From Sulfuricurvum sp. (GTDB lineage Bacteria > Campylobacterota > Campylobacteria > Campylobacterales > Sulfurimonadaceae): 64,000 nucleotides of DNA. The position numbers and the translations under genes were made by a program. The notes beneath the pieces were generated by a model. That model was not told the DNA's origin, did not search any database, and worked only from the letters and a program-made list of their open reading frames with translations. Shown in pieces: positions 1 to 64,000 of the stretch; position 1 is the stretch's first letter, and the number at the start of each line of letters is the position of its first letter. The DNA is taken from positions 310,001 through 374,000 of the forward strand of contig NZ_JAQUHV010000001.1 in assembly GCF_028681615.1 (NCBI RefSeq), given 5' to 3'.

Positions 1-515
1 GTACTGTTTTCTAATTGACTTCTCGTAGGATTAAACACGATCTCATCATTAATTTTCCCTACACGAACGGCACTCACCGAATTGAAAATATCAACGTCTG
101 AAACGTACAATGCCGCAGATGCGGCGTTGAGTGCCAAAACTTGTAAATCCGCTTCACGGTCGGCGCTGAGTACCATAATAGTGATTTGGATCGGATTCGC
201 AAATCCTTTTGGAAATAAAGGACGTAATGAGCGATCGACGATACGTGACGTCAATGTTTCAAAATCACTCGGTTTGGTTTCCCGCTTGATAAAACCGCCC
301 GGAAATTTTCCGGCAGCATAACTTTTTTCGATGTATTGTACGGTAAGCGGTAAAAAATCTTCATCCACAAAATCGGTCTCATCAATAACAACGGTTGCTA
401 AAATAACGGTATCTCCGCATTTAAGCCACGCAGCTCCGTTGGCTTGTGCTGCTACTTGACCGAATGCGTATCCTTCTTTTTTGTTACGTAAGTCAAGTTC
501 TACATTGTATTTCAT
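1..515 (-). CDS. pnp: Polyribonucleotide nucleotidyltransferase (PNPase), N-terminal part, cut by window edge
   Basis: Phosphorolytic 3'-5' exoribonuclease of RNA turnover, a cytoplasmic trimer. I translated the minus strand from the ATG at 515, preceded by a GGAGAAAT ribosome binding site. The 171 visible residues match the first RNase PH domain. The family signature block PGGFIKRETKPSDFETLTSR lies at about residues 73-92 and is followed by DRSLRPLFP. The remaining RNase PH, KH and S1 domains lie beyond the left edge, so nothing can be said about completeness. The MCE gene lies 16 bases upstream on the same strand and is probably co-transcribed with it. Confidence 0.95.
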   Translation of the reverse strand, partial: MKYNVELDLRNKKEGYAFGQVAAQANGAAWLKCGDTVILATVVIDETDFVDEDFLPLTVQYIEKSYAAGKFPGGFIKRETKPSDFETLTSRIVDRSLRPLFPKGFANPIQITIMVLSADREADLQVLALNAASAALYVSDVDIFNSVSAVRVGKINDEIVFNPTRSQLENS

Positions 516-531
516 TATTTCTCCATTTTTT

Positions 532-1944
532 TTATCGTTTCATTGAAGAGGCGCCGCCGATAACGTATTTCAAATCGTTATCGATAAATCGGAGACCAAG
601 ACCCAAATAAACATTTTGTGAACCCGGATTGAGGAAATTATCCCATCCGCCATATAGCTCAAGATGTTTCAACATCTGATACCGAACCTGTGCTTTAAGA
701 TGTGCACTTGTAGACCGGAAGTCGTTAATTGCATTAAAATCAAACGCTTCAGCGGTAAATTTCAACTTATCATGATTCATAAAATAATCAACTCCGACAC
801 CGCCGGTCGATTCAATCGCACCGAAACGAAGCAATGTATTATCAAAACGTTTCCCGTATTGTGCCGAATAATAGGTTTTCCCTTTTTCATGCAGTGTCGG
901 ATTTCCCAAAGCTCTATTCGAGTTTTTCGAGTAGTCATCCGTACTGATCAAATCAAACATATAATAGGTTTCAGGATTCGGAAGATAATTAACCCCTAAA
1001 TAAATTTTGCCGTATTGATCGCGCATCATGTAATCAGTATGCATTGCCACCTGTAGTTCACTAGCGGTAAAGCTTCCCAACATGGCATCCACTTTATTAA
1101 ACGCTTCCTGACCGCCTTTGAAAAAATCGCCTGCCGATTGAATCGTATCTTTGAGAGATGCACGGTTCTCTACCAGAATCGTACTGACATTGTCTTCAAT
1201 CGATGAAAATTTATCCACGGCATCCGGAAGCTTATGTTCGAGCGCACCGCTAATATTATCCATTCGTGTTGTCAATGAATCGATCCGTGCCATAATATTA
1301 GGCAAATCTTTATTCACCGTATCGGCAGTCGTCGCAAATCCGGCACTCATTGCTCTGAAATTGGCAATTGCATCATGCAGATCATCGCGATTATCGACAA
1401 TCACACCATTAAGATTCGTTCCAACATTTCGGAACGCAATAATCGCATCCTGAATCGCTTTACGATGTTCATCATCCAAAGTCCCTCTTAAATCATGCAG
1501 AAGAAGTTCCAACTCTTTTGCGGCGGCATTGACGGAATCACTCGTCTGATCAAACGATGCATAACGCTTACTTTGGGCAAGTGTTCCACCGGAACCGAGT
1601 ATTCCTGTAGAATCCCCTACAATAATATTGATTACTTTAGATCCTAATAGCGATTCTTGTGTAACGATTACCGATGAATCATCCGGAATTTTTATCCCAT
1701 CATCAATCAAAAGGGTTAGCTTTACCTGTTTTCCTTCGATTGTAATTTTTTCGACATCTCCGACCGTTACTCCATTCATCAATACGTGCGTATGCTTTTC
1801 GATACCGGACGCATCTTCCACATACGCTTCAATTATATAGCCTTTACTTCCCCATTTGCCCAGGGATGTAACCTGAGTTGAGAGAATCAACAATGCACTC
1901 AAAGCCATAACGACAAAGAGACCGATTTTTGCTTCCAGTTTCAT
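532..1944 (-). CDS. MCE/MlaD-family lipid-transport protein with barrel-like C-terminal domain
   Basis: Probable periplasmic component of an MCE (Mla-type) phospholipid transport system, 470 residues. In order: a short N-terminal anchor (about residues 8-25, FVVMALSALLIL), one MCE domain (about 36-112, containing HVLMNGVTVGDVEKI and the LLGSKVINI ending typical of MlaD), a long helical, coiled-coil-prone stretch (about 125-300), and a C-terminal region of about 160 residues. That last region is rich in alternating aromatic/polar strands (KIYLGVNYL, LLRFGAIES, VYLGLGLRF) and looks like a small outer-membrane beta-barrel. Single-MCE proteins fused to a barrel have been described in some diderms as one-chain envelope bridges. 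The permease MlaE and ATPase MlaF are not in this window. It is 12 bases downstream of lptD, probably in one operon. The MCE assignment is firm; the barrel is inferred from strand pattern. Confidence 0.85.
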   Translation of the reverse strand: MKLEAKIGLFVVMALSALLILSTQVTSLGKWGSKGYIIEAYVEDASGIEKHTHVLMNGVTVGDVEKITIEGKQVKLTLLIDDGIKIPDDSSVIVTQESLLGSKVINIIVGDSTGILGSGGTLAQSKRYASFDQTSDSVNAAAKELELLLHDLRGTLDDEHRKAIQDAIIAFRNVGTNLNGVIVDNRDDLHDAIANFRAMSAGFATTADTVNKDLPNIMARIDSLTTRMDNISGALEHKLPDAVDKFSSIEDNVSTILVENRASLKDTIQSAGDFFKGGQEAFNKVDAMLGSFTASELQVAMHTDYMMRDQYGKIYLGVNYLPNPETYYMFDLISTDDYSKNSNRALGNPTLHEKGKTYYSAQYGKRFDNTLLRFGAIESTGGVGVDYFMNHDKLKFTAEAFDFNAINDFRSTSAHLKAQVRYQMLKHLELYGGWDNFLNPGSQNVYLGLGLRFIDNDLKYVIGGASSMKR

Positions 1945-1956
1945 ACTCTACCCTCT

Positions 1957-4092
1957 TTAATTGGTTAGTTTGTAATTAAATTCAGACCCACCGATGGGTT
2001 TGAGAATAATGGTAATAAAAATATACGAATCATCCACAGAATCCGCTCCATTGGCATTGGTCAAAAGAGGACGTCGATTTTGGACATATCGAATACCGAA
2101 ATCAAGACACCGTTGCGTGTGTAAAAATCCGATTTCACTTCGTTTGAGCAAATTTTCGTGGTAATCATACGCTACGAGCCCAAAAATCCGATAATCATGA
2201 TTGTATTGATATGCCGCATCCGCTGTCCAATAGCTTGCATACATAGGACTATTATTACGCAGCTCATCTGAATAATAATGACTCACACCTGCCGTTACGA
2301 TTCCATCATTATACCTAACTGTATTTTGTTCTTTCGTTATAAGGTTACGATCATGGTTGAAAGCAGTTTGATTGTAATAGGATATGGCACTGCTTATTTC
2401 CCATTCTAATTCATTTTGTAACTCCCCGTAATAGCTTCCCTGTTTATCATAACGAAAATTTTGGGAAAGTCTATCGACAAGAAATTGTTTATTTCCTTCA
2501 AAAAGATAGTTATTGACGCCAAAAGAGAGGGTATTGCTCGGTTCATTCAAGGTATAAAATTCGCACGCAGGATTTGTACTTCCAACAATGCATTCACCGT
2601 TTGTACGATACGTATCATAATATCCGTGATAGTACCGGTTGCCTGATGCACTATAACTGACAGAAGGGGTAATTACATGGGTCATCGTCTCATACGGATG
2701 AATCAAAGTCGAGGAAAGAGAAACAGTGTGATCGAGAGATGCATACAGACCTTGATTGTACAAATTTCCTGTTTCTCCCGGGAGTCCGTTCCCGTAAAAA
2801 CCGATCACTTTAGACCTTGCTGTCGCGGTATAGCTGAGATCAAGATATTCATCAAATAAAGCCGTTTGAAGCGTCATAGGAACAGTAAAATCGCCTTGCA
2901 CCGCATTTTTACCTTCAGGACGATAAAAATTTGTGGCTGTTGCATCTGCGTTGATAAGGAGGTGATCTGCGAAAAAACTCTCAAGATAACGATGGTAATG
3001 GAGACTTGGAAGAGTCTGGATGGTTTGTGCATTACTGGCTTTATTTAAATATTGATAATGTTTAACGTACATTCCAATATAATTTTCTTCACTGCTGTAA
3101 TAGCCATTTACCCGGGATATAATTTGATTATCAGTAATATTTTGTGTCAAATCACTGTGTTGAAGATTCAGATAATCAACATCGTTCATCCAAGATCCTT
3201 TTACATATAAACCTGATTCTCCCTCTAAATTTATATCAAACCATTCCCTTAATGGGGCACTATGTTGATAATTAATAGCATATCCATAATGTTTCAAATT
3301 AGCTAGATCTTTCTCTTTTGCGTAACGTCCTTGTTCATTGAAATAGCCTCCTCCAATTGATCCTTTGGAAGATGGAGTATCTACAAATCGTAAATCTCCA
3401 TAAATCCCCTCTCCACGCATTGTTCTGATCTGAGGACGTAATTCTAGATCCCACCAATTTTGCGGTGCAAAATAGATTGGTTGTTGGTAGTAAAATCCTT
3501 CCGAATTCGACCATCCGAATGTCGGGATCAATAATCCGCTGCGTCGCGTTTTATCCGTAGGGTATCCAAAATACGGGAGATAAAACACCGGTAGATCGTT
3601 AATCACCAATCGGGCATTATAGAGGTTCACCCACATATTATCGGTATTATAATCGGCACTGCTAAAACGTATTTTCCATAAAGGGTCTTGCGAATCGCAT
3701 CCGGAAAGCGCACCGCTCGCTAAATCGATATCATTTTTACAGGTTTGCGCTTCAGCCGTATTGATCCACAAACCGTTCTCTTGATCAAATATATAATAAG
3801 GTTTTGAATAACGCGTATCATTTGCCAAATCGACACGCGAATAGTCACTCATCGCATGAAATTGATTTGCCTTGAAGATATTTACTGACCCTTTAGCCTC
3901 GATAATACTGGTATTGCGATCATATGTAAATGTATCGGCACTCAGTATTTGATCTTTATATAAAACAACCGGATTTCCCGTAACTGTTGCAATTGAGCCG
4001 TTTGTATCAGCCGTCGTTCCGTAGAGTTCAACGTGTTCATCGCCCAATAAAACGGTCGATGCGATCAGACTGATCCAGTAAAATTTACGCAT
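1957..4092 (-). CDS. lptD: LPS-assembly protein LptD
   Basis: Outer-membrane translocon that inserts lipopolysaccharide into the outer leaflet together with LptE. The 711-residue product has a signal peptide (about 1-17), an OstA/LptA-like periplasmic domain (about 20-95, with GNPVVLYKDQILSADTFTYDR and EAKGSVNIFKANQFHAMSD), and then a long beta-barrel rich in aromatic and Asn/Tyr residues. The segment LPVFYLPYFGYP followed by RRSGLLIPTFGWS is a hallmark of LptD. It is smaller than the E. coli protein (784 residues) and close to the usual size in this class. The ATG overlaps the 3' end of the RDD gene by 8 bases, so translation is probably coupled. Confidence 0.93.
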   Translation of the reverse strand: MRKFYWISLIASTVLLGDEHVELYGTTADTNGSIATVTGNPVVLYKDQILSADTFTYDRNTSIIEAKGSVNIFKANQFHAMSDYSRVDLANDTRYSKPYYIFDQENGLWINTAEAQTCKNDIDLASGALSGCDSQDPLWKIRFSSADYNTDNMWVNLYNARLVINDLPVFYLPYFGYPTDKTRRSGLLIPTFGWSNSEGFYYQQPIYFAPQNWWDLELRPQIRTMRGEGIYGDLRFVDTPSSKGSIGGGYFNEQGRYAKEKDLANLKHYGYAINYQHSAPLREWFDINLEGESGLYVKGSWMNDVDYLNLQHSDLTQNITDNQIISRVNGYYSSEENYIGMYVKHYQYLNKASNAQTIQTLPSLHYHRYLESFFADHLLINADATATNFYRPEGKNAVQGDFTVPMTLQTALFDEYLDLSYTATARSKVIGFYGNGLPGETGNLYNQGLYASLDHTVSLSSTLIHPYETMTHVITPSVSYSASGNRYYHGYYDTYRTNGECIVGSTNPACEFYTLNEPSNTLSFGVNNYLFEGNKQFLVDRLSQNFRYDKQGSYYGELQNELEWEISSAISYYNQTAFNHDRNLITKEQNTVRYNDGIVTAGVSHYYSDELRNNSPMYASYWTADAAYQYNHDYRIFGLVAYDYHENLLKRSEIGFLHTQRCLDFGIRYVQNRRPLLTNANGADSVDDSYIFITIILKPIGGSEFNYKLTN

Positions 4093-4534
4093 TGATTACC
4101 AATGTACGTGCTGTGCGGTCATGCCAGCTGCGTCGATAAGGGTCCAGAATTGCCCAGACAAATCCTAAGTAGAAAAGAGCTTCGCTGATCACCCTGAAAA
4201 CACTGCGATTAAAGGAACTGAGGAAACCGGGATTAGAGAGTGTAGCGATCTCAATCACACGGATTTTCATAATAATCTTGCCGATACTGCCGCCGTATTG
4301 CATCGTAAAAAAGGTTTGATAGATGATTTTAATGCTCATGTATTCGAGGAGAAAGCTGTTCGTAACCGAAATCATCGCTTCGAGCGTTTGAACCTTGGAC
4401 ATTGTGTCCCACAAAATGATCATCAATAATACCGAAAGAAGTACTTCATCAATCCCGAACGCTGCGGCACGCTGACGTATAGAGGCGAGTTCTAGATGTT
4501 CACGCTGAATCAGCGTATCGAGTTGCTCATCCAT
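4085..4534 (-). CDS. RDD-family membrane protein
   Basis: Small integral membrane protein of 149 residues with the RDD-family layout. Near the N-terminus IRQRAAAFGIDEVLLSVLLM (about 19-38) provides the conserved Arg and Asp. A second hydrophobic segment follows around 60-80, with GGSIGKIIMKIRVI (about 80-95), and a last membrane segment at about 110-125 precedes the basic C-terminus DPYRRSWHDR. The family function is unsettled; transport or ion-exchange roles have been proposed. The gene sits between purD (1-base overlap at 4534) and lptD (8-base overlap), so it is part of one transcription unit with purD and lptD. Confidence 0.85.
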   Translation of the reverse strand: MDEQLDTLIQREHLELASIRQRAAAFGIDEVLLSVLLMIILWDTMSKVQTLEAMISVTNSFLLEYMSIKIIYQTFFTMQYGGSIGKIIMKIRVIEIATLSNPGFLSSFNRSVFRVISEALFYLGFVWAILDPYRRSWHDRTARTLVINA

Positions 4535-5802
4535 TATCGCAGTGCTTGATACGCAATATCGGTACGGAGTTTTTTACCGGCAAAATGGACTTGACCGCAC
4601 AACATATAGGCACGATCTCTCGCCTCTTTGATACTCTCTCCTACCCCAACACATACCAGAACACGCCCTCCAGAAGCATAGAGTTTACCGTCTTCCTCAA
4701 TCACACCGGCATACGCAATATGGGTATTTTGGGCAATTTCATCATGATGGATCTCATCGACGATAATCTCTGCCGGTTCCGAGTTATCATACGGGTAGTT
4801 ACGGCTTGCCATGACAATACCGACCGCATACTTGTCATGAAACTCGACATTAAGAGTATCGAGTTGTTTGGTTGCCGCTTTGTAAAAAAGTTCACTGGCC
4901 GGGGTTTTAAGAAGCGGCATAAGAATTTCACATTCCGGATCTCCGAAACGAACATTAAATTCCAGAGTAATCGGTTCACCGTTAACGATCATAAGACCGA
5001 TAAAAAGAACCCCCTCAAACGGAGCCCCCTCTTCCTGCATCCCTTTTAGGGTCGGACGGACGATGCGATCTTTTACTTTCTCATAAATGACATCGTCTAC
5101 AAGCGGTGTCGGAGCATAGGCACCCATTCCACCCGTATTGGGACCTTCATCGTTATCCAAGAGGCGTTTGTGGTCCTGTGCCGCCGGAAGCAGGATAAAA
5201 TCCTTCCCGTCGCACAACGCAAACATTGAGAGTTCATAACCGTCCAGAAACTCTTCGACGACAACCCGTTTACCTGCATCCCCGAACGATTTTCCGCTAA
5301 GCATCTCAGAGACGGCTACTTTTGCTTCTTCATGGCTCATCGCGATGATGACCCCTTTACCGGCACACAAGCCATCTGCCTTTACGACAACCGGAGGGGT
5401 AAGAGATTCGATAAATTTAAACGCATCGCCGATATGATCGGTCTCGATATAGCGTGCCGTCGGAATGGCGTATTTGGCCAAAAAGTTTTTCATATAGACT
5501 TTTGAACCTTCTAACTGTGCTGCTGCTTTTGAAGGACCGAAAATAACTAACCCTTTGGCTTTAAACACATCGACAACACCGTCACTGAGCGGCCCTTCCG
5601 GCCCTACAATCGTGAGATCAATTTTATTTTCTACTGCAAAGTCCGCCAATTTTTCATAATCTTTAATCGCAACATTTTCGCCCAACATCGTTGTCGCACC
5701 GTTACCCGGAGCAAAATAGAGCGCTGTAACCGCAGGGTCTTGTTTCAATACTCTCCCGATCGAAAATTCGCGTCCGCCGCTTCCGATTACCATTACTCGC
5801 AT
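4534..5802 (-). CDS. purD: Phosphoribosylamine-glycine ligase
   Basis: GAR synthetase, the second step of de novo purine synthesis: it joins glycine to phosphoribosylamine with ATP. At 422 residues it is full length for PurD. Visible are the N-terminal [13 protein letters not shown] (about 4-16), the ATP-grasp segment [17 protein letters not shown] (about 138-154) and the late metal/ATP site [12 protein letters not shown] (about 282-293). The ATG at 5802 has AAGGTG a few bases upstream. The 6S-like RNA lies directly upstream on the same strand, an arrangement typical of Campylobacterota. Confidence 0.97.
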
Positions 5803-5833
5803 AGATCACCTTGAGAAAAAATTTAATTATCTT

Positions 5834-6057
5834 ATCTGAAACACGTTAACGCCTCTCAAATAAGGTAAAAGCCCGGGCGGGCGTTTCGCAGTAGCTTCGG
5901 TTCTCAAAGCCGAATAAAGCCACTCGAGCGTCTCTTCCGGCGACAATCTCTCATACTTGCGTACTCAAACAAGATCATCGGCACCCAAAGACGACTACGG
6001 CTGTGACTAATTGTATATGTAGAACCCTCAAAATGCGGTTACTCGCTTCACCCAGAT
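5834..6057 (-). ncRNA. ssrS: 6S-like RNA (purD motif) upstream of purD
   Basis: Gene-free 278-base gap between purD and hemD with strong RNA structure on the minus strand. Terminal pairing: 5' ATCTG at 6057-6053 with 3' CAGAT at 5838-5834, extendable by flanking T/A pairs. Distal arm: a 9-bp helix CGATGATCT / AGATTGTCG (with two G-U pairs) enclosing a GTAC-GCAA-GTAT hairpin. In the 3' strand of the central region there is a small hairpin TTCGG / CCGAA. A closed terminal stem, open centre and long distal arm is the promoter-mimic shape of 6S RNA, which binds the sigma70 RNA polymerase holoenzyme. A conserved RNA at this place in Campylobacterota is, to my knowledge, the purD motif, identified with 6S RNA. 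A perfect TATAAT lies just upstream and a run of T follows the 3' end. About 224 nt; the ends are estimates. Confidence 0.7.
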
Positions 6058-6063
6058 AAAACA

Positions 6064-6069
6064 ATTATA
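6064..6069 (-). promoter_or_regulatory. -10 box of the 6S-like RNA promoter
   Basis: Minus-strand TATAAT seven bases before the proposed RNA 5' end at 6057. The upstream stretch is T/A rich, with no clear -35 hexamer, as is common for sigma70 promoters of this class. It lies just after the hemD stop codon. Confidence 0.6.
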
Positions 6070-6080
6070 GCTTTAAAAGC

Positions 6081-6731
6081 TTAAAAGGGTGATGAATTTT
6101 GCGCAATTTCTTGTGCCAGCTGTACGGCTGAAGCGACACTGGCTTGGGGACTTACAAAGACCTCTTTCGCATTTTGAAAAGCACTCTGAGTCGTTTTTCC
6201 TATAGCGACAATGCTATGTGTCGGCAGGATAGAATACAATGCGCAAAAGCACTTAATCGATGATGGCGATGTAAAAACTAAAACGGCATCTTTTTCAATG
6301 TGATATGTATTTGCCTCTTTATTGCAGGTTGTTTCATACACAACGGCTTCATCAATAGGTATTCCCTGCCCTCTGGCCGTTTCAACCCATTCGGATGCAA
6401 TCACTTTCGGACGAAGATAGAGCCATTTGCCATTGCGTTTTTTTGCACTCAACATACCCGGAATCGATTTTCCGTAACCGTCACCTGTCTCTACATGCAC
6501 GGCACCTGCTTGTCGCGCCGCTTCAGCCGTACTTTCTGATACACAGATACAGTGTAGGGTATCCCATGTAAATGTGTACTTTTCTAAAGCGATTAGTGCT
6601 TGTTTGGAGGTGAGAATAATCCCCTCATACTGGGTAAAATCGATAGTAGGATTTAAAAATGAGATCGTAAGGATAGGGATATGGATGACGCCCTCATAGG
6701 GAGTCTTGGAGATGAGATAAACAGGGCGCAA
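6081..6731 (-). CDS. hemD: Uroporphyrinogen-III synthase
   Basis: Cyclises hydroxymethylbilane to uroporphyrinogen III in heme and siroheme synthesis, in the cytosol. HemD sequences diverge strongly, and the assignment rests on the two-lobed Rossmann-like pattern. The first lobe has YEGIILTSKQALIALEK (about 38-54, the family's T/S-S motif). The middle has WLYLRPKVIASEWVE. The second lobe has DAVLVFTSPSSIKCFCALY (about 146-164) followed by VAIGKTTQSAFQ. The 216-residue length is normal. It lies 9 bases downstream of guaA and ends next to the 6S promoter. Confidence 0.88.
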   Translation of the reverse strand: MRPVYLISKTPYEGVIHIPILTISFLNPTIDFTQYEGIILTSKQALIALEKYTFTWDTLHCICVSESTAEAARQAGAVHVETGDGYGKSIPGMLSAKKRNGKWLYLRPKVIASEWVETARGQGIPIDEAVVYETTCNKEANTYHIEKDAVLVFTSPSSIKCFCALYSILPTHSIVAIGKTTQSAFQNAKEVFVSPQASVASAVQLAQEIAQNSSPF

Positions 6732-6740
6732 GAGAGCGCC

Positions 6741-8285
6741 TTATTCCCACTCGATCGTTGCAGGCGGTTTGGAACTGATGTCATATACGACACGATTTAT
6801 CCCGTCCACTTCGTTGATGATACGACGACTGATACGCTCCAACAACGTATGAGGAAGATGGGCAAACGTTGCCGTCATACCGTCCACCGCTTCGACGACA
6901 CGGACACATACCGTGTTGTCATACGTACGGTTATCGCCCATAACACCGACTGATTTAACATTAAGAAGAACTGCAAATGCCTGCCATGTTTTAGTGTAAT
7001 AACCGCTTGCTTTCAACTCATCGAGCAAAATCGCATCGGCTTCGCGAAGTAAATCAAGATCCGGTTTGTTCACTTCACCCATAATTCGGATTCCAAGACC
7101 AGGCCCAGGGAACGGATGACGGTTAACAAGCGAATCCGGCAGACCAAGTTCAAGACCGAGTTTACGTACTTCGTCTTTAAAGAGATCGCGAAGAGGTTCA
7201 ATCAATTCAAAATCCATCCAATCCGGCAATCCGCCAACATTATGGTGTGATTTGATAGTTACGGAAGGCCCGTTGACCGAAACCGATTCGATAACGTCCG
7301 GATACAATGTCCCTTGTGCAAGGAATTTGATCCCGTCGTGTTTTTTTGCTTCCGCTTCAAACACTTCGATAAAGGTATGTCCGATAATTTTGCGTTTAGT
7401 TTCCGGATCGGTTACCCCTGCTAATTTTCCAAGGAAAATTTCCGAAGCATCTGCTACAACGAGAGGAACTTTGAGATGCACTTTGAAAATATTCTCAACC
7501 GAATCACGCTCTCCTTTTCGAAGAAGCCCGTTATCGACAAATACAGGAATCAACTGATTCCCGATTGCTTCGTACAATAATGCCGCGACAACAGATGAAT
7601 CAACTCCGCCGCTGAGAGCACAAAGAACTTTTCCTTCTCCGACCTGAGCACGGATTTTGACAATTTGTTCTTTGAGGAAATGTCCCATATCCCATTTTTC
7701 GGTGATACCGCAGATTTTACGGGCAAAATTACGAAGCATCAAGTATCCCTCTTCCGAGTGGTTAACCTCAGGGTGATACTGCATCGCGTAAACCATTTTT
7801 GCTTCATTGGCAATTGCCGCGTACGGAGAATTCGGCGAATAGGCGATCGGAACAAAACCTTCCGGCAATACATCTACTTTATCGGAATGGCTCATCCATA
7901 CAACACGTTCGTCTTCACACCCTTCAAAAAGGACAGAGTGCTGTGTCATATCAATGGTGAGTTCCGCTTTGCCGTATTCGTGATGATCACTTCGGATAAC
8001 CGAACCGCCAAAGTCAACGGCAATACGCTGCATACCGTAACAAATCCCTAAAACAGGGATTCCAAGAGCATAGACTCCTTGATCGACTTCATAAGCATCT
8101 TTGTTATACACCGATGAAGGACCGCCGCTGAGGATAATTCCTTGCGGATTTTTCGCTTTGATCGCATCAATTTTCGTGTGATAAGGAAGGACTTCACAAT
8201 AGATTTTGTCTTCGCGCAAACGGCGAGCGATCAGCTGAGTGTACTGGGAGCCGAAATCGAGGACGATGATACTGACATCTTTCAC
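6741..8285 (-). CDS. guaA: GMP synthase (glutamine-hydrolysing)
   Basis: Converts XMP to GMP with glutamine and ATP. Numbered from the GTG at 8285: class I amidotransferase domain (1-195) with nucleophile Cys82 in GICYGMQ and the His171/Glu173 pair in YHPEVNH; ATP-pyrophosphatase loop SGGVDS at 225-230; C-terminal dimer domain ending [14 protein letters not shown] chose GTG 8285 because it gives the family N-terminus [17 protein letters not shown], with AAAGG 8 bases upstream and 514 residues. An in-frame ATG at 8345 would add a 20-residue extension unlike the family. It heads a guaA-hemD pair. Confidence 0.96.
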
Positions 8286-8377
8286 GGGTAAGCCTTTAGG
8301 TGCAAGATTTGGATAGTTTAAAGTGTAAAAGGATACTGTAAACATGTTTAAGATTTAATACAAGAGTATCTTAAAAC

Positions 8378-8383
8378 TATAAA
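8378..8383 (+). promoter_or_regulatory. Candidate -10 box for the DUF389 gene
   Basis: TATAAA in the 131-base divergent gap between guaA and the DUF389 gene, about 34 bases before the DUF389 ATG. No good -35 is visible. Several TATA-like words on the other strand could serve guaA, so the assignment is weak. Confidence 0.3.
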
Positions 8384-8416
8384 ATCAGTATTTAAAACCC
8401 TAAAGGAATCATAAAG

Positions 8417-9781
8417 ATGACCAATACTGAAGAACACCGTTTTTGGTTAAATGCCAAAGCGATGCTACGGGAACGATTAAGCCTTACCGATGATAAGGCC
8501 GAAGATACGGTAATTGATGAGCGTATTCGAAGTGATGTACACATGAAAGGGGCAAACTTATGGATTTTAATGTTTGCTATTTTTGTTGCATCGATCGGGC
8601 TCAACGTCAATTCTACCGCTGTTATTATCGGGGCAATGTTGATTTCACCGCTTATGGGACCCATCATGGGGATCGGCTATGGCGCCGGAATCAATGATTT
8701 TACCCTTATTCGTCAAGCATTTAAAAATTTAGCAATTGCGACGCTGATCGGTCTGTTGACATCAACGCTCTATTTTTTGATCTCACCCCTGGATACGGCC
8801 CAATCGGAACTTTTGGCACGGACGACACCGACCGTATGGGATGTATTAATCGGCCTTTTCGGCGGATTGGCAGGTATTGTTGCGGCAACCCGAAAAGAAA
8901 AAAGCAATGTTATTCCGGGGGTTGCAATCGCAACGGCACTGATGCCGCCGCTCTGTACGGCAGGGTTTGGACTGGCAACAGGACATTGGAACTACTTTTT
9001 CGGAGCATTCTATCTCTATACGATCAATTTTGTCTTTATCGCTTTATCCGCATTTTTAATTGTCCGTGCTTTTAACATAAGCGAAAAAAAATACGTTGAT
9101 CCGGATGTGGCGAAACGGGCACAACGCTATATCATCGTTGTAGCCATTTTAACCATCATTCCAAGTTCTTATTTAGCGTATCAACTCGTCAGTAAAGAGG
9201 TTTTTAAAGCCAAAGCAACCGCTTTTGTGAATGATCAACTGAATTTTAAAAATACCAATGTGGCACAGGTAAGAATTGATCCGCAAACAGAAGAGGTAAA
9301 AGTTTTCTTGATAGGAGACTATATTCCGCAAAGTGAACTCAACAACATTAGTGCACGTCTCGCAAGCGCAGGGTTAGAAAAAGCCAAACTGAAAGTTTAT
9401 CAAAACGGTGAGCAAGAGGGGATTGATATGTCAACGCTAAAGGCCGATATTATTACCGATTTGTATCGAAATACAAAAGCGGACCTTCAGGAAAAAGAGA
9501 AAAAAATCGCTCAGCTAAAAGAAAAACTACAGCTTTTATCCCATAACCGCGAATACTATACTGCGATTCCAAACGAGCTTCAAACGCTTTTCCCGAAAGT
9601 CCATAACGTCATTCTTTCAGAAAATTACGATTCGGCTGCAGCAGAGCATAATATCAGTGCAACCCGTCTCATTCTCAATGCCGATGCCAAAAAACGGCTA
9701 ACTAGAAGCGAACGTCAAAAAATCGAAGTGTGGCTGAAAATGCGAACAAAATCGGACAACGTGAAAATTATTATTCACTAA
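8417..9781 (+). CDS. DUF389-family membrane protein
   Basis: Integral membrane protein of 454 residues and unknown function. After a short charged N-terminus, about six hydrophobic segments run from residue 50 to 250. They include the family core IGLNVNSTAVIIGAMLISPLMGPI, split here as IGLNVNSTAVIIGAML at about 60-75 and SPLMGPIMGIGYG at about 77-89. VAATRKEKSNVIPGVAIATALMPPLC falls at about 155-180 (core GVAIATALMPPLC). The C-terminal 180 residues are soluble and charged, with a coiled-coil-prone section (about 350-375, LQEKEKKIAQLKEKLQLL). The stop overlaps that of convergent nadB by 4 bases. Some relatives are annotated TIGR00341. Confidence 0.85.
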   Translation: MTNTEEHRFWLNAKAMLRERLSLTDDKAEDTVIDERIRSDVHMKGANLWILMFAIFVASIGLNVNSTAVIIGAMLISPLMGPIMGIGYGAGINDFTLIRQAFKNLAIATLIGLLTSTLYFLISPLDTAQSELLARTTPTVWDVLIGLFGGLAGIVAATRKEKSNVIPGVAIATALMPPLCTAGFGLATGHWNYFFGAFYLYTINFVFIALSAFLIVRAFNISEKKYVDPDVAKRAQRYIIVVAILTIIPSSYLAYQLVSKEVFKAKATAFVNDQLNFKNTNVAQVRIDPQTEEVKVFLIGDYIPQSELNNISARLASAGLEKAKLKVYQNGEQEGIDMSTLKADIITDLYRNTKADLQEKEKKIAQLKEKLQLLSHNREYYTAIPNELQTLFPKVHNVILSENYDSAAAEHNISATRLILNADAKKRLTRSERQKIEVWLKMRTKSDNVKIIIH

Positions 9782-11226
9782 GCATTATTTTCTACCATAA
9801 AATGGACACCTATCGATTCGGTACGATTTAATGCTCCTTCAATAATCGATAGTGCACTCAAAAGCCGAAGACGCAACAATCGCCCAATCTTTTCACCGAG
9901 CATCGTTTCAACCGCCTCTTTGGCATGCTGTAAGCCTTTTTTGGTTCGCACAATAGAGACGTTATCCCACATGATATGGCGGAGGGCATCTTTTTTCTCT
10001 TTATCTTCAGGAAATTCAAGTACCTCTTCTGAAATTTCAAAATGGCCCTCACAACTCTTTAGCGGATGTGTTAAGATGGATTCTGCTGCTTTTTGAGCAA
10101 AAACGAGGCCTTCCAGCAAAGAATTACTTGCTAATCGATTCGCTCCATGCACACCCGTAGATGCCGCTTCTCCTGCGGCATAAAGCCCTTTAATACCCGG
10201 TATGCTTCCGTCAATATTTGTTTTAATCCCACCTACCGCATAATGAAAAGCAGGGGAGATCGGAACCCGATCTTTCGGCAGATGAAACCCCATATCGTTC
10301 AACGATTTATAAATATTCGGAAAACGCTCTTTAAAATACTCGCTTTCAAAATCTTCGCATGAGAGATACACCTGTTTTCCACTTCGCTGCTTGTAATCAT
10401 AAATCGCTCGGCTGACGATATCACGGGGCGCGAGTTCACCGCGAGGATCATACTCAAATAAAAAACGGTATCCGTTTTCATCGACGACATGTGCCCCCTC
10501 TCCCCTGAGTGCTTCGGAGAGGAGCTGTTTGCGTGCCCAGTTATTAGCGACAAAAACGGTCGGATGAAACTGCATCATTTCCATAGATTCAAGTTCAATC
10601 CCTTTCTCAATACAAATCCCATGCAAATCACCGCTGATTGTCGAAGCGTTGGTATGGTATTCATACAGCGATCCGACACCGCCACTGGCAATAACAACAT
10701 TATCCGCATAAATCAGTCGACGTTTTCCTTCGTTGATCACTTCCACACCGCAGCATTGATTGTTTTCGATCAATAAGTCGACGACTGTTGCATCACTGAG
10801 CATCGGATGGGGGTTTTGGTTTAAAAGAAAAAAGTGTAAATGACGTCCGGTAGCATCTCCACCGGCATGGAGAATACGACTCCGTGAATGGGCAGCTTCT
10901 TTGGTATAGAGGAGATTTCCTTCTTCGTCTTTATCAAACCCGAAACCGCGATCGATCAAATCATGGATTACCCCTTGCGAATGCTCACTCATCATTCGAA
11001 CTGCCTGAGCATTACACATCCCTGCACCTGCGTCAAGGGTATCGTGTATATGAAGCTCGATATCTGCATCATCGTACGCCGTCGTTACACCCCCCTGGGC
11101 ATAATAGGTATTGCATTCCCACGGATAGGATTTATTGATAAGCAGAACTTTCATCGTTTTTGGCAGTGCAATTGCCGTATACAGCCCCGCTACGCCCGAA
11201 CCGATAATTACTACATCATAACGCAC
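9778..11226 (-). CDS. nadB: L-aspartate oxidase
   Basis: FAD enzyme that oxidises L-aspartate to iminoaspartate, the first step of de novo NAD synthesis. From the GTG at 11226 it has 482 residues: dinucleotide-binding GSGVAG at 9-14, the substrate/FAD region NTYYAQGGV and HSRSRILHAGGDATGRH, and late HYAVGGIKTN and GVHGANRLASNSLLEGLVFA, all typical of NadB. The frame stays open upstream to 11325. Those 33 extra residues (MPYVPSQSRHF...) do not resemble NadB and are the antiphase shadow of a small lipoprotein gene whose stop overlaps this start by 11 bases. This suggests translational coupling. Confidence 0.93.
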   Translation of the reverse strand: MRYDVVIIGSGVAGLYTAIALPKTMKVLLINKSYPWECNTYYAQGGVTTAYDDADIELHIHDTLDAGAGMCNAQAVRMMSEHSQGVIHDLIDRGFGFDKDEEGNLLYTKEAAHSRSRILHAGGDATGRHLHFFLLNQNPHPMLSDATVVDLLIENNQCCGVEVINEGKRRLIYADNVVIASGGVGSLYEYHTNASTISGDLHGICIEKGIELESMEMMQFHPTVFVANNWARKQLLSEALRGEGAHVVDENGYRFLFEYDPRGELAPRDIVSRAIYDYKQRSGKQVYLSCEDFESEYFKERFPNIYKSLNDMGFHLPKDRVPISPAFHYAVGGIKTNIDGSIPGIKGLYAAGEAASTGVHGANRLASNSLLEGLVFAQKAAESILTHPLKSCEGHFEISEEVLEFPEDKEKKDALRHIMWDNVSIVRTKKGLQHAKEAVETMLGEKIGRLLRLRLLSALSIIEGALNRTESIGVHFMVENNA

Positions 11227-11344
11227 CGGAGGAGTTCTCTTTCGGCTGAGGTTTCGTATAATACGGAGGGGCTTTATAGCCACATCCGCCAAAAAATGCC
11301 GCGATTGCGACGGCACATAAGGCAATAGTTATTTTTTTTGCCAT
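11216..11344 (-). CDS. Small LptM/YifL-like lipoprotein
   Basis: An unlisted 42-residue reading frame that I translated by hand from the ATG at 11344. It starts MAKKITIALCAVAIAAFFGG, then Cys21, then GYKAPPYYTKPQPKENSSGAL. It is a lipoprotein signal peptide (Lys-rich start, hydrophobic core, FFGGC lipobox) followed by the short G-x-K-x-P-x-Y motif known from YifL/LptM-type lipoproteins, which in E. coli assist LptD oxidation. GGGATC precedes the ATG. It overlaps the nadB start by 11 bases. The signal peptide and motif make it a believable gene; the functional link to LptD is only by family resemblance. Confidence 0.75.
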   Translation of the reverse strand: MAKKITIALCAVAIAAFFGGCGYKAPPYYTKPQPKENSSGAL

Positions 11345-11372
11345 TTGATCCCCTCATCTTCTTCTATGGGGA

Positions 11373-11381
11373 TGTTATAAT
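11373..11381 (+). promoter_or_regulatory. Extended -10 promoter for uvrC
   Basis: TGTTATAAT: a perfect TATAAT at 11376-11381 with TG one base before it. It lies in the 70-base divergent gap between the small lipoprotein gene and uvrC, 33 bases before the chosen uvrC ATG. Confidence 0.6.
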
Positions 11382-11414
11382 AGCTTGAATAAATTACTCA
11401 TTAAGAGATTCGCT

Positions 11415-13223
11415 ATGCTTGATCAAATTCGCTCTCTTCCGCATCAAGCGGGAATTTATCAATACCTTGATGAAAAAGGGAGAATTCTCTACATCGGAAA
11501 AGCAAAAAATCTCTCGAAACGGGTTAAAAGCTATTTTAATCTCACTCCGACACTCTCACCTAAAATGACATTATCATTACGAATTCAAAAAATGCTTTCC
11601 GAAACAGTAGGATTGCATTACATCATTGTCGAAAATGAACATGACGCCCTCATCCTGGAAAATTCTCTTATCAAACAGCTCAAACCAAAATACAATATCC
11701 TTCTTCGCGATGATAAAACCTACCCCTACCTCTACGTCGATATGGAAGAACCTTACCCCCGATTCGAACTCACCCGCAAAATCATCAAGGGCAAAGGAGT
11801 CCGCTATTTCGGCCCTTTTTCTGTAGGGGCACGGGATATTCTCGATTCTCTTTACGAATTGCTGAAACTGGTACAGAAAAAAAGCTGCCTAAAAGGGAAA
11901 AAGGGGTGCTTGTTTTATCAGATGGAACAGTGTCTTGCCCCGTGTGAATTTCCTATCCCTCGCGAAACCTATCTTCCGATGGTCATGCAGGGGATCGAGT
12001 GGATACAAAACAAACGGCGTCTTATCAAACAACTTGAAACGAAAATGGAGTTTTATTCCGAGTCGCTCCGGTTTGAAGAAGCACTTGTGTTGAGAGATCG
12101 GATCGAACGGATCAGTAAAAGTGAACTTACTTCCCAAATCGATATGGCTTCGAACGAAAACTATGATGTATTTGCCATTGCAATGAATGAAACACGAGCC
12201 TGTATACTCCGACTCTTTATTCGCGGGGGAAAAGTCGCTTCAAGTACCCATGATTTTCTCCCTCTAAGCCTCTCGTTTTCTCTTGATGAAGCGTATGAAC
12301 GGACATTAATAGGATTTTATGGAAATGAAAAACCTCCTATAATCGCACCTATCCTAACCGCTCATCCGTTTGAATCCCGTGAATGGGTTCATGAACATCT
12401 CACTGCTCTTTTCGGAAAAAAAGCGTCCATTGAAACACCTCAACGAGGAGGGAAAAAAGAGTTGATCGATCTCGCACTCACCAATGCCCACGAGCTGCTG
12501 CGGACACAACAGCCCTCAAATGAATCGCTTCTCTATACCCTTCAAGAGCTGTTCAAACTCGAGATCCTCCCAAGAAGGATCGAAATATTCGATAACTCCC
12601 ATTTCGGGGGTACCGCTACTGTCGGAGCTATGGTAGTCTATGATAACGGGCACTTTGATAAAAAAGGGTATCGCACCTTTCATCTGCATGTGAGGGATGA
12701 ATACGGACAAATGTCAGAGATGCTGCGTCGTCGTATCGAAGGATTTGCCGATAATCCTCCACCTGATCTTTGGGTGCTTGACGGAGGAGAAACATTACGG
12801 GCTTTAGCGGTTGATTTGTTGAAATCCCATGGAATTCATCTCGACGTCATCGCTATCAGCAAAGAGAAAATTGATGCCAAAGCACACAGGGCAAAAGGTT
12901 CCGCACGCGATATTCTCCATACCGATGAAGAGACATTACGACTCGAAAGTACCGATAAACGGCTGCAATTTGTCCAAATGCTTCGTGATGAAGCACACCG
13001 AAGCGCCCTTACATTTCATAAGAAAAGCAAACTAAAACTCGATCAGCACTCCAAACTCCTTTCGACACATGGAATTTCTCAAGCAAAAATCCATAAACTT
13101 CTTGAATATTATGGGACATTTGAAGCCATTGCAAAAAGCGATTTTGAGACACTTAGAGAACTTATCGGGGTAAATGATGCAAAAAATATCCAAAATTGTT
13201 ATCAAGAAGAGATGTCTAAGTAA
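11415..13223 (+). CDS. uvrC: Excinuclease ABC subunit C
   Basis: Makes both incisions around bulky DNA lesions in nucleotide excision repair with UvrAB. From the ATG at 11415 it has 602 residues: GIY-YIG nuclease (GIY at 13-15, YIG at 26-28, KNLSKRVKSYF following), UVR/UvrB-contact helix pair near 195-215 (LRFEEALVLRDRIERI), RNase H-like endonuclease half (RIEIFDNSHFGGTATVGAMVVY near 385-406, and LWVLDGG), and a C-terminal helix-hairpin-helix pair. The frame is open from a TTG at 11385, but 11415 has an AAGAG Shine-Dalgarno 8 bases upstream and matches the family start. Confidence 0.96.
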   Translation: MLDQIRSLPHQAGIYQYLDEKGRILYIGKAKNLSKRVKSYFNLTPTLSPKMTLSLRIQKMLSETVGLHYIIVENEHDALILENSLIKQLKPKYNILLRDDKTYPYLYVDMEEPYPRFELTRKIIKGKGVRYFGPFSVGARDILDSLYELLKLVQKKSCLKGKKGCLFYQMEQCLAPCEFPIPRETYLPMVMQGIEWIQNKRRLIKQLETKMEFYSESLRFEEALVLRDRIERISKSELTSQIDMASNENYDVFAIAMNETRACILRLFIRGGKVASSTHDFLPLSLSFSLDEAYERTLIGFYGNEKPPIIAPILTAHPFESREWVHEHLTALFGKKASIETPQRGGKKELIDLALTNAHELLRTQQPSNESLLYTLQELFKLEILPRRIEIFDNSHFGGTATVGAMVVYDNGHFDKKGYRTFHLHVRDEYGQMSEMLRRRIEGFADNPPPDLWVLDGGETLRALAVDLLKSHGIHLDVIAISKEKIDAKAHRAKGSARDILHTDEETLRLESTDKRLQFVQMLRDEAHRSALTFHKKSKLKLDQHSKLLSTHGISQAKIHKLLEYYGTFEAIAKSDFETLRELIGVNDAKNIQNCYQEEMSK

Positions 13224-13293
13224 TCTTTTATGGAGTTTATGCCATATTCCACGGATTGTGTTTTCAGCAGTTTTTTAGCTAAGGGGTCAAATA

Positions 13294-13707
13294 ATGGAAA
13301 AAACAATTCCAATCGACGAAGAATATCTTTTTGAAGGGCGTGCTATTGTTAGTGAAACGGATCTTAATGGGGTCATAACATTTGCCAATCGGAAATTTTG
13401 CGAAATCTCTGGCTACAGTGTTGATGAGTTGATCGGTCAGCCACATAATATCATTCGACATCCCGACATGCCTAAAGCGGGGTTCGAACAAATGTGGAAA
13501 ACAATCCAGGCCGGTACTATTTGGCACGGGTTGGTTAAAAACCTCAGAAAAGACGGTCGTTATTATTGGGTCGATACAGAAGTAAGTCCTATGTATGACA
13601 GTAAAGGTCAGCTAAAAGGCTATATGGCTGCTCGAAAACCTGCATCACGAAAGAATATTGAAGAGACGTCGGCGTTATACAAAAAAATGCTTGAACAAGA
13701 GCAATAG
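13294..13707 (+). CDS. Aer-type PAS-domain protein
   Basis: Stand-alone PAS sensor of 137 residues in the cytoplasm. The domain fills residues 12-120: VSETDLNGVITFANRKFCEISGY, then the Aer-type block IIRHPDMPKAGFEQMW (about 50-65), then NLRKDGRYYWVDTEVSPMYD. This block is the one that binds FAD in Aer-like redox sensors, so a flavin- or redox-sensing role is plausible but unproven. There is no transmembrane or output domain. AAGGGG precedes the ATG. It is the first gene of a four-gene phosphorelay locus; the next gene begins 9 bases after its stop. Confidence 0.85.
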   Translation: MEKTIPIDEEYLFEGRAIVSETDLNGVITFANRKFCEISGYSVDELIGQPHNIIRHPDMPKAGFEQMWKTIQAGTIWHGLVKNLRKDGRYYWVDTEVSPMYDSKGQLKGYMAARKPASRKNIEETSALYKKMLEQEQ

Positions 13708-13716
13708 GAGGTATGA

Positions 13717-15339
13717 GTGTTATTTTATAATCATAAACACGAATTCATGGGTATTGATGAAGAGGGGTTAAAGCTACTTAATTACACTACCTTAGAAGAT
13801 TTATTAGAAGTTTGCAACGATGTAGCCGACTTATTTGCCCAAGAGCCAGGTTATATCCATAACTTTAAAAGTTTCAGTTGGATTGATTTTTTACTTCATG
13901 CTGATTCTGAAGCCCGTTCTGCTATAGTTCACGGCAATGGACGCACCTTTTCCTGCACTCTTCAAGTGTACAATGTTTACTTTTGTTCTGAACCTTCTCA
14001 AAACAGCTATATGATCGACATGACCCATATACAGTCGATCAATGGTGATGAGGTCAAACCTCATACCATTACACCGAAACCTCATACCATTACACCGAAA
14101 CCTCAGCCTGCAACTCTGATAATACCGCACGAAGAAAAAGCTCCTATTATTCCGGCTATTTCTTCGTCTTTACCTAACTATACGCACATTACACCTACTT
14201 CTCTTAGTGAACCGGGGACATTGGATATCCCTTCCTATGCCGAAAACCGTTTTGAAGTACCATCTGAACCAGTAGAAGATTTATATGCAAAACTGACTCT
14301 TCCCATCGCAGATACAAAATTAGATCGGGAGACGGAAGTTCCAACCCCTCCTGCCAGAATACCGGTAGAGCAGCCTATGCTTGGAGATGTTCATTACAGC
14401 AAAGCCGAAAAAGAGTTTATCGACAATCTTAAAGTTGATAAATCATATCGTTTCGATCCAAATGTTGCAGCAAATGAATTAGGCCTTCCTGTTGATCTAA
14501 TTTTAGAGTTTATTGGCGATTTCATTCAACAGTCTTATGAATTTAAAGATGAACTTTTTGAAGCAGTTTTAAAAGGGGATACAAATAATATTAAAATTCT
14601 CTCCCATAAACTTAAAGGAGTTGCAGCTAACCTTCGTATTGAAGACGCGTTTGAAACACTCAGTATCATTAACACGTCAAGCGATCCGATTGAAATAGAA
14701 GCGAATCTCAAATATTTTTATGCCATCATTAATAAATTAGAGGGAAAAGAACCTACAGCAATTCAAGAAGAGGTTTCAGTCAAAGTGCCTAGTGAAGAAG
14801 AGATCATTAAACCCCCTCTAGCTACTGACTTATCATCAGATGATGATATTTATGAATTTACCTTTAAACATGACGAACCGTTATCTATTACAGAAGAAAA
14901 TCTTGTAATGTCAGACTCTACAGATGACACAAATGCACATGTAATTACAGAGTATGAATTCTTAGAAGATGCAAAAGAAGTAGATTTAACCTCAGAAGAA
15001 GTAAATAACGAATATACTTTGACAGAAGTTCCAATCCAGTCTCTCCATTATGATAAATTTTTTATTGCTGGACAGCTCGGTATTGAAAATGATTTCTTTG
15101 ATGAATTAATCAATGAGTACAAACATGATGCACTCAAAGCCGGAGAAGAAATTGCAGCCGCTATCAGTGCATTTGATACCCATTTATGGAAACGAACTGC
15201 CGCTCAACTCAAAGGGATCAGTGATAATCTCCGATTGAACGAAATTTCTGATGAATTGGCAATATTGTCGCTAACCAATGATGCACAGGAAGCCAAAAAA
15301 GCTTCCAAACGGCTCAACGGTTTTCTTGAACAACTATAA
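13717..15339 (+). CDS. Hpt phosphotransfer protein with one intact and one degenerate Hpt domain
   Basis: Soluble 540-residue protein. The GTG start at 13717 is preceded by a strong AGGAGG; a nearby ATG at 13713 is out of frame and stops at once. Residues 1-110 look like a degenerate PAS-type sensor domain. Residues 115-220 are a Pro/Thr-rich linker with a perfect duplicated HTITPKP. An Hpt domain follows at about 240-350 with His297 in LSHKLKGVAANLRI. A second copy at about 440-540 reads TAAQLKGISDNLRL, with Ala496 where the phospho-accepting His should be. Between them is an acidic linker. It probably relays phosphate between the kinase receiver and the separate response regulator downstream. 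Confidence 0.75.
   Translation: MLFYNHKHEFMGIDEEGLKLLNYTTLEDLLEVCNDVADLFAQEPGYIHNFKSFSWIDFLLHADSEARSAIVHGNGRTFSCTLQVYNVYFCSEPSQNSYMIDMTHIQSINGDEVKPHTITPKPHTITPKPQPATLIIPHEEKAPIIPAISSSLPNYTHITPTSLSEPGTLDIPSYAENRFEVPSEPVEDLYAKLTLPIADTKLDRETEVPTPPARIPVEQPMLGDVHYSKAEKEFIDNLKVDKSYRFDPNVAANELGLPVDLILEFIGDFIQQSYEFKDELFEAVLKGDTNNIKILSHKLKGVAANLRIEDAFETLSIINTSSDPIEIEANLKYFYAIINKLEGKEPTAIQEEVSVKVPSEEEIIKPPLATDLSSDDDIYEFTFKHDEPLSITEENLVMSDSTDDTNAHVITEYEFLEDAKEVDLTSEEVNNEYTLTEVPIQSLHYDKFFIAGQLGIENDFFDELINEYKHDALKAGEEIAAAISAFDTHLWKRTAAQLKGISDNLRLNEISDELAILSLTNDAQEAKKASKRLNGFLEQL
14059..14100 (+). repeat. Perfect tandem duplication of 21 bp inside the Hpt gene
   Basis: Two identical 21-base units (14059-14079 and 14080-14100) encode PHTITPK twice in the linker before the Hpt domain. 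The two copies have no differences, so the duplication is recent or maintained by slippage; it keeps the frame. Confidence 0.9.
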
Positions 15340-15363
15340 TTTTAAGGACATAGAGGATATCCC

Positions 15364-18300
15364 ATGCAATTAGGACTTAGAAATCGACTCCGTCTCATCA
15401 GTCTCTTACCGATTCTGATACTTTTCACCCTTGCAAGTTACTACGTTTTCAATGCGTATGTCAGTTATAAAGGGGCCGGACAGCTTCAAGTTAGACTTGA
15501 AGGAAATAAACAGCTTACCGAATTAATCAACAATCTCTCTCGTGAACGCGGAATGACCGTGATGTATATGGGAAATGCTTCTCCGGCAACCTTAAAATCA
15601 CTCCATGCCCAACGTCTTATTGTTGACAAAAAAATTGCTGCTTATGAAAAATTTTTGGCGTCAGTAGGACACACAGCCAATGCTGAAAGTGAGAGAGTAG
15701 CCGCACTTAATGACGTTTTGACCAAACTTCAAAATCAGCTCAATCAAACACGTCCTATAGTGGATTCTCAAAAAGCCAAATTTGATCAAGTCTTTTCAGA
15801 AATTTATAGTAAATCCCAAGAAAAGCTAATTAGCGAACTTGCCGAATTGGCTGGGCTCCATTTCGATGAAGAGATAAATGCTTTCTCATCCACATATCTG
15901 TCGCTTGTTCGTGCCAGTGAATACAGCAGCATCGAACGTGATTATATTACCTATCTTCTATCTCGCGCGACACCTTTAAGCAGTGATGAGTTGGACAAAT
16001 GGACTACTCTTATGAGTAAAGCCGATATGTTTACAATTGAGGGGATGAGTGATAAGAATATTCAAGCCAAACTTAAAGCCTCTTTATTCAGCGAAGACAA
16101 TACTGAGCTGTATCAAGATATTACAACTGAACGAAGTGGCATTCTACAAGTAAGTGCCAGTGGAAAATATCCGACTCAATCAGGTATCTGGTTTGCAATG
16201 ATCTCTGAAAAAATTGATGCCATTGACGGAGCTCAAAAAATTCTGATCGAGGCAATGGATAACCGGGCTTTAACCATTCAACAACATGCTGTTCAACTTC
16301 TTATAATTGCAATTTTCGTTTGGATATTAGCCGTTTTAGTTGCTGTACTGGGTTACTTCCTCTCAGCTGAAATTACCAAAAACATCCAAAACCTTGAGTC
16401 CGTTCTCAAACGCGTTGCAGAAGATACACATGATAGTGAGGCCGAAGCACTAAGCCATACCATCAATCTTGATACGGCTGAAGGTACCGCGCAAGCGTAT
16501 GCATTGCTCGAACGTATCATTGAACAAACGCTTAATGATAAACAATACGCGATGGAAGCGTCCGAAGCTAAATCGATGTTCTTGGCGAATATGTCTCATG
16601 AGATCCGTACACCATTGAACGGAATTGTTGGGTTTACTGAACTTTTAAAAGATACCGAACTGCATGATGAGCAACGCGAATTTATCGATATCATCGAAAA
16701 AAGTTCTGAAAATCTACTCGAAATTATCAATAATATCCTTGACCTTTCTAAAATCGAAAGCAATAAACTTGAAATCGAAGAGATTGTCTTTAATCCGATG
16801 GATGAGTTTGAAAGTGCCGTTGAAGTTTATGGTGTTCGCGCATCTGAAAAACATATCGACCTTGCATGTTATGTTGATCCTAGTCTTGAGCGCCCGCTAA
16901 AAGGGGATCCGACTAAAATCAAAGAGGTCATTATCAATCTCCTCAGCAATGCCGTCAAATTTACTAATAGTGGAGGGGCTATCAGCGTCGATATTCGCCG
17001 CGTAGAGTGTGATACACTTAATCGTGCTCGTATCCGCTTTCAGGTAAAAGACAACGGTATCGGTGTAACCAGTGAACAAAAATCCCGGATTTTTGAAGCC
17101 TTCTCCCAAGCAGACACATCGATTACACGTAAATACGGTGGAACAGGATTGGGCCTTACTATTTCGAGCCGTTTCGTTGAGCTCATGGGTTCTAAACTCG
17201 ATCTTGAAAGTGAGCCTGGCAATGGAACCACTTTCTTCTTTACCCTCGAATTTGAAGAGATCGAAACACTTAACGAACCGCTTAAAGGTTCATATTCTAA
17301 TATCAATGCTGTTATACTTGAAAGTAATACCAAGAAAAAACTTCAAAATACTTACCTTAAAGAGTATTTGGATTACTTCGGTGTTAGCTATACAACTTTC
17401 CATGAATTGAGTGAGCTAAAAATACTTGAACGACAGGTTAATTACGATCTGTTGTTCATTGATAACGACTATACTAATGAGAACGATATCCTTGCATACT
17501 CTTCTGCGCAAGAACAGTTGGTACTTATTACAAAATCGTACTACATGAAAAAAATCGATTCCATGGGAATCGAGATTTTCAAAGTTCTTTACGAGCCACT
17601 AAATAGCTCTAAAATCCGTACAACGTTAGATGCCTATGATGCAGAAGCGTTCAGTAACCGTAAACAAAAAGCAACCCGACGTAAAAAATTCGATGAGAAA
17701 AACTCTAAATTTGCAGCCAGTGCATTGGTTGCAGAAGATAATGTCATCAATCAAAAACTCATCCGTCGCACATTAGAAGATTTGGGTCTAGAAATCACCA
17801 TTGCCAACAATGGACTTGAAGCTTTTGAAAAACGTAAAAACGGTAATTTCGATATCATTTTCATGGATATCCAAATGCCGGTACTTGATGGGATTGAAGC
17901 AACTCAAGAAATTTTGGATTTTGAAGAGGATTATGCACAACACCATATTCCAATTATTGCACTAACAGCCAATGCACTCAAAGGTGATCGTGAACGATTC
18001 CTCTCTGCCGGTATGGATGAATATACTACCAAACCGTTAGTGCGTGCCGAAATCATTTCATTACTCAATAATTTTTTAGCGCATAAAATCATTGATATTA
18101 AAGCCGTTCCAAAATCGGTTGATGATATTCCTTTGTCTTCTGAATCTTCTTTAACTGATGAAAAGATCGAATCACAGCCAGAGGCTCTTATAGAATCATC
18201 TGAGGTATCCAACGAATCCTTAGCTGAAACTCTTGAGGAAAATAAAGATACAATTAATATAATCGCCCCTGAAATTTCTGAAGATATAGAAGCAGAATTA

Positions 18301-18735
18301 GATAAAGATGTGCCAACAAATATTGATGAATATGAAATTGCTCCAAGTACTGAAATGAGTTTACCAGAAATTCATCAATCGGCTTATGATGCAGATATAT
18401 TATTGGCTAAGCAAAATACATTAGAGATGAAGCTCTTTGTACGTATTTTAGATGATTTGGGCTATACCTATAAAAGTGTTACTACAACTGATCAATTTAT
18501 GAATGAACTTACAAATCATCACTATAAACTTGCATTATTTGATAAAACACTTCGAGAGCTAAATCTGAAGGATCTGTATGATATAATCAGATCGAAAGAT
18601 AGTGACACTTCACTTGTAATGCTTATTGATCCAAGCGTAACAGCGGATGCGAATGATAGTATGTATGTACATGAAATAATCAAAAATATCGTTAACAAAG
18701 ACTTACTCCGTCTTGTTTTTGAAAAATTTATTTAA
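15364..18735 (+). CDS. NIT-domain hybrid sensor histidine kinase with three receiver-like modules
   Basis: Membrane-bound sensor kinase of 1123 residues. There is a membrane segment at about 10-32, a periplasmic all-helical sensor resembling NIT domains (about 48-300, starting LSRERGMTVMYMGN), and a second membrane segment at about 308-335. HisKA carries phospho-His412 in MSHEIRTPLNG. The HATPase has NLLSNAVKFT, DNGIGV and GTGLGL (about 520-600). A pseudo-receiver follows (about 640-750; it ends LYEPL where KP is expected), then a canonical receiver (about 785-905) with phospho-Asp835 in FMDIQMPVLDG, an acidic linker, and a third degenerate receiver-like end (about 1010-1123, LALFDKTLRE). It starts 24 bases after the Hpt gene. 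The NIT call is by pattern and the ligand is unknown. Confidence 0.88.
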   Translation: MQLGLRNRLRLISLLPILILFTLASYYVFNAYVSYKGAGQLQVRLEGNKQLTELINNLSRERGMTVMYMGNASPATLKSLHAQRLIVDKKIAAYEKFLASVGHTANAESERVAALNDVLTKLQNQLNQTRPIVDSQKAKFDQVFSEIYSKSQEKLISELAELAGLHFDEEINAFSSTYLSLVRASEYSSIERDYITYLLSRATPLSSDELDKWTTLMSKADMFTIEGMSDKNIQAKLKASLFSEDNTELYQDITTERSGILQVSASGKYPTQSGIWFAMISEKIDAIDGAQKILIEAMDNRALTIQQHAVQLLIIAIFVWILAVLVAVLGYFLSAEITKNIQNLESVLKRVAEDTHDSEAEALSHTINLDTAEGTAQAYALLERIIEQTLNDKQYAMEASEAKSMFLANMSHEIRTPLNGIVGFTELLKDTELHDEQREFIDIIEKSSENLLEIINNILDLSKIESNKLEIEEIVFNPMDEFESAVEVYGVRASEKHIDLACYVDPSLERPLKGDPTKIKEVIINLLSNAVKFTNSGGAISVDIRRVECDTLNRARIRFQVKDNGIGVTSEQKSRIFEAFSQADTSITRKYGGTGLGLTISSRFVELMGSKLDLESEPGNGTTFFFTLEFEEIETLNEPLKGSYSNINAVILESNTKKKLQNTYLKEYLDYFGVSYTTFHELSELKILERQVNYDLLFIDNDYTNENDILAYSSAQEQLVLITKSYYMKKIDSMGIEIFKVLYEPLNSSKIRTTLDAYDAEAFSNRKQKATRRKKFDEKNSKFAASALVAEDNVINQKLIRRTLEDLGLEITIANNGLEAFEKRKNGNFDIIFMDIQMPVLDGIEATQEILDFEEDYAQHHIPIIALTANALKGDRERFLSAGMDEYTTKPLVRAEIISLLNNFLAHKIIDIKAVPKSVDDIPLSSESSLTDEKIESQPEALIESSEVSNESLAETLEENKDTINIIAPEISEDIEAELDKDVPTNIDEYEIAPSTEMSLPEIHQSAYDADILLAKQNTLEMKLFVRILDDLGYTYKSVTTTDQFMNELTNHHYKLALFDKTLRELNLKDLYDIIRSKDSDTSLVMLIDPSVTADANDSMYVHEIIKNIVNKDLLRLVFEKFI

Positions 18736-18753
18736 GATTGGGGAAATCCTAAA

Positions 18754-19131
18754 ATGGGTGAAAAAAAACTAAAAGTACTAGCGGTAGATGATGATATGAT
18801 TAACCTCAAGTTACTTAAAACTATGCTAATGAAAACCCCGAATGTATCACAAGTTGTAGAAGCAAAAAATGGAGCAGATGCGATTGGTATACTTAAATCT
18901 CAAAACGATATTGATATTATATTGCTAGATATTATCATGCCTGTGATGGGTGGTATAGAAATGCTCAAAGTCATACGTGCGGATGAATCACTACGTCAAC
19001 TCCCTGTCATCGTTCTCACAACAGATGAAACTAAAAAAGGGGAAGCATTGGAATGCGGAGCAAATGGTTTCTTAATGAAACCAGTCCGTGAAAAAGATGT
19101 TCTCGCAAAAATAGCACAACTCGCTCTCTAG
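18754..19131 (+). CDS. Single-domain CheY-like response regulator
   Basis: 125-residue receiver without output domain. The acid pocket is VDDD at 11-14, phospho-Asp59 lies in LLDIIMPVMGG, and the conserved Thr (VLTTDE) and Lys (LMKPV, about 108) are present. It is the last gene of the phosphorelay locus, 18 bases behind the hybrid kinase, and is therefore a likely final phosphate acceptor acting by protein contact, perhaps on a flagellar motor or other target. A hairpin with a T-rich tail follows. Confidence 0.92.
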   Translation: MGEKKLKVLAVDDDMINLKLLKTMLMKTPNVSQVVEAKNGADAIGILKSQNDIDIILLDIIMPVMGGIEMLKVIRADESLRQLPVIVLTTDETKKGEALECGANGFLMKPVREKDVLAKIAQLAL

Positions 19132-19135
19132 TATT

Positions 19136-19157
19136 ATTCCCGAATAATATCGGGAAT
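19136..19157. terminator. Likely bidirectional terminator between response regulator and pilin-like gene
   Basis: 8-bp perfect stem ATTCCCGA / TCGGGAAT with an ATAATA loop, followed by a T-rich stretch on the plus strand. It lies in the 110-base convergent gap and can serve the plus-strand operon; the A-rich flank on the other side is weaker. Confidence 0.55.
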
Positions 19158-19241
19158 CCTTCCACTTTGCTTTTTCTTCATCACAAGATAGTAAATTACT
19201 TTATTTACATTTCATTCTTTCTTCTATAATAAGGTAATTAA

Positions 19242-19703
19242 CTATAACTTCTGCCATGAACGTTTGTGTACTCGTATCGGTTGTGTACTAATATTGTGAT
19301 CGGTTACTGTTACATCCAACATCATCATCGTATCTTTACCCGTATTATCTGCTAAAATATTTGCACAATTAGGATTTTGATTTAAATAACGAAATGAATA
19401 CGCATAAGAGATTGCTATATCGAACATCTCATTTCCATTCGCTGCTCCATTTGCATTATAGACCGTGATATTTAGATTATTAAGACAATGATTTCCTGTA
19501 CGATCAAACCCTTGTGCTCTCATTACAGCAAATTCCGTTGCACTATCCGCCAAAAGCTCAGCTTGAGCCTGTAAATAATTATCTCCAATCGATTTAGATC
19601 CTGTTGAAGCGTTACGTAGTAGTAGCAAACCGCCTAAAGCTACAAGAACCACTACAAAAATCGCCAGTATCATCGCAAAAGCGGATCGTTTAGTAACGTA
19701 CAT
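19242..19703 (-). CDS. PilX/MshP-like prepilin-type protein
   Basis: 153 residues from the ATG at 19703, which has AGGAG 5 bases upstream; an in-frame ATG at 19766 lies deep in the previous gene and is less likely. A short basic start (MYVTKRSA) is followed by FAMILAIFVVVLVALGGLLL, a class III-like hydrophobic segment without the usual Glu at position 5, as in PilX/MshP proteins. The rest is an extracytoplasmic domain with two or three Cys. It is the last gene of a four-gene minus-strand operon and overlaps the preceding gene by 14 bases. Probably a minor pilin-like subunit near the pilus tip; this role is inferred from context. Confidence 0.7.
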   Translation of the reverse strand: MYVTKRSAFAMILAIFVVVLVALGGLLLLRNASTGSKSIGDNYLQAQAELLADSATEFAVMRAQGFDRTGNHCLNNLNITVYNANGAANGNEMFDIAISYAYSFRYLNQNPNCANILADNTGKDTMMMLDVTVTDHNISTQPIRVHKRSWQKL

Positions 19704-20628
19704 AGACTCTCCTTTCACGGCATATCGTTTGTGTTTCATCATCACTTGTACTGAGATTAGCGTCAAGCCCTCTCATACACACCTTAAGCCGCCAAACAAG
19801 ACCTCGGTCACTAACCCCTGGATTATTCATAAAATCAGTAGCATTATAATCTGCATAGAAATGGGCAACATTTTGCCCCAATAGATTGACCTTGTCAGCT
19901 CCTGAAAAATATCCATATCCATTATCCCATGGCCGGAAATTACTGTACATCCAAAAACTTCCATTGTCGTCGACTCTAAATGCATACCCAGTGCGTAATA
20001 AATATTTTCGGTGTCCATCGGTAGCATTATTTTCCGCATTCAAAGTAATTTGATTAGGATAGGCTACACTTGAAATTCTGTGATATCCTGCTTTGCCCTC
20101 TCCCACCTTATAATTAAAACGCGCACATGCATTTGCATCCAAACTATCGGCATCATAAATAGCTGAACCGCCTAAACTCGAAGATGGATATAACGCCCCG
20201 ATAATCGTGTCCGCTATAGATAAATTAGCATCAGACATGTTGAGAACATTCCCAGTCAATAATTGTGTTTCTTCACTCCATCCAGGACGACTTCCAGAAA
20301 TTCCTCTTAAACTATCGACATCAACGCCAATAAAAGCTACTGTAAAATCAGAAGGATTCTCTTGCGGAGGGCCATAACATGCTTGTACAGCTGGGTCGAT
20401 GTTTAAATTGACGATCGAGCTGCTGATCGCATTTTCAAAATATTTGGAAAGCTGTTCAAGAATATGATCGGCTTCCGCTACCCTCTTACTATACTCCTGA
20501 GTTCGATAAATCCCCTCATAATATTGACGTATAGCTTCTAACGCTATCCCTCCGACGATACCTAACACAACAATTACAAAGAGAAGTTCAATCATCGTAA
20601 AAGCTTTGCGTATTGTATGACTTCTCAT
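19690..20628 (-). CDS. PulJ/PilW/MshO-like prepilin-type protein
   Basis: 312 residues. The N-terminus RKAFTMIELLFVIVVLGIVGG is a class III prepilin signal (cleavage before Phe-Thr-Met-Ile-Glu, with Ala instead of Gly at -1), followed by a long globular domain with several Cys (ACYGPP, NACARFN, KVCMRG, TICRER). Its size and layout fit PulJ, PilW or MshO minor pseudopilins. It starts one base before the stop region of the preceding gene (ends at 20628/20629), so translation is coupled. Substrate of a prepilin peptidase not encoded here. Confidence 0.75.
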   Translation of the reverse strand: MRSHTIRKAFTMIELLFVIVVLGIVGGIALEAIRQYYEGIYRTQEYSKRVAEADHILEQLSKYFENAISSSIVNLNIDPAVQACYGPPQENPSDFTVAFIGVDVDSLRGISGSRPGWSEETQLLTGNVLNMSDANLSIADTIIGALYPSSSLGGSAIYDADSLDANACARFNYKVGEGKAGYHRISSVAYPNQITLNAENNATDGHRKYLLRTGYAFRVDDNGSFWMYSNFRPWDNGYGYFSGADKVNLLGQNVAHFYADYNATDFMNNPGVSDRGLVWRLKVCMRGLDANLSTSDDETQTICRERRVYVRY

Positions 20629-21315
20629 TTAATTGCCTTTGTTCGACTTGAAAAATGTCAACGTTGTATCAACACCCAAGGTTGCATCATAAAACCGTGT
20701 TACAACACGCTTCAGATGCGTCGGATTATTCAATGATCCATCGGGCGCCATATTGTTTGATGCTCCGAGTACCCAAGTAGCCGATTGGGTATTACCTAAA
20801 GTAGTTACACTAGAATTGACATAACGAACCTCATACGTTGCAGTAACAATATATGGTACACCACCAATCGGTGTAATACTTATTGGTTCACTTCCCCCAT
20901 TCAGCATCTCAATACCTTTTGAAAGATTACCGTCTGCCTCTCCTACTCCACTTCCGGCTACTGATGGTATACCACTGGGTACTGTAGTCATACACTGCAT
21001 TGAAGAGATATTTTCATCTGATCCCCAACGATATCCACCGGATCGTGTACAATTCAAATCGCCAGTATTTGGGTTCATAACCAAAGGCCCTGAACCTGAA
21101 GCGCTGTAGTTTCCATCCCACCGTGCCTGAAATTTATCCATCGTCCATCCTGCAAGACGTGCCATGACATCCTCATCTACCGCCATATTTTTAGATGCTT
21201 GATTCGCAACAGACATCATTGTAGGTATGGTAATCACACTGATAGCAATTATAACGATGGCAAAAATCAATTCGATCATTGCCATCCCCCCTCGCTTAAC
21301 GCTCTTATTTTGCAT
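20629..21315 (-). CDS. PilV/MshD-like prepilin-type protein
   Basis: 228 residues from the ATG at 21315, which overlaps the stop of the large upstream gene as TAATG; the longer frame to 21354 lies inside that gene. The N-terminus MQNKSVKRGG is followed by MAMIELIFAIVIIAISVITI, giving a Gly at -1 and Glu at +5 of the prepilin cleavage site. The C-terminal domain has a pair of Cys (DLNCTRSG, SMQCMTT). A minor pseudopilin of MshD or PilV type is the likely identity. Confidence 0.75.
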   Translation of the reverse strand: MQNKSVKRGGMAMIELIFAIVIIAISVITIPTMMSVANQASKNMAVDEDVMARLAGWTMDKFQARWDGNYSASGSGPLVMNPNTGDLNCTRSGGYRWGSDENISSMQCMTTVPSGIPSVAGSGVGEADGNLSKGIEMLNGGSEPISITPIGGVPYIVTATYEVRYVNSSVTTLGNTQSATWVLGASNNMAPDGSLNNPTHLKRVVTRFYDATLGVDTTLTFFKSNKGN

Positions 21316-24300
21316 TAACGGATCGCTGGAGCATAGTCGGTTGTACTTCTCCATGATCCCCCTCCTTCATCAGATTTCTTACTCGCTTTTTTATCTTCTG
21401 CGCCACCTTTGGCACTACCCGTTGCACCAATATCTGGAACAATATTGATATTAAAGCATGGATGAGTTAAACAATCAAGATGTGTTCCATCAGGATCCTG
21501 ATATGGTAATGCATTCACTCCATACCACAGCCATGGAGCCGTTTGAATATGAGCTTTAGCACTCTTCGTTGGTGCTTCATGCGTGAATGAATAAATCTCT
21601 ATCCCTTGGTTAGTAGGCATATTGTACGAGATTGGAGGAGCATTATTAGGCAAAGATGGGTTAATTACTGTGATATTTCCATCCCCATCCGTCTCATCCT
21701 CATGAAGTCGGTTAATATACCATAAAGCTTCATTTTTACTAGGATTCAAGATTGTTCCCTTAATATTTGGTTCATTATACACTTCGTACCATGCATTTGC
21801 CGTAAAAGGAACATCACCGAATACCCGTACATCACGAGGGATAATACGACCGTACACAAAAGTAGTGTTTCCATCTGCAGGCAGAACCACGGTGTAAGGA
21901 AGGTCCTGTATACCCGTCCCCAATCGTGAACCATTGATATCTGCTGTATGGTTCGGGGTAAAACTCGTATCTACATAATGTGAAGTTATAGAAATATTCA
22001 AATCACTGCCATTGACATCAAATGGATTTGCAGTTAAATTAACATCTCGTTGAAAATTGAACCGTAGATATTCTGATGAATTGGCATCCCAGCTAACCGT
22101 TTTGTTTCCATCAGTAAACCCAATTGACAAATTATTGATAATAGTTTCATTGGCATCAGGATAAATATAGGTTGATTTAACAACTACAGGAACTACTGTA
22201 ACATTATTCTCCCATAACGGATCAGATGCAAAGTTATGGGTTACATTTCCATTTTTATTAAGTGAATGCATTGTTGTATTAATACGTCCAGCCATTTGAG
22301 TAATTTCATTTGCTATATACGTAAATGTCCCTGGATTACCATTATTGTTTGTAATATTCAAGTCACTAAAATCAAAATGATGGGGAATAAATGTTACATT
22401 TTTATCGCCACATACATAAGCACCGTTAAAAGTTCCGTTCGCTAAACAACTATGCGGGGATAAATCCCGAGGATTATTGATATCCACATAGGACCAATTT
22501 TGGTCTTGAATACTAATATTTATTTTACCAACGTCATCAAATGTAAATCCTGCGACATCTCCTACAATTCCTGATTTAACCGATATCCCATTTAGCATAT
22601 CAAAGCTGTCTGCACTAAATGATGCTGTTCCTAGCATCCTTGGAACTGTGGTGCTATTTCGTTCTACGTCATTTTTATCATACATTTTAGTAACAATGGT
22701 GAAGATTGAATTAGCATTTGCAACATTATATGCAACAGTTGGTGTGGTATTGTCATAGTTATATGTATTAATCGACATATTGTAATCTTCAGCCGAACGC
22801 AGAAGATTAGGGAAAGCAGTATTAACAGAAGTAAGGCTGAAATAATTAGGACGTATTGCGAAATTATCGCTCGAACAATCCGGAAAAGCATTCAGAGTAC
22901 ACATCAAACAGCCAAGATCGTTATCATATAAAGGGTTATACCCAGGGCATGTGGTATCACCACCGCAGCTTTGCCCGTGATTAGCCGAATCACATGGTCT
23001 ACCATTCAATACTTGACACCGTTCATATGAACTCAATCCAAAAGCATCATAATATTTATTAGCAGAGTTAACACATTGTCCAAGACCAGCCAAGTTACCT
23101 ACCGTTGAACTGTTATAATAGCATTTGACTCCCGAATCAACAGCCAGCTGATTTAAATCTAAAAACGAAACCGATATACGGGCGTTTTTAGTCGCATACG
23201 CAGGAAAATTGATACTTTTTGTATCAATAGTATTACCATTAGTAATATTAAAAGTGGCAGGAAGTCCTGTAGTCGAATCATATAAAATTTCTTGGGTAGA
23301 ACAAATTCCATCCGACAGGTAAGGGATTACCACAAAAGACAAGGCACTATCAGAAGTTGCATTAAATGGAGTTGCTTGAGCGCTACCGTCCAGGTGTACC
23401 GCCGTCATCGATACCCCGGTTTGTGCAGATATTTTCGTCCCAATCACCTTACTCGTGTCATTATTATAGGCTGTAATATCTGTCCACATAGCTGTGTCAA
23501 TAACATCCGCATGTTCAGGCGGAGGTGTAACGGGGATTTCACCTCCCCCGCTTCCAGGTGATTTGACAATAACAGTTGCATTCGCTTCAGTGGAAGTTCC
23601 GTTGATCCTAACAGTGTTTATTAATGCAGAAGGATCAGGCGCTGATGGAGTCGTAATCGTATAAATGATACTTACCAATCCGGGAACTCCGTTATTCCCC
23701 GTTCGCTTAGGTACCGTTCCGCTACATGAAAAGGACGTGGCTTGGGGACTCCAACTACAACTAAACACATCCTGATTAATGATGGAGATATTAAAATCTA
23801 CTCCTGTAACTTCACTTCCTACTGTTCCTGTCGTTAGATTATAGTCATAGATTCTCAGTGTATCTGTAAAACTTGCACTGATCGCCGAACTCGTTTCATT
23901 AGCAAGAGTAATATTATATGTCAACGTTTGATTGACATCCGAATAAAGTTTAGACGGAGTTTTTACAATCAAAAGATCTGATGCTGCACCCGGAGGCGAT
24001 ATCGTGATATTGAAATCATCACTGTTCGAATTACCTCCATCATTAGTTGCATAGGCACTGAAACTGTAGGTATTTGTTCCTGAAGTATTTGGCGTTCCAC
24101 TTAGGACACCAGTCGATGTATCAAAGCTTAAACCTGTCGGAAGTGTACCGTTAAGATGGTATGATTCAATATCACTGCCACTCACATAGCTTGCAATATT
24201 CAGTGTATACGCTATGCCATTTACAATGTCTTGGTTTGGAATATCTCCCATGACGGGAGCTCCCGCATGAGTAATTGTCACTGCTGCTGTCGTATTAGAA

Positions 24301-24707
24301 ATGGTCACATTCTGTGCAGAGTTTGTATTATTTGTCAAATTAATGCTGAATGAAACATTTGAAGCAATCACTGCATTGGAATGAACCGTGACTGAAAACG
24401 GCTTATCAACAGGCGCAACATTTTTACTAAACGTAATCGTTCCTGATGTCGTGTTATAGTTAGTAGGTGATATTGCTGTACCGTTCGTTGTCTGGTAGCC
24501 AATTACAACATCTTTCTGATCCGGAGCTGCAGAAATAGAAAGACTAAAAGACACTACAATATCACCAGATCCTTCTGATATACTCGTTGTCAATGGAGTA
24601 AATGTAACGGTTGGATTATTACTTGATGCTCCCCATCCCGTCACCGCAAACATCATTAAAATACCAAAAGACATAATCCATCGTACAAAAAATTTATTCA
24701 AATTCAT
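21315..24707 (-). CDS. Large MshQ-like secreted protein with Calx-beta and Ig-like modules
   Basis: 1130 residues from the ATG at 24707 (AAGGAGGAT upstream). Signal peptide to about residue 27 (GWGA). Then a Calx-beta module (about 30-145, SISEGSGDIVVSFSL), a putative-Ig/cadherin-like module (about 150-240, GLSFDTSTGVLSGTPNTSGT) and a DUF11-like module (about 245-385). The large C-terminal region (about 395-1130) has a Cys-rich segment (SYERCQVLNGRPC, QSCGGDTTCPG, CLMCTLNAFPDC) followed by NFAIRPNYF, reminiscent of the MshQ/DUF6701 type. It is very rich in Asn and Thr. It is the first gene of an operon with three prepilin-like proteins, so a pilus-tip adhesin or tip-complex partner is the best guess. 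Confidence 0.72.
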   Translation of the reverse strand: MNLNKFFVRWIMSFGILMMFAVTGWGASSNNPTVTFTPLTTSISEGSGDIVVSFSLSISAAPDQKDVVIGYQTTNGTAISPTNYNTTSGTITFSKNVAPVDKPFSVTVHSNAVIASNVSFSINLTNNTNSAQNVTISNTTAAVTITHAGAPVMGDIPNQDIVNGIAYTLNIASYVSGSDIESYHLNGTLPTGLSFDTSTGVLSGTPNTSGTNTYSFSAYATNDGGNSNSDDFNITISPPGAASDLLIVKTPSKLYSDVNQTLTYNITLANETSSAISASFTDTLRIYDYNLTTGTVGSEVTGVDFNISIINQDVFSCSWSPQATSFSCSGTVPKRTGNNGVPGLVSIIYTITTPSAPDPSALINTVRINGTSTEANATVIVKSPGSGGGEIPVTPPPEHADVIDTAMWTDITAYNNDTSKVIGTKISAQTGVSMTAVHLDGSAQATPFNATSDSALSFVVIPYLSDGICSTQEILYDSTTGLPATFNITNGNTIDTKSINFPAYATKNARISVSFLDLNQLAVDSGVKCYYNSSTVGNLAGLGQCVNSANKYYDAFGLSSYERCQVLNGRPCDSANHGQSCGGDTTCPGYNPLYDNDLGCLMCTLNAFPDCSSDNFAIRPNYFSLTSVNTAFPNLLRSAEDYNMSINTYNYDNTTPTVAYNVANANSIFTIVTKMYDKNDVERNSTTVPRMLGTASFSADSFDMLNGISVKSGIVGDVAGFTFDDVGKINISIQDQNWSYVDINNPRDLSPHSCLANGTFNGAYVCGDKNVTFIPHHFDFSDLNITNNNGNPGTFTYIANEITQMAGRINTTMHSLNKNGNVTHNFASDPLWENNVTVVPVVVKSTYIYPDANETIINNLSIGFTDGNKTVSWDANSSEYLRFNFQRDVNLTANPFDVNGSDLNISITSHYVDTSFTPNHTADINGSRLGTGIQDLPYTVVLPADGNTTFVYGRIIPRDVRVFGDVPFTANAWYEVYNEPNIKGTILNPSKNEALWYINRLHEDETDGDGNITVINPSLPNNAPPISYNMPTNQGIEIYSFTHEAPTKSAKAHIQTAPWLWYGVNALPYQDPDGTHLDCLTHPCFNINIVPDIGATGSAKGGAEDKKASKKSDEGGGSWRSTTDYAPAIR

Positions 24708-24933
24708 CTTATCCTCCTTGGGATTTTTAGTACACACACAACCAGGGCTCGGTTGAAATTAACGATAATCCCGATTTCTTACATTTGACAATATCGACCA
24801 TTGTCCCTCTTTTCTAAAACATTCTATAGAGGAGACGCCATGTTTTGATTGTAGTGCTATGTAGATTAAAGGATGATTAAAATACGTTAATAATTATTTT
24901 GCTTTTATTCGATTTGCTTTTGGTTTAAATGTC
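24708..24933. other. Upstream region of the pilus-tip operon
   Basis: About 226 bases without a gene. Seen: an interrupted inverted repeat GACAAT-7-ATTGTC at 24787-24805, and a small hairpin CAACC-7-GGTTG at 24739-24755 in the probable leader. A TATAGA word lies near 24820 on the minus strand and may be a -10. No sigma54 or sigma28 consensus was found by eye. Confidence 0.4.
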
Positions 24934-24961
24934 TTGACGTTTCATTTTTGTGTGTTATAAT
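24934..24961 (+). promoter_or_regulatory. Consensus sigma70 promoter of hpf
   Basis: TTGACG at 24934-24939, a 16-base spacer, and TATAAT at 24956-24961 with TG two bases before it. This is the best promoter by eye in the window. The start point would be near 24968, about 32 bases before the hpf ATG. Confidence 0.8.
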
Positions 24962-24999
24962 CAAACTTCCTTCACATATCAATACAAGGTGGGTCAATT

Positions 25000-25536
25000 A
25001 TGAATATCTCTCTCGTCGGACGCCACATCGAGCTCAGCGATGCAATTAAAGATCATCTGATGCACTCAATCGATACTCTCAGCAAATTTCATCTCGACCT
25101 TATCAGTGTCAATGCCGTTGCCTCGGCTAATGAACGAAACAAAGGGGTGACAATCGAATTTACGATTAACATCGCCGGAAAAAATACCGTCGTCATTACA
25201 CAGCGTGACGATGATCTCTACGCTGCGATCGACATTGCGATCGATCGTGCACAAAAAGCACTTCGCCGTTTGCATGATCGGATTTCCGATCATAAAAACG
25301 AAGGGCTTAACGAAGCTAAAAACGCTGCTGCAGCGTCAGTCGATCTGCATGCAGTCGGTGAGACGATGGAAGATGAAATCGTTCCGTCCGAACCGATTCT
25401 CTTTAAGCCTCAAGAAGTTGCAGAAGTAGTGGAAAAACTCAAAGAGAGTACCAAAGTATTCGAAGTATTTTATGACAATGACGGAAAAATGCGTGTTCTG
25501 TACAAGCGTACCGATGGGAAATTCGGACTGTATTAA
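25000..25536 (+). CDS. hpf: Ribosome hibernation promoting factor, long form
   Basis: Binds the 30S subunit and drives formation of inactive 100S ribosomes in slow growth. 178 residues. The N-terminal RaiA/HPF domain (1-100) starts MNISLVGRHIELSDAIKDHL, with the basic helix DIAIDRAQKALRRLHDRISDHK at about 81-102 (core AIDRAQKALRRL). A linker is followed by the C-terminal dimerisation domain (about 125-178, VPSEPILFKPQEVAEVVEKL and FYDNDGKMRVLYKRTDGKFGLY). Having both domains makes it the long type that dimerises ribosomes alone. GTGGG lies upstream. Composite repeat A begins 10 bases after its stop. Confidence 0.95.
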   Translation: MNISLVGRHIELSDAIKDHLMHSIDTLSKFHLDLISVNAVASANERNKGVTIEFTINIAGKNTVVITQRDDDLYAAIDIAIDRAQKALRRLHDRISDHKNEGLNEAKNAAAASVDLHAVGETMEDEIVPSEPILFKPQEVAEVVEKLKESTKVFEVFYDNDGKMRVLYKRTDGKFGLY

Positions 25537-25546
25537 TAACTATTCA

Positions 25547-25661
25547 TTCTTTTCTTTTTAATAAAGAAAAGAAGCAAAAGAAAAGCGCCCTCACACCAAA
25601 ACGCTGACGGTACGCTTTTGCCCTACGGCAAGCGACCTTGCTCTAGGTGTGGTGTGAGGGC
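25547..25661 (+). repeat. Composite palindromic repeat, copy A (hpf/recG junction)
   Basis: Module 1 is a hairpin TTCTTTTCTTT / AAAGAAAAGAA (25547-25557, 25563-25573) with a TTAAT loop, then a GCAAAAGAAAAGC tail. Module 2 is a perfect 12-bp inverted repeat GCCCTCACACCA (25587-25598) / TGGTGTGAGGGC (25650-25661) enclosing an inner GGC-rich hairpin (TTGCC-CTAC-GGCAA). The element is nearly the same as the reverse complement of copy B at 48771-48883. It lies at a convergent junction and forms the last 13 codons of recG. The first hairpin with T-tracts on both strands could terminate hpf and recG transcripts. Confidence 0.85.
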
Positions 25662-27452
25662 AGAATTATTTTTATCTAAATATTCTTTGACTTCTTTTAC
25701 AATATTCTCATCTTCTCCAATATCTGCCCATCGAAACTTTTTACCGCTTTGGATACTTCCCTCTAACAAATCTCCCGACAAACGAAATTTCAAATCCAAT
25801 GCGGCAATTTCAAATCCGCTGCGGCAGGAGCTAAACGCTTCGAGCCGCTCATTTTTACCGCTTTTGTTGGTATAAAGATAACAATATCCCTGTAATCCGG
25901 TGCGGCTTACCCGACCGCGTAGCTGGTGAAGCGTCGAGAGTCCTAACCGCTCTGCCCCGACGATCACGACAGTTGATAGTCGCGGGAGCGAAATCCCGAC
26001 TTCGACTACGGTTGTTGCCAGGAGAATATTTCCCTTTTCCCGGAACTCCATCAGCACTGCTTCTTTTTCTTTGTCTTTCCCGTGAGTAACATAAACATTT
26101 TCAAAATTCTTTTCCCAATATCCCCGTGCTTCGTCGATACTCTGGTAATTGATACTCTCACTCATTTCTACCAAAGGATAGACGATAAGGACTTGGTGAT
26201 GTTGTGAAATCTCAGAGCGGATATGTTCTAAGAGCTTTGAAAAATCACTCTTGCCGATGATACGTGTATCAATGTTTTTCGTAAACGGAGTTTGGACGAT
26301 CAGACTCACATCGATATGAGCCGAATCGATCATCGCCTGTGTACGTGGAATTGGGGTAGCAGAAAATTGCAAATAATGGGGTGATGTATCATTGTCGGTC
26401 AATTTGGTGAGAGCATGACGTTGAGCGGTGCCGAAACGATGTTGTTCATCCACCATCACCAAGCCTGCTTCGGGTAAATCACGGTGAAGCAGCGCATGGG
26501 TACCGATAATAAAGTCATATGCTTCTAACGGTCCTTTTTTCGTGGCGTTGGTCACAAGGGTAATCCGCAAATCGGGAAGGAACTTTTGGGCTTCCTCATA
26601 CAGCTGAGCAGCAAGAATCGTCGTCGGTGCCATCAAAATGGAGCGATACGGGCGCATAAGGACGACCGACGCTAAAATCACCATCGTTTTACCCGATCCG
26701 ACATCGCCGACAATCATCCGTCTTGAGGCATACTCACCACTCAGGTCTTTTTGGATTTCACTGATCGCATTTTTTTGATCTTGTGTCAGTTCAAACGGAA
26801 GGGATTTGATCCATGTATCTATATTACCTTGCGCATGGTGGCGGGTAGTATGATAACGGCGCTTTAGACGAAGACGCCGCATGTATTCAAAAAGCTCTGC
26901 AAATTTAAGGGCATCAAGCTGCGATATATCAAGCGGTTTCGGATGTTCAGGGAAATGGATTTTATAGAGTTTCGAAGCGATTTTTTCCGGAAGCCCGTCA
27001 TTGATCAGATTCTCAACACTTATCATCCTCTCAATCAAACGGCGCATGACATCGGCACGCAGCGATGTTTTGTAGATGGGGACAAGTGAACCGACGGCAC
27101 TGATTTTGACCGGATGGACAATCGTCCATTTACCAAGATCCCACTGGGCTTTACCGTAATAATAACCCCGCTCGCTTTTAGGAAACTGATGAATCATATA
27201 CGGTTTTGGATTGAAAATTATCCCCTCTATCACACAATCAAGGTTATGGGCAAAAAAAGTGATTTTGAGGGTTTTCGGAGTTCGTACGACGTGTTCTACC
27301 GTCGCATCAATAACACAGGTGGAATTATGTATCAGCTCACTGCTTAGACGACGATCTTCAAAAGATGTCGGGGCGATAAGCGAAAGTGCCGTGACACTTC
27401 CGACCCCTAAACGATGAAACTTGTCAGCATCCTCACTTGGTAACGATAGCAT
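25623..27452 (-). CDS. recG: ATP-dependent DNA helicase RecG
   Basis: Branch-migrating helicase that regresses stalled forks and processes Holliday junctions. 609 residues, shorter than the E. coli protein (693), as is usual in this class. The wedge/OB region is about 45-135. Helicase motif I is GDVGSGKT with Lys255, motif II is DEQH at 335-338, motif III is FSATPIPRT, and motif VI is QLRGRVSRTG. The last 13 residues (SALTPHLEQGRLP) are encoded by the palindromic repeat. The ancestral C-terminus therefore was probably replaced or extended by repeat insertion. The ATG overlaps the 3' end of the M16 gene by 20 bases. Confidence 0.95.
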   Translation of the reverse strand: MLSLPSEDADKFHRLGVGSVTALSLIAPTSFEDRRLSSELIHNSTCVIDATVEHVVRTPKTLKITFFAHNLDCVIEGIIFNPKPYMIHQFPKSERGYYYGKAQWDLGKWTIVHPVKISAVGSLVPIYKTSLRADVMRRLIERMISVENLINDGLPEKIASKLYKIHFPEHPKPLDISQLDALKFAELFEYMRRLRLKRRYHTTRHHAQGNIDTWIKSLPFELTQDQKNAISEIQKDLSGEYASRRMIVGDVGSGKTMVILASVVLMRPYRSILMAPTTILAAQLYEEAQKFLPDLRITLVTNATKKGPLEAYDFIIGTHALLHRDLPEAGLVMVDEQHRFGTAQRHALTKLTDNDTSPHYLQFSATPIPRTQAMIDSAHIDVSLIVQTPFTKNIDTRIIGKSDFSKLLEHIRSEISQHHQVLIVYPLVEMSESINYQSIDEARGYWEKNFENVYVTHGKDKEKEAVLMEFREKGNILLATTVVEVGISLPRLSTVVIVGAERLGLSTLHQLRGRVSRTGLQGYCYLYTNKSGKNERLEAFSSCRSGFEIAALDLKFRLSGDLLEGSIQSGKKFRWADIGEDENIVKEVKEYLDKNNSALTPHLEQGRLP

Positions 27453-28749
27453 AGCTGAGATTACGGATTTCGCCGTGACGTTTGATGAAATCGTTCAGGT
27501 CATCAAGACTGAGGTTACGGATCGATTCCAACTCCTGTACACTTGAACCGAGCGGTTTACCGGAATAATATTCACTAAAGGTTCGCCCCAAACGCTGAGA
27601 GAGGGTTTCAACCCGAAGCGGTTCCGATCCCAAAAGAAACTTTTTCGCCTGATCAAGCTCACCTTGGGTTACTCCGTCACGAACAAACGTGTCAATTACT
27701 TCAACAACCGTTTTTTTTGCTTCCGCTTGCGATTCCAGTTTAGTTTGGAGATATCCGCTGAAGTAGGTATTTGTTTTCGCTACCGAAAGGCGTGAGTAGG
27801 CAGAGTACGCAAGACCCCGTTTTACCCGGATTTCTTCCATCAAGCGGCTTCCGAATCCACTGCTTCCCAGAATAAACATTGCGACACGGGATTTGTAGAA
27901 CTCGGGATCTCCCTCACGCATCGCAAACGGAGAACCGAAATAGAGATAAGCCTGTTCGGTGTGCGGACGTTTGAGAATCGATTCTTTTGGTGTACTACGA
28001 GGCTCATAATACCCAGTGACACTCTTTTTCCCTACTTTCAAAACACTTAAGAGTTTTTCGATCTTTTTCTTTGCATCACTTATATTCAAATCTCCGCCCA
28101 TTACAATCAGAGCATTCGACAAAACAAGATGCGATGTTTCAAAATGGGTAACGTCATCCAGTTTTAAAGCGGATATACTGGCTTTTGTCCCAATATTCGG
28201 AGAGGCCATCGGCGTACCTTCAAACAGTACCGCTTTGAGTTCATCCGATGCAACCGTATCAAAATCGTCCTCTTTGCGGGAGATACTGCTAAGGGTCATT
28301 GTTTTGATTTTTTCCAAGGTTTTAGGGGTAAAGTTGGGTTCGCTCAATTGCTCGCTTAGAAGTGAAAGACCGGTATCAAACTCCTCTTTTAAACTTCCGA
28401 GTTCGATTACAAATGTCTCATTCCCGGCATTAGCACTCAGTTGAATTGCCCGTGCATCAAGAGCATCGGCAAATCCGACAGAACCGCGTTTGAGGCTACC
28501 TTCATTCAACATTTTGGCTGTTACACGAGCCAAACCGATGTGTTTACCCTCGTCGATACTGCCGCTCCCGGTAAAAACCAATTGCATCGATACAATCGGG
28601 AGACGTTTATCCTCTTCGAAAATAACGGGTACTTTTACCCCTTTAACCTCAACAAAATCCAGTGTGCTTGCCATAAGTGCTTGCCCTAATAATAAAATCG
28701 TGAAAAAAAGAAATTTGCTAAAAGCGCGATTCAAACTAATATCACTCAC
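27433..28749 (-). CDS. M16-family peptidase-like protein lacking the zinc motif
   Basis: 438 residues with a signal peptide (to about residue 28, LMAS) and two M16 domains (about 30-220, 225-430). Conserved M16 features are present, such as KRLPIVSMQLVFTGSGSIDE, the second-domain YLYFGSPFAMREGDPEFY and GSSGFGSRLMEEIRVKRGLAYSAYS. At the position of the catalytic HxxEH, however, the protein reads HIGLARVTAKMLNEG. It is thus probably a non-catalytic M16B member, a partner or chaperone-like subunit in the periplasm. No catalytic M16 partner is in this window. It overlaps mqnC by 4 bases and recG by 20. Confidence 0.85.
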   Translation of the reverse strand: MSDISLNRAFSKFLFFTILLLGQALMASTLDFVEVKGVKVPVIFEEDKRLPIVSMQLVFTGSGSIDEGKHIGLARVTAKMLNEGSLKRGSVGFADALDARAIQLSANAGNETFVIELGSLKEEFDTGLSLLSEQLSEPNFTPKTLEKIKTMTLSSISRKEDDFDTVASDELKAVLFEGTPMASPNIGTKASISALKLDDVTHFETSHLVLSNALIVMGGDLNISDAKKKIEKLLSVLKVGKKSVTGYYEPRSTPKESILKRPHTEQAYLYFGSPFAMREGDPEFYKSRVAMFILGSSGFGSRLMEEIRVKRGLAYSAYSRLSVAKTNTYFSGYLQTKLESQAEAKKTVVEVIDTFVRDGVTQGELDQAKKFLLGSEPLRVETLSQRLGRTFSEYYSGKPLGSSVQELESIRNLSLDDLNDFIKRHGEIRNLSYAIVTK

Positions 28750-29792
28750 GCAAATTTTTCCAAAATGTCGTAAGCCGTATTGCGAATTGCCGGTGTTTCA
28801 CCGATGTCTCGGATTAGACGCACCATCTCGTCTTTTGCCATTCTAAATCCCGCACCCGCACTTCGGACAACATTCTCTTCCATCATCGTCGAACCTAAAT
28901 CGTTGGCTCCGTAAAGCAGTGCCATCTGTCCGATGTACGGTCCTTGTGTTACCCATGAACTTTGGATATTCGGGAAATTATCCAAGAAAAGACGCGATAC
29001 TGCCAAAAGGCGTAAATAACGGTTTGAAGATTGCTTCTCAATTTCCGGATACTCTTCCATAAGTTGAGTATTCTGACCTTGAAACGACCACATAATAAAG
29101 GCACGGAAGCCTCCCGTCTCATCTTGGAGATCGCGGATCAGGTTCCAATGCTCCACAATCTCTTCATCGGTTTCCACTGTACCGTACATCATCGTAGCCG
29201 TTGATTTGATCCCCAGCTTATGCGCTTCTCGATGAACTTCTAACCACACTTCACTGTCGATTTTTTTCGGAGCAATAATGTCGCGGACGCGGTCACTCAA
29301 AATTTCTGCCCCAGCCCCGGGAATCGAAGCCAACCCTTTGGCATGGAGGCGCGAAAGGCACTCTTGGATCGAAATATGGGAAACTTTGGCGATAAAATCG
29401 AGTTCGATGGAAGAGAAGCCGTGAATCGTGATTTGAGGATATTTTGTATGAATATGTTCTACCAGATCTTCATACCATTCGATTTTGAGTTTGGGGTGAA
29501 CACCGCCTTGGAATAAAATCTGTGTTCCGCCGATTTCCAAAAGTTCTTCGATCTTTTGATCGATCTCATCAAACGTCAGAACATAGGCATCTTCATCTTT
29601 GCCGTGACGATAGAACGCACAAAATTTACAATCGACCCAACATACGTTGGTATAGTTGATATTACGATCAACCACAAATGTCGTAATCCCGTCCGGGTGA
29701 AGCTCACGCTTACGGGCTGACGCCATCTTTCCGAGTTCTTTTAGATCGCCGTTACGAAGTAAATCGAGGGCTTGTTCTTTAGTGAGACGCAT
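28746..29792 (-). CDS. mqnC: Cyclic dehypoxanthinyl futalosine synthase (MqnC)
   Basis: Radical SAM enzyme of the futalosine route to menaquinone, which cyclises dehypoxanthinyl futalosine. 348 residues. The cluster Cys are 51, 55 and 58 (CWVDCKFC, the C-x3-C-x2-C pattern), followed by AFYRHGKDEDAYVLTFDEI and the family blocks ILFQGGVHPKLKIEWYEDL, LSRLHAKGLASIPGAGAEIL and MYGTVETDEEIVEHW. The DxxIxP element IAPKK near 194 also fits. It lies between nusB (6-base gap) and the M16 gene (4-base overlap). Together with the UbiA-type mqnP near 59 kb it shows menaquinone respiration. Confidence 0.94.
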   Translation of the reverse strand: MRLTKEQALDLLRNGDLKELGKMASARKRELHPDGITTFVVDRNINYTNVCWVDCKFCAFYRHGKDEDAYVLTFDEIDQKIEELLEIGGTQILFQGGVHPKLKIEWYEDLVEHIHTKYPQITIHGFSSIELDFIAKVSHISIQECLSRLHAKGLASIPGAGAEILSDRVRDIIAPKKIDSEVWLEVHREAHKLGIKSTATMMYGTVETDEEIVEHWNLIRDLQDETGGFRAFIMWSFQGQNTQLMEEYPEIEKQSSNRYLRLLAVSRLFLDNFPNIQSSWVTQGPYIGQMALLYGANDLGSTMMEENVVRSAGAGFRMAKDEMVRLIRDIGETPAIRNTAYDILEKFA

Positions 29793-29798
29793 AATAAC

Positions 29799-30197
29799 CT
29801 ATTTATCTTTGGAAATCGCGTCCAAAACGCCGTTAATAAATTTCGGAGATTGCTCACTTCCGAATGCTTTCATCACTTCGATCGCTTCATTGATAATGAC
29901 CGCTGAATCGAGTTCGCCAAACATAATTTCATACGCTCCCAGACGGAGTGTCGCACGTTCGATTGATCCCAAACGGTCAAAATCCCAATCTTTGAGATGT
30001 TTGTCAATCGCTTCGTCCACTTGGGACAAATGATCAATGACACCTTTGAACAGATCAAGGGCAAAATCACGTTGTTTGTTACGGATCTTTTTTTCTTCGA
30101 GAATTTCGTCACTGAAATCAGCGATGCTTTGGTTTCCCAAATCATACGCGTACAAAAGACTGACTACTGCCATACGGGCTTGATGTCGTGTTGCCAT
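29799..30197 (-). CDS. nusB: Transcription antitermination factor NusB
   Basis: RNA-binding antitermination protein that pairs with S10 (NusE) at boxA of rRNA operons. 132 residues, entirely the all-helical NusB fold. It begins ATRHQARMAVVSLLYAYDLGN, with the Arg-rich first helix, and ends with AVIINEAIEVMKAFGSEQSPKFINGVLDAI, a block diagnostic of the family (core SPKFINGVLDAI). The start ATG shares a base with the ribH stop (30197), the usual ribH-nusB order. Confidence 0.96.
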   Translation of the reverse strand: MATRHQARMAVVSLLYAYDLGNQSIADFSDEILEEKKIRNKQRDFALDLFKGVIDHLSQVDEAIDKHLKDWDFDRLGSIERATLRLGAYEIMFGELDSAVIINEAIEVMKAFGSEQSPKFINGVLDAISKDK

Positions 30198-30667
30198 TAG
30201 TTACCAATCTCTTCGTAAAGATCAAGCATTTCGATCACAACAGTCATTGCTTCGAACCCTTTGTTCCCAGCTTTGGTTCCCGCACGTTCGATCGCCTGTT
30301 CAATCGTATCAGTCGTCAATAATCCAAACGATACCGGTTTTTTGTGTTTCAAACTCACGGTAGCAATCCCTTTTGTCGCTTCAGCCGAAACATAATCGAA
30401 ATGAGGAGTTGAACCGCGGATAACTGCGCCCAGAGCACATACCGCATCAAATTTTCCGCTGCTAAGAAGCTGTTCGATCACCATCGGAAGCTCGAACGCA
30501 CCCGGTGCCAAAACGTGAGTCAACTCATCAGCGTTTCCACCGTGACGTGCATACGCATCTTTCGCCCCTTCAACAAGACGGTCCACGATGAAATGGTTCC
30601 ATCGTGTGCTGACAATAGCTACTTTTTTATCCGTGCGAACACGAAGTTGTCCTTCTATTAACTTCAT
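30197..30667 (-). CDS. ribH: 6,7-dimethyl-8-ribityllumazine synthase
   Basis: Penultimate enzyme of riboflavin synthesis, forming an icosahedral or pentameric shell. 156 residues from the ATG at 30667, with AAGGAAA upstream; the in-frame ATG at 30694 lies in kdsA. Motifs are [17 protein letters not shown] (substrate pocket), [17 protein letters not shown] and [23 protein letters not shown] (phosphate loop [12 protein letters not shown]), and [23 protein letters not shown]. It ends on the nusB start. Confidence 0.97.
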
Positions 30668-30671
30668 AAAA

Positions 30672-31472
30672 TCAATTTCCTTTAACTGAGTCAATTTTTA
30701 ACAGCGTTTCGCTTAACGCTTCGAGTTGTTCTAATTTTAGCATATTCGGCCCGTCACTCAAAGCGCAAGTCGGGTCAAAATGGGTTTCGAAGAAGAATCC
30801 GTCTACCCCTACGGCTGCTGCCGCCCGAGCGAGGTGAGGAACCATAGAACTGTCTCCCCCTGTTTTGCCTGTCCCTGTTCCCGGCATTTGTACCGAATGG
30901 GTCGCGTCGAAAATGACAGGGGCAAACTCTCTCATAATCACTAATGAACGCATATCGACGACAAGATTGCCGTAACCAAACGAAGAACCCCGTTCGCATA
31001 ATAAAACACCATATTTTTGCGATGCTTTGTAACTTACCTCATCGCATCCGCGTGTTTTAAGAACTTTAGCCACCGAAAAACGCATATCGGCAGGGGTCAT
31101 AAACTGCCCTTTTTTGATATTAACGATTTTATCGGTTTTTGCCGCCGCTACCAGCAAGTCGGTTTGGCGGCATAAAAATGCCGGGATTTGAAGCATATCG
31201 ACAACCTCGGCAGCGATCGGGACTTGATAGCTTTCATGAACGTCCGTGACGATTTTGTACCCGAAATCGTCTTTCACTTTTTGCAGGATTCGAAGCCCCT
31301 CTTCGATCCCGGGTCCGCGATAGCTCTCCAATGAAGTACGATTGGCTTTATCAAAACTCGATTTAAAGTAAAAATCGAATCGGGAATCATTTTGATAGCA
31401 TTCAAATGACTTTGCAATTTTAAAAATCGACTCTTCGCTTTCAATGACACACGGGCCGGCTAAAAGTATCAT
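30672..31472 (-). CDS. kdsA: 3-deoxy-8-phosphooctulonate synthase (KDO-8-P synthase)
   Basis: Condenses arabinose-5-phosphate and PEP to KDO-8-P for LPS inner core. 266 residues. [12 protein letters not shown] opens the barrel, with [20 protein letters not shown] (about 37-56) for PEP binding, [11 protein letters not shown], and [30 protein letters not shown] near the end. First gene of a run kdsA-ribH-nusB-mqnC-M16-recG with gaps under 10 bases or overlaps. No clear promoter was recognised upstream. Confidence 0.96.
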
Positions 31473-31515
31473 CCATACTCCTATGAGTTAATAGTGATAT
31501 TGTACTGTGAAAAAA

Positions 31516-32745
31516 TTAAAATCCCTTTCGGCATGGAGGTTTCTTTTTTTGCAACAGCTGAAGACCTTTCGCACATTGCAAATGGATTCGAAAACGATAG
31601 CTTCGCATCACGATCGTCTTGATCCAATAGCCTACCAATCCGTTGAACCGAATCCATCCCAGCAAAGAGACACTGGCATATTTTCCGCCCAAAGCGATCA
31701 GTGTCCCGCGCATCCGTAAATCAGAGGGAATCATTGCTTCATTCATCATAAGAGACAGGATATTTTTGGCCGCATGTTCAGCACTTCGTTCTGCGCTTTG
31801 AGCCGTAGGCGGAATCCTGTTTCCTCCTCGATCATGCAATTCGGCTATATCTCCGGCCGCAAATGCTCCTGCACAGGAGGGAAGAGAGAGATAATCATCA
31901 ACGATTAATTGCCCTTTTTTGTTTTTCGGAATATCCAGAGTCGATGTCAATGTCGATGCTACAATCCCCCCTGCAAAAATCATAAAATCAAAGTGAACAG
32001 AGTCTTTATCGTTAAGAATAAGAGTATGCTCTTCAACCGACGTAATACGGGAGTGATTGATAATGTTTACTCCGAGTTCAAACAGCCGTTTTGTTGCCTG
32101 TTGCACCAAGTATTCTTCCATCCCGTCCAGGACGTTTTCATGGGGTATAATCAAAAAGATATGGATATTTTCACAGGTGAGCGTATTGTCTTTGTGAAAT
32201 ATCTTTACATAATGTGCCATCTCAGCAGCAATTTCAACACCGCTTAACCCTCCGCCCCCGATCACGATATTAAAAGGTTCGGTTCGCCATCCCCCCTCGC
32301 TTTCCATTTTTTCATACAAACGCTGTTCAAACTGCTGTTTGAATGCCAAAGAACCTGAAAGAGTTTTCACACCATGCGAATGTTCTCTTAAACCGATAAT
32401 AGAACTATGATATGCGGTACGGCTTCCTGCGCACAGCAGCAGATAATCATAAGGGTGTCCCGAATTTTCTCCAAGTACATGTTTATTCTCAAAATCGATC
32501 TCGCGTACCGTATCTTTTACATACAGTACGTGCTCGCCGTAACTCAGGCAAAGAGCTACCAAATCGATCGAAACCATCGTCATGGAACACTCATTGGCAA
32601 TCAATTCATATGCGTCGGTTTGTAAAAAATGATAAGGGTGCTGATCGATCAATACGATGTCGCAAAGGCCTGACGTAGCCAGAACATTAAGAGCTTTAAC
32701 TCCTGCATATCCTCCGCCGACGATAACCACACGATGGCGTTTCAT
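31516..32745 (-). CDS. NDH-2-like NAD(P)H:quinone oxidoreductase
   Basis: FAD-dependent oxidoreductase of 409 residues from the ATG at 32745, which has GAGGGA 5 bases upstream (an ATG at 32757 is also in frame). FAD site VVIVGGGYAGVKAL at 5-18; second dinucleotide site NIVIGGGGLSGVEIAAEMAHY near 160-180 (core GGGGLSGVEIA); late FAD contact GAFAAGDIAELHDRGGNRIPPTAQSAE. These are type II NADH dehydrogenase features. A basic amphipathic C-terminus (SYRFRIHLQCAKGLQLLQKKK) may attach it to the membrane. It could alternatively be another member of the NDH-2/SQR-like family; substrates are not shown. Confidence 0.82.
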   Translation of the reverse strand: MKRHRVVIVGGGYAGVKALNVLATSGLCDIVLIDQHPYHFLQTDAYELIANECSMTMVSIDLVALCLSYGEHVLYVKDTVREIDFENKHVLGENSGHPYDYLLLCAGSRTAYHSSIIGLREHSHGVKTLSGSLAFKQQFEQRLYEKMESEGGWRTEPFNIVIGGGGLSGVEIAAEMAHYVKIFHKDNTLTCENIHIFLIIPHENVLDGMEEYLVQQATKRLFELGVNIINHSRITSVEEHTLILNDKDSVHFDFMIFAGGIVASTLTSTLDIPKNKKGQLIVDDYLSLPSCAGAFAAGDIAELHDRGGNRIPPTAQSAERSAEHAAKNILSLMMNEAMIPSDLRMRGTLIALGGKYASVSLLGWIRFNGLVGYWIKTIVMRSYRFRIHLQCAKGLQLLQKKKPPCRKGF

Positions 32746-32782
32746 TGCATCCCTCACTTTATTAGCTTTGAAGACGATTATA

Positions 32783-33931
32783 TCACTGTTTTATTATTGC
32801 ATTGGAACACACGACAGCGGAACTAAATGCCCACTGAAAGTTGTATCCTCCCAGTTCTCCCGTCACATCCACCGCTTCACCGATACAATAAAGCCCTTTG
32901 ACTTTTTTCGTTTCCATACTCAGCGGATCGATCTCTTCGCATGCTATCCCACCGCGACATGCTTCGGCTTTGCTAAAACCGAATGTTCCGGAAGGAGCCA
33001 TCGCGTAATTGCGGATTAATGCCAACGTTGAACGTTCGACTTCAGATAAGCGGTTACAGGGCTTATCTTCCAACCCTACGGCATCCAGAAATGCTTTCAT
33101 AAACCGTTTCGGCAACGGCAGTGCGGTACTGAGGAGCTTTTTCTCATTTTTGATCGTCCCCAAATCAAAATCGGGTAAAAAATCGATTACTATCTCACCG
33201 CGATGCCAGTAAAGCGAAGCCGAAAGGACGACCAGTCCGCTGATCCCTTTGTGCGCGAAAAGAAAATCTTCATCTAACGTTTTACCCGCGACATGGATAC
33301 GGGCTGGAAAACTAACTCCGCTAAGCTCTTTCATCCAAAACTCTTTCGGCTGTAACGTGAGTCCTACCAAAGCCGGAATAAACGGAACGGTTTTGATCCC
33401 GTACTGTTGGGCGATTTTGAGACCGATATCACTCGCACCGAGTTCTTTATAGCTCGCACCGCCCGTTGCTACTACGACACGCTTCGCTTGGAATTTCCCT
33501 TTGTCAGTCGATACCGTAAACGGATTTTCCCCCTCAACCAAAAGAATCTTATGGTTCAAAAGCATATCGCTCCCCTGAGCACGTCCGAGTAAAATCGAAA
33601 TCACCTCATCACTGCTTTTGGGGCAAAAATAGTAACGCTCTTTCCGGATCACCGGACGCAGCCCTCTTTTGTGAAAATACTCCAGAAGAGCCTCTTTGGA
33701 AAAAATACTCAGAGCATGGGAAACCAATGCCTCATCACCCAAAAAATGGCTGGTATCCACTTCCACATTGGTGAGGTTGCACTTCCCTCCTCCTGAGGCT
33801 TTTAGTTTCAATGCCGGACGGGAATTTCCCTCAATAACGGCTACACTCAGCGAACTATGCTCCCGAAGCTGTGCGGCACACATGAGGCCGCTTGCACCGC
33901 CCCCTAAAATGATGACATCGTACTGCTTCAT
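32783..33931 (-). CDS. BaiN/HI0933-type FAD-dependent oxidoreductase
   Basis: Flavoprotein of 382 residues with N-terminal FAD motif DVIILGGGASGLMCAAQL (5-22) and the family hallmark LKASGGGKCNLTN (about 43-55), then VVVATGGASYKELGASDIGLKIAQ near 150 and the C-terminal GLYCIGEAVDVTGELGGYNFQWAFSSA. The family is widespread (YhiN, HI0933, BaiN), and its physiological substrate is generally unknown; bile-acid reduction applies only to gut clostridia. The start overlaps msrQ by 4 bases, so the three genes msrP-msrQ-this one look like one unit. Confidence 0.9.
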   Translation of the reverse strand: MKQYDVIILGGGASGLMCAAQLREHSSLSVAVIEGNSRPALKLKASGGGKCNLTNVEVDTSHFLGDEALVSHALSIFSKEALLEYFHKRGLRPVIRKERYYFCPKSSDEVISILLGRAQGSDMLLNHKILLVEGENPFTVSTDKGKFQAKRVVVATGGASYKELGASDIGLKIAQQYGIKTVPFIPALVGLTLQPKEFWMKELSGVSFPARIHVAGKTLDEDFLFAHKGISGLVVLSASLYWHRGEIVIDFLPDFDLGTIKNEKKLLSTALPLPKRFMKAFLDAVGLEDKPCNRLSEVERSTLALIRNYAMAPSGTFGFSKAEACRGGIACEEIDPLSMETKKVKGLYCIGEAVDVTGELGGYNFQWAFSSAVVCSNAIIKQ

Positions 33932-34530
33932 CGTTTAATCAGCCGAAGAACCAGAAGAGATATAAGAACCCCGCCCATGGCAATATTGTCCCATGTGATC
34001 GTTTTATGGCTCATCAAATAGTGGACCACAATCAACACGACAGCGATATAGACCATTCTGTGCCATGTTCTGAACATTCCGAACAGTTTTTTGCTCGAGG
34101 TAAGCGCCATCGTGAGCATAATAATAAAAGCCCCCATCCCGTAAGCAATAAAAGGCTTCGTCACCACTTCATGGATCACACCGTGAATATGAAATTCCTG
34201 ATCAATCCCGATAAAAAGCATCGCATGAATCAACACATAAAAAAAAGAGAACAATCCGGCTGTACGGCGATATCGGATAAGATTGAGTTTTAAAAATACG
34301 CGTACGGGGGTAAATGTCAGGGTAAGTGCTAAAAGCCAAAATGCACTGTTGCCCGATAAATTGGTTAGAAACTTTAAAGGATCGTTCGGGAATTTGGATA
34401 GTGTTAATGGGACAAAATGTTCTAAATACATAAAAAAACCATGTAACCATTCCGGCTGAAATTCAGCACTGAAGCGCAGCAATGCATACACAATAGGAAG
34501 TAACGCACCTATCCAAATAAGTATTCTCAT
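33928..34530 (-). CDS. msrQ: Heme-binding membrane subunit MsrQ
   Basis: Inner-membrane b-type cytochrome that feeds electrons from the quinone pool to the periplasmic methionine sulfoxide reductase MsrP. 200 residues with six predicted helices. His residues in helices suit heme binding (LIHAMLFIG, FRTWHRMVYIAVVLIVVHYLMSHK), and TFTPVRVFLKLNLIRYRRTAGLFSF (core TPVRVFL, RRTAGL) is the family signature. It lies 11 bases downstream of msrP. Confidence 0.93.
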   Translation of the reverse strand: MRILIWIGALLPIVYALLRFSAEFQPEWLHGFFMYLEHFVPLTLSKFPNDPLKFLTNLSGNSAFWLLALTLTFTPVRVFLKLNLIRYRRTAGLFSFFYVLIHAMLFIGIDQEFHIHGVIHEVVTKPFIAYGMGAFIIMLTMALTSSKKLFGMFRTWHRMVYIAVVLIVVHYLMSHKTITWDNIAMGGVLISLLVLRLIKR

Positions 34531-34541
34531 TTAACCTCTTT

Positions 34542-35468
34542 TTAGTAAAACTTTTTTAAATCCATATTTTTATACAAATGCGCCACATCTGCGCCATAGC
34601 CGTTAAAGGCCAGCGTATCTTGTTTAAAAAATTTTCCAAGTACCCGTTCGCGCGCTTGAGACCACCTCGGATGATCGACGGCAGGGTTGACGTTGGCATA
34701 AAACCCGTACTCATTTGGTGCTAATTGATTCCACGTCGAACGTGTTTGGTGTTCGCTGAGGGTAATTTTGACAATACTTTTAATACTTTTAAACCCATAT
34801 TTCCAAGGTACGACAAGCCGAATCGGAGCACCGTTTTGAGGTAATAATTCTTTGCCGTATAAACCTACTGCTAGAAGAGTAAGCGGGTGCATCGCTTCAT
34901 CGATTCGAAGCCCTTCTCGGTATGGAAACGGAATATTACCAAAAGTTTGCCGTTGTGCCGGAAATTGGGCTGGATCAAAGAGCGTTTCAAACTCAACGTA
35001 TTTGCTTTTGGAAGTCAATCCGGCTTGTTTTAGCAAAGATGAGAGACTAAATCCCACCCACGGTACCACCATCGCCCATCCCTCAACACAACGGAAACGG
35101 TATATCCGCTCTTCCAACGGTATTTTTTTAATCAGTGTATCGATATCAAGTGTTTGTGTTTTTTGCACTTCTCCTCCGACATGAAGCGTCCATGGCCGGG
35201 TTTTAAGATTTTTGGCAAGTTTTGCAGGTGATTCTTTATCGGTACTGTATTCATAAAAATTGTTATACGTCGTAATTTGATCAAACGACGTCAGTTCCAG
35301 AGGGCTTTTGGCTTTTTCATATCCCAGTGCCGCCATTAGCGGTGACGTTCCCAACAGCGCTGCCGCCGCACCCAGTTTCATCAACTCCCTCCGTTCACGG
35401 TAAACCTGCTCGGATGTTATCTCAGATGAAGGTATCACATCATAATTGGTTCGTCTAAGCATCTTCAA
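34542..35468 (-). CDS. msrP: Protein-methionine-sulfoxide reductase catalytic subunit MsrP
   Basis: Periplasmic molybdopterin enzyme that repairs oxidised methionines. 308 residues. A twin-arginine signal has Arg26-Arg27 ([17 protein letters not shown]), followed by the family's [15 protein letters not shown]. Mo-coordinating Cys127 is in [18 protein letters not shown], and [21 protein letters not shown] comes near 220. The gene is divergent from rimO with a 45-base gap. It implies a Tat export system and Mo-cofactor synthesis elsewhere. Confidence 0.96.
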
Positions 35469-35480
35469 CCTCCAGTTGGC

Positions 35481-35486
35481 TATAAT
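35481..35486 (+). promoter_or_regulatory. -10 box for rimO
   Basis: TATAAT in the 45-base gap between msrP and rimO, 27 bases before the rimO ATG. No -35 hexamer is visible. AAGGG near 35502-35506 is the rimO Shine-Dalgarno. Confidence 0.5.
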
Positions 35487-35513
35487 TGCACTATATTATC
35501 CAAGGGTTGGTAA

Positions 35514-36830
35514 ATGTCCAAAAAGCTCCACATTGTCTCTTTAGGCTGTACTAAAAATCTCGTCGATACCGAGGTTATGCTTGGACGGCTGAAAGATTTT
35601 GAAATGACCGATGCAAGCGGTGAGGCGGATGTTATTATCGTCAACACCTGCGGATTCATCGATGCTGCAAAACAAGAGTCGCTGAACACTATCTTCAATC
35701 TTGATGCGGGACGTAAAAAAGATTCGGTTCTGGTTATGGCGGGATGTCTTTCCGAACGCTACAAAGAGGAACTTTCCAAAGAGCTCAGCGAAGTCGATAT
35801 CTTCACCGGTGTCGGCGATTACGACAAGATCGACGAGCTGCTCGCCGCCAAACAAAGCCGTTTTACCCCTGAAGTCTATCTCATTGACGGTGCGGAACGT
35901 GTTGTTACGGGTTCGACCTATCACGCCTACATCAAACTCTCCGAAGGGTGCAATCAAGTGTGCAGTTTCTGCGCCATCCCTTCGTTTAAAGGAAAACTCC
36001 ACTCGCGCGATTTGGAGAGCATCGCAAAAGAAGTCGAAGGTCTGGTTACAAAAGGGTATTACGATTTCAGTTTCGTATCCCAAGACTCCAGTTCCTATCT
36101 GCGTGATCAGAATATCCAAGACGGCCTTATCCACCTCATCAAACGGATCGAACTGATCGACGGAGTCAAAAGTGCACGCATTTTGTATCTCTATCCTTCG
36201 ACAACAACGCTGAAACTGATCAAAACCATCGGCGATTCAAAAGTGTTCCATAACTACTTCGACATGCCGATCCAGCACATCAACGACGAAATGTTGAAAA
36301 TCATGAAACGCGGATTCGGGAAAGAGAAAACGCTGGAACTGCTCAATGCGATGAAAGCATTGCCGTCCTCATTTATCCGTACCAGTTTCATCGTCGGTCA
36401 TCCAAAAGAAAGCGAAGCGATGTTCGACGAAATGGCAGAGTTTGCAAACACTTTCGGATTTGACCGTATCAACGTCTTCAGCTACTCCGATGAGGAGGGG
36501 ACAAGCGCCTATACGATGGAGGATAAAATCCCTTGCAAAGTGATCAATGCACGTGCTAAAAAACTGGGGAAAATCGCCTCGAGTGTCGAAGATGAAAGTT
36601 TGAAGAAATTAGTCGGCCAAGAAATCGCCCTCGTCATCGACGGAGAGAGTGACGAGCACGAATACCTCCTTAGCGCACGTGCATTACTCTGGGCTCCGGA
36701 TGTGGACGGTGAAATCTATGTTAACGACCGAGAGATCGAGGGTGAACTCACTTTCGGAAAAATCTACCGTGCCCGCATTACCGAACTCGCCGAGAAACGG
36801 CCTCTTGCTACCGTAACGGGCGATGTCTGA
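35514..36830 (+). CDS. rimO: Ribosomal protein uS12 methylthiotransferase
   Basis: Radical SAM enzyme that adds a methylthio group to the conserved Asp of ribosomal protein S12. 438 residues. First cluster Cys12, Cys46 and Cys78 in the UPF0004 domain (SLGCTKNLVDTEVMLG); second cluster Cys146, Cys150, Cys153 (GCNQVCSFCAIP); TRAM domain from about 365. CTKNLVD rather than CAMNVRD and the SFKGKLHSRD block set it apart from MiaB, which is encoded separately at 45.8-47.1 kb. Its stop overlaps the start of tilS by 8 bases. Confidence 0.96.
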   Translation: MSKKLHIVSLGCTKNLVDTEVMLGRLKDFEMTDASGEADVIIVNTCGFIDAAKQESLNTIFNLDAGRKKDSVLVMAGCLSERYKEELSKELSEVDIFTGVGDYDKIDELLAAKQSRFTPEVYLIDGAERVVTGSTYHAYIKLSEGCNQVCSFCAIPSFKGKLHSRDLESIAKEVEGLVTKGYYDFSFVSQDSSSYLRDQNIQDGLIHLIKRIELIDGVKSARILYLYPSTTTLKLIKTIGDSKVFHNYFDMPIQHINDEMLKIMKRGFGKEKTLELLNAMKALPSSFIRTSFIVGHPKESEAMFDEMAEFANTFGFDRINVFSYSDEEGTSAYTMEDKIPCKVINARAKKLGKIASSVEDESLKKLVGQEIALVIDGESDEHEYLLSARALLWAPDVDGEIYVNDREIEGELTFGKIYRARITELAEKRPLATVTGDV

Positions 36831-37839
36831 TCTGCTCCATCTGGATCTTCTAAACGAGGGAAGAGTCCTCCTTGCCTTCTCGGGAGGGGTCGATTCAACC
36901 GCCCTATTCCATCTGCTCTGTGAGCATAAAATCGCTTTCGACATTGCACACGTTAACTACCATATGCGCGAAAACAGTGATGCTGAAGAAGCAAGTGCGA
37001 TCGCTTTAGCCCAAAAACACTCGATGCAATGCCATCTCCATTCCTGCCGTCTCGGCGGTGCCAATTTTGAATCCCGTGCCCGTGACGAGCGGTACCGATT
37101 TTTTAACTATCTGATGAGCAAACACGGATACACCTATCTCCTCACCGCACATCAGCTCAATGACCGTCTGGAATGGCTTATGATGCAGATGTGTCGCGGA
37201 TCTGGGCTGCCTGAAATGCTGGGGATCCGATCACACGACAAACGTGACGGAATAGAAATTTTACGCCCCCTGCTCGAGTGGGACCGTGAATCGATCGAAG
37301 CGTATCTGCACCGGCACAGCATCCCTCACCATATCGATGAGAGCAATGCGGATGAACGCTATACCCGTAATTTTTTTCGTCACCGTTTCAGTGCTCCTAT
37401 GATGCGTGAATACCGGGATGCGATTCGTCGAAGCTTCCGTTATCTGGAAGAAGATAACGACGCATTGATAGAAACAATGGACTTTACAACCATAGATCAG
37501 CTCTCCTATGCCCATAATCCATCCTCCCTCCGTTCCCTTCTCTACGGTATTGATACGTTTTTTAAAACGAACGGATATCTGTTAAGCCAACATGACAAAG
37601 AAGCATTAAAAGGGGGAGGAGAACACATTATCGGAAGACGTTTTGTTGTCTCTATTGATACAAACTATACGTTTATTGCTCCGTATGAGCATAGTGTTGT
37701 CATGGATAAAGGGTTTAGAGAAGAGTGCAGAGAGTTAAAGATCAGTTCAAAACTGCGAGGCTACCTTTACGGTGCCCCGAGGGCATATGATGTTATGCGT
37801 CGATTAAAAGGCGCTCTAACACCTCTTCGATTCGACTGA
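36823..37839 (+). CDS. tilS: tRNA(Ile)-lysidine synthase
   Basis: Modifies C34 of the CAU-anticodon tRNA-Ile to lysidine so it reads AUA; essential. 338 residues. PP-loop SGGVDS at 20-25, the HVNYHMRENSDAEE block at about 45-58, LTAHQLNDRLEWLMMQM near 107 and the RNFFRHR block near 185. The C-terminal TilS domain is short, as in other Campylobacterota. It overlaps rimO by 8 bases. Its last 47 bases run convergently into the 3' end of lon. Confidence 0.94.
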   Translation: MSDLLHLDLLNEGRVLLAFSGGVDSTALFHLLCEHKIAFDIAHVNYHMRENSDAEEASAIALAQKHSMQCHLHSCRLGGANFESRARDERYRFFNYLMSKHGYTYLLTAHQLNDRLEWLMMQMCRGSGLPEMLGIRSHDKRDGIEILRPLLEWDRESIEAYLHRHSIPHHIDESNADERYTRNFFRHRFSAPMMREYRDAIRRSFRYLEEDNDALIETMDFTTIDQLSYAHNPSSLRSLLYGIDTFFKTNGYLLSQHDKEALKGGGEHIIGRRFVVSIDTNYTFIAPYEHSVVMDKGFREECRELKISSKLRGYLYGAPRAYDVMRRLKGALTPLRFD

Positions 37840-40216
37840 CACCGATAATCTCGATTGCCCCTTTTACTTCATCCGGGATATCGTTCAAATCGCGATCATA
37901 ATTTTTTTGTGGAATCAATGCCAATTTCATCCCGGCACGATGCGCCGCAATCAATTTTTCTTTGAGTCCGCCGATCGGAAGGACATTTCCGGTGAGGGAC
38001 ACTTCACCGGTCATCGCGATATCAGCACGTACTTTTTTGTTAGCCAAAATAGATGCAATAACCGTGGACATTGCAATCCCCGCACTCGGACCGTCTTTAG
38101 GTGTAGCACCATCCGGAACATGCACATGCAGATCAAAGCGCTTATACACTTCACTCGCATCGAGCGGAGTATCACTTTCCCTCTCAGCAGGTGAAAGAGG
38201 GATGATCGAATGATCCACACTGATTTTCCCTTCATCGATTAACGTTTTAACGACAGAAAGTGCAATTCGGGCTGACTCTTTCATCACATCACCCAAACTA
38301 CCTGTAAGCTGGAGCGTTCCTTTCCCGTTAATGCGAATTGCCTCGATTTTCAGAACATCTCCGCCGACTGCCGTCCAAGCGAGCCCGTTAACGACACCGA
38401 TTCGGTCAACATGGTCGGTACGGTCGATCTCAAAAATCGTTTTTTCCAAAAAGTCTTTAAGATTTTTCAAACTCACATTGACTTTTTGAGTCGTCGGCTC
38501 TTCGAGAATCTTTTTCGCCGCTTTACGGACGATATCCGCCACACGGCGGCGAAGGTTACGGACTCCCGCCTCACGGGTATGTTTTTCGATCACTTCAGCC
38601 AAAGCCGTTTTCGAAATGGACAGTTCGCTCGGTTTAAGCCCGTGCTTTTTCAACTCTTGGGGAATCAAATATTGTTTTGCGATTTGGAATTTCTCCTGCG
38701 GCGTGTAACTGCTCACAGAGATAAATTCCATACGGTCGCGCAACGGTCCCGGAATCTGTCCTACATCATTTGCCGTAGCGATAAAAATCGCTTTGGAAAG
38801 ATCGAGATTGAAATTGAGATAATAATCTCTAAAATGGGTGTTTTGTTCCGGATCGAGAATTTCGAGCAATACCGCCGTCGGATCGCCGCGATGGGATTTT
38901 GCCACTTTATCGATCTCATCGAGGACAATGACCGGATTCATTTTTTTCGCTTCGATAACCCCTTGAACAATACGCCCCGGCATCGCACCTATGTAAGTAC
39001 GGCGATGTCCACGCAATTCATTGACATCTTCGAGTCCACCCAATGCAATCCGCACCAACGGCCGTTTAAGCGCTGTTGCAATGGAATTGGCCAACGAGGT
39101 TTTACCGACACCCGGAGGGCCCGCAAAACAAAGGATCGCACCGCGTCCCTCTTTATCGGCAATTCCGCGCAGCTCCAGAAGCTCTTTGACCGAGAAAAAT
39201 TCTAAAATACGCTCTTTCGGTTTTTTGAGAGAGAAGTGATCTTTGTTGAGCTGATTTTCGACATCGTGAATATTGAGCGGTTTTTTCGACTCTTCACCGT
39301 ACGGGATTTCCAATACCCATTCAAGATAGGTCTGAATCATCCCAGCATCAGCACTGTCAGGGTGCATACGGGCAAAACGTTCCAACTGTTTGTTGATCTC
39401 TTTATACGCATCCGGATGCATTTTCTCTTTTTTGGCTTCGAGCTTTTTACGGAATTCTTCGATCTCTTCGTCACGATGGGTATCGGTGCCAAGCTCTTTT
39501 TGGATCTGTTTGAGCTGCTCTTTGAGGAAATACTCTTTGTTCACCTTTTCAATACGAGTGTGTACTTTTGAACGGATCTCTTTTTGAAGCTTATTCGCTT
39601 CGGTCTCTTCGATCAATTCATCGATTAGCATCAAAAAGCGTTTTTCAGGATCACGCTCGATAAAGAGTTTGTACGCATTCTCTTTCTTGATTTTAATCGA
39701 ACTGCAAATGAGATCGACGATTCGGTTATACTCGTGATTTTCTTCGATCGTACGGAGCAAATCGGGAGGGAAATAATTACTTACCTGCGACAAAGCACGG
39801 ACTTTTTCGCGTAGTACTTCCAAAATCGCATCCATCTTCAGCTCATTCACTGCATGTGATGCAATCAAATCGACATGAGCACGTAACGGATTATCATTGA
39901 CCATTTCGATTACATGCCCTCGGGCAAGCCCTTGGAACAATACTTTAATCCGCCCGTCAGGCAGAACTACTTTACGCATGATCGAACCGATGACTCCGGC
40001 ATCGTAAATCGAGCCGCCCTCGCGTTCTCCTTCATGTTCCGGTTTTACCGGGCATACAATAACGAGAGAATTATTTTCAATCGCTTCGGCTGCCGCAGCA
40101 ATATTTTTTTCATCGTTCAAAAAGAGCGGTGAAATCATAAATGGGTATAGAAAAAGCTCATCTTCCGCAATAACCGGTAGATTTGTCGGAAAAGAGCTGT
40201 AGTTACTAAGTTGCAT
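37793..40216 (-). CDS. lon: ATP-dependent protease Lon
   Basis: Cytoplasmic AAA+ serine protease for misfolded and regulatory proteins. 807 residues. The N-terminal substrate domain is about 1-200, coiled coil 200-290, Walker A GPPGVGKTS near 365, and Walker B IVLDEIDK. The protease domain carries Ser711 (DGPSAGIAM) and Lys754, which are 43 residues apart as in E. coli. No CIRCE or HrcA-type operator was seen upstream. The 3' end overlaps convergent tilS by 47 bases. It is 19 bases downstream of bamD. Confidence 0.97.
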   Translation of the reverse strand: MQLSNYSSFPTNLPVIAEDELFLYPFMISPLFLNDEKNIAAAAEAIENNSLVIVCPVKPEHEGEREGGSIYDAGVIGSIMRKVVLPDGRIKVLFQGLARGHVIEMVNDNPLRAHVDLIASHAVNELKMDAILEVLREKVRALSQVSNYFPPDLLRTIEENHEYNRIVDLICSSIKIKKENAYKLFIERDPEKRFLMLIDELIEETEANKLQKEIRSKVHTRIEKVNKEYFLKEQLKQIQKELGTDTHRDEEIEEFRKKLEAKKEKMHPDAYKEINKQLERFARMHPDSADAGMIQTYLEWVLEIPYGEESKKPLNIHDVENQLNKDHFSLKKPKERILEFFSVKELLELRGIADKEGRGAILCFAGPPGVGKTSLANSIATALKRPLVRIALGGLEDVNELRGHRRTYIGAMPGRIVQGVIEAKKMNPVIVLDEIDKVAKSHRGDPTAVLLEILDPEQNTHFRDYYLNFNLDLSKAIFIATANDVGQIPGPLRDRMEFISVSSYTPQEKFQIAKQYLIPQELKKHGLKPSELSISKTALAEVIEKHTREAGVRNLRRRVADIVRKAAKKILEEPTTQKVNVSLKNLKDFLEKTIFEIDRTDHVDRIGVVNGLAWTAVGGDVLKIEAIRINGKGTLQLTGSLGDVMKESARIALSVVKTLIDEGKISVDHSIIPLSPAERESDTPLDASEVYKRFDLHVHVPDGATPKDGPSAGIAMSTVIASILANKKVRADIAMTGEVSLTGNVLPIGGLKEKLIAAHRAGMKLALIPQKNYDRDLNDIPDEVKGAIEIIGVSRIEEVLERLLIDA

Positions 40217-40235
40217 TAAAAAAATTCCTTAAATC

Positions 40236-40955
40236 TTATTTGCTCTCATTGTCTTCCATTGAGATGACACTGCGTGTTTTCGGGATCATAAAATCATACC
40301 AGCTGCTGCTGCCGTCCCCTTCGAACATTTCACGGTACCATGGAATATTCGCAGTGACCACTTCATCCGGTTTAATCCATGTGACCGGAGCCATAGAACG
40401 ATAATAAACCGCACCTTTTGGTTTATCCAAACGTTCGTACAATTGGGCGATCTGTTCATCGAGCACCCCACGAGCGAGTTGCAATTGTGTTTCCATCGTG
40501 TTGACTTGAGAAATATAGATCGAATAGGGATAATTCATTTTGAATGTATCAACCCCTTTTAGGGTCTCATCGATCAGCCCTTGATCCCGTCCAGGATTCG
40601 GCAACGCCAAAAATTTTGCTTTGACTTTCAAAAACTCGGCAAACTCACGTCCCTCTGGAGTTGCATAACGTCGGATATACTCATCTAAAAAGTGCTCGGC
40701 TAATAAATATTCATCATGCGCCATATGCGCCTGCGCCATAATCATCGTCGCTTCTGCCAAAAATGGAGACCCAATATGTTCACTTTGCAGGGAACTAAAA
40801 TAGCTGTCCGCTTTTTCCAAATTCCCATTGGAAACCGACGTAACCATTTTTTCATACCAATATTCTGCCGGTTTGTTATACTCTTCCACTTCTTTACTGC
40901 CGCATCCGGTCATTAGGATAAGGAGTGCCATCGCGACTAACCACGTTTTAATCAT
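40236..40955 (-). CDS. bamD: Outer membrane assembly lipoprotein BamD
   Basis: TPR lipoprotein of the BAM complex that inserts beta-barrels. 239 residues. Signal peptide with lipobox LMTGC, Cys18, then YNKPAEYWYEKMVTSVSNGNLEKADSYFSSLQSEH (core residues about 25-55) and tandem TPR-like helices to about 190. The EYLLAEHFLDEYIRRYATP and MNYPYSIY blocks are BamD-like. It is followed after 19 bases by lon in the same orientation, the common order in this class. It is divergent from fliW. Confidence 0.93.
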   Translation of the reverse strand: MIKTWLVAMALLILMTGCGSKEVEEYNKPAEYWYEKMVTSVSNGNLEKADSYFSSLQSEHIGSPFLAEATMIMAQAHMAHDEYLLAEHFLDEYIRRYATPEGREFAEFLKVKAKFLALPNPGRDQGLIDETLKGVDTFKMNYPYSIYISQVNTMETQLQLARGVLDEQIAQLYERLDKPKGAVYYRSMAPVTWIKPDEVVTANIPWYREMFEGDGSSSWYDFMIPKTRSVISMEDNESK

Positions 40956-41023
40956 TGTTAAACCTACATTTTTTAATTATGGGGCTATTTTACCGTAAAG
41001 TAATTAAACACCTCTGCCATAAG

Positions 41024-41053
41024 TTGAAACTTTTTACTTTCATGTGTTAAAAT
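41024..41053 (+). promoter_or_regulatory. Promoter for fliW-proC
   Basis: TTGAAA at 41024-41029, an 18-base spacer and TAAAAT at 41048-41053 preceded by TGTGT. A sigma70-type signal in the 126-base divergent gap between bamD and fliW; no sigma28 or sigma54 motif was seen, so fliW looks constitutively expressed. Confidence 0.55.
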
Positions 41054-41081
41054 CAGACCATTATGATACAAGAAGGTAGTT

Positions 41082-41471
41082 ATGCAGTTTGATTTAAAGC
41101 TTCCGTTGCTCGGTTTCGAAACGGTCTCCAAGATGGAACTCCAAAAAATAGACGAAATATTTTTACGTCTTGAAAGTATTGGAGAAGGACCATCCTTTAC
41201 CCTTATCAACCCTTTTGCCTTGCGTGAATACTCTTTTGACATCCCCTCATCGCTTCAGGCATTAATGGGAATTACCCCCGAGAGCAATTTGCTCATTTAT
41301 AATATCATGATATTGCAGACACCGATTGAAAAATCAACCATCAATTTTGTCGCTCCGCTCATTTTCAATACGGACAATCAAACAATGGCACAAATCATCA
41401 TCGATAACCGAGCCGATTTCGGAATTGCAGACCCGATTAAAAATTATCTCAAAGGCTCAGACAATGTCTAA
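41082..41471 (+). CDS. fliW: Flagellar assembly factor FliW
   Basis: Binds flagellin and antagonises CsrA, coupling flagellin translation to assembly. 129 residues, the standard length. Family blocks include FETVSKMELQKIDEIFLRLES, FTLINPFALREYSFDIP, YNIMILQTPIEKSTINFVAPLIFN and AQIIIDN (the last two are the most conserved). AGAAGG lies upstream of the ATG. Its stop overlaps proC by 8 bases. CsrA is not in the window. Confidence 0.95.
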   Translation: MQFDLKLPLLGFETVSKMELQKIDEIFLRLESIGEGPSFTLINPFALREYSFDIPSSLQALMGITPESNLLIYNIMILQTPIEKSTINFVAPLIFNTDNQTMAQIIIDNRADFGIADPIKNYLKGSDNV

Positions 41472-42225
41472 ATCCATCACCTTTGTCGGCAACGGTAAAA
41501 TGGCTTTGGCCCTCGCCAAAGGGTTATGTGAAGCCAATGTGATTGAAGTGATCGGTCGTAGCATGGGTGCAATGGAACAGTTTGAACGAGAACTCAGAGC
41601 CCCCGTCAAAAAAACACTCTACAGTTCTGCAGATATTACCAATAAAACGGTCATCTTATGTGTTAAACCTTCTAACCTCAGTGAAGTTGCTCCGCTTCTC
41701 AAAGGGACAGCGCAAACACTCTATTCGGTTTTAGCCGGAACGCCTCTTTCAGCCCTTAAAAGCATCCAAGCGCACCATTACTGTCGTGCTATGCCCAATC
41801 TTGCTGCTGAAGCCGGTGCATCTATGACATCATTGGTCGGAGACGATGAGATTTCTGCCAATGCTATCGCTTTGTTTAATACCATCGGCACAACACTATG
41901 GCTAAACAGCGAAAAAGAACTGGACATTGCTACCGCCCTTGCCGGAAGCGGCCCAGCATATCTGGCTTTGATCGCCGAAGCACTCTGCGACGGAGCCGTA
42001 CGAGAAGGATTAAAACGCGACGATGCGATGGTGTTGATGCGAGGGCTCTTTGATGGGTTCGGCAAACTGATCCAAACCGTTCATCCCGCCATTTTAAAAG
42101 ATAATGTTATGAGCCCGGGCGGTACAACGGCTGCCGGGTACGGTGCGCTGGAAAAAGGAAATGTTCGCGAAGGGTGCATGGAAGCGATCCGTGCCGCTCA
42201 TGGCAGAGCCAAAGAGATGAAGTAA
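41464..42225 (+). CDS. proC: Pyrroline-5-carboxylate reductase
   Basis: Final step of proline synthesis, NAD(P)H-dependent. 253 residues from the ATG at 41464; the frame upstream to 41326 is a shadow of fliW. N-terminal dinucleotide site TFVGNGKMALALAKGL (about 5-20), ILCVKPSNLSEVAPLL, HYCRAMPNLAAEAGASMTSLVG, LAGSGPAYLALIAEAL, and the signature VMSPGGTTAAGYGALE near 217. It overlaps fliW by 8 bases and its stop is 6 bases from the convergent PilO-like gene. Confidence 0.96.
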   Translation: MSKSITFVGNGKMALALAKGLCEANVIEVIGRSMGAMEQFERELRAPVKKTLYSSADITNKTVILCVKPSNLSEVAPLLKGTAQTLYSVLAGTPLSALKSIQAHHYCRAMPNLAAEAGASMTSLVGDDEISANAIALFNTIGTTLWLNSEKELDIATALAGSGPAYLALIAEALCDGAVREGLKRDDAMVLMRGLFDGFGKLIQTVHPAILKDNVMSPGGTTAAGYGALEKGNVREGCMEAIRAAHGRAKEMK

Positions 42226-42231
42226 GAACGT

Positions 42232-42750
42232 CTATTTCTTACTTTCTTTGCTATTATGGACTCGCATTGTAAAGCTTGAACGTATTTTGTCTCCGTCCCG
42301 TTCAAAATGAATCGGGAAATTTACTCCGATAATCCACTTGCTTTTATTGATATTTTCTAAAAATGTATAAAAACTTTGCGGTGACGTGATTTTGGACGTT
42401 GCGTTGACTTCGTACACTTTGAATGTGCCGTTACTGTCAAATGTCGTTACTTCAGTCAAATAGAGATCCGAAAACTCTTTTTTATACAACCGTTCAAATT
42501 GATCCGGATTAAAATGGGTATTAAATGCCGTAATAGTTTTGGCATTTTGGAGTTCAATCTCTTTGAGTCGACTTTCGGTATTATCAAACTTATTTTGTGC
42601 CAGTTCGAGTTGCTGAAACTCTTTTTTGCTCTCCAAACGAAGCGATCTGTATTCTTTTCCCTTCGGTATTAACAATAAGAATGAAAAGCCCACCACCGCA
42701 CATAAAAGGATGAATGAGAGGATCACCATATAGAGTGTTTGGCGATTCAT
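42232..42750 (-). CDS. PilO-like pilus/secretion platform protein
   Basis: 172 residues: an N-terminal membrane segment (about 8-29), a coiled-coil-prone helix (about 35-75, LRLESKKEFQQLELAQNKFDNTE) and a small alpha/beta domain (SKITSPQSFYTFLENINKSKWIIGVNFP), the PilO/GspM layout. Sequence identity is too low for a firm name. It is the last of three genes (PilM-, PilN-, PilO-like in transcription order) that overlap by 4 bases each. Confidence 0.6.
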   Translation of the reverse strand: MNRQTLYMVILSFILLCAVVGFSFLLLIPKGKEYRSLRLESKKEFQQLELAQNKFDNTESRLKEIELQNAKTITAFNTHFNPDQFERLYKKEFSDLYLTEVTTFDSNGTFKVYEVNATSKITSPQSFYTFLENINKSKWIIGVNFPIHFERDGDKIRSSFTMRVHNSKESKK

Positions 42751-43271
42751 TGTATCTCCTCAGCAGTATCTTCATCCAAATAATTCGAAGATACAAAACG
42801 ATACCACCCGTTTTCAATCGGATAGAAGCTTGTATAGGTTCGGTGGAAGATAGAACGCAATGGAGCATGTAGCATGTATTCATACGTATCTTTATTCGGT
42901 GTCATCCCGTATAAAATGAGTGACGATGCATCCAATTCCGCTTTATCCAAAGTGATATCGTCCGGAACCAAATCAAAAAGATTTTGGATACTCTCTTTCA
43001 TCACCGTATTTTCTGTTGTCACCTGATCGGCAGTTTTCACCTCTGCTTCAATCAATATGATTCGTTCTTCCATCTCATTGATTGCTTTGTTCAGTGCTGA
43101 TTGTTTTTGAGAGACACTTTCTCTCTCATACACGAAGGCATAGGTTTTATATTGTAAGAAAAGATACGTTCCCACCAACATCATGATTGTCACAATGAAA
43201 AAGAAAAGGACCAGACGCAATTCTCCACTGATGAGTCGTTTTGGGCGAGGAGAGATAAAACTGTGTCTCAC
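42747..43271 (-). CDS. PilN-like pilus/secretion platform protein
   Basis: 174 residues: a short basic cytoplasmic N-terminus (PRPKRLISGELR), one membrane helix (about 18-40), a coiled coil (about 50-90, QKQSALNKAINEMEERIILIEAEV) and a small periplasmic domain. This fits PilN or GspL C-terminal-type proteins, which pair with PilO. The position between PilM-like and PilO-like genes with 4-base overlaps supports the call. Confidence 0.58.
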   Translation of the reverse strand: MRHSFISPRPKRLISGELRLVLFFFIVTIMMLVGTYLFLQYKTYAFVYERESVSQKQSALNKAINEMEERIILIEAEVKTADQVTTENTVMKESIQNLFDLVPDDITLDKAELDASSLILYGMTPNKDTYEYMLHAPLRSIFHRTYTSFYPIENGWYRFVSSNYLDEDTAEEIQ

Positions 43272-44302
43272 AACCCCTCCTCTTCATCGATGGTGAGTGA
43301 TATCACTTCGTCAACAATATCTATACGGCGAATAAGAACATTTAAAAAGAGTTCTTCTTCCAAATATCGTTTTAAATCCGTACCACTCCCATATGCATCG
43401 GCAATGTAAACTGTTTCGACAAATCTATTTTTGCACTGCTCTCCCGCATAAAAATCTGAAAGTGTTTTTTCGATCAATTCGAAGCGGGCATAGTCATCGT
43501 TAAAACGGTCCAACTCCCCTTTGACTTCATCCGCATGAGGAGCAGATGCATGTTTTTCGATCGAAGTCGGGGCATCATCACTAAATTCGACAATCTCTTC
43601 AAGTGCATCCAAATCTTCAATATCACTCAAATCATCCAATTCATCGATGATGTCCAGATCGTCCAGACTTTCAATATCGTCGAGACTGATCCCTTTGTCG
43701 CGTTCTTCCTCTTCTTCGACACCGAGAGAAAAACCTGCCGGATTTCCCCCCTCTTCGACAATCATCGAAACGCTGTTTTGATGCATAGGATAATGGTGGG
43801 CGAATTCGAGTTTTCCCTCTTCGAAAAATCCGATACTGAACGAATCTTTCAGCGCAAGTGCATACAGGGCCAATCCCCCTGTAATTTTATCCGCAAAGAA
43901 ACGCTCGATGATTGAAAACGGTGAAAAAATAAAATCCAATCCCACCGGTGCAAACTCTTTTTGCAGCTCTTCCAGCTTTCGTTCAGAAGTATAGAGTGTC
44001 CATTTGTTATTGCGACAAACCGTTTTAGATCCATTGAGAAGATAATTATTCTCACGTGAAAAACATTCCGCTAAAGCCCCTTGATGAGGGGATGGATTTA
44101 ATAATGCCACATAGTGCAACGGAGATTCTTCGGTCTGCTTACGGACAAAAGAGAGGGTATCGTTTAAAGCGGAGTCTCCTTCATAATGTTTACTCTGTTT
44201 GTTGATAAGTTTTTTTTGTTTTTGGGTAACGACGCGTACATCATACGCACTGCCGTCATAAACAATAGCGATGAAAATTTTCTGATACAGCCAGCCGATC
44301 AC
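43268..44302 (-). CDS. PilM-like protein with acidic insert
   Basis: 344 residues, soluble. The first 190 residues and the last 80 could form the actin-like fold of PilM/GspL cytoplasmic domains (YQKIFIAIVYDGSAYDVRVV at the start, GLALYALALKDSFSIGFFEEGKLEFAHHYP in the middle). Between them, about residues 196-245, is a very acidic stretch made almost only of Asp, Glu, Leu, Ile and Ser. It overlaps the Xer-type recombinase gene by 4 bases at its start. The role in a pilus platform is inferred from gene order and layout. Confidence 0.55.
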   Translation of the reverse strand: MIGWLYQKIFIAIVYDGSAYDVRVVTQKQKKLINKQSKHYEGDSALNDTLSFVRKQTEESPLHYVALLNPSPHQGALAECFSRENNYLLNGSKTVCRNNKWTLYTSERKLEELQKEFAPVGLDFIFSPFSIIERFFADKITGGLALYALALKDSFSIGFFEEGKLEFAHHYPMHQNSVSMIVEEGGNPAGFSLGVEEEEERDKGISLDDIESLDDLDIIDELDDLSDIEDLDALEEIVEFSDDAPTSIEKHASAPHADEVKGELDRFNDDYARFELIEKTLSDFYAGEQCKNRFVETVYIADAYGSGTDLKRYLEEELFLNVLIRRIDIVDEVISLTIDEEEGL

Positions 44303-45150
44303 TGAGGATCCTCAGGAGAATGGCACAGTGGATGCGATTTGAGATAATGATCCATCTTTAGCGCGTTTCCCAATTTGGTATAAATCTGTGTCGTAGCCAT
44401 ACTTGCATGACCTAATAATTCGCTAACATCGGCAATACGCGCACCATTGTTTAACAGCTCAGTAGCATACGAATGACGCAATTGATGAGGAGTCACTTTT
44501 AGTCCAACCTTTGCGAATGCCTTGGTAATCATATATCTTAGACTATTTTCGCTTAATTTTTCACCTTCAAGCTCAAAAACGTATGCTTTGGAAGGGGACA
44601 CTCTTTGGTAAGCCATTAGCATAGACACAATATCTCCAAGCATCGGGACATCCCGTTCTTTGTCCCCTTTTCCCCGAATACGACACCATTCGCCTGAGAT
44701 ATCATCTACTCTCAAATGGGCAAGCTCAGAGATTCTAAGTCCCATTGTATAGAGCATTGTAATCGCCAATTGTGTCATTGGATCGGCGTTCTGTAATGCA
44801 TGGACAATGTGTTCATGTGATATCGGTTTAGGGAGTGTTTTCGGAGTTTTTACACTCTCGTCTCCGCGTAATTCTACCGTTTTATTTTGAGATCGGAGGT
44901 ATTTGACAAAACTGCGGATCGCACTGAGTTTTGCGGCGATTGTTTTGGATTTTAAAGGTGCGATACGAAGTCGAAGCGGCATCAGATTGATCATGAGTAT
45001 GCCTGCTTCATCGTGTATTTCAGCATACATGAGCATCTCTTCAATCGCATCATGATAACTTCGAATCGTGAGAGACGAATATCCCCGTATTCCGTCAAGA
45101 TATTTTAAAAATTCTTCTTTTGCACGATGCAGTTCATTTTCAGAAGACAT
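44299..45150 (-). CDS. Xer-family tyrosine recombinase
   Basis: Site-specific recombinase of 283 residues, probably for chromosome dimer resolution. N-terminal SAM-like core-binding domain (about 5-95); catalytic residues Arg139 (MGLRISELAHL), His222 and Arg225 (PHQLRHSYATELL), His248 (LLGHAS) and nucleophile Tyr257 (TTQIYTKL). It is a complete XerC/XerD-like enzyme. It may be the single Xer of this class (XerH-type), though it is shorter than H. pylori XerH. No flanking direct repeats, cargo or dif-like site were recognised, so nothing suggests a mobile integrase. Confidence 0.9.
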   Translation of the reverse strand: MSSENELHRAKEEFLKYLDGIRGYSSLTIRSYHDAIEEMLMYAEIHDEAGILMINLMPLRLRIAPLKSKTIAAKLSAIRSFVKYLRSQNKTVELRGDESVKTPKTLPKPISHEHIVHALQNADPMTQLAITMLYTMGLRISELAHLRVDDISGEWCRIRGKGDKERDVPMLGDIVSMLMAYQRVSPSKAYVFELEGEKLSENSLRYMITKAFAKVGLKVTPHQLRHSYATELLNNGARIADVSELLGHASMATTQIYTKLGNALKMDHYLKSHPLCHSPEDPQ

Positions 45151-45763
45151 GTTCCATCAATTTCTCTTTGATAACGGACTTTGCCGCTTCCATCTCCAGC
45201 CCTTCAAGATTGATCGGCTCACTTGCATAAAAATCGAGTGTTCCAAACGGTTTTGGAACTGTAAAGCGGTCCCAACTCGGTAATTGCCAATAGCGCGACG
45301 GCACACAGCTGTAGACGATGACCTTGGTTTTACGTTTTTGCGCCATAATCACCACTCCGTCGCTCATTTCATGCCGAGGTCCTTTCGGACCGTCGGGAGT
45401 GATACCGATATCGTATCCCTCATTCAATGATTTAAGGGCCTGTATCAATACTTTCGCGCCCCCGCGTGTGGTTGAGCCGTGAATTGTTCCGAGCTTAAAG
45501 TAGCGCATAATCCGTGCGATAATTTGGCCGTCAAAATGATCCGAAATGAGAACGTTTGCTTTGGGAGATGCACGAAACTGATAATAGAGATACGGCTGCA
45601 GTAGAAGATCCCCGTGCCAAAAGGCAAAAATCACGGGCTCAGATGGGACCACTGTAGGAAGATGAAACCGTTTTTTGTTTGTAAGATAAATAAAACGGAT
45701 CAACAGCGTTCCGATCGGCGGAATCAACCACAATGCCAAAGAGCGTAGAAAACGCTTACGCAA
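45140..45763 (-). CDS. DUF374-type lysophospholipid acyltransferase-like protein
   Basis: 207 residues with an N-terminal hydrophobic segment (about 8-27) and the DUF374/LPLAT layout: [17 protein letters not shown] (HGD in place of the acyltransferase HxxxxD region), [14 protein letters not shown] (His-x4-type motif near 93), [14 protein letters not shown] and [19 protein letters not shown]. The family is linked to lipid A or phospholipid acylation, and the substrate is not known. It overlaps miaB (8 bases) and the recombinase gene (11 bases). Confidence 0.88.
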
Positions 45764-47057
45764 TGATCTCTCCGTACTGAACAGATCTTGAGACTCCCGT
45801 AATTTTCACTCGGGCTATTTTGCCCAGCCATTCTTCGGAACCTTTGACTTTTACCATGATGTTGTTATCACTTCGTCCAGCTATATACCCGTCACTACGC
45901 AGTTCTTCAAAATAGACCTCAATCTCTTTGTCCATCAATCCTGCCGTAATCGAATCCAAAATCGTGTCTTGAAACGCTTGAAGCCTACTCAAACGCTCCG
46001 AACCGATTTCCGAATCAACCGTATTCGTAAATCCTTCCGCCTCCGTCATAGGTCGCGGAGAATATTTAAAACTAAAAATCTGCTCAAACCGAACTTGTTC
46101 CATCACATCAAGCGTATCCTGAAAATCTTCCTCGCTTTCACCCGGAAAAGCAACGATGATATCGGTGCTGATATTCACATCCGGAACCAACTCGCGTAAT
46201 TTTTTCGCACGGTTTAAAAACCACTCTTTGGTGTATCCGCGTTTCATCGCTTTGAGAATATCGCTTGACCCGCTTTGAAGCGGCATGTGCATCGATTTGC
46301 AGATTTTAGGGTTACGGGCAAACTCTTCGATAAACTCATCGTCCATATGCAAAGGGTGAGGAGAGGTAAATCGGATACGTTCTACCCCCTCAACCGCACT
46401 CACGCGCCGAAGCAATTCGGTAAAGTTCATCTTTTCGTTTTCACCTGAGAAACGTCGCCCGTAATTGTTGACGTTCTGTCCGAGCAAGAATATCTCTTTA
46501 GCCCCGCCTGCAACCGCTTTACGCGCTTCAGCAACAATCAAGTCCGCAGGGATAGAAATCTCATCGCCGCGTGTTTTCGGGACGATACAAAAGGTGCATT
46601 GTTTGTCACACCCGATCGAAATATTGATATACGCTTTATAGGGGCTGCTTCGGAAGTCTTTAAACGCAAACTGAGATTCATCATAATCAATTTCGACTTC
46701 AACCGCTTTATCCCGATGCAGTACGTCAGCGATTTTCGAAACATTACGAGCACCGAGGACAAAGTTAACATACGGAGCACGTTTGATAATCTCTTTTCCC
46801 AGATGTGAAGCCGTACATCCGCATACGCCGATTTTAGCATCCGCCTTTTTGAGTTTGTTAAAGACACCCAACTCAGAAAAAAGTTTATGAACTGGTTTTT
46901 CACGGACGGAACAGGTATTGATGAGGATTAAATCAGCTGAAGCGGCATCATCGGTGAGTTCATATCCTTCATGAGCATTCAACTCAGCGATCATATGCTC
47001 GGAATCGCGCACATTCATTGCGCATCCAAGCGTCTCGATAAAAAGTTTTTTAGACAT
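45756..47057 (-). CDS. miaB: tRNA-2-methylthio-N6-dimethylallyladenosine synthase
   Basis: Adds the methylthio group at A37 of tRNAs reading UNN codons, acting after MiaA (encoded at 59.7 kb). 433 residues. First cluster Cys12 ([12 protein letters not shown]), Cys49 (INTCSVREK) and Cys81; SAM cluster Cys150, Cys154, Cys157 ([17 protein letters not shown]); C-terminal TRAM domain (about 370-433). The ATG overlaps the HP0268-like stop by one base. The HP0268-miaB pairing is also that of H. pylori. Confidence 0.97.
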
Positions 47058-47299
47058 TAGAGGATGTGAACCTCGTACATGTATTCATTAGCGGAAAGTC
47101 CGTATTTAACTTCACGCATGTAAAAACTTTTCCCTTCGCTTTCAAAATGATCTTGAAGGGCAAGAAGATCTTTATGTGAGTTTTCACGATCAAAATAAAG
47201 GATCGATGAATTGCTTTTTTCGACCATTTCAGTGATTTTTTTAAGGTCGATTTTTTTTGGTTTGGCGTCGTGTTCGCTGCGTGCGATTTTTAGTTCCAT
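47057..47299 (-). CDS. HP0268-family small protein
   Basis: 80 residues, soluble, resembling H. pylori HP0268 in length, neighbour (miaB) and composition ([26 protein letters not shown], then an acidic middle and YMYEVHIL at the end). HP0268 has been reported as a nicking endonuclease and purine-specific ribonuclease. Whether this homologue is active is unknown. First gene of the run to miaB, the acyltransferase, the recombinase and the PilMNO-like genes. Confidence 0.8.
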
Positions 47300-47347
47300 G
47301 ATATTTCCCTTGATAGAGTTCTTGATATTAGGGGGATTATAGCGGGG

Positions 47348-47365
47348 ATAGGATAAATATCCTAT
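47348..47365. promoter_or_regulatory. Palindrome overlapping the nusA promoter region
   Basis: ATAGGATA-AA-TATCCTAT: two perfect 8-base arms. It lies where the -35 region of the nusA promoter should be and also upstream of the divergent HP0268-like gene, so it is a candidate operator for one or both genes. Confidence 0.45.
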
Positions 47366-47380
47366 TAAGAGAAATTAATG

Positions 47381-47386
47381 TATAAT
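47381..47386 (+). promoter_or_regulatory. -10 box for nusA
   Basis: TATAAT preceded by TTAATG in the 161-base divergent gap, about 75 bases before the nusA ATG. The leader would be near 68 bases. Confidence 0.55.
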
Positions 47387-47460
47387 ACATATCCTTCATA
47401 AAAAAGCTTTCCCAACCAACACAATTTTTTATGAGTTACCACCTAAAAGAGGATAGTCCT

Positions 47461-48594
47461 ATGGAAAATATTTTAGACATTATTGATTCAATTGCCAATG
47501 AAAAAGGGCTTAGCCGCGAAAACGTCCAAGAGGCTATCAAAACTTCCTTTATCCAAACCGCTAAACGGATTATCAATCCGACATTTGCTTTTGAAGCGGA
47601 TATTGATGACCGTACCAAACAGGTAAAATTACGCCAAATTATCACGGTTGTAGCCGACGATGCTCCTGAAATCGAAGGAGAAAATGTCGGAGCCTATATG
47701 GGTATCACTGCCGCACTCGAAATTGACGATGAAGCTGAAATCGGCGATCAGCTCCAAATGGAACACGATATCGAGAGTTATGGCCGAAGTGCGTTCGCGA
47801 CACTGCACCGTGAGATTGAATTTCATATCCAACGCCTCGTAGAAAACGAGCTCTACGACAAATACAAAAGCAAAATCAACCAAATCGTCTCCGGTCGTGT
47901 CACCCGTGTTGACAGTGAGCAAAATACTACCATTGAGATCGATGAAATTCGTGCCGTATTGCCGATGAAAAGCCGTATCAAAGGGGAAAAATTCAAAGTA
48001 GGCGATGTCGTCAGCGCACTCGTTCGCCGTGTCCATGTCGATAAAAGCAGCGGTATTTCGATGGAACTTTCCCGTACTGCTCCTAAATTCCTCGAAGAAC
48101 TTTTAGCCCTTGAAGTCCCTGAGATCAAAGACGGTATCGTCGTGATCGAAAAATGTGCCCGTATTCCGGGTGAACGTGCTAAAATCGCACTTTACACCAA
48201 CCGTCCGCAAATCGACCCGATCGGTGCGACAGTCGGTGTACGCGGTGTCCGTATCAATGCGGTAAGCGAAGAACTGTGCGGTGAAAACATCGACTGTGTT
48301 GAGTACAGCGCTTCACCGGAACTTTTCATTTCTCGTGCCATGAGTCCAGCAATCATCAGTGCGGTTACTGTAAGTGAAAATGAAGCAGGTGAGAAAAAAG
48401 CAACCGTCACCCTTCCGAGCGATCAAAAGTCCAAAGCAATCGGAAAAAGCGGTATCAATATCCGTCTTGCCTCAATGTTGACCGGTTATACCATCGAGCT
48501 TAATGAAGTAGGCGGAAGTGCGCAAATGGGTGAAAAAGCTCAAGAAGAGAAAAAAGAGGGATTGAGTTCGCTCGAAGCGCTTTTCGGGAACTAA
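47461..48594 (+). CDS. nusA: Transcription termination/antitermination protein NusA
   Basis: RNA polymerase-associated pausing and termination factor. 377 residues from the ATG at 47461 (AGAGGA upstream; the frame opens at 47431). N-terminal domain 1-125 (IANEKGLSRENVQEAIKTSF), S1 domain (about 135-200, VSGRVTRVDSEQNTTIEI), and two KH domains (about 200-345, including IPGERAKIALYTN, DPIGATVGVRGVRI and GKSGINIRLASML). The E. coli C-terminal acidic repeats are absent, as in most non-gamma bacteria. The hairpin of repeat copy C follows the stop by 9 bases. Confidence 0.96.
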   Translation: MENILDIIDSIANEKGLSRENVQEAIKTSFIQTAKRIINPTFAFEADIDDRTKQVKLRQIITVVADDAPEIEGENVGAYMGITAALEIDDEAEIGDQLQMEHDIESYGRSAFATLHREIEFHIQRLVENELYDKYKSKINQIVSGRVTRVDSEQNTTIEIDEIRAVLPMKSRIKGEKFKVGDVVSALVRRVHVDKSSGISMELSRTAPKFLEELLALEVPEIKDGIVVIEKCARIPGERAKIALYTNRPQIDPIGATVGVRGVRINAVSEELCGENIDCVEYSASPELFISRAMSPAIISAVTVSENEAGEKKATVTLPSDQKSKAIGKSGINIRLASMLTGYTIELNEVGGSAQMGEKAQEEKKEGLSSLEALFGN

Positions 48595-48603
48595 TATTTA
48601 TAC

Positions 48604-48640
48604 ATACTTTTCTTTTTCATAAGAAAAGTATCAAAAGAAA
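48604..48640 (+). repeat. Repeat module 1, copy C (after nusA)
   Basis: Perfect 11-bp hairpin ATACTTTTCTT / AAGAAAAGTAT (48604-48614, 48621-48631) with a TTTCAT loop, followed by CAAAAGAAA, the same tail as copies A, B and D. It begins 9 bases after the nusA stop and is a likely terminator. The downstream sequence (to about 48700) has GC-rich words (ATCGCTCGTGCGAC) but no clear long stem matching module 2. Confidence 0.7.
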
Positions 48641-48770
48641 ATCGTCCTCCGAGCAAATCGCTCGTGCGACTCTCGCATTGCTGCTTCGCGCACGGCTTTT
48701 ATGGATGCGCAGAAGACAGATTATTATCTATTTTCGCCAAAGCGAAAATCATTCACTTCAAATCTTTTTG
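48641..48770. other. Gene-free stretch between repeat copies C and B
   Basis: 130 bases without a convincing gene. Open frames here (for example one starting at 48664) run through the repeat and are low-complexity shadows. A small hairpin TTTTCGC-CAAA-GCGAAAA sits at about 48731-48748. Confidence 0.6.
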
Positions 48771-48883
48771 CCCTCATACCACACCAAGAGCAAGGTCGCT
48801 TGCCGAACGGCAAAGCGTACTGCCAGCGTTCTGGTGTGAGGGCGCTTTTCTTTTCGTTCTTTTCTTTACTAAAAAGAAAAGGA
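48771..48883 (-). repeat. Composite palindromic repeat, copy B (nusA/permease junction)
   Basis: Reverse-oriented near-copy of repeat A. In minus-strand order: hairpin arms at 48883-48873 and 48867-48857 (one G-U pair), an AAAAGAAAAGCG tail, then GCCCTCACACCA...(inner GCCG-TTC-GGC hairpin)...TGGTATGAGGGC. Differences from copy A are scattered single-base changes, including one in the outer stem. It ends 9 bases before the stop of the ABC permease gene and probably terminates its transcript. Confidence 0.82.
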
Positions 48884-48892
48884 CATAAAAAA

Positions 48893-49846
48893 CTATCGTC
48901 TCACAAATGGATTTAATTTGAGCAAGACTGCATCCGCAATCTGATTGCCGATGAGTGTCAAAAACGCACTCATCATCAAAATCCCCATAATCACCGGATA
49001 ATCCCGACTCATCGCAGAGAGATAAAACAGCTGTCCCATCCCCTCGATTCCAAAAATCGATTCTAAAATCACCGATCCTCCGATCAATCCCGGCAACGAA
49101 AGTCCCAGCATCGTCACAATAGGAGGCAAGAGATTCGGCAAAATATAATAACGGATAATTTTTCCCTCATCAATCCCGCGAGCACGTGCAAAATAGATGT
49201 AGTCGCTTTTAAGGATTTCGATTACCAGTGAGCGGACATATAGGGCTAAACTTCCAATCCCTACAAAGATCATAACCGCTATCGGAAGCGTCAAATGCCA
49301 CGCCATATCGAGATAATATCCGATCCCTTCCGGTGGTTCGAGTGAGTGCATTCCCGCGATAGGAAACCATCCTAACGTAACGCTCAGCACCATCATTGCA
49401 ACCAATGCCAGATAATACGAGGGCATTGCGAAGCTTAGGAGTGAAATTTGGTTTAATACTTTATCCGTTTTTTGCCCATAGGTCATTGCCCCTTTGATCC
49501 CCATCCACAATGAAATGACAAATGTCACGACCAAAGTAACGGCATTCATCCACAGCGTTACAGGGAGACGATCTGCGACCACCTCACTTACCTGAGCCCC
49601 GTTAACAAACGAGATACCGAAGTTGAGGGTCAAAAGGTTAAAAACCCAATCCATATACTGTTGAAATAGCGGTTTATCGAGACCATAGATAGCACGCAGC
49701 TGAGCTATCGATTCGGGAGTCATGTTCGGATTGAGTTCTCCTCCCATAAAACTGTTCGGAGCCAAATGGATCGCACCAAATGAGATTAAAGAAATCAAAA
49801 AGAGCATAAGGAAGGTATACAATAGTGATCGGATAAAATATTTCAT
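48893..49846 (-). CDS. DppB/OppB-type ABC transporter permease (orphan)
   Basis: Inner-membrane permease of the peptide/nickel uptake family, 317 residues. N-terminal membrane helix (about 9-30), GGELNPNMTPESIAQLRAIYGLD periplasmic block (about 35-57), and five further helices. The EAA-type cytoplasmic loop YFARARGIDEGKIIRYYILPN lies near 215-235 and LPGLIGGSVILESIFGIEGMG near 255. The usual partners (DppC permease, two ATPases, binding protein) are not adjacent. No Shine-Dalgarno is visible, and a perfect minus-strand TATAAT ends seven bases before the ATG, hinting at a leaderless mRNA. Confidence 0.88.
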   Translation of the reverse strand: MKYFIRSLLYTFLMLFLISLISFGAIHLAPNSFMGGELNPNMTPESIAQLRAIYGLDKPLFQQYMDWVFNLLTLNFGISFVNGAQVSEVVADRLPVTLWMNAVTLVVTFVISLWMGIKGAMTYGQKTDKVLNQISLLSFAMPSYYLALVAMMVLSVTLGWFPIAGMHSLEPPEGIGYYLDMAWHLTLPIAVMIFVGIGSLALYVRSLVIEILKSDYIYFARARGIDEGKIIRYYILPNLLPPIVTMLGLSLPGLIGGSVILESIFGIEGMGQLFYLSAMSRDYPVIMGILMMSAFLTLIGNQIADAVLLKLNPFVRR

Positions 49847-49852
49847 AAGAAG

Positions 49853-49858
49853 ATTATA
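49853..49858 (-). promoter_or_regulatory. -10 box at the permease start (possible leaderless promoter)
   Basis: Minus-strand TATAAT at 49858-49853, followed by CTTCTT and then the ATG at 49846. It lies just behind the porin terminator, so the permease needs its own promoter, and a normal +1 would fall on or next to the A of ATG. Confidence 0.5.
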
Positions 49859-49868
49859 ACGAAAGAGG

Positions 49869-49910
49869 AGAAAAAAAGTAACAAAGAGGGTTCATCCCCG
49901 AAGGGATGAA
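49869..49910 (-). terminator. Intrinsic terminator of the porin gene
   Basis: Perfect 8-bp stem TTCATCCC / GGGATGAA (49891-49898, 49903-49910) with a 4-base loop. On the minus strand it is followed after about 15 bases by a run of seven T, a slightly distant tract. It lies 17 bases after the porin stop codon. Confidence 0.7.
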
Positions 49911-49926
49911 AAGCGAAACAGATCTC

Positions 49927-51126
49927 TTAGAAGTTAAGAGTTAAGTAAGCTTGAAGAGTGTTATAGCTTGAAGCAGCGTCTGCTTTTGTATTAATATACG
50001 CCAAAGTTGTATCCAACGGTCCGAATGATTTTGTAGCAGTTACAGCTACTTCACTCAAATCTCCAGATTTATTTGCCCAATCAGTGTTTACATTGGTATA
50101 GTATGCACCCAACTTAGCAATACCTTTTGCATCATACTCAGCTGTAAGATTCCATGCTGTTGCATCTGGTGCTCCAACATATCCATAAGACCACCAGCTT
50201 TCAGTGTAAAGTTTTGATTGTGCTGCACCTTGAAGATCAGTTGCAACGTTTTGAACTTTCAATGGACCTTTGTTATTCACGTCAGAATATGCAGCTGAAA
50301 CATTAAGAGCATCTACAGCATAAGCAAGTTTTACAGCAAATGCTTTAGTATCATCCAATCCATTCAATAGACCTTTTGGAGACATGTCAGCATATTGTAC
50401 GCCTACTTTTGCACCTTTAATCAATTGGCAATCCCAATCTGCTTGTAACCAGTATGCATCAGCGATATTAGAAACATTATAATACCATGCTTGTGCAACA
50501 AGAGGTTTTAAAGAGTTGTTTACGATAGCCGCTGCATAAGCACCATCATTAACAAATGTATTAAATGTACCTTTCGAACCTACAACGTTAGCTCCACCGT
50601 TGCCTTTGCCTACCCATGCGCCGACCAAAGTTGTATCAGGAATATCTTGGTTGATAAGTACCGCAGCTTCAAAAGTATTTGGTGTAATGTTCCATGTTTC
50701 AGTGAATGCTAATGGAGTATCCAATGTCATACGACCTAATTTTGCAGTCGTTTTACCTAAAGTAGCCGCCAACCATGCTTCACCGAGCCATGCTTCATCA
50801 TTAACTGCTGCACCAAATCTCGATGTGTTACCAGTTACCGTATGCGCACCAGACCAAATACCACTTACGAGATTATTTTCAAGACCAAGTGTACTAACAC
50901 CATATCCAGTTAAGCCGAAAGATACACCTTTAACCAAATCACCTGTTACACCAACACGTAATGCAGTATCTGCATAGCTGCTGTCTTTATCAAAAAGACT
51001 ATATGTACTACTATCATTAGTACCATAGAAAAGTTTAGCGTCACCGCTTACTTTTACATTGTCGATTGCGAATGCACTTGCTCCGAGCAATACTGCTGCC
51101 GCAAGACTCATTTTAACTAACTTCAT
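49927..51126 (-). CDS. Major outer-membrane porin
   Basis: 399 residues with a clear signal peptide (about 1-20, AAAVLLGASAFA) followed by IDNVKVSGDAKLFYGTND and a beta-barrel pattern: many Tyr/Trp/Ala/Asn residues and alternating strands, with a final Phe (AYLTLNF), the classic C-terminal signal for barrel insertion. It resembles Campylobacterota Omp/porin proteins of the same length. AAGGAG lies upstream of the ATG, and the gene has a separate promoter and terminator, as expected for an abundant protein. The pore's substrate is not shown. Confidence 0.85.
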   Translation of the reverse strand: MKLVKMSLAAAVLLGASAFAIDNVKVSGDAKLFYGTNDSSTYSLFDKDSSYADTALRVGVTGDLVKGVSFGLTGYGVSTLGLENNLVSGIWSGAHTVTGNTSRFGAAVNDEAWLGEAWLAATLGKTTAKLGRMTLDTPLAFTETWNITPNTFEAAVLINQDIPDTTLVGAWVGKGNGGANVVGSKGTFNTFVNDGAYAAAIVNNSLKPLVAQAWYYNVSNIADAYWLQADWDCQLIKGAKVGVQYADMSPKGLLNGLDDTKAFAVKLAYAVDALNVSAAYSDVNNKGPLKVQNVATDLQGAAQSKLYTESWWSYGYVGAPDATAWNLTAEYDAKGIAKLGAYYTNVNTDWANKSGDLSEVAVTATKSFGPLDTTLAYINTKADAASSYNTLQAYLTLNF

Positions 51127-51379
51127 TGATTCTCCTTAAGTTAAAGCTTGACCTTATGTTTTTGTTTCGTCGGGGTTAATTGTAACGCCGCTATTCTTAA
51201 ACACAGCTGTAAAAAAATAATTTTGTTTTCCGTTGGTTTACTTTATGCAAATGCCCGTCTCAGGGAATGTGACAATTTTGTAATGCTAGAGTTTTTATAC
51301 CCTTCACTATCATTTTGTGGCGAATATGATATAGTATGCAGTTAGTATCAATTTATCAAATAGTCTAAAGGAATCGAAC
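51127..51379. promoter_or_regulatory. Divergent promoter region of porin and small lipoprotein gene
   Basis: 253 bases. On the minus strand a TATAAA word (GGGTATAAAAAC, around 51295) could be the porin -10, giving a leader of about 160 bases. On the plus strand TATAGT (near 51331) may serve the lipoprotein gene. No regulator site was recognised. Confidence 0.35.
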
Positions 51380-51850
51380 GTGAAATCTTCTCATATGATC
51401 ATCATCTCTCTATCCACATTAGTTCTAAGTGCATGCTCGAACCATGTAGAGGTATCTCCCTCACAAAACAGTTCATTAAGTGCCGTTACTCCCAATACTG
51501 CAGCAGAGGCTAAAGGTGGCATAATGCAAAAGTCCCTTGATAGCTGGCTCAAGGAGGAGTGGACCCCACAAACAAGCGTTAAAACCTCGACAGCTTCGGA
51601 TGGAACGGTGACAACAACAAAAATCGAATCCGATAAAGTTGTAACCACCAAAACAGCACCAAACGGTACAGTTGTGATTACAACTGCTCCGGTTGTTCAA
51701 GAGCCTGAGGATACCACTCCGTTTACATTGCAAAAGTATGTGGATAAATGGAAAACATATCAAGAAAATCAAGCAAAGATGAAAGAGGGACAGCCGAAAG
51801 AGCCTTCGGAGATCGATAAAGTGAACAGTTTGCCGGTAATTGGAAAGTAA
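51380..51850 (+). CDS. Small lipoprotein of unknown function
   Basis: 156 residues from a GTG at 51380 with AAAGGA upstream. Lipoprotein signal (SLSTLVLSAC, Cys19). The middle has a short imperfect repeat rich in Thr/Val/Lys (SDGTVTTTKIESDK and PNGTVVITTAPV), followed by a Lys/Glu/Gln-rich end (DKWKTYQENQAKMKEGQPKEPSEI). No family is recognised. It stands alone between the porin and fabI, and repeat copy D follows after about 18 bases. Confidence 0.7.
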   Translation: MKSSHMIIISLSTLVLSACSNHVEVSPSQNSSLSAVTPNTAAEAKGGIMQKSLDSWLKEEWTPQTSVKTSTASDGTVTTTKIESDKVVTTKTAPNGTVVITTAPVVQEPEDTTPFTLQKYVDKWKTYQENQAKMKEGQPKEPSEIDKVNSLPVIGK

Positions 51851-51868
51851 CGTTTCGTAACGTTATCT

Positions 51869-51974
51869 ACTTTTCTGTTTAGTCAGAAAAGTACCAAAAG
51901 AGCATACCATGATCCAAAAACGCTACGTTCCTCTCGGCACGACTGCCTTCGGAACGGCTCTGGGTATTGGATCA
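51869..51974 (+). repeat. Composite palindromic repeat, diverged copy D (lipoprotein/fabI junction)
   Basis: Module 1 hairpin ACTTTTCTG / CAGAAAAGT (51869-51877, 51884-51892) with tail ACCAAAAGA. Module 2 is an inverted repeat TGATCCAA (51910-51917) / TTGGATCA (51967-51974) enclosing CGTTCC / GGAACG (51926-51931, 51951-51956). It has the same architecture as copies A and B, but the stem sequence differs while pairing is kept, which points to selection on structure. It lies at a convergent junction, 7 bases from the fabI stop. Confidence 0.7.
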
Positions 51975-51981
51975 CGGGAAT

Positions 51982-52812
<831 letters not shown>

Positions 52813-53532
52813 TTATTCTCCTTTTTCCGTGTTTAATTCTGAAGCTTGGGCAACCATGTCACAAAAATCTGACGCACTGAGTGCCGCCGACCCGACAAGG
52901 ATACCATCTACATTTTCAAGAGCCATAATTTCACCCGCATTTTCCACTTTGACGCTTCCGCCGTATAAAAGCGGTGCGGATGTTTTTGCCCGCAATGCAC
53001 TGTGAACCTGCTCGATGTCTTGTGACGAAGGGGTTAATCCCGTACCGATCGCCCATACAGGCTCATACGCCACTATCAAATCGGAATAGGTTAGATCAAT
53101 CCCCTCAAACTGTGTTTCGATATAGTTCATCAAAGATGAAAAACCCTCTTCGCGAACGGATAAAGGTTCTCCCACGCAATAAACGATTACAAACCCCTGT
53201 TCAGCGAAAAAACGAAATTTTGCTGTAATCTGTTCTTGTGATTCACCCAGGACATGACGACGTTCAGAATGCCCGATAAGAATTGTTTTCACTTCAAATT
53301 CTTCAAGCTGTTCTAACGTGATTTCACCGGTAAAAGCCCCATTTTGAGCTGGATATGCATTTTGAACACCGATCAATACATTACGAGGAAGATGTTCCAA
53401 TGCCGTAAATGGAGGGAAAACTATGATCGTATCATCAATATCGTTTGCGCTTACAAAAGATTCTACTACTGCCATATAGGCTCGAGTTTCTTGACGCGTT
53501 TTGTTAGCTTTGAAATTTGCACACACTATCAT
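52813..53532 (-). CDS. tpiA: Triosephosphate isomerase
   Basis: Interconverts dihydroxyacetone phosphate and glyceraldehyde-3-phosphate. 239 residues, on the short side but usual for this class. Asn6/Lys8 in CANFKANK, catalytic His in ILIGHSERR (near 93), catalytic Glu in AYEPVWAIGTG (near 160) and phosphate site LLYGGSVKVENA near 205. Third gene of gap-pgk-tpiA-fabI. Confidence 0.95.
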   Translation of the reverse strand: MIVCANFKANKTRQETRAYMAVVESFVSANDIDDTIIVFPPFTALEHLPRNVLIGVQNAYPAQNGAFTGEITLEQLEEFEVKTILIGHSERRHVLGESQEQITAKFRFFAEQGFVIVYCVGEPLSVREEGFSSLMNYIETQFEGIDLTYSDLIVAYEPVWAIGTGLTPSSQDIEQVHSALRAKTSAPLLYGGSVKVENAGEIMALENVDGILVGSAALSASDFCDMVAQASELNTEKGE

Positions 53533-53561
53533 TTTAGCTTCCTTATATTTTGGAAAACGTT

Positions 53562-54752
53562 TTATTTCATTAATGGTTTTACGCCAGGGAGAATTTTTCC
53601 TTCTAACAGTTCCAACGACGCACCGCCTCCCGTTGAGATAAACGTCATCTCCTCATCAAGCCCGATACGTTGAACCAAATCAGCCGTATCACCGCCGCCG
53701 ACAACGGTTGTAGCATACGAATCTGCAACAAAGTGAGCGATTTTATTCGATCCGCGAGCAAAACGTTCCATCTCATAAACACCCATAGGCCCGTTCCATA
53801 AAATCGTTTGCACATCTCCTAGAACCTGACGGTACAATCTTACCGTTGCGGGCCCGATATCTAACCCCATCCAACCGGCCGGAATCTCTTGTACACTGCA
53901 TAAACGGCTCATTGCATCCGGAGCGAATCTCTCTGCCGCAACAACATCAAAAGGGAGATAGAACTTGACACCGAGACGTTTTGCTTCATTCATAATGTTC
54001 GTTGCTTCGTCTAACAAATCGTCTTCAACCAAAGAATTCCCGACATCGTAACCAAGCGCTTTGAGAAATGTAAATGCCATTCCCCCTCCGATCAACACTT
54101 TATCAACTTTCGGCAACAAATTAATCAATGCTTCGAGCTTTCCGGAAACTTTACTCCCGCCCACGATGGCTGCGAACGGTCGTACCGGACGTTCCAAAAG
54201 AATATCAAAGAACTGGATCTCTTTTTGGAGTAAAAAACCTGCTGCCTTATGCGCCTCATCAAAATACTCAGTAATCCCAGCAACCGAAGCATGAGCACGA
54301 TGGCTCACACCAAAAGCATCATTAATATAGATCTCTGCCATTGACGCCAATGCACGGCTCAGTTCAGGATCATTTTTTGTTTCACCTTTTTCAAAGCGAA
54401 GATTTTCCAACAACATCACTTCTCCGCATTTAAGTTCAGAGGAAAGTTTCATGGCACTTTCTCCAACAACATCCGTAGCCATTTTTACATCGATTTTAAG
54501 AAGTTGATGCAGCCGTCTGGCAACAGGAGAGAGAGAATATTTCTCGTCTATCTCCCCTTTCGGTCGCCCAAAATGTGACGCAAGAATGATTGCACATCCT
54601 TGATCCAAACAATAACTGATAGTTGCGAGAGCCGAACGGATGCGGCGATCATCGGTAATATTGCCGTAATCATCCGTAGGGACATTAAAATCACATCGAA
54701 TAAATACTTTTTTGCCGTGGATGTCGCACTCTTTAATACCGAGTAACTGCAT
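53562..54752 (-). CDS. pgk: Phosphoglycerate kinase
   Basis: ATP-forming step of lower glycolysis/gluconeogenesis. 396 residues: [12 protein letters not shown] near 14-25, [14 protein letters not shown] (phosphate contact), [26 protein letters not shown] near 190, and [10 protein letters not shown] and [15 protein letters not shown] near the end. It lies 45 bases downstream of gap, with a hairpin-capable AT palindrome in between. Confidence 0.96.
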
Positions 54753-54797
54753 TTTTTTCCTTCTTACTGTAAGATTAAAAATTAAATATATTATATT

Positions 54798-55802
54798 TTA
54801 TTGTTTATTAATAAACAATGCCATTTCAATGAGACGGTTTGAATAGCCCCATTCGTTATCATACCACGCCATGATTTTAATTAAATTTCCGTCGATTACC
54901 TGTATCAGGTCATCTGCTACTGTAGCACTGAAACTCGAACCTACGAAATCCTGCGAGACACGATAACGTTCATCTACCTCTAAAATCCCTTGCATCTGAT
55001 GATGGGCGTACGATTTAAAAAGAGCACTGACTTCTTCTTTACTCGTCCGCTTTTTCACCACAACATTTAGATCGACCATCGACACATCCGGAGTCGGGAC
55101 ACGGACACTTTGTCCGTGAAGTTTCCCTTCCAGATTCGGCAAGACAAGACTTAGGGCTTTAGCGGCACCTGTCGTCGTCGGAATCATATTGAGTGCTGCT
55201 GCTCGGGAACGACGTTTATCGCTTCCGTGTGCCGAGTCGATAATCGCTTGACCGTTGGTGTACGCATGAATCGTGGTCATAAGCCCTTTTTCAATCTCAT
55301 ACGTTTCATCAATAATTTTTGCAATCGGTCCCAGACAATTGGTCGTACACGAAGCATTAGAAATAATACGTTCGCCTGCGTAAAGGTGTTCATTAACACC
55401 CAATACAAACGTCGGGATAGTACTGTCTTGCGTAGGGGCGGAGAGAATAACTTTTTTGACCCCTTTATCCAAATGGTGACGTGTTAAAGCTTCCGTCAAA
55501 AACAGACCGCTGCATTCCAAAACAACATCAGCACCCAGTGCGCCGAAATCGAGATTTTCAGGGTTTTTTTCACACAATATTCGGACTTTATTTCGCCCGA
55601 TTTGTAGATACTCATCCTCTACCATTGCCACATCCGTTCCAAAGGATCCATGAACCGAATCGTTTTGGAGGAGATAAAGTATCATATCGATTGAAGCCAT
55701 ATCGTTAATCGCTACGAGCTCAATATCTTCGCGTGAAGCGATGATACGGGTAACACAGCGACCGATACGACCGAAACCGTTAATAGCAATCTTCAATGCC
55801 AT
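54798..55802 (-). CDS. gap: Glyceraldehyde-3-phosphate dehydrogenase
   Basis: 334 residues from the ATG at 55802 (AAAAAGGTG upstream); the in-frame ATG at 55841 is outside the family start. NAD site AINGFGRIGR (6-15), catalytic Cys152 in SNASCTTNCLGP, and AWYDNEWGYSNRLIEMA at the end. First gene of gap-pgk-tpiA-fabI and divergent from nadD. The last codons and stop are a 20-bp palindrome (54800-54819). Confidence 0.96.
   Translation of the reverse strand: MALKIAINGFGRIGRCVTRIIASREDIELVAINDMASIDMILYLLQNDSVHGSFGTDVAMVEDEYLQIGRNKVRILCEKNPENLDFGALGADVVLECSGLFLTEALTRHHLDKGVKKVILSAPTQDSTIPTFVLGVNEHLYAGERIISNASCTTNCLGPIAKIIDETYEIEKGLMTTIHAYTNGQAIIDSAHGSDKRRSRAAALNMIPTTTGAAKALSLVLPNLEGKLHGQSVRVPTPDVSMVDLNVVVKKRTSKEEVSALFKSYAHHQMQGILEVDERYRVSQDFVGSSFSATVADDLIQVIDGNLIKIMAWYDNEWGYSNRLIEMALFINKQ
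54800..54819. repeat. Perfect 20-bp AT palindrome at the gap stop codon
   Basis: ATTGTTTATTAATAAACAAT at 54800-54819 reads the same on both strands and encodes the last residues of Gap (LFINKQ) plus one base of the stop. It may form an mRNA hairpin between gap and pgk. Confidence 0.6.
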
Positions 55803-55831
55803 CACCTTTTTCCTAAAACTAAATAGGGGGG

Positions 55832-55855
55832 ATTTTACCAAAAATCGGTTATAAT
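55832..55855. promoter_or_regulatory. Divergent -10 boxes of gap and nadD
   Basis: Plus-strand TATAAT at 55850-55855, 24 bases before the nadD ATG, and minus-strand TAAAAT at 55837-55832, 29 bases before the gap ATG. The two promoters are nearly back to back. Confidence 0.5.
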
Positions 55856-55879
55856 TACGATTAAAAGAAGTTAAGGCTT

Positions 55880-56425
55880 ATGAAGCTTGCTCTCTATGGC
55901 GGAAGTTTTGATCCGCCGCATGCCGGACACGTCCGTATCGTTAATGAAGCGTTGAAGATTCTGCCTGTAAATCGGTTGGTAATCGTCCCAGCATCACGAA
56001 ATCCATTTAAAGCTACAGTACGCGCGAGCAGCGCCGTACGGTATAAATGGCTAAAAAGTATTTTTGCTGCTTATCCGAATGTCGAAATCAGCGATTTTGA
56101 GATTCAACAAAATCGCAGCGTCCCGACAATCGAAACGGTCAAACATTATGCGACTTTATACGATGAAATCTACCTTATTATCGGGGCAGACAATCTAGAG
56201 AAGCTTCATGAATGGCATCGATTTGAGGAATTAAACCGTATGGTACACTGGGTTGTAGCTTCACGGGGCAATATCCCTATTCCGAAAAATATGATTTCCC
56301 TCAATGTCAAGGAGGAAATCAGTTCAACCGATTTTCGTTCATCCTTCAGCTCTCTAGGGCTTGAACCGAACATCGAAAATGACATTATCACTTACTATAA
56401 GGAACTCAATGAATCCGAGAATTGA
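55880..56425 (+). CDS. nadD: Nicotinate-nucleotide adenylyltransferase
   Basis: Adenylates nicotinate mononucleotide in NAD synthesis, working with NadB encoded at 10-11 kb. 181 residues: GGSFDPPHAGH at 8-18 (HxGH), VPASRNPFKA near 37, IIGADNLEKLHEWHRFEEL near 95-113 (core GADNLEKLHEWH), and SSTDFRSSFS near 145 in place of the usual ISST-x-IR. The order nadD-rsfS with a 17-base overlap is widespread. Confidence 0.95.
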   Translation: MKLALYGGSFDPPHAGHVRIVNEALKILPVNRLVIVPASRNPFKATVRASSAVRYKWLKSIFAAYPNVEISDFEIQQNRSVPTIETVKHYATLYDEIYLIIGADNLEKLHEWHRFEELNRMVHWVVASRGNIPIPKNMISLNVKEEISSTDFRSSFSSLGLEPNIENDIITYYKELNESEN

Positions 56426-56735
56426 AAAAATAAGCGCTATCCTCGACCAAAATAAGGCCGAAGCAATCGAGGTTTTTGACCTCCACGGAGGCGATTATTT
56501 CGCTGACTACGTTATCCTTGCCACATCGTTAGGGGAGCGCCATACTCTTGCCTTACTCGACCATCTCAAAAAAGGGCTCAAACCTGAAGAGCAATTTTTG
56601 TATGTCGATGAAAGCGGAGACTGGGTAGCTATCGATTTAGGCGATATCCTAATCCATATCCTTACCCCTCAATACCGGGTCAAATACGATTTGGAAAGCT
56701 TTTTAGGTGAGATTGCAGCCCGAAAGAATAAATAA
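56409..56735 (+). CDS. rsfS: Ribosomal silencing factor RsfS
   Basis: Binds L14 on the 50S subunit and blocks subunit joining in poor nutrients. 108 residues from the ATG at 56409: EAIEVFDLHGGDYFADYVILATSLGERHTLALLDHL (core DYFADYVILATS), DESGDWVAIDLGDILIHILTPQYRVKYDLE (core WVAIDLGDILIHI). It overlaps nadD by 17 bases. Together with Hpf and 6S RNA in the same window it belongs to the slow-growth toolset. Confidence 0.95.
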   Translation: MNPRIEKISAILDQNKAEAIEVFDLHGGDYFADYVILATSLGERHTLALLDHLKKGLKPEEQFLYVDESGDWVAIDLGDILIHILTPQYRVKYDLESFLGEIAARKNK

Positions 56736-56738
56736 AAC

Positions 56739-57485
56739 GTGTTTGTTCTAAAAAAACTTATCTCTAGTTTTTTTACCCCTTTCGGTATTTTTTTTATACT
56801 GAGTGCAATCAGTCTCCTTTTTTGGTTTAAGAAATCGCATAAATCGGCAATAGCAACAGCCATTTTTGCCTTTCTTTGGATCAGCCTACTTAGTTATTAC
56901 CCATTTAGTTCCCAATTACTTTCCCCTTTAGAACAAAGCTATCCAGCCATGAATACTCCTCCTGCATCAGTGCATTATATCCATGTATTAGGTTCCGGAC
57001 ATGTCTCTAATCCAAAATTTCCGCTCTCCTCCCAACTTGAAATCAACGGTTTGGTCCGCGTCATTGAAGGGATCCGGCTCTATAAACTTTCCAAACAATG
57101 CAAATTGATTTTTAGCGGGTATGCCGGAAAAGATCCGATTTCAGAAGCGCAAATAAATGGAAAAATGGCAATGGCAATGGGGGTGAGTCCATCTGATATC
57201 ATTTTACTTGATGCGCCCCGAGATACATTTGAAGAGGCGATAGCCGACAAGACAATTTCAGGCAATGAAACTGTCATTTTAGTCACCTCAGCATCGCATA
57301 TGCCACGGGCAAAAACCCTTTTTGAAAAAGCCGGAGTCCGCGTTATTCCGGCTCCAACAGATTTTGAAGCTAAAAAAAGGGAACCTTATTGGAAATTTCC
57401 ATCTGCTGAAGGGTTAGAATGTTCCGAAAAAGCATTTCATGAATATTTTGGACTTATTTGGGGAAGATTGTCTGGGATTTTATAA
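56739..57485 (+). CDS. YdcF/ElyC-type DUF218 membrane protein
   Basis: 248 residues from a GTG at 56739, 3 bases after rsfS. Two N-terminal membrane helices (about 10-27 and 36-55), then the DUF218 domain: IHVLGSGHVSNPKFPLSSQL (about 84-103, core LGSGHVSN), LIFSGYAGKDPISEAQ, RDTFEEAIADK and VILVTSASHMPRAKTLFEKAG. E. coli ElyC has this topology and acts in envelope and peptidoglycan precursor homeostasis. Weak Shine-Dalgarno, so it is probably translated after rsfS. Confidence 0.87.
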   Translation: MFVLKKLISSFFTPFGIFFILSAISLLFWFKKSHKSAIATAIFAFLWISLLSYYPFSSQLLSPLEQSYPAMNTPPASVHYIHVLGSGHVSNPKFPLSSQLEINGLVRVIEGIRLYKLSKQCKLIFSGYAGKDPISEAQINGKMAMAMGVSPSDIILLDAPRDTFEEAIADKTISGNETVILVTSASHMPRAKTLFEKAGVRVIPAPTDFEAKKREPYWKFPSAEGLECSEKAFHEYFGLIWGRLSGIL

Positions 57486-57536
57486 GAAAACTGTTTATGA
57501 TTTATAACTGAAAAAGAAAGAGGTTTCTAAAGAAGA

Positions 57537-57613
57537 TGGTGCGCCCGAAGGAATTCGAATCCCTGACCGCCGGTACCGCAAACCGGTGCTCTATCCAGCT
57601 GAGCTACGGACGC
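57537..57613 (-). tRNA. tRNA-Arg (anticodon GCG)
   Basis: 77-base cloverleaf including encoded CCA. Acceptor GCGTCCG / CGGGCGC (one G-U), D arm GCTC-AGCTGGATA-GAGC, anticodon stem CCGGT / ACCGG with loop TTGCGGT (anticodon GCG, codon CGC), a 5-base variable loop, and T arm AGGGA-TTCGAAT-TCCTT (one G-U). Most bacteria read CGN with an ACG (inosine) tRNA, so the G34 form is worth noting. Confidence 0.96.
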
Positions 57614-57671
57614 ATCTTTTAAAGAGAACGAAATTATATCTCAAAAAGCTTAAAAAAGCATTAATGGTCTT

Positions 57672-58187
57672 TTAGCGAAGTTGATTGATCTTTAATACAA
57701 ACTCTACTTCCGCTTTTGACAATCTAAGCTCTTTGGCGATAGCATCCACTTCAACCCCTTGATTGTAGCGACTGATCACCTTCTCATCATCCAAACCGCT
57801 GATTGAAGTAGGGAGAGAAAGGTTACGAATTCGCTCTTCAAGATAACGGAGTCGATTTTCCGTTTTTTCTTTATACGCACTAAAGCTCCCCTCAATTTGA
57901 CCGAGAGACTCCAAAATAGGTATCGATATTTCATTCACCTCTCGTCCCAGCTCTGCATGCAGCGAATGTTGTTCACGGGGGACACTTTCTTGAAGTGACG
58001 TGATAATTTCCAACTCTTGCTTGAGCCGCTTATCCAGCATGAACAGTTCACGGTGCAAATCTTCAACCGCTTTCGCAACCGCACGGATCTGAGAAGTCAC
58101 TTCCCCCTCTTTTGTAATAACGTAATAGATAAGCCCTACAACCATTACCGCCAATGCGATTAGGGCAATCTCTATCGTATGATTCAT
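57672..58187 (-). CDS. Membrane-anchored coiled-coil protein with helix-turn-helix-like C-terminus
   Basis: 171 residues: one N-terminal membrane helix (about 6-25), a long coiled coil (about 28-125, QIRAVAKAVEDLHRELFMLDKRLKQELEIITSLQ, core residues only), and a C-terminal stretch (VISRYNQGVEVDAIAKELRLSKAEVEFVLK) shaped like a helix-turn-helix. This layout is that of the DUF6115-type proteins of Campylobacterota; the function is unknown. It overlaps the next upstream gene by 4 bases. Confidence 0.65.
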   Translation of the reverse strand: MNHTIEIALIALAVMVVGLIYYVITKEGEVTSQIRAVAKAVEDLHRELFMLDKRLKQELEIITSLQESVPREQHSLHAELGREVNEISIPILESLGQIEGSFSAYKEKTENRLRYLEERIRNLSLPTSISGLDDEKVISRYNQGVEVDAIAKELRLSKAEVEFVLKINQLR

Positions 58188-58705
58188 TCAAGCCCTTTCA
58201 TCTGACGGATCATAGCCCGTTCGCACGCTGTCATATAATATCCCCACTCTTTTTCGTCCCGAACGTGCATTTTTTCAATTTTTGCCAACGACGAATCGAT
58301 GGCTTCAAAAAAGAAAGCTATTTCACGTTTGGGGAATGTTGCTATTTCGACACGGCCGTAATAATGTTTACCCGGCTCAAAACCTTCCGTGCTGAGCTTG
58401 AAGTGTTCCAAACCGATACTCTCGATGAATGCTTCCTTTGCAAGCGCTAAACGCTTAGGATATCCCTTAGTCAGCAGCAACTCGATTTTATCGATTTTGC
58501 GGTAAAGCTCTACCAACAGATTGAGCATCACCGCATCGTTATCGTTCGTTTCACCTCGAATTTTTGCGTGTTTTACCCATTGTCCGATAGAGTCTTCATC
58601 CGTTTCGCTGATCTCATTAAACTCCAGCTCATATTTTTCGCTATCTGTTCCTACTTCTTCGTACACCAAATCAATCGTTGCGGTTACAAGTCTTATTTCA
58701 CTCAT
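58184..58705 (-). CDS. Hypothetical protein, possibly PilZ-like
   Basis: 173 residues, soluble, acidic N-terminal half with helices (about 45-90) and a beta-rich second half (LEHFKLSTEGFEPGKHYYGRVEI, then FPKREIAFFFEAID) ending in a helix (EWGYYMTACERAMIRQMKG). The second half has the look of a PilZ-type barrel with a C-terminal helix, but no RxxxR motif was found, so c-di-GMP binding is uncertain. It overlaps mqnP and the coiled-coil gene by 4 bases each. Confidence 0.55.
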   Translation of the reverse strand: MSEIRLVTATIDLVYEEVGTDSEKYELEFNEISETDEDSIGQWVKHAKIRGETNDNDAVMLNLLVELYRKIDKIELLLTKGYPKRLALAKEAFIESIGLEHFKLSTEGFEPGKHYYGRVEIATFPKREIAFFFEAIDSSLAKIEKMHVRDEKEWGYYMTACERAMIRQMKGLE

Positions 58706-59562
58706 ACTATCACCTTATCTAAAATTATTAATCCGATAAATACAAATCCCAAATAGCCGTTTACCGTAAAGAATGCCCGATCGATCTGGGTAAAATCCTT
58801 ACGTACCAAATAATGCTCATAGGTGAGCATAGCCCCCGAAAATACAACTGCCAGTATGGCAGGATATCCCAAACCGGCTTCAAATACAAAAAGTGCCCAA
58901 AAAAGGACACTAAGGATATGAAACGATGCCGATATTTTTAGTGTCGCGCTGCTTCCGTAACGGGAAGGGATCGAATGCAGATTATTGGTCCGATCAAAGT
59001 CCATATCCTGCAGTGAGTAGAGCAAATCAAATCCGGCAACCCAGAAAACTACTCCGATACTCAACCAAAAAGACCATAACGGCACATAGCCCAGTACGGC
59101 GATTGCACCGGCAATGGGAGCCATTCCCAACGAAATACCCAATACGATATGTGCCATCGAACTAAACCGTTTAAAATACGAATAACTGAGCAATACAACC
59201 AATACCGGTACGCTCAAATAAAACGCAAGCTCGTTAATGAAATAAGCGACTGCTATAAATACGACAGCATTGACAGCCGTAAAAATGAAGATGGATGCTC
59301 CGTCCAATCGTCCGTCTACACTCGGCCGCCCTGCGGTCCTAGGGTTATGTTTGTCAAATTTGCGATCCACGTAGCGATTAAAACCCATCGCCGCATTTCG
59401 TGCACTGATTGCCGCTAAAGCGCCTAACAGCAAAAGTTTAAATCCGAACCATCCGCCGGCTGCAACAATCATAGCAGTAAAAATAAAAGGTAAAGAGAAA
59501 ACGGTATGTTGAAACATAACCAGTTCATTAAAATCTCGTAATCTTTTCGCGATTCGCTGCAC
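58702..59562 (-). CDS. mqnP: UbiA-family polyprenyltransferase (MqnP-type, menaquinone synthesis)
   Basis: Integral membrane prenyltransferase of 286 residues with about eight helices. The first Asp-rich motif is NRYVDRKFD (Asn62, Asp66, Asp70), followed by PRTAGRPSVDGRL; the second is DLLYSLQDMDFDRTNNLHSIP near 170-190. The gene is annotated ubiA in many Campylobacterota. Since these organisms make menaquinone by the futalosine route (mqnC is at 29 kb), the MqnP role is the likely one. It heads a three-gene unit with the two hypothetical genes. Confidence 0.88.
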   Translation of the reverse strand: MQRIAKRLRDFNELVMFQHTVFSLPFIFTAMIVAAGGWFGFKLLLLGALAAISARNAAMGFNRYVDRKFDKHNPRTAGRPSVDGRLDGASIFIFTAVNAVVFIAVAYFINELAFYLSVPVLVVLLSYSYFKRFSSMAHIVLGISLGMAPIAGAIAVLGYVPLWSFWLSIGVVFWVAGFDLLYSLQDMDFDRTNNLHSIPSRYGSSATLKISASFHILSVLFWALFVFEAGLGYPAILAVVFSGAMLTYEHYLVRKDFTQIDRAFFTVNGYLGFVFIGLIILDKVIV

Positions 59563-59624
59563 AGAAAGCCTTTGATAAATGAAGTCTATTTATTTTATCG
59601 TAATTTCTCTTTTACATCATAACA

Positions 59625-59644
59625 ATGAGCACATATGTGCTCAT
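59625..59644. promoter_or_regulatory. Perfect 20-bp palindrome between mqnP and miaA
   Basis: ATGAGCACATATGTGCTCAT reads identically on both strands, in the 151-base divergent gap. It is a candidate binding site for a dimeric regulator; no repeat of it was found elsewhere in the window by eye. Confidence 0.55.
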
Positions 59645-59681
59645 GAGCCTACTGCTGAAGTAAACCCAGTGTTAATGTAGT

Positions 59682-59713
59682 CTATCGGGATTTTATTCCG
59701 ATAGCGTTATAAT
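59682..59713 (+). promoter_or_regulatory. Hairpin plus -10 box directly at the miaA start
   Basis: CTATCGGGA-TTTTA-TTCCGATAG (59682-59704, one G-U) followed by TATAAT at 59708-59713. The -10 touches the first ATG (59714) and ends seven bases before the second (59720), so a normal start point would fall on that ATG. Confidence 0.5.
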
Positions 59714-60616
59714 ATGAATATGAAACAATTAGCACTTATCGGTTCCACTGCTTCCGGAAAAAGTGATCTTGCTCTTGAGCTTGCACTGAACTATAATGCT
59801 CTTATATTATCGATCGATTCACTCAGTATTTACAAAGAGATTAATATCGCTTCGGCTAAACCCTCTTCCGAGGAGCTCAGTCTTGTTGAGCATTTCGGTA
59901 TCGATCTCTTATACCCTTATGAGAATGCCAGTGTCATTACCTTTATCGACGAATACAACCGTATTCGAGACAAGGCATTAGAAGACGAAAAAAACCTCAT
60001 CATCGTAGGCGGAAGCAGCTTTTATCTAAAAAGTATGATAGAGGGTCTCTCAAATATTCCGAACTATTCTCCTGACACGATTGCACGCGCTAACAGTATG
60101 CTCACCGACCTTTCTGAGTGTCATACGATGCTCAAAGCTATTGATCCTCTCTATATGGGGAAAATTGCTACCAGTGACTCCTATCGGATCGAAAAGATGC
60201 TCTTAATCTATCTGGAAACAAACACTCCACCCTCTGAATGGTTCCGTGCTCATCCTCCTCAACCAATCATTACTGAATGTCCCGTATTCGAACTCAAAAT
60301 CGACAGAGCAATTTTACGTGAACGCATAGCCCTTCGAACACACAAGATGGTTCAAGCAGGACTGATCGATGAAGTAGCAGAGCTGGAACGGCTTTACGGA
60401 AGAATTCCCAACAGCATGAAAGCGATCGGTATACTTGAAACGCTGGAATTTTTAGACGGTAAAATTACTAAAGATGAACTGATCGAGTCAATAACAACCC
60501 ATACAGCGCAACTCGCCAAGCGACAGCAAACCTTTAACGCTAATCAGTTTAGTCTAAGTGGAAGTGGAGAAGCAAACAAGATAAGAACCAATGCGGAGGA
60601 AATACTCTTACAATAA
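59714..60616 (+). CDS. miaA: tRNA dimethylallyltransferase
   Basis: Adds dimethylallyl to A37 of UNN-reading tRNAs, the substrate for MiaB. 300 residues (298 from the second ATG, 59720, which fits a leaderless transcript). ATP site LIGSTASGKSDLALELA (about 7-23), SIDSLSIYKEINIASAKPS, FGIDLLYP, IIVGGSSFYLKSMIEGL near 95 and AQLAKRQQTFNANQF near 273. No Shine-Dalgarno is visible. The 3' end overlaps convergent pflA by 9 bases. Confidence 0.94.
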   Translation: MNMKQLALIGSTASGKSDLALELALNYNALILSIDSLSIYKEINIASAKPSSEELSLVEHFGIDLLYPYENASVITFIDEYNRIRDKALEDEKNLIIVGGSSFYLKSMIEGLSNIPNYSPDTIARANSMLTDLSECHTMLKAIDPLYMGKIATSDSYRIEKMLLIYLETNTPPSEWFRAHPPQPIITECPVFELKIDRAILRERIALRTHKMVQAGLIDEVAELERLYGRIPNSMKAIGILETLEFLDGKITKDELIESITTHTAQLAKRQQTFNANQFSLSGSGEANKIRTNAEEILLQ

Positions 60617-62965
60617 CCCCAAGGCATCTTTTGCCAGTTTTCCCCATGCAGAGGTTTTATCCGCTTTGATACTTGCGTTAAAGGCATCACGGGCTTCGCG
60701 TTTGTGCCCTAATTTTTGTTCGATCGCACCGATAAGGTATTGTTGTCGAGCACGTTTCTCTGTTTCGAGTTTTTGCTTGTTTAAGGTTTTAAGCACCGAA
60801 AGTGCCTCGCTGTCTTTCCCTAAATTTTGATAGGACTGGGCAAGTGTAAACTCGATATAAGGACTCTGGGTATAGGTTTTAGTTCTATCCTGCAGAGCAC
60901 TTACCTTACGCCCATACGTTTGAACCATCCCTTCGTCTTTACGTTTAAGTCCCAAACTGACCATTTGTGTATATCGCTCGATATCTTTAAAATCATTTGG
61001 ATAGGCACTTTCAACCGATTTTATATGACGAATCATCCCTTCATCATCACCCACTCGTTGGGCTGCATCAAACATGGTTCGATAGATGTCATTCAAAGGG
61101 GGATTTTTCTCAACACCCAATAGGGTAATAAGTTCTTCTCCCCCTTTAATCGCCTCTTTATATTCACCGAGTCCAAACTGGGTTTTCACCATACGTGAAA
61201 GCCAAATCTGCCGTTCGGCAATCGATTTTGATTTGAGGTGGCTTTGGGCTATTTTTTTTGCAGCGGCGTATTGGGTTGTTTTAAGTTCGCAATTAAATAC
61301 ATATTCATCCCATTCAGGGAGTAGCCGAATTTTATACATTTTTTGCAGTGTCATCGCTTCCGTGCATTTCCCCTCTTTGAGACGTGCTTTTTCCAAACCG
61401 ATGGCACTTTTTGAGATCATGCTGTTTGTTTCCGGATATTCGGTAGATTCCAAGCGGTACAAATCACTTTCAATATCCAAAATCGCTTGATATTTTTGTT
61501 CTTTAAAGAGAAGCTGTGCTTTTTTGTAAAGGGCTTTTTTACCGACACTGTCATTCCCGTAGCGCTCTATCAACTCATCGTATTTTTTGATTTCTTTTGT
61601 CGAATTTTTATCACCCTCATCAAAAAATAAACTGTCTTTTGCCCGACGTACTTCTTCTACAAACTGACCGTATTTATAATTCTCCAAATACTCATTAAAC
61701 CGTTTTAATGCTTCCGACTTCTTATCGGCTTTTGCCAATTCAACTCCAAGGGCTTTTAGGATCACCTCATACTCAGGAGACTTTTTATCGGTTGCATTTA
61801 AAAGAGATTCGCTAATGCGTGCTGACGTTTTAGGATCATTCTTTTCAAAGAATGTCTGTGCCATGGCCATGGCATTGTCTCGAACTTCTTTGAAATAATT
61901 CGGATTCGCCAATGCAATTTTGTCAACATATTGTGCCGCTTTTTTTGTATTTCCATTATTCAGTTCGATTTGGGCCAGTTTGAAAGCGGCTTCAGAAGCA
62001 ACAGGCACATCTTTACTGGCTTCAAGAGCTTTTTGATACAGCTGAATCGCATTTTTAATCTCTCCTGAACCTTCCAACTGTTCAGCTTTATAAAGCATCC
62101 CTAATGATGCAAACGGACTGTCCGCCTGTTCATCAAACAAACGGTCGAAAAAGTAATCCGCATCGACACTCTGACCAATTTTTCCATATGCATCGGCGAT
62201 ATAGGCCAAGACCTCTGCAACACTTGGATCCGAGGAGTAGTCTCGCAAAAACTGCTTAGCGATTTCAATGAGTTTTTCAGAATTTTCTTCGTGATGCAAC
62301 GCACGAATTTGATAGAGAAGTAATTCATTTTTAAATACAGTCTTCGGATAGTTCTTAAGAGCATTCGTACTGAGATCGAGCACTTTATCGTACCTCTTTG
62401 CCTCATATGCTTTTTTCATCTCCATATAATCAGTGACGTCTTGTACCCGTGCAATTTTTATCGGATTGCCTTTGAGATCAAGCCCTCCTACAATAGGTCT
62501 GATATCTTTTTTAATATTTATCGGAAAGTTAATTCCCGACTCCGGCGTTTGATTCATTGTAATCAACGGAAGAGAGTATGTATATCCGACCACACTCCAG
62601 TGCTTTGCTTTTCGAATGCTTCCTTGAAACGTTTCGGTCTCTTTTGAAAGATCAAATGCAAGAGGAATCAATTTCATTTTTGCTTTGGGAAGGATAGTGA
62701 TGGTATATCCCTGAGGTGAAGAAATACCTGTGATACTAAAGTGAGCGTTGTTTATTGGAGACAAGGTCTGCTTTGTCGCTTGAGGTATACGACAATCGAT
62801 TCGGCGTGTTTCGCCAAACTCATTATTTATTGCGTTACACGCGAATGGGTAAGCGTTTTGAAGGTGGAGGATACTAAACTTTTCTCCCTCTTCTTTTCCG
62901 GTTTGAATGGAGAGATCCATGGCAAATAAGGGGAAACAAAGGCATAGAGCAATCCAGTGTCTCAA
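60608..62965 (-). CDS. pflA: PflA-like flagellar TPR protein
   Basis: 785 residues: a signal peptide (about 1-15), a beta-rich N-terminal domain (about 18-160), then an alpha-helical TPR-type solenoid to the end (repeating patterns such as KAYEAKRYDKVLDLSTNALKNYP, core AKRYDKVLDLS, and NYKYGQF...). Length, signal peptide and position next to nuoN match C. jejuni PflA, a periplasmic scaffold of the flagellar motor needed for stator function. Direct residue motifs are not diagnostic, so the name rests on layout and synteny. Confidence 0.8.
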   Translation of the reverse strand: MRHWIALCLCFPLFAMDLSIQTGKEEGEKFSILHLQNAYPFACNAINNEFGETRRIDCRIPQATKQTLSPINNAHFSITGISSPQGYTITILPKAKMKLIPLAFDLSKETETFQGSIRKAKHWSVVGYTYSLPLITMNQTPESGINFPINIKKDIRPIVGGLDLKGNPIKIARVQDVTDYMEMKKAYEAKRYDKVLDLSTNALKNYPKTVFKNELLLYQIRALHHEENSEKLIEIAKQFLRDYSSDPSVAEVLAYIADAYGKIGQSVDADYFFDRLFDEQADSPFASLGMLYKAEQLEGSGEIKNAIQLYQKALEASKDVPVASEAAFKLAQIELNNGNTKKAAQYVDKIALANPNYFKEVRDNAMAMAQTFFEKNDPKTSARISESLLNATDKKSPEYEVILKALGVELAKADKKSEALKRFNEYLENYKYGQFVEEVRRAKDSLFFDEGDKNSTKEIKKYDELIERYGNDSVGKKALYKKAQLLFKEQKYQAILDIESDLYRLESTEYPETNSMISKSAIGLEKARLKEGKCTEAMTLQKMYKIRLLPEWDEYVFNCELKTTQYAAAKKIAQSHLKSKSIAERQIWLSRMVKTQFGLGEYKEAIKGGEELITLLGVEKNPPLNDIYRTMFDAAQRVGDDEGMIRHIKSVESAYPNDFKDIERYTQMVSLGLKRKDEGMVQTYGRKVSALQDRTKTYTQSPYIEFTLAQSYQNLGKDSEALSVLKTLNKQKLETEKRARQQYLIGAIEQKLGHKREARDAFNASIKADKTSAWGKLAKDALGLL

Positions 62966-62995
62966 TCCTTCCCCTTTTTTTCCTCATAGTGAGGA

Positions 62996-64000
62996 TTAAT
63001 AGCCGCTATTATACACGAATAGAGTAATAACTTTCAACAAAGGATTGACCGCAAATACGGCGAATATTGTTCCGACTACAGCAATACCGATAATGGTTTT
63101 TAGAGAAAGAGAGGCATTCATAAAATACATCTTCTCATATCCGATCTGCGGTTCTTTCATAAACATAAATACGATAAGTTTCAAATAATAATACCCTGCT
63201 ATCGCCGAGTTCAATGCCATAATGAGAGCCAGTCCTGTGTACCCTGCAGAGACGGCAGAGCCGATCATATACAATTTACCCCAGAATAAACCAAACGGAG
63301 GAATTCCGGCGAGTGAAAGCATAAACAGACCCATCATCACCGCACCCATCGGCATGGTTTTTACCATACCTGAGAATTTCTCATACGGATGATCCGAACT
63401 TTGCCCCGGAAGAAGATTTTTCTGTCGATTCACCCAAAGCATGGTAAAGGCTCCGAGGTTGGTAAAGCTAAAGAGTGCCCAATACAAAAACAATCCGGTA
63501 TTGGCTTGGGTCGTGCCGATCAAAATTGCCGCCATAACAAAACCTGCATGACTGATCGAACTGTACGCCAGCATACGTTTGACATCACTTTGAACCAACG
63601 CCCATATATTTGCTGCCGTCATTGTAACAACGACTCCAATATAGAGAATGACTTGAAGCCATGCAACTCCGCTGTGAACCAAAAATTCAAACAAGCGCAT
63701 TGCAACTACAAAACCTGCGATTTTAGGGACGATTGACATATAACCCGCAAGTGCTGCAGATGAACCCTCATAAACATCAGGTGTCCACGTATGGAACGGT
63801 ACCATCGATATTTTAAATCCGATCGCTCCGATCATAAAGGTAACAGCGATCAAAAGATAGCCTATATTACTGTAGTGATCTTCTGCCAATACCGTTGCAA
63901 TCTGATTGATTTCAACAGAACCGCTGATCGCATAGAAAATCATCGAACCGAAAGCGAAAAAGCCTGCGGCCAATGCACCCATCGTAAAATATTTCACTGC
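62996..64000 (-). CDS. nuoN: NADH-quinone oxidoreductase subunit N, C-terminal part, cut by window edge
   Basis: Membrane antiporter-like subunit of respiratory complex I. The visible 334 residues have about ten membrane helices and the family blocks SMVPFHTWTPDVYEGSSAALAGYMS (core FHTWTPDVYEG), VQSDVKRMLAYSSISHAGFVM (conserved Lys) and GMVKTMPMGAVMMGLFMLSLAGIPPFGLFWGKLYM (core SLAGIPPFGLFWGK). The N-terminus lies past the right edge. pflA follows after 30 bases, as in C. jejuni. Confidence 0.96.
   Translation of the reverse strand, partial: AVKYFTMGALAAGFFAFGSMIFYAISGSVEINQIATVLAEDHYSNIGYLLIAVTFMIGAIGFKISMVPFHTWTPDVYEGSSAALAGYMSIVPKIAGFVVAMRLFEFLVHSGVAWLQVILYIGVVVTMTAANIWALVQSDVKRMLAYSSISHAGFVMAAILIGTTQANTGLFLYWALFSFTNLGAFTMLWVNRQKNLLPGQSSDHPYEKFSGMVKTMPMGAVMMGLFMLSLAGIPPFGLFWGKLYMIGSAVSAGYTGLALIMALNSAIAGYYYLKLIVFMFMKEPQIGYEKMYFMNASLSLKTIIGIAVVGTIFAVFAVNPLLKVITLFVYNSGY

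Follow-up and report, generated by a model that had tools for sequence, protein, structure and literature searches.

The closest described counterparts of the locus analyzed here are the MSHA pilus genes mshD-O-P-Q of Vibrio and other proteobacteria, the PilY1 systems of Myxococcus and Pseudomonas, and the Cts transformation system of Campylobacter. The MshQ component of the pilus has been listed without a known function (PMC9815625). In Myxococcus, PilY1 and the minor pilins prime the pilus and occupy its tip (PMC7541494), and a capping pilin is marked by the absence of Glu5 (PMC12040237). The Campylobacter machine genes are arranged as ctsRDPXEF (PMC10893306); the published lengths of CtsR, D, P, X, and E are 105, 472, 202, 195, and 519 aa, respectively, while the C. 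jejuni genes proC and ctsT are cj1076 and cj1077, the latter encoding 100 aa (PMC8308473). In addition, type IV pili with MSH-like genes have been reported for Thiovulum (PMC9938260).

The analyzed window is a stretch of 64 kb (C1:310001-374000) of a 2.66 Mb genome assembled in 38 contigs. Its minus strand carries, at positions 24707-19242, a coupled operon encoding an MshQ-like adhesin (Q) and three prepilins (V, W, and X). The four genes comprise Q (21315-24707, 1130 aa, with a hydrophobic N-terminal signal), V (20629-21315, 228 aa), W (19690-20628, 312 aa), and X (19242-19703, 153 aa), all on the minus strand. The stop codon of Q overlaps the start codon of V in the sequence TAATG, V and W abut, and the genes for W and X share 14 bases. 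The adhesin, the three prepilin-like proteins and the TAATG coupling had all been proposed in a first-pass annotation and were confirmed. No FimT/GspH-like fourth minor pilin was found within the operon of the window; a further prepilin lies directly after X in seven other loci. The operon is adjoined by hpf (plus strand) and recG (minus strand) at 25000-27452, and the same neighbors are found in relatives. Since Q-V-W-X and its neighbors recur in many genomes, the ORFs are not arranged in this way by chance. On the other side of the operon, positions 13294-19131 encode a PAS-like protein, a 540-aa protein, a hybrid histidine kinase, and a response regulator; the kinase and the regulator recur near lon and the Q-V-W-X operon in relatives.

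According to the Pfam scan, Q contains a Calx-beta domain at residues 31-146 (24270-24617, minus strand; PF03160, E 5.4e-11) and an Ig-like He_PIG domain at residues 153-237 (23997-24251, minus strand; PF05345, E 2.5e-11), both above the cut-off. The translation read directly contains a Cys-rich stretch at about residues 531-612 (22872-23117, minus strand), preceding residue 612. The protein is rich in Asn (10.4%), Thr (11.0%), and Ser (10.2%). These features agree with the modular, Asn/Thr-rich protein with Calx-beta, Ig-like, and Cys-rich parts that had been predicted earlier. The DUF11-like part of that prediction was not found by the Pfam scan in Q of the window, and DUF11 is present in 6 of 25 Q relatives. 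The heads of these 25 relatives are diverse and include DUF11, Calx-beta, cadherin-like, Big_9, LamG, PA14, CUB, and pentaxin modules. Structural analysis of Q was less informative. A PDB sequence search with Q gave nothing significant, and the predicted structure has a mean pLDDT of 61, with better values at residues about 395-1090, which in the model resemble Ig-like sandwiches strung in a row. The PDB matches of the model were middling (Z at most 7.0), and no specific family is named on this basis.

As for the kinship of Q with MshQ, the DUF6701 Pfam model (PF20419) gave no match to Q, even with E allowed up to 1, or to anything else in the same genome, and it matched 4 of the 25 relatives. 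The core of Q (residues 611-826; 22230-22877, minus strand) is shared with beta- and gammaproteobacterial loci, as shown by tblastn matches. A profile constructed from C-terminal sequences of Q and relatives matched more than 40 proteobacterial MshQ-type proteins with E values of 1e-8 to 5.9e-32, and the sole profile match scanned contains DUF6701 at 2e-61. Because the profile of the relatives matches these proteobacterial proteins, one of them being a DUF6701 protein, the core of Q is homologous to MshQ-type proteins. Thus, the kinship expected from the first-pass annotation was recovered through the relatives and not by a direct match of the DUF6701 model. The C-terminal part of Q differs from that of the proteobacterial proteins, whose FGxY...RE tail it lacks. 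The locus also resembles the PilY1 systems in the combination of a large adhesin with PilV/W/X-type pilins and in the proposed priming and tip role; in contrast to these systems, Pfam scans of Q and its relatives gave no match to a PilY1/PilC family domain.

The three small proteins have prepilin sites. Those of V (G/MAMIE) and W (A/FTMIE) contain Glu5, whereas none of the X proteins whose site was scored has it, a pattern that would make X the capping pilin. V is PilV/MshD-like, although its score with the PilV equivalog is 16.6 bits, below the cut-off of 52.2; W is PilW/MshO-like and matches TIGR02532 above the cut-off. X is assigned as PilX/MshP-like by the profile, the Glu5 pattern, and the predicted fold. 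The AlphaFold model of X has a mean pLDDT of 85.6. Among solved structures, it lies closest to minor pseudopilins and competence pilins, with Z scores of 6.1-8.1; unrelated folds reach 5.3 at most, with the exception of a single phage protein (6.5). No useful match for X came from Foldseek by itself. The C-terminus of X carries a conserved PIRxHRRTxQKL motif, which is absent in six Q-less loci, the Campylobacter-type L100-L103 and L105 and L106 of family f9. The motif may be a mark of docking to Q, and this is suggestive only, because X retains it in L099, a locus without Q at the operon place.

Compared with MSHA, the locus shares the MshQ-type core, the MshD/O/P-like pilins and, elsewhere in the genome, an MshL-type secretin with an MshE/G-like motor and platform. 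It differs in the gene order, which is Q-V-W-X here, and in that the operon is located on contig C1 and the machines on contigs C2 and C4. The content of mshD-O-P-Q in a different order, as initially described, is therefore present. Encoded in the genome are three secretins, three pairs of a GspE/PilB-type ATPase and a platform protein, one prepilin peptidase, one ComEC, and two ATPases of the PilT family that pass the cut-off. Two of the machines are MSHA-like: that on C2, with its own Q-V-W-X-H genes adjoining, and that on C4, with no adjacent pilins. The C4 secretin passes the cut-off of the NCBIfam MshL model TIGR02519 (267.4 bits against 250.2), whereas the C2 secretin scores 225.4 bits and falls under it. 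The extension ATPase and the platform protein of both machines were identified by PF00437 and PF00482, which are general and not MSHA-specific models, and a small ATPase at the expected position of MshM gave no match to MshM-specific models. The third machine is the type II secretion system on C6, which is accompanied by GspG/H/I/J-like ORFs of its own and by a weak match to GspK. Secretins, ATPases, platform proteins, and a peptidase are thus encoded in the genome, which, with the PilT proteins, ComEC, and a type II secretion system besides the two MSHA-like machines, is not devoid of type IV pilus or type II secretion machinery.

Five prepilin-like ORFs followed by a priA-like ORF were also noted at C2:146-151 kb, with ComEC about 5 kb further, at C2:156 kb; the five ORFs are candidate major pilins. 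In the window, three coupled ORFs at 42232-44302 are PilM/PilN/PilO-like by size and layout, and this assignment obtained no Pfam support.

With several machines in one genome, the operon might supply the tip of the C2 machine or of the C6 type II secretion system, as all three machines are encoded together and pilins could be shared. This is very unlikely. The C2 machine has its own set at C2:102-108 kb, an arrangement that recurs in other genomes, and C6 has the pseudopilin-like ORFs mentioned above. The C2 set has the same order as the operon in the window, and its V and X are related to those of the window (E 1e-8 and 4e-17), W being weakly related; it differs in adjoining its own machine, in having a fourth pilin, H, and in a Q with another N-terminal half. 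Furthermore, three other genomes of the same genus (G137, G170, and G288) each contain one X and one C4-type MshM and so keep the operon with only a C4-type MshM, which favors pairing the operon with C4. Because the genome also has the C2 machine, this proposed pairing rests on genome comparison.

X and the machine co-occur in the order. X was found by its profile (A3) in 227 of the 299 genomes, and MshM in 217; both occur in 202 genomes and neither in 57. The Fisher test gave p 1.6e-27, a value that ignores shared ancestry and is inflated by it. The discordant genomes include 25 with X and no detected MshM, and 15 others. In families f1, f6, f11, f18, and f20 the operon occupies the same chromosomal place, lon-bamD-fliW-proC-[Q-V-W-X]-hpf-recG, with local rearrangements, and this locus is old. 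In the window, the genes from lon to proC, which lie directly beside the operon in relatives, are set apart from it, at 37.8-42.2 kb (37793-42225). The nearest loci in the named collection belong to Sulfuricurvum MAGs, which makes Sulfuricurvum the probable genus of the genome.

This chromosomal place connects the operon with the competence genes of Campylobacter. In a genus of family f11 (g29) that is Campylobacter-like by gene order and lengths, the order is lon-bamD-fliW-proC-V-W-X, and Q is absent; proC is followed by V-W-X in L100-L103, and V of this genus has about 97-104 aa. V is thus the positional counterpart of CtsT. In one genome of this genus, the machine (L187) encodes proteins of 99, 469, 201, 188, 537, and 395 aa in an order matching ctsR-D-P-X-E-F, and its genes are homologous to those of C4. 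Its D, P, E, and F are closer to C4 than to C2, but its X is not; the E gene of L188 is slightly nearer to C2, and the f11 machines L175-L177 clearly match C4. The assignment of the g29 loci to Campylobacter rests on these matches of gene order and length to Cts. The window and the Campylobacter system are therefore alike in chromosomal place, machine order, and lengths, and differ in that the Campylobacter-type loci have no Q and a shorter V, whereas the operon in the window has Q and full-length pilins. Because Q-less V-W-X genes stand at the proC-ctsT place and the machine matches ctsRDPXEF, the Q-V-W-X operon looks like a fuller form of the Cts competence locus, and the best-fitting machine for it is, by homology, a counterpart of the Campylobacter cts transformation system. 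The first-pass statement that no pilus of this kind is well described in free-living Campylobacterota needs to be revised accordingly, and also in view of the pili reported for Thiovulum.

The same evidence can be read as indicating that the main role of the operon is in a short competence pseudopilus, as in C. jejuni, with Q as a DNA-capturing or accessory protein and not a surface adhesin. The proC-ctsT place and Cts-type machine, the ComEC gene, and the persistence of V-W-X in genomes without Q at the operon place are consistent with this reading, which is possible, though on balance unlikely. The adhesion-type modules of Q vary widely among genomes, and the presence of two motors of the PilT family points to a dynamic pilus. 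In addition, Q is absent from the loci that match the competence-proven arrangement of C. jejuni; therefore, it would not be needed for DNA uptake there.

The comparison of Q sequences indicated a mosaic ancestry. Over residues 151-610 (22878-24257, minus strand), Q shares 54-74% identity with a genome of another genus (G230) versus 15-28% with four genomes of its own genus, pairwise identities near 20-25% being taken as background. Over residues 991-1130 (21318-21737, minus strand), the identity is 43-56% within the genus and about 20% to G230. A Sulfuricurvum MAG is intermediate, with 46% identity over residues 401-610. In the tree of residues 401-760, Q grouped with G230 with a support of 100/99, and a clade of Q with three Sulfuricurvum MAGs was rejected (AU p 4e-4). 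In contrast, the V-W-X tree rejected the grouping of the operon with G230 (p 2.6e-47) and placed it with Sulfuricurvum, and the tree of residues 991-1130 likewise placed Q with Sulfuricurvum and rejected its grouping with G230 (p 2.5e-56). Identities and trees thus mark Q as a mosaic, in which residues 151-610 match another genus and residues 611-1130, together with V-W-X, follow their own genus. The head of Q has been exchanged between genera. As the DNA identity between Q and that of G230 in the common part is about 66%, the exchange is old.

The mosaic also bears on whether Q might be a free cell-surface or secreted protein whose position in the operon is incidental. One genome (G075) carries three Q-like genes in tandem at C2:176-187 kb of its own assembly, with no pilin genes adjoining, which speaks for this reading. 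The overlap of the Q stop codon with the V start, the Q-V-W-X order conserved in many genomes, and the C-terminal part of Q that follows the genus, like V-W-X, all argue against it, and this explanation is extremely unlikely.

Taken together, the operon probably provides the core type IV pilus of the order, which is MSHA-like and Cts-homologous, with its priming and tip complex, whose head is exchangeable. By analogy with PilY1 and the minor pilins in Myxococcus, we infer that X, W, and V would start the filament and carry Q outward. X, lacking Glu5, would cap the filament with W and V beneath it, and Q would be displayed beyond the X cap. The V-W-X-Q complex would start pilus assembly on the C4-encoded machine and then be carried outward at the tip. 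Residues 611-1130, the base of Q, would dock on V-W-X, the genus-specific C-terminal part being the proposed docking part; outer Q (residues 1-610) would be the exposed, exchangeable binding head. PilT retraction could then pull on a bound target, and the same pilus may also take up DNA.

As for the target, the first-pass annotation suggested minerals or sulfur. That the head binds minerals or elemental sulfur is improbable: the relatives are sulfur-oxidizing genera, and Sulfurovum indicum upregulates MshL on elemental sulfur (PMC10045233), the sole pointer of this kind, but the tip pilin occurs in most of the order, also in Campylobacter-type genomes, and the heads vary without an evident substrate signature. 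A bolder extension of the tip-complex reading is that a single pilus common to the order holds on to surfaces as well as importing DNA, swaps its own tip head between genera via its DNA uptake, and has the Campylobacter Cts system as a reduced, headless descendant; this is speculative and rather doubtful.

What appears to be new here is an MSHA-like tip operon at the Cts competence place with an adhesin head exchanged between genera. The locus connects an MshQ-like protein with a competence system for which genetics exist, genomes that have Q and genomes that lack it form a natural series, and the sequence comparison points to residues 611-1130 of Q as the proposed docking base and residues 1-610 as the proposed head. 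For these reasons, the division of labor between adhesion and DNA uptake becomes testable in a phylum with little-studied type IV pili.
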